A stretch of 47,331 bases of DNA from the NCBI GenBank assembly GCA_031296165.1, contig JARLGF010000080.1, positions 1 through 47,331 on the forward strand, written 5' to 3'. The position numbers and the translations under genes were made by a program. Positions 1 to 47,331 of the stretch are shown piece after piece; positions within the stretch are counted from its first letter, which is position 1, and the number at the start of each line of letters is the position of its first letter. Source of the stretch: Occallatibacter sp. (GTDB lineage: Bacteria; Acidobacteriota; Terriglobia; Terriglobales; Acidobacteriaceae). Under the pieces are notes generated by a model. It was not told where the DNA came from. It made no database searches and saw nothing but the letters and a program-made list of their open reading frames with translations.

Positions 1-2027
1 CGCCAAAGCGGTCCCGCTCCAATCCTCACCGGCTCCCGCGCAGTCCAATCCCCTCCCGCAAATTCCATTTCATAGCCCGGCTCGTCCGGTTCATCCACGG
101 CAATCCCCTCCATCTCGATAGCCGCCTGCGCCTCGTAGTCCACTACGCGCCGCCCCAGTACGACCGCTGCCGCCGCATCGAACAGCCTTCCCAGGCTCGA
201 CGTGAGCGGAGTGTTCACGCACCGCTCAATCATTCTCATGAGTACGCGTGCCTCTTTCTCCGTCGCGCCCAGCAGCGAGAGCGTTTCATTGCACGTCATC
301 TCGAATCCCGCCGCGCTCAAATGACCCAGCGCCATCCGCCACGGCTCCCGGATCGCAGCCTCACCGCCCGGCATCGGCACATAGTCCAGATGCGCAAATC
401 GCTCGAAGCCATCCAGCCGGCTCACCAGCACTTCCCCGCCCCAGATGCGCCCATCCGTTCCGTACCCGGTGCCGTCCAACGCCAGCCCGATCACCTGTCC
501 TTCAAGCCCATGCTCTGCCATGCATCCTGCAACATGCGCGTGATGATGCTGCACTGCGATCAGCCCCACCCCCCGTTCGCGCGCCCACTCCTTCGCCCAT
601 GTCGTCGACAAATACCCCGGATGCAGATCGTGCACCACCGTCTCCGGCTCAATCTCGAAGGTGCGCATCAGGTGCGCGAGCGACTCCTTAAAAAACTCCA
701 GCCCTGTCAGGTTCTCCAGATCCCCCAGGTGCTGGCTCTGATAAATGTGCCGCCCGCGCGCCAGCGCAAACACATTTTTCAAGTGACCACCCACGGCCAG
801 CAGCGGCGGCGCGTCCAGTGGCAACTCCACCCCCAGCGGCACAAATCCCCTTGCCCGCCGGATCAGTTGCGGAGCCCCATCCACCACTGCCACTACCGAG
901 TCGTCGCAGCGCTGCAAAATCTCCCGGTCGTGCAGCAGGAACGCATCCGCAATTTCGCCCAGCCGCGCCTGCGCCTCGTCGTTGTCAATCGTAATCGGCT
1001 CCTCGCTCAGGTTCGCAGAGGTCATCACCAGCGCCCGAATCCGCGCATCGGCAAACAACAGATGCTGCAGCGGCGCATAGGGCAAAAATACGCCCAGCCA
1101 AGGAATCCCCGGAGCCACGCCCGCCGCAATCCCATTGCCTGCGCGCGCCCGCGCCAGCACAATCGGTCGCGCCGAAGTCTGCAGCAGTGCCTCTTCCTCG
1201 CCCGTCAGCGCGCACACTGCCCGCGCCGCTTCCACATCTTTCACCATCACCGCCAGCGGCTTGCCATACCGGTGCTTGCGCTCCCTCAGCCTTTGCACCG
1301 CCGCCTCATTCGTCGCATCAACAGATAAATGAAACCCGCCAATCCCCTTGACAGCCACTATCTTTCCCGCTGCCAGCAGTTGCAGTGTCCGCTGCACTGC
1401 CTCCTCGCCTTGGATCGCCTCGGACTCTGCCGTCTGCAACAGCCAGACCCGCGGCCCGCACTCCCAGCACGCATTCGGTTGCGCATGGAACCGCCTGTTC
1501 CCGGGATCGTCGTACTCCGCCTGGCAGGCCGCGCACATCCTGAACCGCGCCATCGAGGTCTGCGGACGGTCATACGGTATCCGCCGCGTAATCGTGAATC
1601 GCGGCCCGCAATTCGTGCAATTCAAAAACGGATAGCGGTAGCGCCGATCCTTCGGGTCCAGCAACTCCCGCAGGCAATCCGGACAGGTCGCCGCGTCCGC
1701 CGGAATTCCCGTGCTCACCCGCCCCAGAACCTCGCTGGCAACAATCCGGAATTCCGCTTCGCCAAGCGCCGCAGTCTCCCGCACCGCAATCGAGTCAATC
1801 CGCGCCAGCGGCGGAGCCTCCGAGCGCAGCCGCCGCAAGAATGCCTCCACCCTGGCAGCCGGCCCTTCAATCTCGATCGTCACCCCGTCCGTATCGTTGC
1901 CGATAAACCCCGCAAGCCCTTCTTCCTGCGCCAGTCGATACACAAACGGACGGAACCCCACTCCCTGCACCACCCCGCACACCTGCACGGCGCGCCGTTC
2001 GAGTTTTGGTTGTGTCCTGTCAGTCAA
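1..2027 (-). CDS. hypF: Carbamoyltransferase HypF ([NiFe]-hydrogenase maturation), partial: C-terminus runs off the left edge
   Basis: Minus-strand translation by hand: LTDRTQPKLERRAVQVCGVVQGVGFRPFVYRLAQEEG (acylphosphatase domain), ATCPDCLRELLDPKDRRYRYPFLNCTNCGPRFTITRRIPYDRP (zinc-finger/HypF motif), ALVMTSANLSEEPITIDNDEA (YrdC-like part). All are in one frame. Probable TTG start at 2027 (GTG about 1989 possible). Not in the ORF track. Confidence 0.93.
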   Translation of the reverse strand, partial: MTDRTQPKLERRAVQVCGVVQGVGFRPFVYRLAQEEGLAGFIGNDTDGVTIEIEGPAARVEAFLRRLRSEAPPLARIDSIAVRETAALGEAEFRIVASEVLGRVSTGIPADAATCPDCLRELLDPKDRRYRYPFLNCTNCGPRFTITRRIPYDRPQTSMARFRMCAACQAEYDDPGNRRFHAQPNACWECGPRVWLLQTAESEAIQGEEAVQRTLQLLAAGKIVAVKGIGGFHLSVDATNEAAVQRLRERKHRYGKPLAVMVKDVEAARAVCALTGEEEALLQTSARPIVLARARAGNGIAAGVAPGIPWLGVFLPYAPLQHLLFADARIRALVMTSANLSEEPITIDNDEAQARLGEIADAFLLHDREILQRCDDSVVAVVDGAPQLIRRARGFVPLGVELPLDAPPLLAVGGHLKNVFALARGRHIYQSQHLGDLENLTGLEFFKESLAHLMRTFEIEPETVVHDLHPGYLSTTWAKEWARERGVGLIAVQHHHAHVAGCMAEHGLEGQVIGLALDGTGYGTDGRIWGGEVLVSRLDGFERFAHLDYVPMPGGEAAIREPWRMALGHLSAAGFEMTCNETLSLLGATEKEARVLMRMIERCVNTPLTSSLGRLFDAAAAVVLGRRVVDYEAQAAIEMEGIAVDEPDEPGYEMEFAGGDWTAREPVRIGAGPLW

Positions 2028-2298
2028 CAGAAGGCCTCATGCCGCAGAGATGCATAGCGCATGATCGCCCATCCACCCTGTCCGCCTCAATAGCTCGCGG
2101 ACGACCCTCAGCGCTGCTCTTGCTCCCGCGCAGACTTGAACAGCAACATTGCGCCGCGCGTAACATGGTCGCGGCTTGGGAACCGCCGGGCAGGTTGCGG
2201 GTGTGCCCGATGCGCGCCGCGGCGGCAAACATAATCGGACTGCGCCACTACGCCAGGATTTCGGTTCCAGTGCAATCGCATGAACGGCTTTTCCACGC

Positions 2299-2312
2299 CT
2301 GTGAGGTCACAG
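2299..2312. promoter_or_regulatory. Palindrome CTGTGA-GG-TCACAG upstream of hypF
   Basis: Perfect 6-bp arms, 2-nt spacer, in the hypF/hydrogenase intergenic region. Confidence 0.3.
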
Positions 2313-2723
2313 CCTGTGGGCAAGGATAATGCGCTTGGCGAGACACGCGAAAAGACAGCATTTTTGAGGCAAAAACGGTATTTTTGGCTAAAAAATGGCC
2401 AAATTGAGGGTATTGCATTACTGATTGGTCAATAGAACGAAATCGTAATCCATTCATTCCAATTCGTTTATTTGAAATGATGTGGTAAAAAATGGGTAAT
2501 TATGGTGGGGGGTGGGGAGGGGACATTGTTTTTTCACCCGTTTCTGGCACCTGAAACACACTCCATTGCCTTCCCAGTATGCGTCGACGGAAGGTAATTT
2601 TTTGCAAACAAGCTTCAGAAAGGCGAAGCGGGGCAGGCCATTCATGCGACTGTCCTGATTTCGGTTCAAGGATTGCCGACAGGTCCACGCTGCCTCATTT
2701 ACAACGTGCAACCCAACTTTCGA

Positions 2724-2739
2724 TGTGAGACTCATCACA
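2724..2739. promoter_or_regulatory. CRP/FNR-family-like operator TGTGA-GACTCA-TCACA upstream of the group 4 hydrogenase operon
   Basis: Perfect TGTGA-N6-TCACA, centre about 43 bp upstream of the probable ATG at 2775. Confidence 0.55.
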
Positions 2740-2774
2740 CTATCAGCCGAGTATCGCATTGTAGTATTCGGTCC

Positions 2775-5700
2775 ATGATAGTCGCGACCGTACTGATTGC
2801 TCCATGTTCGCTTCTATTGGGCGCCGCACTGCAGATTCTCGTCGCAAGGCTCTGTTCCGCCCGAACCAAAGGAATACTGGCCTTTCTCACCTGTCTACCT
2901 GCGGTTCTCGCTGTTCTGAGCATGGTGCATGGGCTCGAGGCAGGCCAAGCTGTCGAGCTCAATCTGTTGCAGTGGGATGGACCGCTCAACCTCGTTCTTC
3001 ATGTCGACGCGCTCAGTGTTCTCTTTGCGTTCATGGGTTCGGGTCTGGGCGCTCTCGTTCTCCTCTACTCCATCGGATACATGGCGCACGATAAGTCCGC
3101 CACTCGCTTCTACTGCTCGATGCTGATCTTCATCGGCGGCTTCATCGGGCTGGTCTACAGCGCCAACCTCTTCTTCTTCTACCTCTGCTGGGAAGTGATT
3201 GGGCTCTGCTCCTTCAGCTTGGTGGGTTTCTGGTACACCAACCCCGAGGCGGTCGCCGGCGCGCGCAAGGTGCTGTTGATGACCCACATCGCGGGCTACG
3301 GCCTGCTGGCTGCCATCCTGCTCATCTATTTCCGCACCGGCAGCGCTTTGTGGACCGATCCCCATGTTGCCCACAGCTTCACCGGCGGAGTCTTTCTTCT
3401 TATGCTGGTCGCACTGGTGGCCAAGTCCGTACAGGTGCCTTTGCACACCTGGATTCCTGAAGCCATGGCGGCTCCTACCCCGGTAAGCGCTCTGCTGCAC
3501 GCGGCCTGCTATGTAACCTCCGGCGTCTATCTGGCCGCCCGCATGCACAGCTTCGGCGTCTGGCCCGCCGCCTGGGGTGCAACTCTGGTCTGGATAGGCA
3601 CCGTCACCATGGCGGTCGGCGTCATGTACGCCATGGTCCAGACCGATCTGAAACGCATGTTGGCCTTCTCCACGGTGAGCCAGATCGGCTACATGATGAT
3701 GGGCCTCGGCATCGGCACCCCGCTGGCCATTACCGCGGGCCTGCTCCATTGCCTCAATCACGGATTTTTCAAGGGCGGCCTGTTTCTCAACGCCGGCGCG
3801 GTACAGCACGCCGCCGGCACGCGCGACATGAATCTGCTCGGCGGCCTGGCGCAGCGCATGCCGCACACCACGCTCTCCTGGCTCATCGGCGTGGGCAGCA
3901 TGGTGGGTATTCCGCTCATGAGCGGATTCGTCAGCAAATGGATGCTGTACGCAGCGGCGTTGCAGGCCGGCTGGGCCGTACCTGCCATCGTGGCCTGGAT
4001 AGTCAGCCTGGGCACCGTATTCATGTGCGCCAAGGCCACCAGCGCTGTCTTCCTGGGGCCCTTGACTAAGAACACCAAAGACGCCCGAGAGGCCCCGCCC
4101 ACCATGCTGTGGGGCATGGGACTGATGGCCGCTGGCAACATTGTTCTGGGCATTGCGCCGCAGTTGGCCGTCAACTACTTCCTCAATCCCATCCTCGGCG
4201 CGCTGGGGCTGGGCGCCGGTGTACATATGACCTGGTTCGGGCTGTTTGCCGATGCCGGCAGTTTCTCCACAACCGGCGGCCTGGTGCTGGCTCTGGTCTC
4301 GCTCGTCCTGGGCGGTCTCATCTACGCCATTGCCTATGTCGAGCGTCCTGCCGCAGTTACGGGCGGCGCGGCGCTGGTGGGCGCTGGCGAAGGGCCTACG
4401 GATGGGTCTTTGTCCGCGGGGTGGGGCTCTGACAGCGGAATCTTTACAGGTGGAGAGCCCATATCCGACCAGGGAAGACTCACCGCAGGCGATTTCTCCG
4501 ACATCTTCCTGCAAAACTGGCATGAGTTCTTTCGCTGGTCCAATGTGGACCGCGTCTATCTCGGCATCTGGAGCGGATTACTGGCTGCTTCCCGCCTTCT
4601 CGCCGTGGTTGTCTCCTGGCTGGAGCAGCGCGCCGCAGTCCTCATCGTTGCGCTGGCGGCGGCCCTGCTGCTTGGCATTCGCTGGCTTGCCCCTCCACTG
4701 GTGAGCACCGGATCCTTTGCCTCCCCTCTCGTGCCTGCCCTGCTGGTTGCGGCTTGCTCTGTAGCTGCGGGCGCATTGATCCTGGCCGCTCTCGCCCACT
4801 CTGCCTGGCGCCGCCTGGCGCCGCTGATGATTCTGGCCAGTGTGGCCACCGTTGCCGGCCTCTCCGTCTCCGGTCCATGGACGCGTCTCTGGCTTTTGGA
4901 AGTGGGCGCGCTGCTCACCGTCCCGCTAATCTGGCAAAGCGCGCGCACACGCGCCACAAAGCTGGCCTACCTCGCCGTGGTCCTCATCTCGGCTTTGTCT
5001 CTCATCTCCAGCCACATGCTGATGGAGCGCGGACAGGCGGACTGGTCGCGCGCGCTGCTGCTCACCAGCCTCTGCGTCAAGCTGGCCGCGGTTCCGCTCT
5101 TCTTCTGGCTGCTCCGGCTGGCCGATGAACTCCCCGCCCTGGTTCTCGGCTTCATCGTTGCCGTCGTCGATATGGCGGCGTTTGGCGAACTCTACGCCAT
5201 CGCGCAGTATTCTCCGGCTTCGCTTACTCCCCAGGGACTCCTGTTGGGTGCAGCCGCGGCCACTTCGTTCCTCGCCGCTCTCCTCATGCTCTCGCAGCGC
5301 AGCCTCAAGCGCCTGCTGGTTCTCTCCACCGTTGAAGACATAGGCTTCCTTTTGCTCGGGCTCGCCTCCGCCAGTGCTCTGGGAATCGCAGGCGTGCTCT
5401 TTGCCGCCGCCACGCATGCTCTGGCCAAGGCTCTTCTCTTCGCCTGTCTCAGCGGCCCTGAGGCAGCGGGCGCGCTTGACGGCGAGCACACGTGCCTCAT
5501 CGTCCGCTATCCCGTTAGTGCCTTCGGTTTCCTGTTCGGCATGTTGGCCATGCTGGGCATTCCGCCCACGCTCGGCTACCTCGGCCGCTGGAGACTTTAT
5601 GAAACCGCCTTGCAGATCAATCCTCTCCTCCTGGCGGTTTTCATCCTCTCTTCCGTCTTTGCTCTGATCGCATATGTCCTGGCTTTGTCGCGCGTATGGT

Positions 5701-5870
5701 GGGGCCCGCCGCACCAAGGCCAAGCTCACCAGCTTGATGCGCCGCCTCCGCCGCATCCCCTCAAGGAACCGCTTTTGTTGCGGACCACCATCGTTGCCCT
5801 GGTGGTGATGCTGCTCGTTGCCGGCATATGGCCGAACACACTGCAAATGCTGCAATGGGGGCGTCCATGA
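2775..5870 (+). CDS. Group 4 hydrogenase antiporter-like membrane subunit, NuoL-like domain fused to a second NuoM/N-like antiporter domain
   Basis: ORF 2673..5870; probable start MIVATVLIAPCSLL. NuoL-type motifs FFFYLCWEVIGLCSFSLVGFWY, LVAKSVQVPLHTWIPEAMAAPTPVSALLHAA, LKRMLAFSTVSQIGYMMMGLG, GFVSKWMLY. Second copy: LLEVGALLTVPLIW, CVKLAAVPLFFWLL, LKRLLVLSTVEDIGFLLLGLA, HALAKALLF. Confidence 0.9.
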   Translation: MIVATVLIAPCSLLLGAALQILVARLCSARTKGILAFLTCLPAVLAVLSMVHGLEAGQAVELNLLQWDGPLNLVLHVDALSVLFAFMGSGLGALVLLYSIGYMAHDKSATRFYCSMLIFIGGFIGLVYSANLFFFYLCWEVIGLCSFSLVGFWYTNPEAVAGARKVLLMTHIAGYGLLAAILLIYFRTGSALWTDPHVAHSFTGGVFLLMLVALVAKSVQVPLHTWIPEAMAAPTPVSALLHAACYVTSGVYLAARMHSFGVWPAAWGATLVWIGTVTMAVGVMYAMVQTDLKRMLAFSTVSQIGYMMMGLGIGTPLAITAGLLHCLNHGFFKGGLFLNAGAVQHAAGTRDMNLLGGLAQRMPHTTLSWLIGVGSMVGIPLMSGFVSKWMLYAAALQAGWAVPAIVAWIVSLGTVFMCAKATSAVFLGPLTKNTKDAREAPPTMLWGMGLMAAGNIVLGIAPQLAVNYFLNPILGALGLGAGVHMTWFGLFADAGSFSTTGGLVLALVSLVLGGLIYAIAYVERPAAVTGGAALVGAGEGPTDGSLSAGWGSDSGIFTGGEPISDQGRLTAGDFSDIFLQNWHEFFRWSNVDRVYLGIWSGLLAASRLLAVVVSWLEQRAAVLIVALAAALLLGIRWLAPPLVSTGSFASPLVPALLVAACSVAAGALILAALAHSAWRRLAPLMILASVATVAGLSVSGPWTRLWLLEVGALLTVPLIWQSARTRATKLAYLAVVLISALSLISSHMLMERGQADWSRALLLTSLCVKLAAVPLFFWLLRLADELPALVLGFIVAVVDMAAFGELYAIAQYSPASLTPQGLLLGAAAATSFLAALLMLSQRSLKRLLVLSTVEDIGFLLLGLASASALGIAGVLFAAATHALAKALLFACLSGPEAAGALDGEHTCLIVRYPVSAFGFLFGMLAMLGIPPTLGYLGRWRLYETALQINPLLLAVFILSSVFALIAYVLALSRVWWGPPHQGQAHQLDAPPPPHPLKEPLLLRTTIVALVVMLLVAGIWPNTLQMLQWGRP

Positions 5871-6436
5871 ACCTCTGGAATCGATTGATGTGCTTCAGCC
5901 GCCGACGCAGTCCCTGGCTCTTCCATATGAATTCGGGCAGTTGCAACGGCTGCGACATCGAACTGATAGCCAGCCTAACCCCGCGCTACGATGCCGAGCA
6001 GTTGGGCGTGCGCCTGGAGGGCAGCCCACGCCACGCCGACATTCTCTGCATCACCGGCCCGGTCACTCGCAACTCCGTCCAGGCCATCAAAACCGTCTAC
6101 GGCCAGGTCTGCGGGCCTAAGGCCGTGGTCGCCATCGGCTCCTGTCCGGCCACAACCAATGTCTTCATTGACAGCCGCACCCTCGACGGGCCGCTCAACC
6201 GGCACCTTCCCGTCGATGTCTTTGTGCCCGGCTGCCCGCCCCGTCCCGACGCCATCATCCAGGGCATCGCCGCGGCCGCCGGCATCCTGGCCGAAAGAGC
6301 CGCAAAAAGATGGCCCGCGGAATCCGTCATGGTGCCTATGGCCGATCCGGAAAGCGCCTGCGATTGTACAAAATGCGATTGCACAAAAGAGGACAAATCC
6401 TCAGCCGATACCCCGGCCCGTGAGGTGCAGCCATGA
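5867..6436 (+). CDS. Group 4 [NiFe]-hydrogenase small subunit (NuoB/EchC/CooL-like)
   Basis: MNSGSCNGCDIELIASLTPRYD, AIGSCPATTN, VFVPGCPPRPDAIIQGI; 4-bp ATGA overlap with the previous gene. Confidence 0.9.
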   Translation: MNLWNRLMCFSRRRSPWLFHMNSGSCNGCDIELIASLTPRYDAEQLGVRLEGSPRHADILCITGPVTRNSVQAIKTVYGQVCGPKAVVAIGSCPATTNVFIDSRTLDGPLNRHLPVDVFVPGCPPRPDAIIQGIAAAAGILAERAAKRWPAESVMVPMADPESACDCTKCDCTKEDKSSADTPAREVQP

Positions 6437-7347
6437 ATCTCACCACTGCCCTTGCTCGTCTTCTCATCTTTCCCGGGCTCCTCTTCGCCGTACCCTTCGC
6501 CTGGTTCTTCCTCTGGGTGGAACGCAAATCCGTGGCTCTGATGCAGGGCCGCATAGGTCCGCCTTTCATGCAGCCCTTCTTCGACTTCATCAAGCTGCTG
6601 GGCAAAACCACCCCTCCCCGCCGTGGAGTAAGCGGCCTTCTGATGAAGACCTGGCCGCTGCTTGCGGTATCGACAGCGGGCGGCGCGGTTGGCCTTCTCC
6701 CCGTCCTGCCTTCCTCTGGAGGTTTCGAGGGCGACCTCATCCTGCTCCTGGCCCTGCTTGAAGTTCCCTCCATGTGCATCATCGCCGCCGGCTTCTCCTC
6801 GCGCTCCATTTTCGGTGAAATCGGCTCCGCGCGCGAAGCCGTCCTCAGCGTCTCCTATAACGTGGTCTTCCTTCTGGCCATCGTTTCCATCGCCGCCTCG
6901 CAGCACACCTTCCGTCTTGAAGCTCTGGCCCACCTGCCCGCCTCGCCCATGCTGATTCTGGCGGTCGTGGCCATTCTGGTTTGCCTCCCCGCCAAGCTGC
7001 ATATCAATCCCTTCTCGCTGCCCAACGCCGAGCAGGAAATCTACTCCGGCCCCATCACCGAATACGCCGGGCCGGAACTGGCCATGTGGGAGCTCTCCCA
7101 TGGGCTGGAGTGGGTAGCCGCCACTGGCCTGGTGGCCACGCTCATCGCTCCCCACTTTACTGCCGTATGGCTTGCTGTCCTGGCCTTCGTCGTGCTCTCC
7201 TTTGGCGTCGTCCTGCTGTTGTCGGTCACCGCGGCAGCCACGGCGCGCTTGCAGATCGATACCACGGTGCGCTTTTACTGGCAATGCACGCTGATCTTCG
7301 CGGTTCTGGCCATATCGTCCGCGCTCTTCATGAGGTTCCGGTCATGA
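6433..7347 (+). CDS. Group 4 hydrogenase membrane subunit (NuoH/EchB/CooK-like)
   Basis: FFLWVERKSVALMQGRIGPPFMQPFFDFIKLLGKTTPPRR; PFSLPNAEQEIYSGPITEYAGPELAMWELSHG; multiple TM segments. Confidence 0.9.
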   Translation: MNLTTALARLLIFPGLLFAVPFAWFFLWVERKSVALMQGRIGPPFMQPFFDFIKLLGKTTPPRRGVSGLLMKTWPLLAVSTAGGAVGLLPVLPSSGGFEGDLILLLALLEVPSMCIIAAGFSSRSIFGEIGSAREAVLSVSYNVVFLLAIVSIAASQHTFRLEALAHLPASPMLILAVVAILVCLPAKLHINPFSLPNAEQEIYSGPITEYAGPELAMWELSHGLEWVAATGLVATLIAPHFTAVWLAVLAFVVLSFGVVLLLSVTAAATARLQIDTTVRFYWQCTLIFAVLAISSALFMRFRS

Positions 7348-7769
7348 ACATTCTCTCCATGCTGTGGAAGAACCTGTGGGGCGGCTCCCGGACCATGCTC
7401 TTTCCCGCGCGGCCCAAGGTAACCAGGGGCTACCGCGGTCTGGTGCAGTTCAATCCCGACCTCTGCACCGGCTGCGCCATCTGCCGCTTCCGCTGCACCG
7501 CGCGCGCCATCTCCTTTACCAGCGCCAAGGGCACTTACACCTGGAGCTACGATCCCGGCCACTGCACCTTCTGCGGTCGCTGCGTGGAAGGCTGCAAAAC
7601 CCATGCGCTGAGCCAGGAAGCTGCCTGTCCGCCGGTTTATCTCACCATCGGCTCGTTGAAGAACTCTTACACCCTGGTCCGCAAGCCGCCTGCCCCCAGA
7701 CCGGCCTCTGAAGTTCCGTCCGCGGCCGGCAGCACGCCCGCGGAATCTGCCCCTGGAGGTGCGCAATGA
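7344..7769 (+). CDS. Polyferredoxin-like 2x[4Fe-4S] subunit (NuoI/EchF/CooX-like)
   Basis: CTGCAICRFRC and CTFCGRCVEGCKTHAL; start MNILSMLWKNLWGG with ATGA overlap. Confidence 0.9.
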   Translation: MNILSMLWKNLWGGSRTMLFPARPKVTRGYRGLVQFNPDLCTGCAICRFRCTARAISFTSAKGTYTWSYDPGHCTFCGRCVEGCKTHALSQEAACPPVYLTIGSLKNSYTLVRKPPAPRPASEVPSAAGSTPAESAPGGAQ

Positions 7770-8173
7770 CCTCGCTTGAATCCATACCGGAGACATTGGG
7801 AATCACCGCTCCCCTGGTCCTGAAGGGCGGCGTCCACTGGCTTGAGCCCGGCGTCATGACGGTGCGCGAACTCGCCGCGTCCATGAACGCTCTCCAGGCC
7901 CGCTTCATCACCATCACCGCCTACCAGTTGCCCCACGACGAAGGCTTTCGCCTGGAGTACCACTGGGATCTGGGCGGCCAGTTGCTGGGCTTTCCCTTTG
8001 TCCTTGCCGGCAACTCCATCGACAGCATCTACGACCTATGCGAGGCCGTGGACTGGATTGAGCGCGAAATTCACGAAGGCTTCGCCATCGATTTTCTGGG
8101 GCGCACATACGAGCCGCTGCTTTTGCGTCAGGGAGACACGCCGGGAGTAAACCTGCGCGAGGAGGTCAAATGA
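7766..8173 (+). CDS. NuoC/EchD/CooU-like 30-kDa subunit
   Basis: FRLEYHWDLGGQLLGFPFVLAGNSIDSIYDLCEAVDWIEREIHEGFAIDFLG; operon position. Confidence 0.82.
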   Translation: MTSLESIPETLGITAPLVLKGGVHWLEPGVMTVRELAASMNALQARFITITAYQLPHDEGFRLEYHWDLGGQLLGFPFVLAGNSIDSIYDLCEAVDWIEREIHEGFAIDFLGRTYEPLLLRQGDTPGVNLREEVK

Positions 8174-9252
8174 GCTACAAAATCCCCATGGGTCCCTACC
8201 ATCCCGCCCTGGAAGAACCCTACAAGCTCGACCTCATCTGCGAAGGCGAAACCGTCCGCGATGCCAAATTGCACATCGGCTTCAACTTTCGCGGCATTGA
8301 GCACCTGGCCGAAACGCGCAACTACATCCAGGTCATCGCCCTCATGGAGCGCGTCTGCGGCATCTGCTCCAACATCCACACCCTCACCCTCTGCCAGTCC
8401 ATGGAGCAGTTGACCGGCCTCACCCCGCCTCCCCGCGCCCTGTATATTCGCGTCGTCGTGGCCGAACTCGAGCGCCTCCACTCCCACGTACTCTGGGCCG
8501 GCATCGCCGCCAAGCTCATGGGCTTCAAAACCATGTTCATGACCTGCTTCGAACTGCGCGAGAAAGTCATGGACGTGCTCCAGGCCATCTCCGGCAACCG
8601 CGTCAACTACTCCATGAACCGCATCGGCGGAGTCAATCGCGACATCGACGACCCTCTTGCCGTGCTGGCCATGGTCCAGGCGCTTGAGCGCGAAATGGTC
8701 CGCACCGTCATCCCCATCTTCACCACCAGTTCCACGGCCCGCTCGCGCTGTGCCGGCATCGGCATCCTCACCCGCGAAAAAGCTCTCTCCTGCGGCGTTG
8801 TCGGGCCCACGGCGCGCGCCTCCGGGCTGCCCCAGGACCTGCGCCGCGATGCGCCCTACGCGGCCTACTCTGAAATGGAATTCAACGTCCCGGTTCAGCC
8901 GGATGGCGACGTCCGCGCCCGCCTGCTGGTCCGTGCCCTTGAAATCATGGAGAGCTGCAAGATTCTTCGCCAGGCGCTTACCAAAATGCCGCCCGGCGAA
9001 ATCAACACCGGGGACGCCAAAATCGTCTTCGCCGCCGGTACCGCCACCAGCCGCGTCGAGGCGCCCCGCGGTGAAGTCATGTACAGCGTCTCCTGGAAGC
9101 AGGACGCCAAAAATCCCAGCCGCGTGCACGTGCGCACGCCAACTTTTGCCAACATGCCCTCCGTCCGATGGATGGTCCTGGGAGCCCGGCTTGCGGACAC
9201 ACCCCTCATCCAGGCGTCCATCGATCCCTGCTACTCCTGCACTGACCGGTAG
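8170..9252 (+). CDS. Group 4 [NiFe]-hydrogenase catalytic large subunit (NuoD/EchE/CooH-like)
   Basis: N-terminal MERVCGICSNIH and C-terminal DPCYSCTDR-stop: all four Ni-ligating cysteines present; ends without a cleavable C-terminal extension. Confidence 0.93.
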   Translation: MSYKIPMGPYHPALEEPYKLDLICEGETVRDAKLHIGFNFRGIEHLAETRNYIQVIALMERVCGICSNIHTLTLCQSMEQLTGLTPPPRALYIRVVVAELERLHSHVLWAGIAAKLMGFKTMFMTCFELREKVMDVLQAISGNRVNYSMNRIGGVNRDIDDPLAVLAMVQALEREMVRTVIPIFTTSSTARSRCAGIGILTREKALSCGVVGPTARASGLPQDLRRDAPYAAYSEMEFNVPVQPDGDVRARLLVRALEIMESCKILRQALTKMPPGEINTGDAKIVFAAGTATSRVEAPRGEVMYSVSWKQDAKNPSRVHVRTPTFANMPSVRWMVLGARLADTPLIQASIDPCYSCTDR

Positions 9253-9300
9253 CCCGTCTCACGCACGGTGAACAGCCTCAGCTTTATACAAGTTCGGGTC

Positions 9301-9350
9301 TCCAGGTCTCGATTTTGAGGAGCCCTGGAAGTCCTGCCCCCGGGGGGGGC
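9301..9350. terminator. Tandem hairpins downstream of the group 4 operon
   Basis: TCCAGGTCTC-gatttt-GAGGAGCCCTGGA followed by GCCCCC-GG-GGGGGC. Confidence 0.45.
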
Positions 9351-9418
9351 GATGCTTCCCGGTGGTCCATACTGCTCAAGTTAAAAGACAATTTAAGCTT
9401 AATCTTGCACATACAGCC

Positions 9419-10162
9419 ATGCCGGAGCTTCAACTGATGCATTCAAATCGATTGCGCGCAGCACCAACCCTCGCCGTTGCTTCTCTATTCTGCTGCCTCG
9501 GCATCGTCGCTGTTCCCGCCCAGCAGCCCGACGCTGCCTCGGTCATTCAAAAAGTGGACGCCGCTGTCAAAGCCCGGGTTGAAAGCATCGCTGGATACAC
9601 CGTGACCGAACATTACGCCGTCTACAGAAACAACGACGAAGTCCATCCGGTTGCGGAAATGACGGTCAAAACCATCTATCGCCAGGACTCCGGCAAAAGT
9701 TACGCCATCCTCTCGCAGTCCGGCTCGCAGATCGTGCGAAACATGGTGTTGGGCTCCATCCTGGACAATGAAAAGCACATCAACCTGCCCGGCGTCCGCG
9801 AGGGGGCGTGGATTATCTCCGCAAACTATGAAATGAAACTGCAGCCCGGCGGAACCCAGCAGTTGGATGGAAGAAACTGCTATGTCCTGCGCCTGACGCC
9901 CAAAATCAAGGCGCCCTACCATGTCGATGGAACCCTGTGGGTCGACGCCCGCGATGGTTCGATCGTTCAACTTCAGGGAATGGCGTCTAAAAGTGCTTCC
10001 TACCTGGCCGGACCTACGCAGATGATGCGCCAGTACACAAATGTCAGCGGCTTTGCCGAAGCAACCCATGCCCGGGCCGTCTCCAACAGTTTTCTCTTCG
10101 GCAAAACCGTCGTAACCATCGACTACCGCGACTACCAGATCCAGCTCCGTCCAACCCAATAA
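9419..10162 (+). CDS. Secreted protein of unknown function, possibly LolA/outer-membrane-lipoprotein-sorting-like
   Basis: ORF 9362..10162; signal peptide LAVASLFCCLGIVAVPAQQ; pattern YXRQDSGKSY...DGTLWVDARDGSIVQLQG. Confidence 0.55.
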   Translation: MPELQLMHSNRLRAAPTLAVASLFCCLGIVAVPAQQPDAASVIQKVDAAVKARVESIAGYTVTEHYAVYRNNDEVHPVAEMTVKTIYRQDSGKSYAILSQSGSQIVRNMVLGSILDNEKHINLPGVREGAWIISANYEMKLQPGGTQQLDGRNCYVLRLTPKIKAPYHVDGTLWVDARDGSIVQLQGMASKSASYLAGPTQMMRQYTNVSGFAEATHARAVSNSFLFGKTVVTIDYRDYQIQLRPTQ

Positions 10163-10285
10163 GCGATAAGCGACTATCTCTGCTCCGATTTACGGCCTCT
10201 GCGGCCTGAAATAGCAGGTAAGCGGCTTTTCCCGATTCGGAACATTTCCAAGGTATGCCACAGGGTGGGATAATCAAAATTCAGG

Positions 10286-10299
10286 GTGACCGTGGTCAC
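10286..10299. promoter_or_regulatory. CRP/FNR-family-like site GTGA-CCGTGG-TCAC upstream of hoxE
   Basis: Palindrome GTGACC-GT-GGTCAC, about 100 bp upstream of the hoxE GTG start. Confidence 0.4.
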
Positions 10300-10396
10300 G
10301 GATAGACAGAGGCTTTGGCAAGTACAAGATAGCTAGACGTGGAACTCAGCGTAGCGACTCTTCACTGCGCGTTTCGTTCCGCATCCTGGAGGAATT

Positions 10397-10894
10397 GTGC
10401 CAGCATTTACCCCCCCGCCGCTGCCGAGCGACGATAAGCGATGGAAGATTGTAAACGGCACCATGCGCAAGAACGGCTTTGCGCGCCACGCTCTCATTGA
10501 AACTCTCCACACCGTGCAGTCTTCGTTCGGTTATCTGGACGACGACGCTATCCGTTTTGTCGCGCTTTCGTTGCGCGTGCCGCTTAGCCAGGCTTACGGC
10601 GTGGTGACCTTCTACCACTACTTCAGCCTGAAGCCGCCCGGCAAGCACACCATGACCATCTGCACAGGCACTGCCTGCTACATCAAGGGCACTGACAAAC
10701 TGGTTGCCGCCGCTGAAAAGCTCCTGGGCATTCCCCAGGGCCAGACCACCCCGGATGGACAGATCAGCTTGATGACTGCCCGTTGCGTGGGTGCCTGCGG
10801 CCGTGCGCCGGTGGTGCTGACCGATGGCGAACTGGTTGGCCAGATGACCGGCGACCAGATGCTGGCGCAACTGGAAAGGTGGGCGGTGGAATGA
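10397..10894 (+). CDS. hoxE: NAD-linked hydrogenase diaphorase subunit HoxE (NuoE-like)
   Basis: GYLDDDAIRFVALSLRVPLSQAYGVVTFYHYFSLKPPGKHTMTICTGTACYIKG...ARCVGACGRAPVV; GTG start with CTGGAGG upstream. Confidence 0.92.
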   Translation: MPAFTPPPLPSDDKRWKIVNGTMRKNGFARHALIETLHTVQSSFGYLDDDAIRFVALSLRVPLSQAYGVVTFYHYFSLKPPGKHTMTICTGTACYIKGTDKLVAAAEKLLGIPQGQTTPDGQISLMTARCVGACGRAPVVLTDGELVGQMTGDQMLAQLERWAVE

Positions 10895-12531
10895 CGATCG
10901 AAGAACTGGATCAAATTGCGGAATCGACGCGGGCCGAGTACGACAAGTACGACCACGAGATCAATGTCTGTATGGGTACCGGCTGTCTCAGCCAGCACTC
11001 GGACAATCTGAAGGACGCGCTTGCCAAGGTTGTCGAAACCCAGGGCAAAAACGTATTCGTCCGCCGCACCGGCTGCATGGGCCTCTGCGCCGCCGGACCG
11101 CTGGTGCTGGTCGACCCCGAAGAAGTCCTTTATCAGCATGTCAATGCCAGCAACGCTGAAGCCGTGGTGGCCAGCCTGGGCGGTGAACCCATTGCCGCTC
11201 TCCAGTGCGACCTGCGCGAGCACTTCGATGAGCAGGTCCATGTGGTTCTGGAAAACTCCGGCCACATCGATCCTGAAAAAATCGACGACTATATCGCCCG
11301 CGACGGCTATCAGGCGCTGCTTACCGCGCTCAGCGACATGACCCCCAAAGGCGTCATCCGCCAGATCACCGAGAGCGGCCTCCGCGGTCGCGGCGGCGGC
11401 GGTTATCCCACCGGCTTGAAATGGGGCACGGTGGCCAAGGCTGCCGGCGATCTCAAGTATGTCATCTGCAACGGCGACGAGGGCGACCCCGGCGCTTTCA
11501 TGGATCGCAGCGTTCTCGAGAGCGATCCGCAGCGCGTCATTGAAGGCATGGCCATCGCCGCGTATGCGGTGGGCGCCAGCAAGGGCTACATTTATGTCCG
11601 CGCCGAGTATCCGCTGGCCGTCTCCCGGCTTACCAACGCCCTGCGCGACGCGCGGCGGCGCGGCCTGTTGGGCAACAACATCGGCAACACGCCTTTCAGC
11701 TTCGATGTAGAAATTCGCCTCGGTGCCGGAGCTTTCGTCTGCGGTGAAGAAACCGCCCTCATCGCTTCCATCGAGGGCCGGCGCGGCACGCCCAAGCCCA
11801 GGCCTCCCTATCCGGCCATGAGCGGCCTCTGGGGCCGGCCCACGCTGATCAATAACGTCGAGACCTTCGCCAACATCGCGCCCATCATCCGCAAGGGTGG
11901 CAAGTGGTTTGCGTCCATGGGCTCGGAAAGAAGCAAAGGCACCAAGGTTTTTGCCCTCACCGGCAAAATCACCAATACCGGCTTGGTCGAAGTGCCCATG
12001 GGCATCTCCCTCAGGAAGATCATTGAAGGCATTGGCGGCGGCGTTCCCGACGGCCACACCTTCAAAGCCGTGCAAACCGGCGGTCCTTCCGGCGGCTGCC
12101 TGCCCGCTGAAATGCTCGACATCGGGGTCAGCTACGACGCTCTGCTCAAGGTCGGTTCCATCATGGGCTCCGGCGGCATGATCATCATGGACGATACCTC
12201 CTGCATGGTGAATGTTGCACGGTTCTTCGTCGAGTTCACCATGACCGAATCCTGCGGCAAGTGCATTCCCTGCCGCGCCGGCACCGCCCAGATGCACACC
12301 CTGCTCTCCCGCATCTGCGCCGGCACCGGCACCATGGAAGACCTCGAACTGCTCGAGGATCTCTGCATCACGGTCAAGGAAACCAGTCTCTGCGGACTCG
12401 GTCAGACCTCGCCCAATCCCGTGCTCAGCACACTCAAATACTTCAGAAACGAATACATCGAGCACATCGTGCACAAGCGCTGTCCTGCTGGCGTCTGTAA
12501 CATTGAAGCTCCCGTGGAGGTGTTGGCATGA
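10891..12531 (+). CDS. hoxF: NAD-linked hydrogenase diaphorase subunit HoxF (NuoF-like with N-terminal 2Fe-2S domain)
   Basis: [10 protein letters not shown]...[59 protein letters not shown] overlap with hoxE sets the start. Confidence 0.94.
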
Positions 12532-13241
12532 CAGTCGATGTAGACGTCAAAACACTTGTAATCGACGAACAGGAGGTCAGCGCGCGCGCTGGCCAGACCA
12601 TCCTGGAAGTAGCGCAGGAGAACGATATCAAGATTCCCACCCTCTGCCATCTCGATGGCTTGGGCGATGTGGGCGCCTGTCGCCTCTGTCTGGTTGAGAT
12701 CAAAGGCAGCAACAAACTCTTGCCGGCCTGCGTCGCCACCGTCCAGGAGGGAATGGAAGTCAGCACCAACACCGAGCGGCTGCAGAAACATCGCCGCTCC
12801 ATTCTCGAGATGCTCTTCGCAGAGCGCAACCATATCTGCTCGGTGTGCGTCTCCAATGGCCACTGCGAACTGCAGACCCTCGGACAGGAACAGGGTTTAA
12901 CCCATGTCCGCCTGCCCTATCGCAACCCCGAACTCACCGTCGACGCCTCCCACGAACGCTTTACCGTGGATCACAACCGTTGCATCCTTTGCACACGCTG
13001 CGTGCGGGTCTGCTCTGAAGTCGAAGGCGCGCACATCTGGGATGTGATGGGACGCGGCATCGACTCCATCATCATCACCGATCTGCACCAGGAATGGGGA
13101 AGTTCTGCTTGCACGCGCTGCGGTAAATGCGTGCAGGTCTGCCCCACCGGCGCCCTCTTCGACAAAAGCAAAGTCGGCTCCGATCATCCCAAGTATCCCG
13201 ATTTCCTGCTTCAATTGAACCTCATGAGGGAAGCACAATGA
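12528..13241 (+). CDS. hoxU: NAD-linked hydrogenase diaphorase subunit HoxU
   Basis: [72 protein letters not shown]. Confidence 0.93.
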
Positions 13242-13771
13242 GCAAACTGAAACTGGCAACAGTCTGGCTGGACGGATGCTCCGGCTGTCACATGTCGTTC
13301 CTCGACATGGACGAGCGGCTCATCGAGTTGGCCGAACTGGTCGATGTGGTCTACAGTCCCATCGTGGATACCAAGCAGTTCCCCGACGAAGTCGATATCG
13401 CGCTGGTCGAGGGCGCCGTAGCCTCGGTGGACGACGAGAAGAAAATCAAAAAGATTCGCGCCCATTCCAAGATGCTCATCGCCATCGGCGATTGTGCCGT
13501 GGCCGGCAACGTGCCCTCCATGCGCAATCCCTTCGGCCCGGAAGCCATCCTCAACCGGGCATACATTGAAAACGCCGACACACAGCAGCAGATACCGTGC
13601 GTTGTGGTGCCCAAACTGCTGCGGGTCGTGCGTCCCATCCACGAGTTTGTCAAAGTGGACGTCTTCCTGCCCGGTTGTCCGCCCTCGGCCGATACTTTTC
13701 ACACAGCGCTGACCGCGCTGATAACCGGTGAGCCGCTGGATATTCCAGCCCTTACACGTTTTGGAGCCTAA
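13238..13771 (+). CDS. hoxY: NAD-reducing hydrogenase small subunit HoxY
   Basis: [54 protein letters not shown]; start fixed by overlap with the hoxU stop. Confidence 0.93.
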
Positions 13772-13790
13772 GCCCCTTGGAGTCCGAGTT

Positions 13791-15212
13791 ATGTCCCAGA
13801 CGATCACTATCGATCCGGTAACGCGCCTTGAAGGGCACGGCAAAATCACGATCCAACTTAACGGCCAGGGCGAAGTGGAGGACGCTCACTTCCACGTCAC
13901 CCAGGTCCGCGGCTTTGAAAAGTTCTCTGAAGGCCGGCCTTACTATGAGATGCCCAGCCTCATGGCGCGCATCTGCGGCATCTGTCCGGTCTCGCACCTC
14001 ATCGCTTCCGCCAAGGCCTGTGAGGCCATCATGTCGGTCCGCATTCCGCATACCGCCGCGCAATTGCGGCGCATGTTGAATCTGGCGCAGATGGTCCAGT
14101 CCCACGCGCTCAGTTTCTTCTACCTCTCCTCGCCCGACCTCCTATTGGGCATGGAGTCCGATCCCGCGGCGCGCCACATCTTCGGCGTCGTGGCCGCCAA
14201 GCCCGAACTCGGCCGCGCCGGCATCGCGCTGCGCCGCTTCGGGCAGCACATCATCGAACTCCTCGGCGACAAGCGCATCCATCCCGGATGGGTAGTCCCG
14301 GGCGGCGTCACCGAACCCCTGGCCCCGGCCAAGCGCGATGAGATCCTGGCCATGCTCCCCGAAGCCTACGCCGGCATTGCATTGGCCTTGACTGCATACA
14401 AGCAGATCGCCGCCAGCTTCAAGCCGGAGATTGAGGTATTCGGCAACTTCCCGTCGAATTACATGGGTCTGATCAACGAAGACGAATCGGTCGAATTTAC
14501 CGACGGCGCCCTGCGCATGATCGATCCCAAGGGAAACATCCTCGAAGACGGCATCACCGCCACCCGGTTCACTGAGGTTATCGGCGAAGCTGTCGAGCCT
14601 TACAGCTACACCAAGTTCGCCTACTACAAGCCCCTCGGCTACCCTGAGGGAAGCTATCGCGTGGGCCCGCTGGCTCGGCTCAACATCGTCAAGTCCATGG
14701 GCACTCCGCAGGCAGACACAGAACTCGCCGAATTCAAACAGTTGGCACAGGGCCTGGTCCAGAGTTCCTTCCACTATCATCACGCGCGATTGATTGAGGT
14801 CCTGTACGGCATCGAGAAAATCGAGCAGATCCTTACCGATCCGCTCATCCTCGACAAGCAGGTGCGCGCCACCGCCGGCGTAAACCGGCTTGAAGGCGCT
14901 GGCCAGGCCGAGGCGCCGCGCGGCACTCTCAATCACCATTACAAGGTGGACGAAAACGGTCTGATCACTTGGGCCAACCTCGTCATCGCCACCGGCCAGA
15001 ACAACAACGCCATGAACAAGGGCGTCTTGCAGGCCGCCAAGCACTACATCAAAGACGGCAAATTCACCGAGGGTATTCTCAACCGCGTCGAGGCTGTGAT
15101 CCGCACCTTCGATCCCTGCCTCAGTTGCTCCACGCACGCCTTCGGCAAGATGCCTTTGGCCCTCACACTGCTCTCTGAGGATGGCAAGCTCGTCGACCAG
15201 GTCATCCGCTAA
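13791..15212 (+). CDS. hoxH: NAD-reducing hydrogenase catalytic large subunit HoxH (group 3d-like)
   Basis: [61 protein letters not shown], including the C-terminal maturation extension. Confidence 0.95.
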
Positions 15213-15235
15213 CCGTTTGCTGTTATCCCCCTATT

Positions 15236-15287
15236 CGCTCCCCGTTCATCGCAGTTTTTGCGACGGCCGGGGAGCGAAAGTTTTTTG
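15236..15287 (+). terminator. Rho-independent terminator after hoxH
   Basis: CGCTCCCCG-ttca-TCGCA-gttt-TGCGA-cggc-CGGGGAGCG followed by AAAGTTTTTT; nested double stem plus T tract. Confidence 0.75.
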
Positions 15288-15343
15288 TATTTGCTGCCCG
15301 GCATTCCACTCTCATTGAAAGCACCACGACCGTAGCTGAATCC

Positions 15344-15826
15344 ATGACTCCAGATCCTGTCCAATGTCTTATCCTCGCCTGCGGCAACACCCTGCGCGGC
15401 GACGACGGTGTCGGCCCCTGGCTTGCCGATTGGGCCGAGCGGCGATTCCGCGCCGATCCCCGGGTGCGCGTCCTGGCCCGCCAGCAATGGACTCCCGAGC
15501 TGACCGGAGACATCGCCCCCGCACAATACGTCCTCTTCATCGATTGCTCAGTCGTCTCCGCTCCCGGGGCAGTCAGCCTCATCCCCGTCGCGCCTGCCGC
15601 CGCTGCACAACAGGGACTTGCCACGCACCACCTGGGCGCGGCAGAACTGCTCGCCCTCGCCCGCGAACTCTTCAATTCCCTGCCCAGTCATACTCTCCTG
15701 CTTACCATCGGCGCCGGCTCAACGGAGCTGGGCGAAGTCTTCAGCGACCGCGTAACCGCCGCCCTTCCCAATGCCTGCCGCCTAATCGAAGAGACTGTCC
15801 TGCGCCTTCTCGACGGCCCCGAGTAA
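15344..15826 (+). CDS. hoxW: Hydrogenase maturation protease (HoxW/HycI family)
   Basis: LILACGNTLRGDDGVGPWLADW; FIDCSVV; ATHHLGAAELLALA; LLTIGAGSTELGE. Confidence 0.88.
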   Translation: MTPDPVQCLILACGNTLRGDDGVGPWLADWAERRFRADPRVRVLARQQWTPELTGDIAPAQYVLFIDCSVVSAPGAVSLIPVAPAAAAQQGLATHHLGAAELLALARELFNSLPSHTLLLTIGAGSTELGEVFSDRVTAALPNACRLIEETVLRLLDGPE

Positions 15827-15897
15827 CCTTGTCGCCTCTATCGCGTTTATGATGGTTGCGACATTCGTAAACTTGAAGGCTCTCATCCGGAGGTATC

Positions 15898-17154
15898 GTG
15901 GAAAGACGAAAGTTCCTGGCTTCTACCCTGGCCGCATCGGCACTCACACTGACAAATCACGCATACGGCAGCATTCCTCTGCGTCAGCGCCAGCGCAGCT
16001 ATCGCTTTGACCGCACCATCTCCCGCAAGGTGCTGGAGAACTACCTTTCGCGCTCTATCACCATGGAAGGTCTGCTCAACGGCAAAGGCGATCTCGAAGA
16101 CAACATCCGCATGCTCAAGAGCACCGGCGCCAAATACATCGGGCGCAGCATCTGTCTCTGGGGTCATGAGTCCAATCTGCTGCAAAATTTTGAACGCGCC
16201 CGGCAGCAACTCCCTCAGGTCCACGCAGCCGACCCGGAGATGATCCTCGAAGCCTGCATCTTTGAGATCGTCACCACTGAAGTCGAGCAGGTCCCTGTGC
16301 CGGACTGGACCTTCACCGCCCTGGGATTACCTGTCGAAAAAAGAAACTTCCGTTATGACGCCATGCTCTATCCCCTGCCGCAGCGCACCCGCTCCTGGGG
16401 CCCAAACAGCGGAGTTCCCGACGTGAGCCAGACCGAGACCCAGCTCTGGTTTTACTTCCTGGCGAAGTCTTATATCGATCTAGGCTTCGAGGGCATTCAC
16501 TGGGGCCAAATGGAGATCATGGACCACAACGACCCCGGTCTCGCCCACTATGCCCGCGTCTTTGCCTTGGTTCGCGCCTATGCAGCCCAACACGCGCGCC
16601 GCCGCATGGTGCTCTCGAATGCCCACGTTCCCTCAGGCGGCCTGGTGCGCAACGGTCAGCTCCTGCTCGACTTCCATGCCTTTCCGTTGCGCATCAAGGA
16701 AGTCCCGGACAAGCCGCAGGAAGCAATCCTGCAGGTTGGCTACGTTGACAGTATCTACCTGCACAGCAAAGGAGGACGAACCTTCAGCGGCTGGACCTGC
16801 GAGCACCTGCCCTACCTGGTCGAGCTCGATAACTGGGGCGTCAGCAAGTATCCAGGGCAAGCTGGACAGACTGCCGGGCGGCAAGTACCTGGCGCCTTCT
16901 GGATCTGGGGGTATGACGAAATCTCCTGGTTCGCCAACCAGAGCCAGGCCTACCGCGCCCAGTGGCTCCGCTACGCCTGGAACTGGGTCAGGAAAACGGA
17001 CCCCAACGGCTATCTGGAGATGCCGGGCAGCCGGACGGAGGTCTCACCGCTCAACCACCGCAGTTGGTACTCCGCAAATGACCCCAGCCCCAAAACTCCG
17101 GAAGGCCTCGGCGATGAAGAAGCGATTCGCGCCATCTGGAAGAGCGATCGATAA
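15898..17154 (+). CDS. Exported protein of unknown function with twin-arginine-like signal; possible TIM-barrel/glycosidase-like fold
   Basis: MERRKFLASTLAASALTLTNHAYG; internal GFEGIHWGQMEIMDHND; GTG start. Confidence 0.6.
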   Translation: MERRKFLASTLAASALTLTNHAYGSIPLRQRQRSYRFDRTISRKVLENYLSRSITMEGLLNGKGDLEDNIRMLKSTGAKYIGRSICLWGHESNLLQNFERARQQLPQVHAADPEMILEACIFEIVTTEVEQVPVPDWTFTALGLPVEKRNFRYDAMLYPLPQRTRSWGPNSGVPDVSQTETQLWFYFLAKSYIDLGFEGIHWGQMEIMDHNDPGLAHYARVFALVRAYAAQHARRRMVLSNAHVPSGGLVRNGQLLLDFHAFPLRIKEVPDKPQEAILQVGYVDSIYLHSKGGRTFSGWTCEHLPYLVELDNWGVSKYPGQAGQTAGRQVPGAFWIWGYDEISWFANQSQAYRAQWLRYAWNWVRKTDPNGYLEMPGSRTEVSPLNHRSWYSANDPSPKTPEGLGDEEAIRAIWKSDR

Positions 17155-17297
17155 ACTGAAAGGTTTCCCGCACAATGAATTGGGGCTTTCGCCCCTGAGG
17201 CATAGCTTGTGAAAGCCTGCCCCATGATCGAGAAGACAGTTCTGCGTCTGCACAGCGCACCGGAGTAGTGCGATTACGCTTGTACCCCAATGGGGTT

Positions 17298-17900
17298 TTA
17301 TCCCTTGGTAGCCCAACAATTGAGCAGCAGCTTTTGAATGCCTCTGCCAAGCATCCAGAGAAGAATCAGCGTTGCGCACAGAAGACCAATGAGTTGCCAT
17401 TTCAACTGGTCCGCAAATTGGCGGACTGCTCGTAACGTGTCAAAGGAAGTCCACTCCTCGCGAATCTTCCCATCGACAATGCGCCACACCGTGATGCCCC
17501 GTAACTCCAGCTTCACCCCGGTTGCAGGCAACGGGCTTGCCGCAGCAGTGTTGGTTCCGCGCATCGTCCACACCGCCGTTACCAGATCGCCTTCGGCCAC
17601 CATCAGATCCACTGTCATCTTCAGGTCTGGAAAAGCCTGCTTCTCCCAACGAGCCGCAGCCTGGTCGTCTTGCAGGCTGGCATTTCTGTGCAAGCCATGA
17701 TTGACGAAATCCCTGGCATAAATCCGGTCTGCTACCTGGAAGTTGCCTTGATTGAATATCTCTTCGAAGACCCGCCTGGCGATTGCCTTGTTCATCTCCT
17801 GCTGCGAGACCGCGACAGGAATCGAGGGCGCAGGAGTGGAGGCGACGGCCGCCAATGCCGGCGCACACATCAGCAGCACGAAAGCCACGGCTGTTTTCAT
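17298..17900 (-). CDS. Secreted SnoaL-like/ester-cyclase-type protein with C-terminal TM helix
   Basis: MKTAVAFVLLMCAPALAAVA signal; ARRVFEEIFNQGNFQVADRIYARDFVNHG...FPDLKMTVDLMVAEGDLVTAVWTMRGTN; C-terminal LIGLLCATLILLWMLG. Confidence 0.75.
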   Translation of the reverse strand: MKTAVAFVLLMCAPALAAVASTPAPSIPVAVSQQEMNKAIARRVFEEIFNQGNFQVADRIYARDFVNHGLHRNASLQDDQAAARWEKQAFPDLKMTVDLMVAEGDLVTAVWTMRGTNTAAASPLPATGVKLELRGITVWRIVDGKIREEWTSFDTLRAVRQFADQLKWQLIGLLCATLILLWMLGRGIQKLLLNCWATKG

Positions 17901-17963
17901 GGACTTTCCCTTTGGTGAAACCTTCGAAGGCTGCACTAATGCAGCCTTCGAGCCAATCTGCCT

Positions 17964-18980
17964 TTAGAACGCCGCCACCGTCTGACGCAAACTGTACGAG
18001 CTGAGCGTCTTGATGTAATTGCCGCGATCGAACGGAGAAGTATCGGGAACGGAGCGCCGGCTCAGGCAGCCGCGCGTCTCCCAAAGCGACGCATACTCGC
18101 GCTTCTCCAGCCAGTACTGCATGTCCGCCAGCACTCTGCGGATGTGTTCGATGCCGTGAATGTGCAGCGCCGAACACATCATGGTCACGCCTGCTCCGGC
18201 CATAATGCCCTTCAACACATCCTCGGCCGAGTGAACGCCGCCCGTGATGGCGAGATCGATGTTCATATGCCCGTAGAGAATGGCAGCCCAGTGCAGCCGC
18301 GGCAGCAGTTCCGAGGGAGTTGAGAAGTGCAGCGTGGGCCGCACCTCCAGCGTCTCGATGTCGAAGTCCGGCTGGTAGAACCGGTTGAACAGCACCACAC
18401 CGCGAGCGCCCGCGTCTTCCAGCCGCGAAACCAGGTGCGGAATGCTGGTAAACGATTGCGACAGCTTCACGGCCACGGGAATCTTGACCGCGCCGGTAAC
18501 GGATGACACCAGTTCCAGCAGTTGCAATTCAAGCTCGGCTGAAGTCTGGCTGCGATCCGTGGCCAATGCGTAAGTGTTCAACTCGATGCCATCGGCCCCA
18601 GCCTGCTCCATATCCTTGGCAAACCGCACCCAACCGCCGGGAGTAGCACCATTCAAGCTCGCCATGATCGGTATCTTCACCGCTTCCTTGGCGCGCCGCA
18701 GATGCTCCAGGTAGGTCTCGTTCGTCATGCGGTAATCCTTCAGGTCGGGCAGGTACGCCAACGACTCGGCAAACGATTCCGTGCCGCGCTCCAGATCCTC
18801 GTCCAGCGCCCGCGATTCAAGCGCCAGTTGTTCCTCGAACAGCGAGGTGAGAACAATCGCCGACGCCCCTGCATCTTCCATGCGGCGAACGTTGTCCAGA
18901 GACTCTGAAAGCGGCGTGGATGAAACCACGATAGGTCCGTTCAGCTTCAAACCCATGTACTGCGTTGAAAAATCTATCAT
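17964..18980 (-). CDS. Dihydroorotate dehydrogenase-like protein (probably not biosynthetic PyrD)
   Basis: MIDFSTQYMGLKLNGPIVVSSTPLSESLDNVRRMEDAGASAIVLTSLFEEQ; ITGGVHSAEDVLKGIMAGA; ATGA overlap with the PFOR gene. Confidence 0.85.
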   Translation of the reverse strand: MIDFSTQYMGLKLNGPIVVSSTPLSESLDNVRRMEDAGASAIVLTSLFEEQLALESRALDEDLERGTESFAESLAYLPDLKDYRMTNETYLEHLRRAKEAVKIPIMASLNGATPGGWVRFAKDMEQAGADGIELNTYALATDRSQTSAELELQLLELVSSVTGAVKIPVAVKLSQSFTSIPHLVSRLEDAGARGVVLFNRFYQPDFDIETLEVRPTLHFSTPSELLPRLHWAAILYGHMNIDLAITGGVHSAEDVLKGIMAGAGVTMMCSALHIHGIEHIRRVLADMQYWLEKREYASLWETRGCLSRRSVPDTSPFDRGNYIKTLSSYSLRQTVAAF

Positions 18981-21900
18981 TTTCCACCTCCGGCACTTAC
19001 GGCCGCCGCTTTCTCTTCTGGTTTCTCTTCCGGCGCAATGTGTGGCGTCTCGCTGCGGCCCGGCATCGTGGACCGTGCGGAGTACACCCTCCATTGGCGC
19101 TCCACATCGTCCTGTGCTTCCTTCAGCAGTTCCGCTGCCAGCTCGGGATTACTGCGCGCCAGCATCGTGTAGCGGGCCTCGCGGTAAGTGTATTCCTTCA
19201 GCCGGATCGACGGCGCCTTTGAATCGAGCTGGAAGGGATTCTTGCCTTCCTCGCGCAATCCGGGGTTGTAGCGCATCAGCGGCCAGTAGCCTGACTGCAC
19301 GGCCAGTTTCTGCTGCTCCAGCCCGTGAATCAGGTCGTACCCGTGCGCAATGCAACTTGCGTAAGCGATGATCAGCGACGGACCCTCGTGTGCTTCGGCC
19401 TCCTGGAAGGCCTTCACCACATGCGTGTCGTTGCCGCCCAGCGCCACCTGCGCCACATACACCGAGCCGTAGCTCACAGCTTCCATGGCCAGGTCTTTTC
19501 TGCTGTTCGGCTTGCCGGCCGCGGCAAACTTCGCCACCGCGCCGCGCGGCGTAGCCTTGGACATCTGCCCGCCCGTATTCGAGTAGACCTCGGTGTCCAG
19601 CACCAGCACGTTCACGTTCTTGCCTGAGCCCAGCACATGGTCCAGTCCGCCAAAGCCGATGTCGAACGCCCATCCGTCTCCACCCAGAATCCACACGCTC
19701 TTGCGCACCAGCGAATCGGCAATCGCCAACAGGTTGCGCGCATCGGATGTCGCGTTTCCTGCCAGCCGTTCCCGCAGCGCCAATACGCGCTTCCGCTGCT
19801 CGCCAATCTCCGTCTCCGTCTTCTGCGAGGCCGTCAGCAGAGCTGTCACCAGCTCATCGCCAATCGCAGGCGCAAGCCGCGTCGTCAGCGTCTCGGCAAA
19901 CACCTTCTGCTGATCCAGCGCGATTCTCATGCCGAAGCCGAACTCCGCGTTGTCCTCGAACAGCGAGTTGGCCCACGTCGGTCCGCGGCCTTCCTTGTTA
20001 AAGGTATAAGGCGTGGTCGGCAGGTTGCCGCCATAAATCGACGAGCAGCCGGTTGCGTTCGCAATGTACAGCCGGTCGCCGAACAGTTGCGTCAGCAGCT
20101 TTACATACGCCGTCTCTCCGCAACCCGCGCAGGCGCCAGAGAACTCAAACAGCGGCTGCAAAAGTTGCAAATCCTTCACCTGGGTGTGCGACAGCTTGCT
20201 GCGGTCCACCTCGGGCAGGCTCAGGAAGAAATCCCAGTTCTCGCGCTCGGCTTCGCGCAGCGGCGCCTGCAGCGCCATATTGATAGCCTTCTTGCTGGTG
20301 TCGCTCTTGCTCTTCACCGGGCAAACATCCACGCAAACTCCGCACCCCGTGCAATCCTCAGGAGCAATCTGCAGCGTGTAGTGGTCCTGCTCCATCGCCT
20401 TCCACTTGGGCTTGGCCCACTTGAAAGTCGCCGGGGCCTTGTCTGCAAGCTCGGGGCTATAGATCTTGGCGCGAATCACGCCGTGCGGGCAAACCATGGC
20501 GCACTTGCCGCACTGGATGCAGAGGTCCTGCTCCCACACCGGGATGTGCTGCGCAATGTTGCGCTTCTCATACTGCGCTGTACCCGTGGGGAAAGCGCCG
20601 CCAGCCGGAATCGCGCTGACCGGAAGCTCATCGCCGCGGCCCGCTGCAATCTGTCCCAGAACATCGAACACAAACTTGGGCGCCTTGCTGGAGATGGAAG
20701 GGATCAGGTCGAAGTCGGACGAGGCTGCCGTGGGCAGTTCCACCTTTTCCAGGTGCGCCAGGGCCGCATCCACGGCGGCAAAGTTCTTCGCCACCACCGC
20801 TTCGCCGCGCTTGCCATAAGTCTTCTTGATGGACTTCTTGATCTGCTCAATGGCCTCTTCGCGCGGCAGCACGCCGCTGATGGCAAAGAAGCAGGTCTGC
20901 ATGATGGTGTTGATGCGGCGGCCCATTCCTGCCTTTTCCGCAACGGTGTAGCCGTCGATCACATAGAACTCGATCTTCTTGCGCAGTATCTCCTGCTGCG
21001 TGGTCTTCGGCAGATGGTCCCAGACCTCGGACGCCGGATAGGGCGAGTTGAGCAGGAAGACCGCGCCCGGCATGGCTGCGGCCACCGCGTCCATCTTCTC
21101 CAGGAAGCTGAAGTTATGGCAGGCCACAAAGCTCGCCTGCGTGATCAGATAGCTGGACCGGATCGGATTCGGTCCGAAACGCAGATGCGAGGTAGTCATC
21201 GACCCGGACTTCTTCGAGTCGTACACAAAGTAGCCCTGCGCATAATTCGGCGTTTCGCTGCCGATAATCTTGATCGAATTCTTGTTCGCGCCCACCGTGC
21301 CGTCCGAACCCAAGCCATAGAACAACGCGCGCACTGTCTTCGGATCCTCTGTCGAGAACGACGGATCGTAGGTCAGGCTGGTGTGGGTCACATCGTCGTT
21401 GATGCCGATCGTGAAGTGGTTCTTCGGAGCAGCCTTGGCTAGCTCGTCGTAGATGCCCTTCACCATGGCCGGCGTAAATTCCTTCGACGAAAGTCCGTAG
21501 CGCCCGCCGATCACAACCGGCTTGGCGGCAAAGGGTAGCGTGTCGGCGTTCTCCGCCAGCACGGTAACCACATCCTGGTAAAGCGGCTCGCCGCAGGAGC
21601 CGGGCTCCTTGGTGCGGTCCAGAACGGCAATCGACTTCACCGTCTTGGGCAACGCCGAGAGGAAAGCCTTGGTGTCGAATGGCCGGAAAAGACGAACCTT
21701 GACCAGACCCACCTTCTCGCCTTGCTTCACCATCAGATCCACGGCTTCATCGGCCACTTCCGCGCCAGAACCCATCACCACAATCACGCGCTCCGCATCC
21801 GGCGAGCCGTAGTAGTCGAACAGGTGATACGCGCGGCCGGTCTGCGCCGCAAAACGGTTCATCACATCCTGCACGATTCCCGGAACTGCTTCGTGGAAGG

Positions 21901-22615
21901 GATTGCACGCCTCGCGCGCCTGGAAGAACACATCGGGGTTCTGCGCCGTGCCGCGAATGATCGGGCGATCGGAACTCAGCGCATTCTTCCTGAACTCCAC
22001 CAGATACTTGTCGTCCACCATCGCGCGAATCGTCTCGTCGCTAATGGGCAGAATCTTCCCCACTTCGTGCGAAGTGCGGAAGCCGTCAAAGAAATGAATG
22101 AACGGAATGCGCGATTCCAGAGTGGCAATCTGCGCCACCAGCGCCATGTCGGCAACTTCCTGCACCGAGTTCGAACACAGCATGGCCCAGCCCGTCGTAC
22201 GGCAGGCCATCACATCCGAGTGATCGCCAAAAATCGATAGCGCGTGCGTCGCCAGCGTGCGGGCCGTCACGTGCATCGTCGCCGGGGTCAGTTCACCGGC
22301 AATCTTGAACATGTTGGGAATCATCAGCAGCAAGCCCTGTGACGCCGTAAAGGTCGTCCCAAACGCGCCGGCCTGCAAAGCCCCGTGCAGCGCGCCGGAC
22401 GCGCCGCCTTCGCTCTGAAGCTCCTCTACCACGGGCAATGCGCCCCAAATATTCTTCTTCCCCTCGGAGCGCCACTGATCCGCCCACTCGGCCATAGGCG
22501 ACGAGGGGGTAATCGGGTAAATGGCGACCACTTCGGAGAGTCGATAGGCAACCGAGGCGGCTGCCTCGTTCCCATCTAAAATCACTGTTTTGCTGACCGT
22601 ATTCTGCTCACTCAT
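18977..22615 (-). CDS. nifJ: Pyruvate:ferredoxin (flavodoxin) oxidoreductase, single-chain
   Basis: TVILDGNEAAASVAYRLSEVVAIYPITPSSPMAEWAD; CIQCGKCAMVCPHGVIR; CTGCGVCVDVCPVKSK; GACAGCGETAYVKLLTQLFGDR; TEVYSNTGGQMSKATPRGAVAKFAAAGK. Confidence 0.96.
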   Translation of the reverse strand: MSEQNTVSKTVILDGNEAAASVAYRLSEVVAIYPITPSSPMAEWADQWRSEGKKNIWGALPVVEELQSEGGASGALHGALQAGAFGTTFTASQGLLLMIPNMFKIAGELTPATMHVTARTLATHALSIFGDHSDVMACRTTGWAMLCSNSVQEVADMALVAQIATLESRIPFIHFFDGFRTSHEVGKILPISDETIRAMVDDKYLVEFRKNALSSDRPIIRGTAQNPDVFFQAREACNPFHEAVPGIVQDVMNRFAAQTGRAYHLFDYYGSPDAERVIVVMGSGAEVADEAVDLMVKQGEKVGLVKVRLFRPFDTKAFLSALPKTVKSIAVLDRTKEPGSCGEPLYQDVVTVLAENADTLPFAAKPVVIGGRYGLSSKEFTPAMVKGIYDELAKAAPKNHFTIGINDDVTHTSLTYDPSFSTEDPKTVRALFYGLGSDGTVGANKNSIKIIGSETPNYAQGYFVYDSKKSGSMTTSHLRFGPNPIRSSYLITQASFVACHNFSFLEKMDAVAAAMPGAVFLLNSPYPASEVWDHLPKTTQQEILRKKIEFYVIDGYTVAEKAGMGRRINTIMQTCFFAISGVLPREEAIEQIKKSIKKTYGKRGEAVVAKNFAAVDAALAHLEKVELPTAASSDFDLIPSISSKAPKFVFDVLGQIAAGRGDELPVSAIPAGGAFPTGTAQYEKRNIAQHIPVWEQDLCIQCGKCAMVCPHGVIRAKIYSPELADKAPATFKWAKPKWKAMEQDHYTLQIAPEDCTGCGVCVDVCPVKSKSDTSKKAINMALQAPLREAERENWDFFLSLPEVDRSKLSHTQVKDLQLLQPLFEFSGACAGCGETAYVKLLTQLFGDRLYIANATGCSSIYGGNLPTTPYTFNKEGRGPTWANSLFEDNAEFGFGMRIALDQQKVFAETLTTRLAPAIGDELVTALLTASQKTETEIGEQRKRVLALRERLAGNATSDARNLLAIADSLVRKSVWILGGDGWAFDIGFGGLDHVLGSGKNVNVLVLDTEVYSNTGGQMSKATPRGAVAKFAAAGKPNSRKDLAMEAVSYGSVYVAQVALGGNDTHVVKAFQEAEAHEGPSLIIAYASCIAHGYDLIHGLEQQKLAVQSGYWPLMRYNPGLREEGKNPFQLDSKAPSIRLKEYTYREARYTMLARSNPELAAELLKEAQDDVERQWRVYSARSTMPGRSETPHIAPEEKPEEKAAAVSAGGGK

Positions 22616-22728
22616 TCCGTATGCCTCATAGCGCGGCCCAGGGGTGTTCAACCGCTAGCTTGAGTCTCATCTCTGGGGGGGATACAGTGGCAGTGATGCG
22701 GGACACAGGGTGGACATTGAATCCCACA

Positions 22729-22748
22729 TTGTGAAATTAAATTCATAC
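22729..22748. promoter_or_regulatory. Rex-like inverted repeat TTGTGAA-N6-TTCATAC upstream of the PFOR gene
   Basis: TTGTGAAATTAAATTCATAC; 12/14 arm positions fit the Rex-type pattern TTGTGAANNNNNNTTCACAA. Confidence 0.4.
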
Positions 22749-22932
22749 TATGAACAACCCTTCCTGCCTCACGCCTCTGCCACGTTTTCCATCCAGCTAG
22801 GCAGCCGCATACACCCAAACCCCAGCGCCGACCCCTGCCAATCCAGTCTTCCAAAACCTCGATAATTCACGGCCCAACTCTCTTCCCTGGTTCAAGCGAA
22901 GGATTCTACTCCCCAGCGCTCATCGGAACCCA

Positions 22933-23226
22933 TTATTCCCCGCCCTCAAGCCCCTCCACCAGCGCCTCCCACTCAGCTTCCAGCGAAGCCCGGTAAAACC
23001 CGCGCCCCGCCCGCGTATACCAGTAATCCGCATTCGCAGCCGCACCTTCCTTGCGGTGCAGGTAGGCGTGAACCGCCATTCCCTCCGGGGTCTCCAGTTC
23101 ATCCACCAGTTGGTGCGCCAGCACCCAATCCCCTTTTGCGTCCCACCACAATGCCGTCAGCGGTGCCGCTAGCCCTTGCGGCGGCACTTCGTGAATCACG
23201 GTTGCCCGAAACTTATCAGCATGCAT
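22933..23226 (-). CDS. Small uncharacterised protein
   Basis: MHADKFRATVIHEVPPQGLAAPLTALWWDAKGDWVLAHQLVDELETPEGMAVHAYLHRKEG; complete ORF in a divergent position. Confidence 0.6.
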   Translation of the reverse strand: MHADKFRATVIHEVPPQGLAAPLTALWWDAKGDWVLAHQLVDELETPEGMAVHAYLHRKEGAAANADYWYTRAGRGFYRASLEAEWEALVEGLEGGE

Positions 23227-23280
23227 GGAGTCCTTCTATCATTTGCTTCTCCTCTCCCGCAATGGCTTGCCTCCTGCCTA

Positions 23281-23298
23281 ATGTGATCTTTGTCACAT
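23281..23298. promoter_or_regulatory. CRP/FNR-family-like operator ATGTGA-TCTTTG-TCACAT upstream of feoAB
   Basis: Perfect 6-bp arms with 6-bp spacer in the intergenic region. Confidence 0.55.
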
Positions 23299-23559
23299 CT
23301 CACATCCGCTACCCCTGATAAAAATGACTCATCGATCCGATAATGCATACAGAAGGGTCCGCCAGGGGGGCTTCGGGTGGCGTTGGCAGGGATGTGCCTG
23401 CCGTCCTCTTCTCGAGGTCAAACCATGGCTATATGTCCAGCACAAGTTCCCAAAAACACAGTTTGCGATACAGCGCCTGATGGTCGTATACTTAAATCCG
23501 ACCATTCCAGTCGTAGTTTTCGGCTGCTCTCCTTCAGGCAGCCATCGGGAGTTCGGCAA

Positions 23560-23865
23560 TTGAGCGTATTGAGCCAATTGAAAGTCGGCGAGAGCGGCGT
23601 TCTGGTAGCCCTCGACCTGCGTGAATCCGTCCAGAACCACCTCATGCACATGGGCTTTGTTCCTGACGCGCTGGTAACCGTCCTGCGCCGCGCCCCGGCT
23701 GGCGACCCCACCGTCTACGGCGTTGACGGCATGGAGATTGCCCTCCGCCATGAAACCGCTGAAGCCATCCGCGTACGCCAGCCCGAGGCCCTCGACGAAA
23801 AGCTCCCCGTGGCCGCCGATACCCAAGATGCCGATGCCCCCGAGCTGCTCGAGGCCTCTCGATGA
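23560..23865 (+). CDS. feoA: Ferrous iron transport protein A
   Basis: LSVLSQLKVGESGVLVALDLRESVQNHLMHMGFVPDALVTVLRRAPAGDPTVYGVDGMEIALRHETAEAIRV; probable TTG start with GGGAG upstream; ORF track start 23377 is probably too early. Confidence 0.85.
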   Translation: MSVLSQLKVGESGVLVALDLRESVQNHLMHMGFVPDALVTVLRRAPAGDPTVYGVDGMEIALRHETAEAIRVRQPEALDEKLPVAADTQDADAPELLEASR

Positions 23866-25775
23866 GCAGTTGCTGCGCCCCACCGGACTTCAAACCGCCC
23901 GCCGCCCCGCCGCCTGACGGTGCGCTCAAGACCGTTGTTCTAATCGGTCCCCCAAACTCCGGCAAGTCCACTCTTTTCAACCGCCTGACCGGTCTCCGCC
24001 AAAAGGTCGCCAACTATCCCGGCGTCACCGTCGAGCAGCGCATGGGACTCATGGCCGGCGTCGGCCGCGACGACCTTACCCTCATTGACCTGCCCGGCAT
24101 CTACTCCCTCAATCCCTACTCTGAAGACGCCCGCGTCTCCGTCGATGTGCTCAGCGGCAAAATGCCCGGCACCCCCCGGCCCGACGCCGTTCTGCTCGTC
24201 CTAGATTCCCTGCACCTCACCCGCCAGCTCATGCTCGCTGCGCCGGTGTTGGCCCAGGGCCTGCCCACTCTCGTTCTGCTCAACATGAGCGACCTCATGG
24301 AGGCCCGCGGCGGCCACATTGACACCCTCAAGCTGGCCCGCGAACTCGGTGCGCCCGTTGCCCAGATCAGCGCCGTCCACGGTACCGGCCTCGATGCCGT
24401 GCCCCTCTTCCTGAACCGGCAGACCAACCGCGAACCCGCCAAGCCGCTCACCCTGCCTGTCATGGGCAACGCCGCCAGCGCGCATACTTGGGCCGCCCAG
24501 GTCAGCCGCAACACCGGCTACCGCGCTCCCCTTTCCGTTGAAAACAGCCGCAAAATCGACGACATCCTCCTCCACCGCATCTGGGGACCGCTGCTTTTTC
24601 TCCTCGTCGTCGTCGGCGTCTTTGAAGTTGTCTTTTCCGTCGGCCAGCCCCTTTCTGACGGCTTCGGCGTCATCCTCGCCCAGCTCGGCGAATTCGTTCG
24701 CCCTCTCCTGCCCTCCGGCTGGATTCAGTCCCTCCTCCTCGACGGCGCATGGAAAGGCATCTCCTCGGTCCTTGTCTTCCTCCCCCAGATCCTTCTGCTT
24801 TTCCTCTTCATCGGAGTCCTCGAAGACTCCGGCTATCTCTCCCGCGCCGCCCTCATCGCCGACCGCGTCATGCGCACCATCGGCCTCAACGGCAAAGCCT
24901 TCATCCCTCTGCTCTCCGCTTATGCCTGCGCCGTTCCCGCCATCATGGCCACCCGCACCATTGAGAACAAGCGCGACCGCTTCGCCACCATTCTCGTCAC
25001 TCCTTTCATGACCTGCTCGGCGCGGCTGCCCGTCTACATGCTCCTCATCGCCGCCTTCATCCCCGACGTTTACTATCTCCACGGCCTCCTCGGCCTGCAA
25101 ACCATCGTCATGCTCTCGCTTTATGTGGCCGGCTTTGTCGGCGCCATGACCACCGCTTGGCTACTCAAAAGCTCCATCCTCAAGTCCAGTGAGACCCCCT
25201 TCATCCTCGAGCTGCCCCAGTACCGCATGCCCACCTTCCGCTCCCTGGCCATGCGCCTCGTCGACCGCGCCAAAATCTTCCTCCGCCAGGCCGGTACCAT
25301 CATCCTCTGCGTCACCCTCGCCCTCTGGATTCTCGCCCATCTCCCGGTCCTGCACTCGCCCACCGGCACTTACATCACTCCCGCACTCGCTGACAGCGTC
25401 ATCGGACGCATGGGCCACTTCATTGAGCCCGTCATCGCCCCCCTCGGCTTCAACTGGAAAATCGGCATCGGCCTGCTCTCCAGCGTCCTCGCCCGCGAAG
25501 TCATGGTCAGCACCATGGGCACTTTGTACGGCGCAGACCCCGGAACCCAGGCCCTCAGCCTGCAAACTGCCCTCCACCACGACATGACCCTCGGCGGCGC
25601 GCTCGCCCTGATGATCTTCTTCGCCTTCGCCATGCAGTGCACCTCCACCATGGCCGTCGTCCGGCGCGAAACCAACAGTTGGAAGTGGCCCGCCATCCAG
25701 TTCGCCTACATGCTCGTCCTCGCCTACGGAGCCGCCTTTGTGGTCAACCACGTAGCCATGCTCTTCGCCGGATAA
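23862..25775 (+). CDS. feoB: Ferrous iron transporter B
   Basis: VVLIGPPNSGKSTLFNRLTGLRQKVANYPGVTVEQRMG; LIDLPGIYSLNPYSEDARV; TM core; ATGA overlap with feoA. Confidence 0.95.
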   Translation: MSSCCAPPDFKPPAAPPPDGALKTVVLIGPPNSGKSTLFNRLTGLRQKVANYPGVTVEQRMGLMAGVGRDDLTLIDLPGIYSLNPYSEDARVSVDVLSGKMPGTPRPDAVLLVLDSLHLTRQLMLAAPVLAQGLPTLVLLNMSDLMEARGGHIDTLKLARELGAPVAQISAVHGTGLDAVPLFLNRQTNREPAKPLTLPVMGNAASAHTWAAQVSRNTGYRAPLSVENSRKIDDILLHRIWGPLLFLLVVVGVFEVVFSVGQPLSDGFGVILAQLGEFVRPLLPSGWIQSLLLDGAWKGISSVLVFLPQILLLFLFIGVLEDSGYLSRAALIADRVMRTIGLNGKAFIPLLSAYACAVPAIMATRTIENKRDRFATILVTPFMTCSARLPVYMLLIAAFIPDVYYLHGLLGLQTIVMLSLYVAGFVGAMTTAWLLKSSILKSSETPFILELPQYRMPTFRSLAMRLVDRAKIFLRQAGTIILCVTLALWILAHLPVLHSPTGTYITPALADSVIGRMGHFIEPVIAPLGFNWKIGIGLLSSVLAREVMVSTMGTLYGADPGTQALSLQTALHHDMTLGGALALMIFFAFAMQCTSTMAVVRRETNSWKWPAIQFAYMLVLAYGAAFVVNHVAMLFAG

Positions 25776-25839
25776 CGAGCCGATGCCTCGGCCTATCCCC
25801 GGCCCTGTTGCGATAAAGTAGCCCTATCCGTTTCACAAA

Positions 25840-27159
25840 ATGCAACCCCTGATCAAACCAATGCACGAATCCCCTGTCCGCCGCTCTCTGCCCGCCATCA
25901 ACTCCGCTGCCAATCCATGGCCCGCCATGAGACTCCTCCTTTGCGGAGCGCTCAGTCTGGCCCTGGCAGCTCTGTCCAGCGCCCAGCAGCCTCTGTCGCT
26001 CGCAGACGCCGGTCAGCGCGGCGCAGACCTCTATCGGCAAGCGGCCGTCACCGGCATGGTGCTCGTCGTCGTCCGCAATCGCGAGGTCCTGGTGAAGACC
26101 TACGGTGAGACGTTTCCCGGCAGCGGGCGCGCTCCGGATGCCAACTCGCTCATCCGTCTCTGCTCCCTCTCCAAAGTCTTCACCGCCGGCCTGCTGACGC
26201 AGCTCGCCGCTGAAGGAAAAGTCGGCCTCAGCGATCCCCTTCAGCGCTATGCGCCACCCGGAAAAACCGTTCCCCTGAGCGCTGACGGCAGACCCATCAC
26301 GCTTCTCAATCTGGCCACACACACCGCTGGCCTCCCGCGCGAAGTCAGCGCCTATCCCGCCAGAACGCCGCACTTCACTTTTCCGGACGAGGCCTTTCGC
26401 TGGACATGGCTGCCCAAGCAAAAACTCATCTCCACTCCCGGCACTGCCGCGCTTTACTCCAACATAGGTTTCGACCTGCTCGGCGATGCGCTCGCTTCCG
26501 CCTCCCACATGTCTTACGCCCAGCTTTTGCATGACCGCCTGCTGCAGCCGCTCACCCTGTGGGATACCACGCTCGTCCCGTCCAGCGAACAATGCGCCCG
26601 TATGTTGCGCGGGACCCGCGATGAGGGCCCTTGCACGGACACCCAACCCTCGGGTCCCAGCGGCGGCGTCTATTCCACTGCGACCGACATGGTCAAGCTC
26701 CTCCAATATCTCCTGCATGACCCGGGTTCTCCCGTCCAGCCCGCCGCGGCACTTGCCGTCTATCTCAAGCCGCAACAGCTCGTCTCCGTGCAGGGCCTGA
26801 ACCACGCCGGCGATCCCACCGGTATCGGTCTCGGTTGGATCCAGCTCGGCGACCCAGCCAACTCTTCCGTGGTGATGGAAAAAACCGGTGGTGGCGCAGG
26901 CTTTGAAACCTACATCGCCCTCAGTCCCCAGCGCCAGACCGGCATCTTCCTCGCCGTCACGGAGGGCAAAGGCAAGGCCAGCGTCGACTTCTATCAGGAA
27001 TCAAACAACCTGCTCACCGCGCTGGCCAACGTGCCTCCCCTTCCCCCAAAGGTCCATGTCACCCGCGCAGCCCGCATGAATCCAAAGGTCCACGTTCGGA
27101 AACACGCTACCAGGTCCACCAAAGCACAGAGGCACTCATTGGCAAGGAAACCTCGCTAA
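25840..27159 (+). CDS. Serine hydrolase, beta-lactamase/class C-like, exported
   Basis: RLCSLSKVFTAGLL (SxxK), ALYSNIGFDLLG (YSN), MEKTGGGAGFETYIAL; N-terminal signal. Confidence 0.85.
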   Translation: MQPLIKPMHESPVRRSLPAINSAANPWPAMRLLLCGALSLALAALSSAQQPLSLADAGQRGADLYRQAAVTGMVLVVVRNREVLVKTYGETFPGSGRAPDANSLIRLCSLSKVFTAGLLTQLAAEGKVGLSDPLQRYAPPGKTVPLSADGRPITLLNLATHTAGLPREVSAYPARTPHFTFPDEAFRWTWLPKQKLISTPGTAALYSNIGFDLLGDALASASHMSYAQLLHDRLLQPLTLWDTTLVPSSEQCARMLRGTRDEGPCTDTQPSGPSGGVYSTATDMVKLLQYLLHDPGSPVQPAAALAVYLKPQQLVSVQGLNHAGDPTGIGLGWIQLGDPANSSVVMEKTGGGAGFETYIALSPQRQTGIFLAVTEGKGKASVDFYQESNNLLTALANVPPLPPKVHVTRAARMNPKVHVRKHATRSTKAQRHSLARKPR

Positions 27160-27270
27160 CCTGCTAACTCGCCAAATCCGCGCAGCGGAGCTAACTTGCT
27201 GTCTTTGTTCTCCATCGCGGCTCGCCAGCCCTTCTATAACCTGCGCGCCTTCCCTCTGATCGCAGGGTGC

Positions 27271-27295
27271 CCCTGGTCCGATTTTGAGACCAGGG
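27271..27295. repeat. Perfect hairpin CCCTGGTC-cgattttga-GACCAGGG (shared loop with 9301 and 46952)
   Basis: 8-bp perfect stem; loop CGATTTTGA(G) recurs at 9310 and 46960. Confidence 0.6.
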
Positions 27296-27476
27296 AATAC
27301 AACCCGCACTATCCAGCCCTCAGCCGCACAAGTACGCCAGGCTATGAGAAACTAAAAGAGCACAAGCTCTCTGGCGCTGCCCACGAGTGCGCGCCCCAAC
27401 AACGAATCAACCCAGCCCCATCCGGCCGCCGCAGCCGATACCAGTCTGCGGCCCGCACATAGGAACCAGACCAACC

Positions 27477-29075
27477 ATGCTCAGTGTCAGCAACGTCACC
27501 ATGCGCTACGGCGCCAAGATCCTCTTTGAGGATGTCAGCGTCAGCTTTGTCCCCGGCCGCCGCTACGGACTCACCGGACCCAACGGCTCCGGCAAATCCA
27601 CCTTCATGAAGCTGCTCACCGGCGAGCTCGACGCCCAGAAGGGCTCCGTCGTACGTCCGCGCAAGTTCGGTGTCCTCCGCCAGGATCAGTTCGCCTTTGA
27701 CGCCTATCGCGTCATTGACACCGTCATCATGGGCAACAAGCCCCTCTGGGCCGCCCTTGAAGAGCGCGACCGCATTTACGAAAAGCCCGAGCTCTCCAAC
27801 GCCGACGGCATGAGGCTCGGCGAGCTTGAAGGCGTCATCGGCGACGAAGACGGCTATACCGCCGAGGCCGACGCCGCCATCCTCCTCGACGGCCTCGACA
27901 TTCCCGAGTCCGTCCACGAGCGCAAGATGTCCGAGCTTCAGGGCGGCCAGAAGGTCCGCGTCCTCCTCGCCCAGGCCCTCTTCGGCAAGCCCGAAGCCCT
28001 GCTCCTCGACGACCCCACCAACTAACTCGATCTCGACTCCGTTCACTGGCTCCAGGACTTTCTCCTCGGCTACAACGGCACTCTCATCGCCATCTCCCAC
28101 GACCGCCACTTCCTCAACACCGTCACCACCCACACCGCCGACATCGATTACCAGACCATCATCACCTACACCGGCGGCTACGACGACATGGTGATGGCCA
28201 AAACCCAGATCCGCTCCACGCTTGAAGCCCAGAACGCCCAGCGCGAAAAGAAGATCGATCAGCTCAACGACTTCATCGCCCGCTTTGCCGCCGGAACCCG
28301 CTCCTCCCAGGTCACCAGCCGCCGCAAGGAGGTCGAGCGCCTCCAAACCAACGATCTGGCCCGCTCCAACATTCAGCGCCCCTACATCCGTTTCGACCAG
28401 GTCCGCCCCAGCGGCAAGCACATCCTCGAGTTCAAGCACATCACCAAGCTTTATGACGGCCACAAAGTCATCGACGGCTTCACCGCCAACGTCCTCCGCG
28501 GCGAGCGAATCTGTCTCATGGGCCGCAACGGAGCCGGCAAAACCACGCTCATCAAGAGCCTGCTCAACAACTATCCCGGCCTTGCCGACAAAGACTTCGT
28601 TCTCGACTCCGGCAACGTCTCCTGGGGCCACGAAGCCCACATCGGCTACTTCCCTCAGGACGTAGGCGCCACCATCGAGCCCGGTCTCACCGTAGCCGAG
28701 TGGCTCCACCGCTGGGACCCCGCCGCCCATGTCGAAGACATCCGCGGCATCCTCGGCCAAATGCTCTTCAGCGGCGAAGAAGGCGACAAGCAGACCAAGG
28801 CTCTCAGTGGCGGCGAACAAGCCCGCCTGGCCTTCTGCAAGCTGATCCTCACCAAGCCCAACATCCTCATCTTCGACGAGCCCACCAACCACCTCGACCT
28901 CGAAGCCATCAACGCCCTAAACATCGCTCTCCAGCGCTACGAAGGCACAGTCCTCTTAGTCACCCACGACCACGACTTGATTGACGAAGTAGCCACAAGA
29001 TTATGGAACTTCAAGGAAGACGGCATAGAAGACTTCCAGGGCCCCTACGCCGAGTGGAAAGGCATGCACAACTAA
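27477..29075 (+). pseudogene. ABC-F family ATPase (YbiT-like) interrupted by one in-frame TAA at 28023-28025
   Basis: NBD1 [90 protein letters not shown]; frame stays open into the linker and NBD2 GRNGAGKTTLIKSLL, LSGGEQARLAFCKLILTKPNILIFDEPTNHLDLEAI. Confidence 0.85.
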
Positions 29076-29144
29076 TAAAGAGCAGCAGCGGTCGGCTTCA
29101 GATTAGCCTCGTGATCCGAAGTCAAATTGCTTTCAAGCTCATCC

Positions 29145-31091
29145 TTAAGCGCCGAATATGGTTTCCACCGTTTGCGGTCCATCCTCGGCTGGAAACTTAA
29201 AGCGGAGATCATCCGGAGAGTTCTGCGCCGCCCAATCAACAACCATCTTTCTGATCGCGGAAATGACGTCATCTACCGTGGCATCATCATTCAGACCTTC
29301 GGTCGGGTGCATGTATGGACCAGAACTGAGACTGGTAAAGAGTTTTACTACTGCCTCTTGCAATGCGGGCGCATCCGATACAGCTCTGTACACAGCAATA
29401 GGTTTGTCCTTTCCTCCCTCCGGTAGCCCAAGCGTACGTTCAAAGTCGGGAACGCTAACCCGATGTTTAACGTCCAGCTTGGTCTTGCGGGCATCGCTCA
29501 CATATTGCGCGATTTTCCCATTCTCAGTCCACGCAGAGTTTTTTGCACCATCACTACGGATCGGAGAATCCGTATCGTGTAGCACGCCGAACGGTACCGC
29601 AAAATGAGCCAGTAGCTTGATCAGAGGACAGAGTAGCGCCTTCCCACGAGCATTCACAATCGTGACTTGCGTCGCCAACTGGTGACCTTTCTCAGCAATA
29701 GCAGAAATATAAGCAGCGAGCTCAGTGTCGCCTTCGACCAAGATCGGATATGAACCAAAGAACATCTCAGACAACGAAGCATCCAGTTGCAACAAAGCTC
29801 GGAGATTCTGCCGCTCATCAGGACTGAATTCTGCGGAATCAGCACGAAATGTCCGAGGGGTGGTATTGAGCCCGTCTCGTTCGAGCCTGACGATTGTTGT
29901 ATGGTCCTCCAGCGGGTTAATAAAGTAAGGGGAATGAGTCGAAAGCATTATTTGCCAATTGCCGTCTTTCGCCAAGTTGTAGAGGTAATTACGCGCTGCC
30001 CTGACTGCCATGGGATGAAGACAATTCTCAGGTTCATCAATCAGCAAAATATACCCCGGAAAAGTACCTGGTGCGCCTTCTTCGTCCTGCCCAGCTTTAG
30101 CAGCCTCTATCTGAGCTGAGAATCCCTCGATCAACTCCTGTTTGGGTTTTGCCTTGTTCTTCTCTTTTTCGAGGGAAGTGACCAACTTCTGAAGATTCTT
30201 CGCACGTTCAACTTCGGCTGCTCTTTGCCTCGTAATCTCACTGCGGACCTGGAGTAGAGCCCAGAACAAAGCTCTTCTTGAACCTGCCCCTTGTTGACGC
30301 AGACCAGTATCTGCAGTCCCCTCAATAAAACGAATGCTAGATCCATCGATTAGCGCCTTCGTTGCATCAAGTGCAGGCGGATCAATACCGATCTTTATGT
30401 TGATGGTAAGGTCAGGGAATACACCAGAAATTCCCGAGCCGACCCGTTCTCCGACTTGGTTGATCTCCTCTTGATATGCAGCAACAGGCTCCTTAGTTGA
30501 TTCGGCAACAGCTTCAAGGGCCTTCTTGAGTGCCGACCCGTCGGTCCCCTTCAGTAACTCCAATTGCTTCGCGATAGGCTCAAGTATGAGCTTCATCAAT
30601 ACGTCATGCTCACCGGCAGAGTCCTTGAGCGCATCAATTCTCAATGGTTGGGGTAGTCGAGAGTTGAAGACGTTGTCCGCTCCTCCTGCTTTCTCTTCAC
30701 TGTCCCAGCCACCACCCCCATCATTAAGTTCGGGATTCCAGGTCTGTCGTTCAGGTTTGGCAGAGGTCTTCCATTGCCATCGGCTGCGAACGATTCTCAA
30801 GCTGCCATCAATGATCTTCCATTTCTCATCGACATTCTCGATTCCCTCTGGAATATGAACCGACAATTCGACTTCGGGACACTGACCCTCGGGCGTCCAC
30901 TGGCACCTGTCCTGCTCACTCAACGCTTTGCTGGATTGTGCTAACTCATACGCACGCAAAATCGTCGACTTACCAGTATTATTTCTCCCCACAAGGCAGA
31001 CAATGTCGTCGAGTTGGACCGTTACACCTTGCGGACCGATACACCCGAGATTTCGAATCGTGATGCTCAACAGTTTTGAACGATCACACAT
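29145..31091 (-). CDS. OLD-family ATP-dependent nuclease (AAA ATPase + TOPRIM)
   Basis: LDDIVCLVGRNNTGKSTILRAYELAQ (Walker A); GYILLIDEPENCLHP (Walker B); LSTHSPYFINP; YPILVEGDTELAAYISAIAEKG and GVLHDTDSP (TOPRIM). Confidence 0.85.
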   Translation of the reverse strand: MCDRSKLLSITIRNLGCIGPQGVTVQLDDIVCLVGRNNTGKSTILRAYELAQSSKALSEQDRCQWTPEGQCPEVELSVHIPEGIENVDEKWKIIDGSLRIVRSRWQWKTSAKPERQTWNPELNDGGGGWDSEEKAGGADNVFNSRLPQPLRIDALKDSAGEHDVLMKLILEPIAKQLELLKGTDGSALKKALEAVAESTKEPVAAYQEEINQVGERVGSGISGVFPDLTINIKIGIDPPALDATKALIDGSSIRFIEGTADTGLRQQGAGSRRALFWALLQVRSEITRQRAAEVERAKNLQKLVTSLEKEKNKAKPKQELIEGFSAQIEAAKAGQDEEGAPGTFPGYILLIDEPENCLHPMAVRAARNYLYNLAKDGNWQIMLSTHSPYFINPLEDHTTIVRLERDGLNTTPRTFRADSAEFSPDERQNLRALLQLDASLSEMFFGSYPILVEGDTELAAYISAIAEKGHQLATQVTIVNARGKALLCPLIKLLAHFAVPFGVLHDTDSPIRSDGAKNSAWTENGKIAQYVSDARKTKLDVKHRVSVPDFERTLGLPEGGKDKPIAVYRAVSDAPALQEAVVKLFTSLSSGPYMHPTEGLNDDATVDDVISAIRKMVVDWAAQNSPDDLRFKFPAEDGPQTVETIFGA

Positions 31092-31351
31092 AAAGCTTTG
31101 ACCCTCGTCATCGTGCAGTATTGAACGCCGGACGGATCATACACCTTAACGGGCCAATTCACACGACTCGGAGGGTTAGACCCCCAGTAGCCACCCATAA
31201 ACTGGAGTGAACCCCGTCCTTCCGCAGTTTCATCGCAGCAAGGCTGGAGAAACACGAGCCGACCGAAATTATCCGCTCAACGGAACAACCCGCCAACCGG
31301 AAACTACCACCTAGGACGAGTGCCCCAGTTGACGAATCGACTCGTTGTGAA

Positions 31352-31744
31352 CTAGCTCTCTCCGCATGAGCCATCCGTAGAGATAACCGGGTATGTCGTT
31401 GGCGGATTTCCGCTCTCGATTCCCCGCAGCCAGGCCCCAATCTCCGTCCGCAGCGGCTCTATGGCAATTCCTCCAAACGACGCAGGATACGTGGCCAGCC
31501 GTCTCTGCACGCGTTGCAAAAGGGACTGAGTCCCCGCAACATTTCCTTGCTGCAAGTGATGAAACGCAGCCGCGACTTGGATAATGGCCTGCACAAAGCT
31601 CTTCTCTGGCTCAGGCAGGCGCAGCCACACCAGTTCCCAGTGCTCGTGCGCCTCAAAGAACTCCCGCCGCCCATAGCAGGCTAACCCCTCCGCCAACTCG
31701 CCGCTTTGCCAATCAAGAGACACGCCGCCGCGCCACTTCCTCAT
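31352..31744 (-). CDS. DUF309-family protein
   Basis: ELAEGLACYGRREFFEAHEHWELVWLRLPEPEKSFVQAIIQVAAAFHHLQQGN; overlaps the 3' end of glgA. Confidence 0.75.
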   Translation of the reverse strand: MRKWRGGVSLDWQSGELAEGLACYGRREFFEAHEHWELVWLRLPEPEKSFVQAIIQVAAAFHHLQQGNVAGTQSLLQRVQRRLATYPASFGGIAIEPLRTEIGAWLRGIESGNPPTTYPVISTDGSCGES

Positions 31745-33173
31745 ACACCGCCGCATACTCCCGCGCCGGTTGCTCCCAGCTATAGTTCCGCGCCATGCCA
31801 TTCCGCATCAAGCGTTTCCACGCTTTCTTGTTTTGGAAGGCGTCAAGAGCACGGTCAATAGCCGCCAGCAAATCCGCCGCCTCGTACCCGTAAAACTTGA
31901 AGCCGGTCCCTGTTCCCTGCTCCGCGTTCCACTCCTCGATGGTGTCGTCCAGCCCGCCTGTCGCGCGCACCACGGGCACCGTTCCGTACTTGAGCGAATA
32001 GATCTGGTTCAGCCCGCACGGCTCATACTTTGACGGCATCAGGAACATATCCGCCCCGGCCTCGATCTTGTGCGCCAGCGCATCGTCGTATCGGATCTGC
32101 GCAGCCACATTCCCCTTGTTCCAGAACGCCCAGTCGCGGAAAAACTTCTCGTACACCGGCTCGCCCGAACCCAGCGCCACTACGGCCACATCGCGGTCCG
32201 ACAGCTTCGCCGCAATCTGCTCCACCAGGTCGAAGCCCTTCTGCGTGGCGAATCGCGAAACAATGCCGATCACCGGCGTCGATGCCGCCACCTTCTCCAA
32301 TCCAAACGCATGAAGCAGATCGGCGCGGCACTCCTGTTTCCCCGCCAGATTTTCCGGCGTGTAATGCGCCGCCAGGTTCCCATCCGTCGCCGGGTCCCAC
32401 TGCGCGTAGTCCACTCCGTTCAGAATCCCGCGCAGGTCCGCCGCCCGCCCCCGCAGTACGCTGTCCAGCCGCTCGCCAAACTCCGCCGTCTGAATCTCCT
32501 CGGCATATTTCCGGCTCACCGTGGTCAGCACATCGCTGTAAACCAGCCCCCCCTTGAGAAAATTGAAATCGTTGAACTGCTCCACCTTGTCCAGCGTGAA
32601 CAGGTCCCACGGAAATAGCAGTTGCTCGGTAGTCGACGGCGGAAATTTCCCCTGGTAGCCGGCATTATGAATGGTCAACACCACGCCCGCGTGATTGAGC
32701 ATCGGGTCTGCCGCGTACACCGTGCGCAGGTAAATGGGAATCAGCGCCGTCTGCCAATCGTGCACATGAAAAACCTGCGGCACGCCCAGCAGTTTCGTCG
32801 CCTCCAGCACCGCCCTGCAAAACAGCCCAAACCGCTCGGCGTTGTCCGGGTAATCGCCGCCCCTGATTCCGTAGAGTTCCTGCCGGTCAAACAGCTCCGG
32901 GCAATCCACAAAGTAGTACTGCACACCGTCCCGCTTGCCGCCGTCCACAACCCCCACAAACCGGTTGTAGTACGTAAAAGGAATGGTGATCGACCGTGCC
33001 GCGTATTTCCATTCGCCTTTGATGTGCGGCCGCACCCGCGCATAAAGCGGCAGGTATACCGTCACCTCGTGGCCCAGCTTCACCAGGTGCGGCGGCAGCG
33101 CGCCCACCACGTCGGCCAGCCCGCCCGTCTTGGCAAACGGCACACACTCTGAAGCTGCAAAAACGATATGCAT
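31713..33173 (-). CDS. glgA: Glycogen synthase (GT5)
   Basis: MHIVFAASECVPFAKTGGLADVVGALPPHLVKLGHEVTVYLPLY; HVHDWQTALIPIYLR; PVIGIVSRFATQKGFDLV; MPSKYEPCGLNQIYSLKYGTVPVVRATGGLDDTI. Confidence 0.95.
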   Translation of the reverse strand: MHIVFAASECVPFAKTGGLADVVGALPPHLVKLGHEVTVYLPLYARVRPHIKGEWKYAARSITIPFTYYNRFVGVVDGGKRDGVQYYFVDCPELFDRQELYGIRGGDYPDNAERFGLFCRAVLEATKLLGVPQVFHVHDWQTALIPIYLRTVYAADPMLNHAGVVLTIHNAGYQGKFPPSTTEQLLFPWDLFTLDKVEQFNDFNFLKGGLVYSDVLTTVSRKYAEEIQTAEFGERLDSVLRGRAADLRGILNGVDYAQWDPATDGNLAAHYTPENLAGKQECRADLLHAFGLEKVAASTPVIGIVSRFATQKGFDLVEQIAAKLSDRDVAVVALGSGEPVYEKFFRDWAFWNKGNVAAQIRYDDALAHKIEAGADMFLMPSKYEPCGLNQIYSLKYGTVPVVRATGGLDDTIEEWNAEQGTGTGFKFYGYEAADLLAAIDRALDAFQNKKAWKRLMRNGMARNYSWEQPAREYAAVYEEVARRRVS

Positions 33174-33217
33174 CAACCGATCTCCCAGCTCGATGCTATC
33201 AGCCGGCCGCGCTGCGT

Positions 33218-36200
33218 TTAGCGTGCAGCAGCCGCCACCCTCTCGTTGGCCAGTTGCTTCAGCCGCGGCAACATCGCATCCCCGTCCTTTGTTCCCCATG
33301 GCCCGTCCTGCTGCACCATGAAAATCAAAATCCGCCCTGCCTCCGTATCGATGTCCATCACATTCCGGTACGCGCCGTCATGGCCGAACCCGCTTTTTTT
33401 CACCGCCCAGCCAAAACCATAATCGGTCTTGCCCAACCCCCGATTCTCCCGGCTCGTCATCACCTGCAGCGCCGATGCCGAAAGATACCGCTTCCCATCC
33501 AACTCGCCACCATTCAAAATCATCCGGCTAAATTTCTCCAGGTCATCGGCCGTTGAAAACAACCCACCCGCAGGCATCGGAAAGCGGTGCACATGATCGT
33601 TCAGCGGATAGGTCAACTGGCTCACCGGAACCTTCATCAGGTCCTTGCTCTGCGCATCCAGTTTGTAACTCTGCGCCAGCCGTGCGATCTGCTCCTCGTT
33701 CGGCCAGAAAGTCGTATCCTTCATGCCCAGCGGATCGAACAGCCGCTCCTGCATGAAGCGCTCATATGGCTCCCCGCTCACCACCTCAATAATCCGCGCC
33801 GCCGTATTCAGTCCCTCATTCGAGTAGCGGTAATCCGTGTCCGGCTGAAACAGCAGCGGCTCCGTGGCAAAGCTGCGCACCTGCTCCTTCAGCGGCAGCA
33901 GGTCCAGCGCACCGGGCTCAGGCTGCGCCGCAGAGCGGAACGGCAGCCCGCTGGTATGGCTCAGTATCTCGCGCACCAGAATCGGATGGTTCGCCGGCGT
34001 CAGCTTCGCCGCCTTCGTTGAACCAGACGCCGCACCCGGCGTCGTTGCCTTCACCATCTGCCCTTTGAACTCCGGCAAATACTTCTCCACCGGATCGTTC
34101 AAACTCACCTTGCCTTCGTCCACCAGCATCATCAGCGCAGTCGCGGTCAGCGGCTTGCTCACTGAAGCAATCCAGAACAGCGCATTCTCCGGCATCGCCG
34201 CCTTCGCCCCCAGGTCGCGATAGCCCACGGCCTTCCGATACACCGTGCCGTTCTTGTTCGCAACCAGCGTCACCGCGCCGGCAATCGTATGGTTGTCCAC
34301 CAGCGGCTGCAAGTACAACGCAATCGGATCGCCTTCCTTCACCGCGTCCACCAGTTTGCCCAGCGCTCCCAATACCACAAAGTTCGTCATCTCCTGCGGT
34401 TTTGCTGCGGCAGTCAGCAAGGCGGTTTGCGCATCTTTCCAGCCGGCGGGAGCCATGCCACCCGGACGAAGATACCCGAGCGCCTCAACCCCCATCTTGC
34501 CCAGCTTCGGCCAATCGTTTATGCGATTCGCAGCCTCTTGCAACAAGGGCGAGCCAGCCGTCAGCCGGTCCAGTTCCGGTGCCGCGTTCACCCACGAGTG
34601 GAAGATTGACTCCAGCCTTTGCTCACTCCCCGCATCGCCATGCAGCGCGCCCTCTACCAGCGCATCAAGTTCGCGCCGCAGCGGAGGATCGGGCCGCAGT
34701 GCATCCACCAGCCGGTCCAGCGCCGTCAGTTGCGTAGTGTGCTGCTCCCTGTAACGCTCACCAAAATCCACCGGCTGCAGCGTCGAGGCAAACAGCCGCA
34801 GCGCCCCGTCCTGCTCCGTCCCCGCCAGTTGCCGCAGCCCCCGTTCCGGTCCGGAAATGTGCGTGAGTCCCTCCGCATCCAGGCGAACCGACTCCACCGC
34901 CAGCCTCCGATACAGATCCTCCGTATCCCTGTCTTCCGCCGGCGACCACAGCCGCTCCGCCACAACCGCAGCGCGCGGCCAAATCCGCGAGTCGATCGTC
35001 AGCGGTGAAATATGCTCGCCCCACATGCATGCCTCTCCGCCTAAAATCAGCTTCAACTGATCCGCAGTCAGATTCGCCCCTGCCGGAATCGGGTCGGTCT
35101 GAAATATCTGCGCCGCCGTGTACATGTGATCCAGATAGTAAGGCTGCGAATAGAACCCCCGGTGTCCCTGCTTGGCGGCGTTCACCAGAAATTCGTTGCC
35201 ATGCCAAACATGAATCACCACATCGGGCGAGATCGCAGGGTTCAGCACCTCGTCCCAACCCACCATCTGCTTGTGATGCCGCGCCAGAATCTTCTGCACG
35301 CGCGTGTTGAAGTAGGCCTGCAACTCCTGCGTCGTCTTCATGCCGTGCGCATCCATGAATGCCTTTATCTCGGGATTCGCGCGCCACTGCTTGCCATTGC
35401 TCTCGTCGCCGCCGACGTGCATGTATGCATCGGGAAACAGCGTGCCCATCTCGCCTAGAAACGCATCCAGAAAGCGATACGTCTTTTCGCTAATAGGATT
35501 CAGAGCCGCGTCGTGAATGCCAAACACATGCTGCACCGCGTAAGGCCCGGGAGCGCTGCCCAGTTCCGGATAGCCCACCATCCATGACGTCGAGTGGCCG
35601 GGAATATCGAACTCCGGCACCACGCGAATCCCGCGCGCCGCCGCGTAGGCCACAATCGCCCGCACCTGATCCTGCGTGTAGTAAAGTCCGTTTGACCCCA
35701 GCCCCTGCAGTTTGGGAAACACCTTGCTCTCGATGCGGAATCCCTGGTCTTCGCTCAGGTGCCAGTGCAGCACGTTCAGCTTCACTGCGGCCATTCCATC
35801 CAGTGTCCGGTAGATCACAGCAATGGGTAGAAAATGCCGCCCTGAATCCAGCATCAAACCCCGCCACGCAAATCTCGGCGCGTCTGCAATGTGCACCGCG
35901 GGAAAAATAAATCCATCCCCGGCCGGCTGCGCCAGTTGCAACAGCGTCTCCATGCCTCGCAGCGCGCCAATCGCAGTCTGCGCATGAAGCGACCCATGCT
36001 GCCCGTCCACATCCAGCATGTAGCTTTCATCGTCGCCCAACATCGGCACAGCAGCACCCAATGCATTCGCCACATCCACAGTCAGCGTTGCATCCTGGCC
36101 CGCGGCTGCCGGTTCCTTCGCCAGCGAGAGGCCCGTACGCATCTCCAGCCGGTTCAGCAACCGAACCACACCCTCGCTCGCCAGCGCACTGCCCTTGCCC

Positions 36201-36421
36201 TGCACCACGTAACTGAACGAGCCGGTAATGCGCAGGCTGCCCGCCTTGCTCTCCACCGTCGACGGCAACGGCATCAGCGTGTTCACAAACTCGCCTCCTG
36301 TGTTCGCGGCAGCCTGCTGTGCGCAGCCAGGTGCCACGGTCAACAGCGCAAGACCCAACGCGGCCAGGCCGTGCCGATGCATCCGGCGAACACCTCCAAA
36401 GTGGTGCGGACATTCCATCAT
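33218..36421 (-). CDS. Exported GH20 beta-N-acetylhexosaminidase fused to a C-terminal beta-lactamase-like serine hydrolase domain
   Basis: GH20: RGLMLDSGRHFLPIAVIYRTLDGMAAVKLNVLHWHLSEDQGFRIES, MHVGGDESNGKQW. Serine hydrolase: ALFWIASVSKPLTATALMMLVDEG, YRYSNEGLNTAARIIE, GFGHDGAYRN. One uninterrupted 1067-aa ORF. Confidence 0.9.
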   Translation of the reverse strand: MMECPHHFGGVRRMHRHGLAALGLALLTVAPGCAQQAAANTGGEFVNTLMPLPSTVESKAGSLRITGSFSYVVQGKGSALASEGVVRLLNRLEMRTGLSLAKEPAAAGQDATLTVDVANALGAAVPMLGDDESYMLDVDGQHGSLHAQTAIGALRGMETLLQLAQPAGDGFIFPAVHIADAPRFAWRGLMLDSGRHFLPIAVIYRTLDGMAAVKLNVLHWHLSEDQGFRIESKVFPKLQGLGSNGLYYTQDQVRAIVAYAAARGIRVVPEFDIPGHSTSWMVGYPELGSAPGPYAVQHVFGIHDAALNPISEKTYRFLDAFLGEMGTLFPDAYMHVGGDESNGKQWRANPEIKAFMDAHGMKTTQELQAYFNTRVQKILARHHKQMVGWDEVLNPAISPDVVIHVWHGNEFLVNAAKQGHRGFYSQPYYLDHMYTAAQIFQTDPIPAGANLTADQLKLILGGEACMWGEHISPLTIDSRIWPRAAVVAERLWSPAEDRDTEDLYRRLAVESVRLDAEGLTHISGPERGLRQLAGTEQDGALRLFASTLQPVDFGERYREQHTTQLTALDRLVDALRPDPPLRRELDALVEGALHGDAGSEQRLESIFHSWVNAAPELDRLTAGSPLLQEAANRINDWPKLGKMGVEALGYLRPGGMAPAGWKDAQTALLTAAAKPQEMTNFVVLGALGKLVDAVKEGDPIALYLQPLVDNHTIAGAVTLVANKNGTVYRKAVGYRDLGAKAAMPENALFWIASVSKPLTATALMMLVDEGKVSLNDPVEKYLPEFKGQMVKATTPGAASGSTKAAKLTPANHPILVREILSHTSGLPFRSAAQPEPGALDLLPLKEQVRSFATEPLLFQPDTDYRYSNEGLNTAARIIEVVSGEPYERFMQERLFDPLGMKDTTFWPNEEQIARLAQSYKLDAQSKDLMKVPVSQLTYPLNDHVHRFPMPAGGLFSTADDLEKFSRMILNGGELDGKRYLSASALQVMTSRENRGLGKTDYGFGWAVKKSGFGHDGAYRNVMDIDTEAGRILIFMVQQDGPWGTKDGDAMLPRLKQLANERVAAAAR

Positions 36422-36668
36422 TTTTCAACTCCTGTCGGTTAGTCGATCCCAAGAAACAGCGGCGTTCAGCACTCTTAAACTCACGTCACGCTCTGCCCCG
36501 CCCAATCCAACTTCACTCTGGCTCTCAATAGGAAGCGTGCGCCGCAGTCGAGTGTATCTTACCGCTTGCGGCTCCAACCATAGTGCTGCGCTCCTTTTCC
36601 GGTGGTGTAAACTTGGCCGTTGGAGTGTTTTTCCTCCCCACTCTGCCAGAAATTGGAGTCCTGTGCCT

Positions 36669-37955
36669 ATGCCATCCCCAGCCGCGCCATCGAACGTACT
36701 TCAGCAATTGGCTCCATCCTGGCATCAACTCCAGCCCCGTGGAATCTACTCCGTCTGTTCCGCCCATCCCTGGGTTCTTGAAGCCGCCATGGAACAGGCG
36801 CTCGAAGACAACTCGCATCTGCTCATTGAGGCCACCTCCAACCAGGTCAATCACCACGGTGGTTACACCGGCATGGCGCCCCAGCACTTTTACCGCCTGG
36901 TCACCGGCATCGCCGCAGCCCGCGGTTTCGATCCCTCCCGCCTCATCCTCGGCGGAGACCATCTCGGCCCCAATCCCTGGCAAAATAAACCGGCGTCTGA
37001 AGCCATGCATGAAGCCACACTGATGGTGCAGGCTTACGTCCGCGCCGGATTCCAGAAAATCCATCTCGACGCCAGCATGGCCTGCGCGGACGATCACGCT
37101 CCGCTCTCCGATGAAATCATCGCCACGCGCGCCGCCGCTCTTTGCGCCGCAGCCGAGCAGGTCAGTGGCGATGTGAAACCCGTCTATGTGATCGGCACCG
37201 AAGTGCCCGTCCCCGGTGGCGCAACGGAAAGCCTCGCCCACGTTGTGCCCACCAGCCGCGAAGCTGCCGCCAAAACCCTGGCCGTCCACCGGCGCATCTT
37301 CACTGAAGCGGGCCTTGCTTCCGTTTGGCCGCGCGTCATCGCCCTTGTCGTACAGCCCGGCGTCGAATTCAATCACGACAGCGTCATTGACTACGACCCT
37401 GCGCGCGCCGTGCATCTTACCGAACTGCTCAGGGAAGAGCCGGGCCTCATCTATGAAGCCCACTCCACCGACTATCAGCGCCCCGTATCCTATCGCAACC
37501 TTGTTCGCGACGGCTTTGCCATCCTCAAGGTCGGTCCCGCGCTCACCTTCGCCCTGCGTGAAGCATTGCAGGCGCTGGCCTCCATTGAAACCGCAATCGT
37601 GAATCCGGAAAAATCCTCGCGCCTCATGGAGGTGCTGGAGCGCGTCATGCTTGAGGACCCGAGCCACTGGCAGCACCATTACACGGGAGACGAAGCAGCC
37701 GTCCGCCTCCTCCGCCGCTACAGCTACAGTGACCGCGTCCGCTATTACTGGACCAATCCCCAGGTAAAGCAGGCGGTTGAAACGCTCCTCGCCAATCTCC
37801 GCGATCGGCCCATCCCTGAAACCATGCTCAGCGCTTTCATGCCCGCGCAGTACCAAGCCATCCGCGAAGGAAAACTCGCTCCTGACGCGCACGCCCTCAT
37901 CCTGCACAGCATCCGCGGCGCCATCCGTCCCTACGCCGCCGCCTGCAAAGCGTAG
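36669..37955 (+). CDS. D-tagatose-1,6-bisphosphate aldolase subunit GatZ/KbaZ/AgaZ-like
   Basis: GIYSVCSAHPWVLEAAMEQALEDNSHLLIEATSNQVNHHGGYTGM; LGGDHLGPNPWQ; GFQKIHLDASMACADD; VYVIGTEVPVPGGA. Confidence 0.9.
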   Translation: MPSPAAPSNVLQQLAPSWHQLQPRGIYSVCSAHPWVLEAAMEQALEDNSHLLIEATSNQVNHHGGYTGMAPQHFYRLVTGIAAARGFDPSRLILGGDHLGPNPWQNKPASEAMHEATLMVQAYVRAGFQKIHLDASMACADDHAPLSDEIIATRAAALCAAAEQVSGDVKPVYVIGTEVPVPGGATESLAHVVPTSREAAAKTLAVHRRIFTEAGLASVWPRVIALVVQPGVEFNHDSVIDYDPARAVHLTELLREEPGLIYEAHSTDYQRPVSYRNLVRDGFAILKVGPALTFALREALQALASIETAIVNPEKSSRLMEVLERVMLEDPSHWQHHYTGDEAAVRLLRRYSYSDRVRYYWTNPQVKQAVETLLANLRDRPIPETMLSAFMPAQYQAIREGKLAPDAHALILHSIRGAIRPYAAACKA

Positions 37956-37971
37956 CCGCTATTCCTTAAGC

Positions 37972-39816
37972 TCAGTGCCCGGCAGCGCCATCCAGAACCG
38001 GCGCTGCTTTGCCCTCCATCGTCCTTCCCGGCGCACCGTCCAGGTCGAAGACAATCACATCGTTGCTGCCTTTTCTGAGCCACACTCCGGGCAGATAGAG
38101 CGTCTTCTGCGGTCCTATATTCCACACGCGCCCCAGTTCATGCCCGTTCACCCACACAAACCCCTTGCTGAACTGGCTCGTGTCCAGAAACGTGTCTCCC
38201 ACCCGCTCCACATCCAGAGTCCCGCGATAGAAACAAGCCCCCGTGCAATCCGCCTTGTGGAATGCCAGCTTCTCCGGCTCCTTCATGGGCAGCGAAACAA
38301 TCTCCCAGCCCGTCACCGGCTTGCCCGCCAGCAGCACCTGCTGGGTAATGCCCTTGCGTTCGCCGCGCATCACCACGGTAAAGTTCACCCGTCCGCTGTT
38401 CTCCACCAGAATGTCCAGCCGCGTATTGCGTCCTTTTAAATCGACGGCCAGAGATTTCTGTTTAAGCCTCCTGTCCAGCGTTCCCAGCAAATTTCCATCG
38501 GCATAGATCTGCGCAAAATCGTGCAGTTCATCCAGTTCCAGATCGCCCTTCACCGGCCCGGCAATCGTGGTTCTGTACAGGATGTACCCATACGCCTGGC
38601 CCAGATCCTCCATGGTGAGCACCTGTTCGGAATGCACCGCTTGCGGCAATGTCTTCCACAGGGATGCGGACTCCTCCATCTGGATTGCCGGCACGGAGAC
38701 CGGCGCTTCGATCGCAGGTATCGGCGTCGCTGCAACTCCCGTAGCCTTGGCAATGGCATCGCGGAACAAAGCATATTTCAGCGTCGGGCGTCCGCTCTCA
38801 TCCAGCGGCGCGTCGTAATCGTAGCTGGTAACGTCGGGCTCATATTTCTCCCGGTCCCAGTTCGCGCCGTTCATCCAGCCGAACGATGTGCCGCCGTGAA
38901 ACATGTAAATGCTGATCGAGTAGCCCTGCCCCAGAATCCAGCCCAGTTCATCGGCCTGCTTCTGCGCGTTGGTGGTGTGGTGCTTCTCGCCCCAGTGATC
39001 GAACCACCCCGCCCAGTACTCGCCGTTCATGAACGGCCCTTCGGGACGGAACTGATGCAGCAGCGCAAATCCATGTTGCGCGCCGCCCGGCCCAAAGTTG
39101 ATCACCGCCGGCAGCTCCGGCAGCGCTCCATGCGGCAGCTCTTCCGGTCCGTCCGCCGTATAAAGCACCGCCTTGGTAAAGCCAGCGTCCACCAGCGCCT
39201 GGTGAATCTGCTCCATGTACGCGTGGTCGCTGCCGAACGAGCCGTACTCGTTCTCCACCTGCACCGCGATAATCGGTCCGCCGTTGCCAATCTGCAGCGG
39301 CGCAAGCTCCTCGCCCAGCCTCATCAGCCACCGCCGCGCCGGCGCCATGAACTTCGCATCGCTGCTGCGCACTACAATGTCGTGGTCCTTCAGCAGCCAC
39401 GCCGGGTAGCCGCCCCACTCCCACTCCGCACACACATAGGGCCCCGGCCGCAGAATCACATAGAGCCCTTCGCTCTGCGCCTCGCGGATAAACTCCGCCA
39501 CATCGTGCTGCCCCGTAAAGTCGAACACGCCCGGCTGGCTTTCGTGCTCGTTCCAGAACACGTACGCCGTCACCGTATTCAGGCCCATCGCCTTGGCCAT
39601 ACGCAGCCGCGCTCGCCAATCCGCACGCGGAATCCGCGGCGAATGCATCTCCCCGGAAATAATCTGGAAGGGCTTGCCGTCCAGCAGAAACTTTCCACTT
39701 TCTACGCGGAAGCTGTGCGCCGCTGCACCGGCGGCTTGCTCCGCGCGCGCCCCCGCAGCCAATCCGATCAGTGCAACCAATACCAATGCTGAAAACAACC
39801 TGCTTGCGTTTTTCAT
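37972..39816 (-). CDS. GH35 beta-galactosidase, exported
   Basis: FLLDGKPFQIISGEMHSPRIPRADWRARLRMAKAMGLNTVTAYVFWNEHESQPGVFDFTGQHDV; GPYVCAEWEWGGYPAWLL; VQVENEYGSFG. Confidence 0.93.
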   Translation of the reverse strand: MKNASRLFSALVLVALIGLAAGARAEQAAGAAAHSFRVESGKFLLDGKPFQIISGEMHSPRIPRADWRARLRMAKAMGLNTVTAYVFWNEHESQPGVFDFTGQHDVAEFIREAQSEGLYVILRPGPYVCAEWEWGGYPAWLLKDHDIVVRSSDAKFMAPARRWLMRLGEELAPLQIGNGGPIIAVQVENEYGSFGSDHAYMEQIHQALVDAGFTKAVLYTADGPEELPHGALPELPAVINFGPGGAQHGFALLHQFRPEGPFMNGEYWAGWFDHWGEKHHTTNAQKQADELGWILGQGYSISIYMFHGGTSFGWMNGANWDREKYEPDVTSYDYDAPLDESGRPTLKYALFRDAIAKATGVAATPIPAIEAPVSVPAIQMEESASLWKTLPQAVHSEQVLTMEDLGQAYGYILYRTTIAGPVKGDLELDELHDFAQIYADGNLLGTLDRRLKQKSLAVDLKGRNTRLDILVENSGRVNFTVVMRGERKGITQQVLLAGKPVTGWEIVSLPMKEPEKLAFHKADCTGACFYRGTLDVERVGDTFLDTSQFSKGFVWVNGHELGRVWNIGPQKTLYLPGVWLRKGSNDVIVFDLDGAPGRTMEGKAAPVLDGAAGH

Positions 39817-40075
39817 GGCGTTGAAATGCCCGGTGCTCTGGGCCCTCGCTCCTTGTACGCGATCGGGATTCGTTCTATCCTGCCTGCGGATAATCGCTGA
39901 ATAAGTCCGCCCTGTGAAGAATACAAGCGTCTCCGTCTGCGGAGTCATGCGGATTTCGCGTCAGTGCACAGCGTGCAGGCAGTGTTTGCCCCTGAAAAAA
40001 CCCACGCAATTCATGCCGCCTGCGCCCTCATCTCGTCTTTGCCGCAAGCAAGGGAAACCACAACGCCCAACCCGA

Positions 40076-42145
40076 TCAATGCGCCAGTTTCCCCACCGCA
40101 TCCGTCACAATCCCCGGCGTCAGCACCTCCGGCAGCATCACGGGCTCGCTCTGCCCCGGCGCATAAAGCGCATAAGCCGGAACCCCGCTCCGCCCCAGCG
40201 CCGTCAGCGCCTGTGTAATGGCCTCATCGTGCCGCGTCCAGTCGGCCTTGAGCAGCGCCACGTTCCCCGCCTTGAATGCCTTCTGCACGGAAGGCTGCCC
40301 CAGCGCCACGCGCTCATTCACCTGGCAGCTCAGGCACCAGCTCGCGGTAAAGTCCACAAATACCGGCCGCCCCTCGGCCTGGTAGCGGCTCACCGCCTCG
40401 GCCGACCACGGCTCCCATTGCCCCTGCGCCTGCGGTCCAGCCTTCTGGCTCTCCGGCGCTGCCGCCAGTTTCCCCGGCGCCAGCACGCTCAGTGCAATCG
40501 CCGCCAGCACAATCACCCCGGCCACCACCGTTGCCCAGCGCTGCGCCGGCCACCGCCCCAGAAACCACCCCGCAATCGCCAGCAACACAAAGCTCGCCAG
40601 CAGCGCACCCAGAAGGCCAATCCCGTAGCCTCCTTCCAGCACCCACGCCAGCCAGATCACCGTGGCAAAGATCGGCACGGAAATAGCCTTCCGCAGCACA
40701 TCCATCCAAGCCCCCGGCCTGGGCAGCCATCGCGTCCATGCCGGTTGCAGCGTCAGCGCGCAATAAGGCGCAGCCAGCCCCAGCGCCAGCGCCGTAAACA
40801 CCGCAAAAGTCACCCCGGCAGTCTGTGCCAGCGCGTAGCCAATGGCCGCTCCCATAAACGGCGCCGTGCACGGTGTCGCCACCACCACAGCCAGCACGCC
40901 GGTAAAGAAACTCCCCGTGTAGCCCTCTTTTGCGGCCAGCGAACCGCCCGCGCTCGTCAGCGTCAGGCCAATCTCGAACAGCCCGGCCAGCGACAACCCC
41001 ATAAAGAACAGCAGCCCGGCCATCAGCGCCAGAAACACCGGCGACTGGAACTGGAATCCCCACCCCAGCGTGGCGCCCGCCGCCCGCAGCCCCAGCAGCG
41101 CGCCCACCAGCACCCAGAACGACACCAGAATGCCCGCCGCATACACAAACCCATGCGCCCGCATTGCGTGCCGTTCTTTATTGCCGGAGTTGACCAGCGC
41201 CAGCCCCTTCAGAAACAGCACCGGAAACACGCACGGCATCAGGTTCAGCAGCAGCCCGCCCAGGAAAGCCAGCCCCACCACCTGCAGCAGTTCCACCCCA
41301 AACCAGCCAACCTTCACCGTTCCCGGCAGCGCCGCCAGTTCATACGACCGCCCGCCGGCAAGCTCCAGCACGCCCTTCAGTTGCGCGGGATTGGCCGCAA
41401 GATTCGCGTCCTTCTTCAGGTCCAGCACCAAGCCCTTGGCCGTAGGCGTTACCTTTTGCGCCGAGGGATTGTCCAGCACGTTCTCGTCCGCCGGGAAAAA
41501 CACCGCGGCCCTCTCGCGCTTGCCGGTCTCCACGCCCAGCCGGAATCCATCTTGCGACGGCTGAAAGACCGCCTTGAAGCCCGCGGGCAGCGGCTGCGGC
41601 AGCGTCCGCGCCAGGCGGTGAATCAGTTCTGCTTCCACCGCACTTCCCACAATCGCCGGAGGCGCCGCGGGAAGCATCTCATCCTTCACTTCCAGTTCCG
41701 CCTTGCCCGGAATGCATACCTCGCGGCAAACCAGCCAGTCCACATGGGCGTGCAGAATCGCCTTGCCCTGCTTCACGGTTCCCGCCACCTGGAACTGCAG
41801 CGGAAACAGAACTTCGTCTTCGTAGCCAAAATCCATCAGCGGCCCCAGCGGCAGCCGCTTCGGCGCGGGAAACTGCATTTCGCTGGCGGTCACGCCCTCA
41901 GGCAGCGTCCAGCGAATATGCGGCGGCTCGCCGGAGTCCCCGGCGTTCTTCCAGTAAACATGCCAGCCCGGCTCCAGCTTGAAGTAGAGACCGGCAGCGT
42001 TGTTCCCCGCCGGGTAAATCTGGTCTTCGGGAACCACCAGTTGCACATGCACGTGCGGGGCATCCGCGGAACTCGACGCCGCCTGCGCAGACAGGCCCGC
42101 GGCAGGCAAAAACAACAACGCGCAAATCACAGTGGAAAATCGCAT
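40076..42145 (-). CDS. DsbD/ScsB-like thiol:disulfide interchange protein with C-terminal thioredoxin domain
   Basis: LAFLGGLLLNLMPCVFPVLFLKGLALV; VVVATPCTAPFMGAAIGYAL; VFVDFTASWCLSCQVNERVAL. Confidence 0.9.
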   Translation of the reverse strand: MRFSTVICALLFLPAAGLSAQAASSSADAPHVHVQLVVPEDQIYPAGNNAAGLYFKLEPGWHVYWKNAGDSGEPPHIRWTLPEGVTASEMQFPAPKRLPLGPLMDFGYEDEVLFPLQFQVAGTVKQGKAILHAHVDWLVCREVCIPGKAELEVKDEMLPAAPPAIVGSAVEAELIHRLARTLPQPLPAGFKAVFQPSQDGFRLGVETGKRERAAVFFPADENVLDNPSAQKVTPTAKGLVLDLKKDANLAANPAQLKGVLELAGGRSYELAALPGTVKVGWFGVELLQVVGLAFLGGLLLNLMPCVFPVLFLKGLALVNSGNKERHAMRAHGFVYAAGILVSFWVLVGALLGLRAAGATLGWGFQFQSPVFLALMAGLLFFMGLSLAGLFEIGLTLTSAGGSLAAKEGYTGSFFTGVLAVVVATPCTAPFMGAAIGYALAQTAGVTFAVFTALALGLAAPYCALTLQPAWTRWLPRPGAWMDVLRKAISVPIFATVIWLAWVLEGGYGIGLLGALLASFVLLAIAGWFLGRWPAQRWATVVAGVIVLAAIALSVLAPGKLAAAPESQKAGPQAQGQWEPWSAEAVSRYQAEGRPVFVDFTASWCLSCQVNERVALGQPSVQKAFKAGNVALLKADWTRHDEAITQALTALGRSGVPAYALYAPGQSEPVMLPEVLTPGIVTDAVGKLAH

Positions 42146-42215
42146 GGCAGGGGAACACCGGCTCCTTATCGTTGGACTCAGTGTAGCGGACAATGGTCGC
42201 AATCGATTCCCTGCT

Positions 42216-42663
42216 TCATTGCGCCGCACGCAGTTCCGGTCGCGCCGCGTGCTCTCTGAAGATGCAATCGTCCTCCACGCATTTCACCCCCGCAGCCCGC
42301 GCCCGCTCGACCGCTTCCTCGTGGATCACATCGTCCTGCAGCCACAGATACGGAATGCCCAGCCGGATCACCTCGTCCACAATCGCCGGAACAAACTCCG
42401 AGGCGCGAAACACATCCACCAGGTCGATCCCGGCGCCGGTCAGCTCCCGTGCAGCGGCCTGCGCCGCGTCCAGATCGGGATAGCAGCGCATCCCCAGCAC
42501 TTCCTTGAGCGCCGGATTCACCGGAATCACGCGATAGCCGTTCGCGGCCAGGTAGCTGCCAATGTTGTGGCTGGCGCGTGCAGGTTTTGTCGCTCATGCC
42601 CACCACGGCGATGGTCTTCGCGGTGCGCAGCATCTCGTCAATCACAGCAGGATCGTTGCTCAT
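42216..42663 (-). pseudogene. CoA-binding domain protein (YccU-like) split by a +1 frameshift
   Basis: Frame 1 MSNDPAVIDEMLRTAKTIAVVGMSDK; after an AAAA run (plus-strand TTTT 42585-42588) the other frame continues PARASHNIGSYLAANGYRVIPVNPALKEVLGMRCYPDLDAAQ...VFRASEFVPAIVDEVIRLGIPYLWLQDDVIHEEAVERARAAG. Confidence 0.85.
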
Positions 42664-42862
42664 CGGTTTCTGGCCCCTTCAGACATTCTCCACGATCGCA
42701 GCGTCCAAGTTCGCCCATTCCACTCAAGAAACGGTCAAGTGGCTATTTTCGGCCAGAAACTCCAGAAAATCTCGAAAAATAGGTTGCCGGTAAGTCCGCA
42801 GGGTTATTTATAAATTTGTTCGTTTGCAAATATTCACCAGATAATCCGGCGCGTAAATATCC

Positions 42863-42972
42863 CCGGCAGAGCCGGAGTGCTCCCCCTCTTGCTGAGCAAA
42901 CAGTGCAGAACCCGAATGCCTCTGCACACCGGCATCTCCATGCCGCGGCGCAAATTTATTGCGCCGCGGCAT
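42863..42972. repeat. Cluster of three hairpins
   Basis: CCGGC-AGA-GCCGG (42863-42875); GTGCAGA...TCTGCAC (42903-42927); ATGCCGCGGCGCAA-ATTTA-TTGCGCCGCGGCAT (42940-42972, perfect 14-bp stem). Confidence 0.65.
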
Positions 42973-42982
42973 CAATCCCGCT

Positions 42983-45109
42983 TCAATGTGCTGGCTCTTT
43001 TACGAACTGAACCGCGTCCGTGACCACAATCCCTCCCGCGTCCTTCACGCCTACACTCACAATCGCCGGCTTCCCTGCCGTGAACCGAAAAGTCCCCAGC
43101 GAAATCCACAACCCATCGATTGGCGGCGGCTGCCGCAGGTCCACCCGCACCGTTGTTTGGCCTGTGGCGTCAACAATGGTGATCGGCACCCGGCTGGCGC
43201 GCTCCGGCGCGGATGCGTAAGCGTAGCGAACTTCGTACTCTCCGCTCTCGGGTAGCTTCGCTTGATAGCGAAAATCCCGAATAAGTGAATTGCTGCGTGC
43301 CTCACGATACGACGACCCTACGAATTTCCCATCCGCACGGCAATACCAATCCTGCATACCGTAGCGATTGTCCAGATCGTCCACGACAATCCCTCTCATT
43401 GAGGCGGCAGCAACAGCTTCCGGCGGAGTTTGATTGGGTCCTTTCCATTCCAGAAGCTGGCCGTCGGACAGCAGCCTCTCGCGAAGCCTTGCGTAATCGA
43501 TATCCTGTACGGCAACCTTCTGCTCAATCGCCATCGAGGCCGCCGTTGCCGCCGTCTGGCTCAAAATCATTAGAACCGGCTCCATGCGGATCGACAGAAA
43601 GGCGACATGGGAAGCAGAGAGCGCCCAGGGCACAAATAAGTTCTCTGCCTGTCCACGGCTTGGCACAATCGACCGATAGCTGATCGGATAAGGCCCCGGG
43701 CCGGCTATGAAGATGCCGCCTTCCTCCCTGACATGACCGCTCTCATCCACATACCGCTGGAAGTTATGCGAGTCCATCGGATAGGCTGCCAGGCCGGCAG
43801 AGTCGTTCACCGTGCGCAGCCCGGTTACATTTTGCTGAGTCATCACGTAGCCACTCACCATGCGCCGCGCTTCGCGTACGTAGAGTTGATGAGGCCAGTG
43901 CGCTGTCTCTGTGAACTCGTCCTTGCACAGACCCCACTGCGATAGTTTCTCGCGCACCGCAACCGGCACCCGGGTGTCGTGTGCCAGGAACCAGGTAAGC
44001 CCCTGCTGATATTGAATGTGGGAGTCTACAATCTCTTCGCGCTGCTTGTAGCTGCCTTCGACATAGTTGTCGCTGCCACGCTGAAAATCCACGCTGAACG
44101 GACCGTAATTGTTGAAGTCGAACTTCCGGTTCGGCATGGCGACGTTAAGTCCCAGCGGATGGTCGAAGCCGGCCTGGATATACCGCGCCAGCAATTCAAA
44201 CTGACCCGGATCGTAGCCATCCGGCTTTGCAAACGGAATGCGATTTTCCGGGGCGTCGGTAATGCACAACCGGAAGTTATAGGCCTGAATCAGCCCGTCC
44301 CCGCTCCCTTCCGCCCCTGTGCTGCTCTCACTCGCGTGCTGTATGCCCGGCAACAAGCCGCTGCTGCTTTGGCCGGGAACCTGCCACGTATCCACAGGAA
44401 ACTGGAACTGGTGCTCCACGGTGAGCCGTTTCTGCACGCCTGCGTACGACTCGCCATATTTGCCGGCCGCCTCGCGCCCCAGCGTGTAAGTCACGCCGGA
44501 GCCGGGCAACAGATCGCCCTCATAGGTCGTATCGATGAACATCTTGCCCGCAAACACGCGCCCCGATTCCATGCGCAGCGCCTGGATGCGATTTCCCTCC
44601 CGGATCACCCCGTTCTTAAGATCCAGCCGCTCGCCGTATACAACTGTGACACCCGCCTCGGCTGTCATCTGCCGAAAAACCGCTTCGGCTGCATGGGGCT
44701 CGAAGGTAAACATGCGGCCTTCAAGTAACGGCCAGCCCGATGTCTTGAAGAATTGCTCGCGCGACTGCAGCGTCCAACTCGAGGGACGTTCGTAATACCC
44801 ATAAATTCGCCTGTAGAACTCCGCGGCCAGCCCGCCAACCGCCTGCGGATAAGCGCCCAGATCCGTAGCTCCCAATCCCGCGCTGGTCATGCCTCCAAGA
44901 TGGCGGCCTGGTTCCAGAAGCAATGCGCTTCGCCCCATCCTCGCTGCCTGCACCGCGGCCATTACCCCGCCAGACGTCCCTCCGTACACAACCACGTCAT
45001 AGACACGGTCCGCGGCCGGCGGCGAACAGAGGCCCAGGTTTGCCGAGAACGCCAGGAAGCCGCCCAGCAGGCAACATGCGGCCCATCGGAAGTCGATTTT
45101 TCTATGCAC
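42983..45109 (-). CDS. Exported FAD-dependent oxidoreductase with C-terminal golvesin-like domain
   Basis: YDVVVYGGTSGGVMAAVQAARMGRSALLLEPGRHLGGMTSAGLGATD; IDTTYEGDLLPGSGVTYTLGRE; C-terminal GEYEVRYAYASAPERASRVPITIVDATGQTTVRVDLRQPPPIDGLWISLGTFRF. Confidence 0.88.
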   Translation of the reverse strand: MHRKIDFRWAACCLLGGFLAFSANLGLCSPPAADRVYDVVVYGGTSGGVMAAVQAARMGRSALLLEPGRHLGGMTSAGLGATDLGAYPQAVGGLAAEFYRRIYGYYERPSSWTLQSREQFFKTSGWPLLEGRMFTFEPHAAEAVFRQMTAEAGVTVVYGERLDLKNGVIREGNRIQALRMESGRVFAGKMFIDTTYEGDLLPGSGVTYTLGREAAGKYGESYAGVQKRLTVEHQFQFPVDTWQVPGQSSSGLLPGIQHASESSTGAEGSGDGLIQAYNFRLCITDAPENRIPFAKPDGYDPGQFELLARYIQAGFDHPLGLNVAMPNRKFDFNNYGPFSVDFQRGSDNYVEGSYKQREEIVDSHIQYQQGLTWFLAHDTRVPVAVREKLSQWGLCKDEFTETAHWPHQLYVREARRMVSGYVMTQQNVTGLRTVNDSAGLAAYPMDSHNFQRYVDESGHVREEGGIFIAGPGPYPISYRSIVPSRGQAENLFVPWALSASHVAFLSIRMEPVLMILSQTAATAASMAIEQKVAVQDIDYARLRERLLSDGQLLEWKGPNQTPPEAVAAASMRGIVVDDLDNRYGMQDWYCRADGKFVGSSYREARSNSLIRDFRYQAKLPESGEYEVRYAYASAPERASRVPITIVDATGQTTVRVDLRQPPPIDGLWISLGTFRFTAGKPAIVSVGVKDAGGIVVTDAVQFVKEPAH

Positions 45110-45802
45110 TTGAATCTCCTTGTGCTCCCACCGGCGAGGTCGGCAGGAGGCGGCTCATGCTCTCCGTCCGCGCCGCGGTCGATAAAAGTTGTCGACCGTT
45201 CGCGCGCTCCGTTTGCGGGGCGGGAGCACGAAATCATTCCCTCAGGTTTTACTCAGACCGAAATTTCCCTCAATACATTACGAGAAGCACTCTAGCGCGC
45301 AAATTATTTGCTGTCAACTCAGATAATATCGTTTCAAATTGCATTTCAATTCTGTGGAATGTAAATACCTGTATAGATAATCAATAATATTATTCATTAT
45401 GAATGCTTTACATAGACATTATTGCGATGGTCCCACTATTGAGTTCTCGATAGTACATCTTGATCGATACGTTATTTTTTAGGATAGACCGGCTTAACCT
45501 TATCCAAATTAAAGAAATCTTCGCAGAAACAATAATTGGCTCTACATCAATATAACGTTTTGATAAAATCAACCAGCACGGTTGCGGCTTGTACGGCTGC
45601 TTCGCACCTCTACCGGGTTTGTAAACATTGAGTGCGAATCGGCGCGCGCAATAAATCTGTGATATTTGCCCCTGGCCCAACAGATGAAGAGCCGCCCGGC
45701 ACGTTTTGCTCCAGGTCCGGCGGCTGTGGCCGGCACGACCTTAGGGGATACCGATATGTCTCGGAATTTCCCGGCGCAAAGGGGTTAGCGGAAGGTTAGA
45801 GA

Positions 45803-46864
45803 ATGGTCAAGCGAAATGATTACACGATGCGCGATGTTGCTCGGCTCGCGGGTGTTTCCGTATCAACCGTATCGGCGGTAGTCAACAACACGGGGACTGT
45901 CGGCCCCGATCTCACAGCCGCGGTTCAGAAAGCGATTGCTGCCATAAACTTCTCCCCGAATGAAGGAGCGCGTGGGCTGCGGACCGGACGAACCCACATG
46001 CTTGGACTCATTGTTCAGAACATAACTAATCCATTCTTTGTTGACGCCTTGCGAGGTGTCGAAGACGAGGCCATCAAGCATGGCTACGAGGTGCTTGTCT
46101 GCAACTCCAACGATCGGGTAGACCTCGAATCGCGGCATTTGAACGCACTCCGCCTCAAGAGAGTCGATGGAATCCTCCTGGCGCCCACTGACTCGTATGC
46201 CGCTCGCGAAATCCTCGGCCAGGACCGCGCACCTTTGGTCTTCATTGACTGCATCCCAACGAAAGCGTCCGTAAACTGCGTTGTCACGGATAATTTCGAA
46301 TCTTGCTACAACGCAGTTCGCTACCTGATGCAGTTGGGACATCGAAAGATAGCGGTCATCACCGGAAAACTCACGCACTCCACCAGTATCGATCGTGTGG
46401 AAGGATGCCGAAAGGCGATGCAGGAGGCAAGCCTCTCGCTTCTTGAGGAGACCCTGACGCAAGGTGACTCGCACATTGAGAGTGGTTATCGAATTGGACT
46501 GAATCTGCTTCAGTCCCCGAATCCGCCGACCGCGATCTTTACCCTCAATAACCGGATGGCCCTGGGCGTTCTGCGAGCCTTGAATGAGTTGAAAGTTCCC
46601 TGCCCGGGACGTGTCAGCGTCATCAGCTTCGATGATGCGGATTGGACAGATGTAGTGAGCCCAACCCTCACTACCATTGCGCAGCCCACGTATGAGATCG
46701 GAAGGGCCGGTGCCAAACTGCTTCTGGATCTCATTCACTCCCCCGCAGAACGTGCTCTGAGAGAACCACAACAGATACTCCTGAAGTCGACGCTATGCGT
46801 TCGGGGATCGACGGGTCCAGCCAGTGGCGGAGTGCCCGGCGCGGTGCCGTCCGTAGTGGAATAG
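45803..46864 (+). CDS. LacI-family transcriptional regulator
   Basis: YTMRDVARLAGVSVSTVSAVVNNTGTVGPDLTAAVQKAIAAINFSPNEGARGLRTGRTHMLGLIVQNITNPFF...RVSVISFDDADWTDVVSPTLTTIAQP. Confidence 0.95.
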   Translation: MVKRNDYTMRDVARLAGVSVSTVSAVVNNTGTVGPDLTAAVQKAIAAINFSPNEGARGLRTGRTHMLGLIVQNITNPFFVDALRGVEDEAIKHGYEVLVCNSNDRVDLESRHLNALRLKRVDGILLAPTDSYAAREILGQDRAPLVFIDCIPTKASVNCVVTDNFESCYNAVRYLMQLGHRKIAVITGKLTHSTSIDRVEGCRKAMQEASLSLLEETLTQGDSHIESGYRIGLNLLQSPNPPTAIFTLNNRMALGVLRALNELKVPCPGRVSVISFDDADWTDVVSPTLTTIAQPTYEIGRAGAKLLLDLIHSPAERALREPQQILLKSTLCVRGSTGPASGGVPGAVPSVVE

Positions 46865-46951
46865 ATGGTAGCGCCAGAGGTGGCGTCGTTGATCTGGACG
46901 GATTGCGCGGCGTTGAAGCTCCCGCCGATGGGTTGCCGGATGGCTGCTGCT

Positions 46952-46976
46952 CCAGGTTTCGATTTTGAGAATCTGG
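46952..46976. repeat. Imperfect hairpin with shared loop cgattttgag
   Basis: CCAGGTTTC-gattttga-GAATCTGG; same loop as at 9301 and 27271. Confidence 0.45.
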
Positions 46977-47143
46977 GAAACCTCGAACCTCACCTCGCGA
47001 CTTGTTCTGTTCCCTGCCCTTTGCAGATAATTACCCCACCCAGGCGCACAATCGATTCATGGTGTCTTTTTGAACCCAGGCATCGAAATTCCAGAAGGAG
47101 CAGGAAGCTTTACAGGCTGCGGAAAAACTCTGTGCCTTGAAAG

Positions 47144-47163
47144 GGCACGGCTTCAGCCGTGCC
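47144..47163. repeat. REP-like palindrome GGCACGGCT-tc-AGCCGTGCC
   Basis: Perfect 9-bp stem with 2-nt loop, preceding the IS630-like start. Confidence 0.55.
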
Positions 47164-47249
47164 GCAAGTACAACCAAATAAGTCGGGCCTTTAGAGCATC
47201 TTGACAGATAGTGTAGAGTTAATTAGGCGACTTTCCGCGTCACAAGCTC

Positions 47250-47331
47250 ATGGCGCGAGCATATTCGGATGATTTACGGCGGAAGCTGTTGGATGCCCAC
47301 GACCGCGGTCAGGGGACGCTTTCTCAGCTAG
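47250..47331 (+). mobile_element. IS630-type transposase, N-terminal fragment (truncated by window end)
   Basis: ATG at 47250: MARAYSDDLRRKLLDAHDRGQGTLSQL, typical IS630 helix-turn-helix N-terminus. Confidence 0.75.

Follow-up and report, generated by a model that had tools for sequence, protein, structure and literature searches.

In peat, Acidobacteria are dominant and are believed to supply methanogens with H2, yet to our knowledge the enzymes by which they make it have appeared only as list entries in MAG papers. A stretch of 47,331 nucleotides from the peat-soil acidobacterium Occallatibacter sp. (contig JARLGF010000080.1, hereafter the window) carries an operon for a group 4 [NiFe]-hydrogenase, which raises the question of what feeds electrons to such an enzyme in these bacteria. 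The first-pass annotation of this DNA described the operon as Coo-like and its lineage as one where such enzymes are little studied; the latter remark is fair, although group 4 hydrogenases had already been listed in peat Acidobacteria MAGs, with inconsistent subgroups (PMC6018796, PMC9599518).

The operon is complete, with six genes in the order antiporter fusion (LN), B, H, I, C and D, and the profile matches confirm the genes, order and strand given by the first reading (Table 1). All five gene junctions are ATGA overlaps, the downstream ATG lying over the upstream TGA, which is a hallmark of a co-translated operon. The same gene order was found in at least 30 Acidobacteriaceae genomes (13 of 200 genomes sampled from the taxonomic order), and the culturable Occallatibacter savannae (L038) carries the operon as well. 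Given that the Pfam E values of LN, B, H and D range from 1e-26 to 1e-87 and that more than 30 genomes share the gene order, the arrangement is not due to chance.

Table 1. Features of the hydrogenase region in the window (nucleotide positions, except for the LN modules, which are in residues).
Feature	Position	Strand	Evidence and remarks
hypF, hydrogenase CN-ligand maturation	3-2027	-	TIGR00143 745 bits, cut-off 466; continues past window edge
LN, antiporter fusion, 1031 aa	2775-5870	+	Pfam Proton_antipo_M x2, E 2.1e-87
LN modules	NuoL-type ~1-540, then NuoN-type ~653-1024		Modules match L and N of Azospirillum
B, NuoB/CooL/MbhJ-type small subunit, proximal [4Fe-4S]	5867-6436	+	PF01058 1.4e-26
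H, NuoH/CooK/MbhM-type membrane subunit, bridges two arms	6433-7347	+	PF00146 2.4e-48
I, NuoI/CooX/EchF-type 2x[4Fe-4S] ferredoxin-like subunit	7344-7769	+	Fer4 domains; start refined to ATG 7344
C, NuoC/CooU-type subunit	7766-8173	+	PF00329 2.3e-7; position conserved across clade
D, NuoD/CooH-type [NiFe] catalytic large subunit	8170-9252	+	PF00346 6.9e-66, PF00374 1.2e-10
hoxEFUYH, group 3d NAD-coupled bidirectional hydrogenase	10397-15212	+	HoxU above cut-off; HoxE 220 bits, cut-off 224
Weak candidate for a HoxW/HycI-type maturation protease of the 3d enzyme	15344-15826	+	PF01750 7e-4, below cut-off
Dihydroorotate-dehydrogenase-like protein (DHOD), paired with PFOR	17964-19094	-	PF01180 3.2e-11
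PFOR, single-chain NifJ type	18977-22651	-	TIGR02176 1794 bits, cut-off 911

As expected of group 4, a NuoB-type small subunit, a NuoH-type subunit and antiporter-type membrane subunits share one operon with a NuoD-like large subunit that carries both CxxC pairs. In subunit D, which has no C-terminal (maturation) extension, these pairs lie in the motifs L1 (RVCGICSNIH) and L2 (DPCYSCTDR, abutting the stop codon), and Cys63, Cys66, Cys354 and Cys357 are invariant across 23 relatives. Its PDB matches include MbhL (8.2e-79) and HycE (6.6e-65), and its AF2 model (pLDDT 88) has 7z0s_E as best and 6cfw_L as third Foldseek match. Subunit B has the hydrogenase-type CNGCD motif, a Cys-rich C-terminal tail and MbhJ (6cfw_J, 9.7e-56) as top PDB match, whereas subunit I, the presumed ferredoxin entry point, contains two CxxCxxCxxxC motifs. 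In LN, the L part keeps the channel residues (TM5 Glu, TM7 Lys, TM8 Lys and TM12 Lys), and the N part keeps a Glu and two Lys, with the final Lys/Glu replaced by Arg/His. Judged from these features, the six-gene enzyme probably carries out ion-pumping H2 evolution. A decayed or non-hydrogenase Ehr/Nuo-like complex, which the homology to complex I subunits and the missing L2 motif in some Bacillota relatives might suggest, is highly improbable, as both CxxC pairs are present and invariant in the clade described below, the maturation gene hypF adjoins, and the frames are open across the operon in many genomes. Because both pairs are there and the large subunit falls inside the hydrogenases, with a 100/100 split from NuoD-like rows, the original view of a genuine hydrogenase stands. 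Further NuoD-like genes of the window genome, considered as hydrogenases, turned out to be complex I genes.

The large-subunit tree places the window enzyme in a 38-member clade (support 100/99) sharing L1 CGICSNxH and L2 DPCxSCT(D)R, from which canonical CooH, Ech, formate hydrogenlyase and Mbh are excluded; a sister relation of this clade to CooH is not rejected (AU p=0.187). Canonical CooH is represented by eight cooM-K-L-X-U-H-(hypA)-F-S loci drawn from Bacillota; in a Pseudomonadota sample of 399 genomes no CooH was found, the search giving formate-hydrogenlyase-like rows and an Azospirillum enzyme. All eight loci have CSLC in L1 (RVCSLCSNNH, the 4c signature being R(V/L)CSLCSNNH), and all six window subunits are closer to the AOR- and CODH-linked enzymes of the clade than to Coo. 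Thus, the term Coo-like is apt for the gene order, which resembles that of coo with K and L (here H and B) swapped, but not for a 4c lineage, given the separate clade, the other L1 and a differently built fusion. Neither 4e nor 4a/4f fits better: a 13-row Ech-order clade, whose members are proxies picked by gene order and not named Ech, is separate from the window (100/99), and the operon has no FDH and HycB-type partner, its large subunit lying outside the HycE clade. No Mrp antiporter subunits, as in 4b/4d, occur among the ORFs of 1-15 kb.

In agreement with the first reading, which saw no cooS or formate dehydrogenase gene in the window, there is no cooS, fdh or AOR near the operon; its upstream neighbour is the divergent hypF, with no dedicated redox partner upstream. 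The window genome, 65.5% complete, contains no CODH and no AFOR. Its only prismane-family match (C40) is a hybrid cluster protein, as are all PF03063 matches in this genome and its relatives, and its molybdopterin matches are NuoG of the nuo operon and one weak match on C76. A partner census covered 12 near-complete relatives carrying the operon: PFOR is present in 11, AFOR in one, FDH above cut-off in three (none in the other nine) and CooS in none, G167 included, while four genomes (G190, G191, G194 and G127) lack CooS, AFOR and FDH above cut-off altogether. These data bear on the idea of a CO-respiring (4c) or formate-linked (4a/4b) enzyme whose CODH or FDH was missed through genome incompleteness. 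Group 4 enzymes of peat Acidobacteria MAGs, SbA5 included, have been described in this way (PMC6018796), Anaerolineae members of the clade adjoin CooS, and three of the 12 relatives have an FDH; yet the missing CooS, the four genomes just named and a large subunit outside the canonical CooH clade largely refute this idea, and we regard it as very improbable. The check for a partner encoded elsewhere, as set by the first-pass annotation, thus gave no CooS in the window genome or the 12 relatives, and FDH above cut-off in three of these.

The operon belongs to a hydrogenase island whose second enzyme is the group 3d hoxEFUYH, on which, as on hypF, the first reading was silent. The hypF gene holds the same position in four relatives (L016, L022, L046 and G096); hox is conserved in these and in L017, and the PFOR-DHOD pair in these five as well as in L041 and L054. 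The PFOR gene, correctly placed about 10 kb away in the first instance, begins 9.7 kb beyond the group 4 operon on the opposite strand, and its product presumably supplies the reduced ferredoxin. In eight species, no more than about 11 kb separates the operon from PFOR or its DHOD partner, which is downstream beyond hox in six and upstream without hox in two, the chance of eight being ~6e-10 by a rough binomial estimate that ignores shared ancestry. Co-occurrence of PFOR with the hydrogenase is not significant (11/12 with against 11/16 without hydrogenase, p=0.20) and gives no support alone.

All together, we propose, with a probability of roughly 60%, that the complex is a ferredoxin:proton oxidoreductase, namely an energy-converting [NiFe]-hydrogenase of group 4 that has no substrate enzyme of its own and passes electrons from PFOR-reduced ferredoxin to H2 while pumping ions; the first reading, too, put forward ferredoxin-dependent, ion-pumping H2 evolution as plausible. 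Under oxygen shortage, pyruvate from plant-sugar breakdown would be oxidised by PFOR, and the reduced ferredoxin would deliver electrons to the two [4Fe-4S] clusters of subunit I, from there to the cluster of B and on to the [NiFe] site of D, where protons would be reduced to H2. The energy drop would move protons (or Na+) by way of H and both antiporter modules in LN, adding to the ATP yield of fermentation. The electron donor, the direction and the ion pumped are inferred; the model draws on the intact, translationally coupled subunits, the invariant cysteines, the kept channel residues, the MbhJ/L and HycE matches, the three input redox enzymes of relatives, the partner census and the PFOR linkage. 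Several observations weigh against this model: PFOR is more than 9 kb off, on the other strand and past a second hydrogenase; this 3d enzyme could take PFOR electrons through NADH; the N module ends its series of pumping residues with Arg/His rather than Lys/Glu; the genome is incomplete; PFOR co-occurrence is non-significant; and in G194 the hydrogenase occurs although an EKR-type PFOR is absent.

The enzyme might also run in reverse, as Ech does in methanogens, with the ion gradient and H2, supplied by neighbours or the 3d enzyme, reducing ferredoxin for biosynthesis (PFOR acting as pyruvate synthase, or nitrogenase). The HydDB table (PMC5037454) gives Ech-type enzymes as physiologically reversible, a bidirectional hydrogenase adjoins the operon and nitrogenases have been reported in peat Acidobacteria MAGs (PMC9599518), but the neighbourhood is of a fermentative, sugar-degrading kind (PFOR, with GH20, GH35 and GatZ genes farther along the window) and relatives pair the hydrogenase with oxidising input enzymes, so that we consider this direction unlikely. 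Somewhat less likely still is a split hydrogen lyase or bifurcating complex whose dedicated partner is encoded elsewhere or divergently, such as an NADH-dependent module (HoxE-like, NuoF-GltD fusion and HoxU-like) or a Mo-hydroxylase. Just upstream of LN, a divergent NuoE / NuoF-Pyr_redox / HoxU-like module is found in G111, L019, L020 and L021, and in G094 the upstream region holds a Mo-hydroxylase gene on the other strand; BfuABC-linked group 4 hydrogenases have been proposed in Dehalococcoides (PMC9304861). Such modules do not adjoin the operon in the window or most relatives, however, and are never within it in Acidobacteriaceae.

The ferredoxin-fed reading gains context from the rest of the clade, in which the input is a tungsten AOR, a CODH, a Mo-hydroxylase or AdhE. 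AOR or CODH stands beside a 4Fe-4S protein, and the Mo-hydroxylase occurs with the same protein; in Longilinea, a gene of 918-954 aa encodes this MoCoBD/[2Fe-2S] aldehyde-oxidase-type enzyme. The upstream gene in L050/L051, taken for FDH by its size, is AdhE by Pfam. The Acidobacteriaceae branch has no AOR, CODH or Mo-hydroxylase in the operon, and parsimony (six changes) makes AOR ancestral and leaves the Acidobacteriaceae node without an input enzyme. This branch would then have lost its input module, its ancestor having been coupled to a tungsten aldehyde:ferredoxin oxidoreductase. The recruitment of CODH into the clade was independent of that in Coo (AU p=0.0007). We tentatively suggest, at somewhat below even odds, that the clade represents a modular family of energy-converting hydrogenases that has had no name so far. 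Its starting point would have been an 'aldehyde hydrogenlyase' made up of a tungsten AOR, a 4Fe-4S protein and the pumping hydrogenase; CODH and a Mop-like Mo-hydroxylase would later have taken the place of the AOR, and in Acidobacteriaceae the input module would have been shed, so that the enzyme became an outlet for ferredoxin in general in soil bacteria of an aerobic type. No AOR-linked group 4 hydrogenase operon was found in the open-access literature searched.

If the enzyme does pump protons at the expense of ferredoxin, fermentation would yield more energy to these bacteria, and the H2 they release could be traced to one operon. The clade also offers a testable case of modular evolution, in which one pumping hydrogenase is re-plugged to the oxidation of aldehydes or CO, or relies on free ferredoxin, and it warns that subgroup labels such as 'CO-respiring' or 'formate-linked' on such genes misstate metabolism.

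Among known systems, CooMKLXUH (4c; R. rubrum, Rubrivivax, C. hydrogenoformans) shares with the window the six-subunit plan, a fused antiporter subunit, the X-U-H operon end and a large subunit without C-terminal extension; the window differs in the swapped B and H, CGIC instead of CSLC in L1, a separate clade and the absence of cooFS. Large-subunit identity is 40-43% to the canonical Coo loci versus 58-66% to several AOR/CODH-linked clade members. Module scanning shows CooM to consist of two L/M-type modules and a partial one, and not of an N-L fusion in reverse order, whereas the window fusion has one L-type and one N-type module. Ech (EchABCDEF, 4e) has in common a presumed ferredoxin donor, no dedicated input enzyme and no C-terminal extension, but loci of Ech order (L-H-B-C-D-I, as in L011) show a single antiporter module, another order, a separate clade and about 42% identity. 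Formate hydrogenlyase (4a/4f) and Mbh (4d), the best solved relatives, share the fold and [NiFe] site; the window lacks their FDH, HycB-type protein and Mrp subunits, and HycE, unlike D, is a C-D fusion with a C-terminal extension. The AOR-linked enzymes of Azospirillum (52-54% large-subunit identity), Levilinea and Edaphobacter aggregans (55-58%) have the clade and gene order of the window, with L and N as separate genes in the first two and fused in Edaphobacter, but carry directly upstream a 4Fe-4S protein, a tungsten-type AOR and often a MoaD protein, which the window does not. The likeliest subgroup label is HydDB 4g ('ferredoxin-coupled (putative)'), loosely clustered according to its own authors, whose members are likewise uncharacterised and presumed to be fed by ferredoxin.

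The group 4 [NiFe]-hydrogenase operon of Occallatibacter sp. is complete and intact in its parts, has a defined place in the hydrogenase tree, and lacks the usual partner enzymes. The window (contig C4) belongs to a 2.78 Mb genome, 65.5% complete. The relatives nearest to it are MAGs of the Acidobacteriaceae (Terracidiphilus/Occallatibacter group) recovered from bog and palsa peat, the closest of which have large subunits 88-92% identical to that of the window. Pfam and NCBIfam assign the same six genes, in the same order, as the first-pass annotation: antiporter fusion, NuoB, NuoH, 2x[4Fe-4S] NuoI-like, NuoC and NuoD-like. Once B is taken to start at 5867 and I at 7344, each of the five junctions between genes is an ATGA overlap. 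Both large-subunit cysteine motifs reported in that annotation are present in the sequence (L1, RVCGICSNIH; L2, DPCYSCTDR), and the second directly abuts the stop codon, so that C-terminal endopeptidase processing is unnecessary. The solved structures closest to this subunit are MbhL (8e-79) and HycE (7e-65), and the NuoB-type small subunit best matches MbhJ. The AlphaFold model of the large subunit (pLDDT 88) matches 7z0s_E and 6cfw_L with TM 0.91-0.92; complex I 49-kDa chains are nearly equal as matches, and therefore the fold by itself cannot tell a hydrogenase from Nuo.

Features of the window and its hydrogenase island
Feature	Position	Strand	Remark
Group 4 hydrogenase operon, six genes	2775-9252	+	Pfam, NCBIfam
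266-aa protein, no Pfam/NCBIfam match	9362-10162	+	island-conserved: L016, L017, L022, L046, G096
hoxEFUYH, complete group 3d operon	10397-15212	+	1.1 kb past group 4 operon
OLD-family-like AAA ATPase with TOPRIM domain	29145-31091	-	possibly a phage-defence type protein
GH20 hexosaminidase fused to serine beta-lactamase-family domain, 1067 aa	33218-36421	-

When 90 large subunits are compared by maximum likelihood, with Ech and Coo references recognised by gene order, the window enzyme falls inside a 38-member clade (support 100/99) that takes in Acidobacteriaceae, Anaerolineae, Azospirillum and other Alphaproteobacteria, Holophagaceae, Aminicenantes, Nitrospiraceae, Syntrophobacteraceae and Thermoleophilia. 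Outside it, in clades of their own, lie the Ech-order enzymes, the formate hydrogenlyases together with HycE of PDB 7z0s, Mbh (6cfw), and the eight canonical coo loci.

Within this clade the input enzyme varies, the partner labels resting on similarity to single reference proteins. Fifteen members carry a 4Fe-4S protein and a tungsten-type aldehyde ferredoxin oxidoreductase (AOR) directly upstream, often with a MoaD-like protein. Azospirillum and other Alphaproteobacteria (loci L007-L010, L072-L082) combine 4Fe-4S protein, AOR, MoaD and pumping hydrogenase in one operon, a candidate aldehyde hydrogenlyase, which is plasmid-borne in L007-L010. A Mo-hydroxylase of the aldehyde-oxidase type (MoCoBD/[2Fe-2S]) replaces AOR beside the same 4Fe-4S protein in Longilinea and a relative (L058, L061), and AdhE stands directly upstream in two deep-branching Acidobacteriales (L050, L051). 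Just upstream in L019, L020, L021 and L256/L257 is a divergent module of NuoE-like protein, NuoF-Pyr_redox fusion (about 1055 aa) and HoxU-like protein, similar to Bfu-type electron-bifurcating modules. Fitch parsimony places AOR at the clade root, with six changes and no partner (an operon without CODH, AOR, FDH, Mo-hydroxylase or AdhE) at the Acidobacteriaceae node.

Group 4 enzymes of peat Acidobacteria MAGs have been described as formate- or CO-linked (PMC6018796), and the first-pass annotation had named a co-expressed CODH or FDH partner encoded elsewhere as evidence against its reading. Among twelve near-complete relatives (93-100%), all with the operon, CooS was found in none (G167 included) and AFOR in one; FDH-alpha exceeded the cut-off in three. 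Three prismane-family matches were all hybrid cluster proteins. Four genomes (G190, G191, G194 and G127) lack CooS and AFOR as well as any FDH over the cut-off. NifJ-type PFOR is present in 11 of the twelve, but relatives that lack the hydrogenase often have it too (11/16; p=0.20 for co-occurrence).

PFOR is also a neighbour. The island of hypF, group 4 operon, group 3d hox operon and PFOR-DHOD pair recurs whole or in part in L016, L017, L022, L046/G191 and the single-contig genome G096, and L041 and L054 have PFOR-DHOD 9-10 kb upstream of the hydrogenase, with hox absent. Such repeated closeness is hard to explain by chance, though the loci have common ancestry and PFOR is frequent without the hydrogenase as well. 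Two differently coupled hydrogenases share one island, an arrangement conserved in several Acidobacteriaceae; the 266-aa protein precedes the hydrogenase operon in some genomes instead of following it. Farther along the window, GH20, GH35 and tagatose-bisphosphate aldolase-like genes are consistent with a sugar fermenter.

We propose that reduced ferredoxin, most plausibly made by PFOR, would deliver electrons at subunit I, from where they would pass through B to the [NiFe] site and reduce protons to H2. The energy released would drive ion movement by way of H and both antiporter modules. The direction of the reaction and the ion moved are part of the proposal; the main rival is reverse electron flow, for biosynthesis. 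The 1031-aa fusion has an L-type followed by an N-type module. In complex I, the TM5 Glu and the TM7, TM8 and TM12 Lys are pumping-antiporter residues. The L module retains all four, and the N module retains Glu and two Lys, with Arg/His at the TM12 position across the whole clade.

Group 4 hydrogenases of peat Acidobacteria have been listed before, as 4a/4c (PMC6018796) and 4b/4d (PMC9599518); the probable home of the window enzyme is group 4g, functionally undetermined in HydDB (PMC5037454). What appears to be new is a clade with swapped input enzymes, its AOR-linked form in Anaerolineae and on plasmids of Azospirillum, and its Acidobacteriaceae branch that has no partner. A search of open-access papers gave no description of the AOR-linked operon.

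The earlier term "Coo-like" holds only in part. The eight canonical loci were picked by the order M-K-L-X-U-H-hypA-F-S, the published C. hydrogenoformans arrangement (PMC4257681). The window enzyme lies outside their CooH clade, although canonical CooH as sister to the whole 38-member clade is not rejected (AU p 0.187). Three Anaerolineae loci (L053, L055, L056) have CooS in place of AOR; their union with canonical CooH is rejected (AU p 0.0007), and this is an independent CO-to-H2 pairing with a non-Coo hydrogenase. L1 reads CGICSNxH in nearly all clade members, in contrast to CSLCSNNH in 8/8 canonical loci. Canonical CooM (L211, L265, L267; about 1280 aa) comprises a pair of L/M-type modules plus part of a third, whereas the window fusion is L plus N, and therefore the two fusions are built differently.
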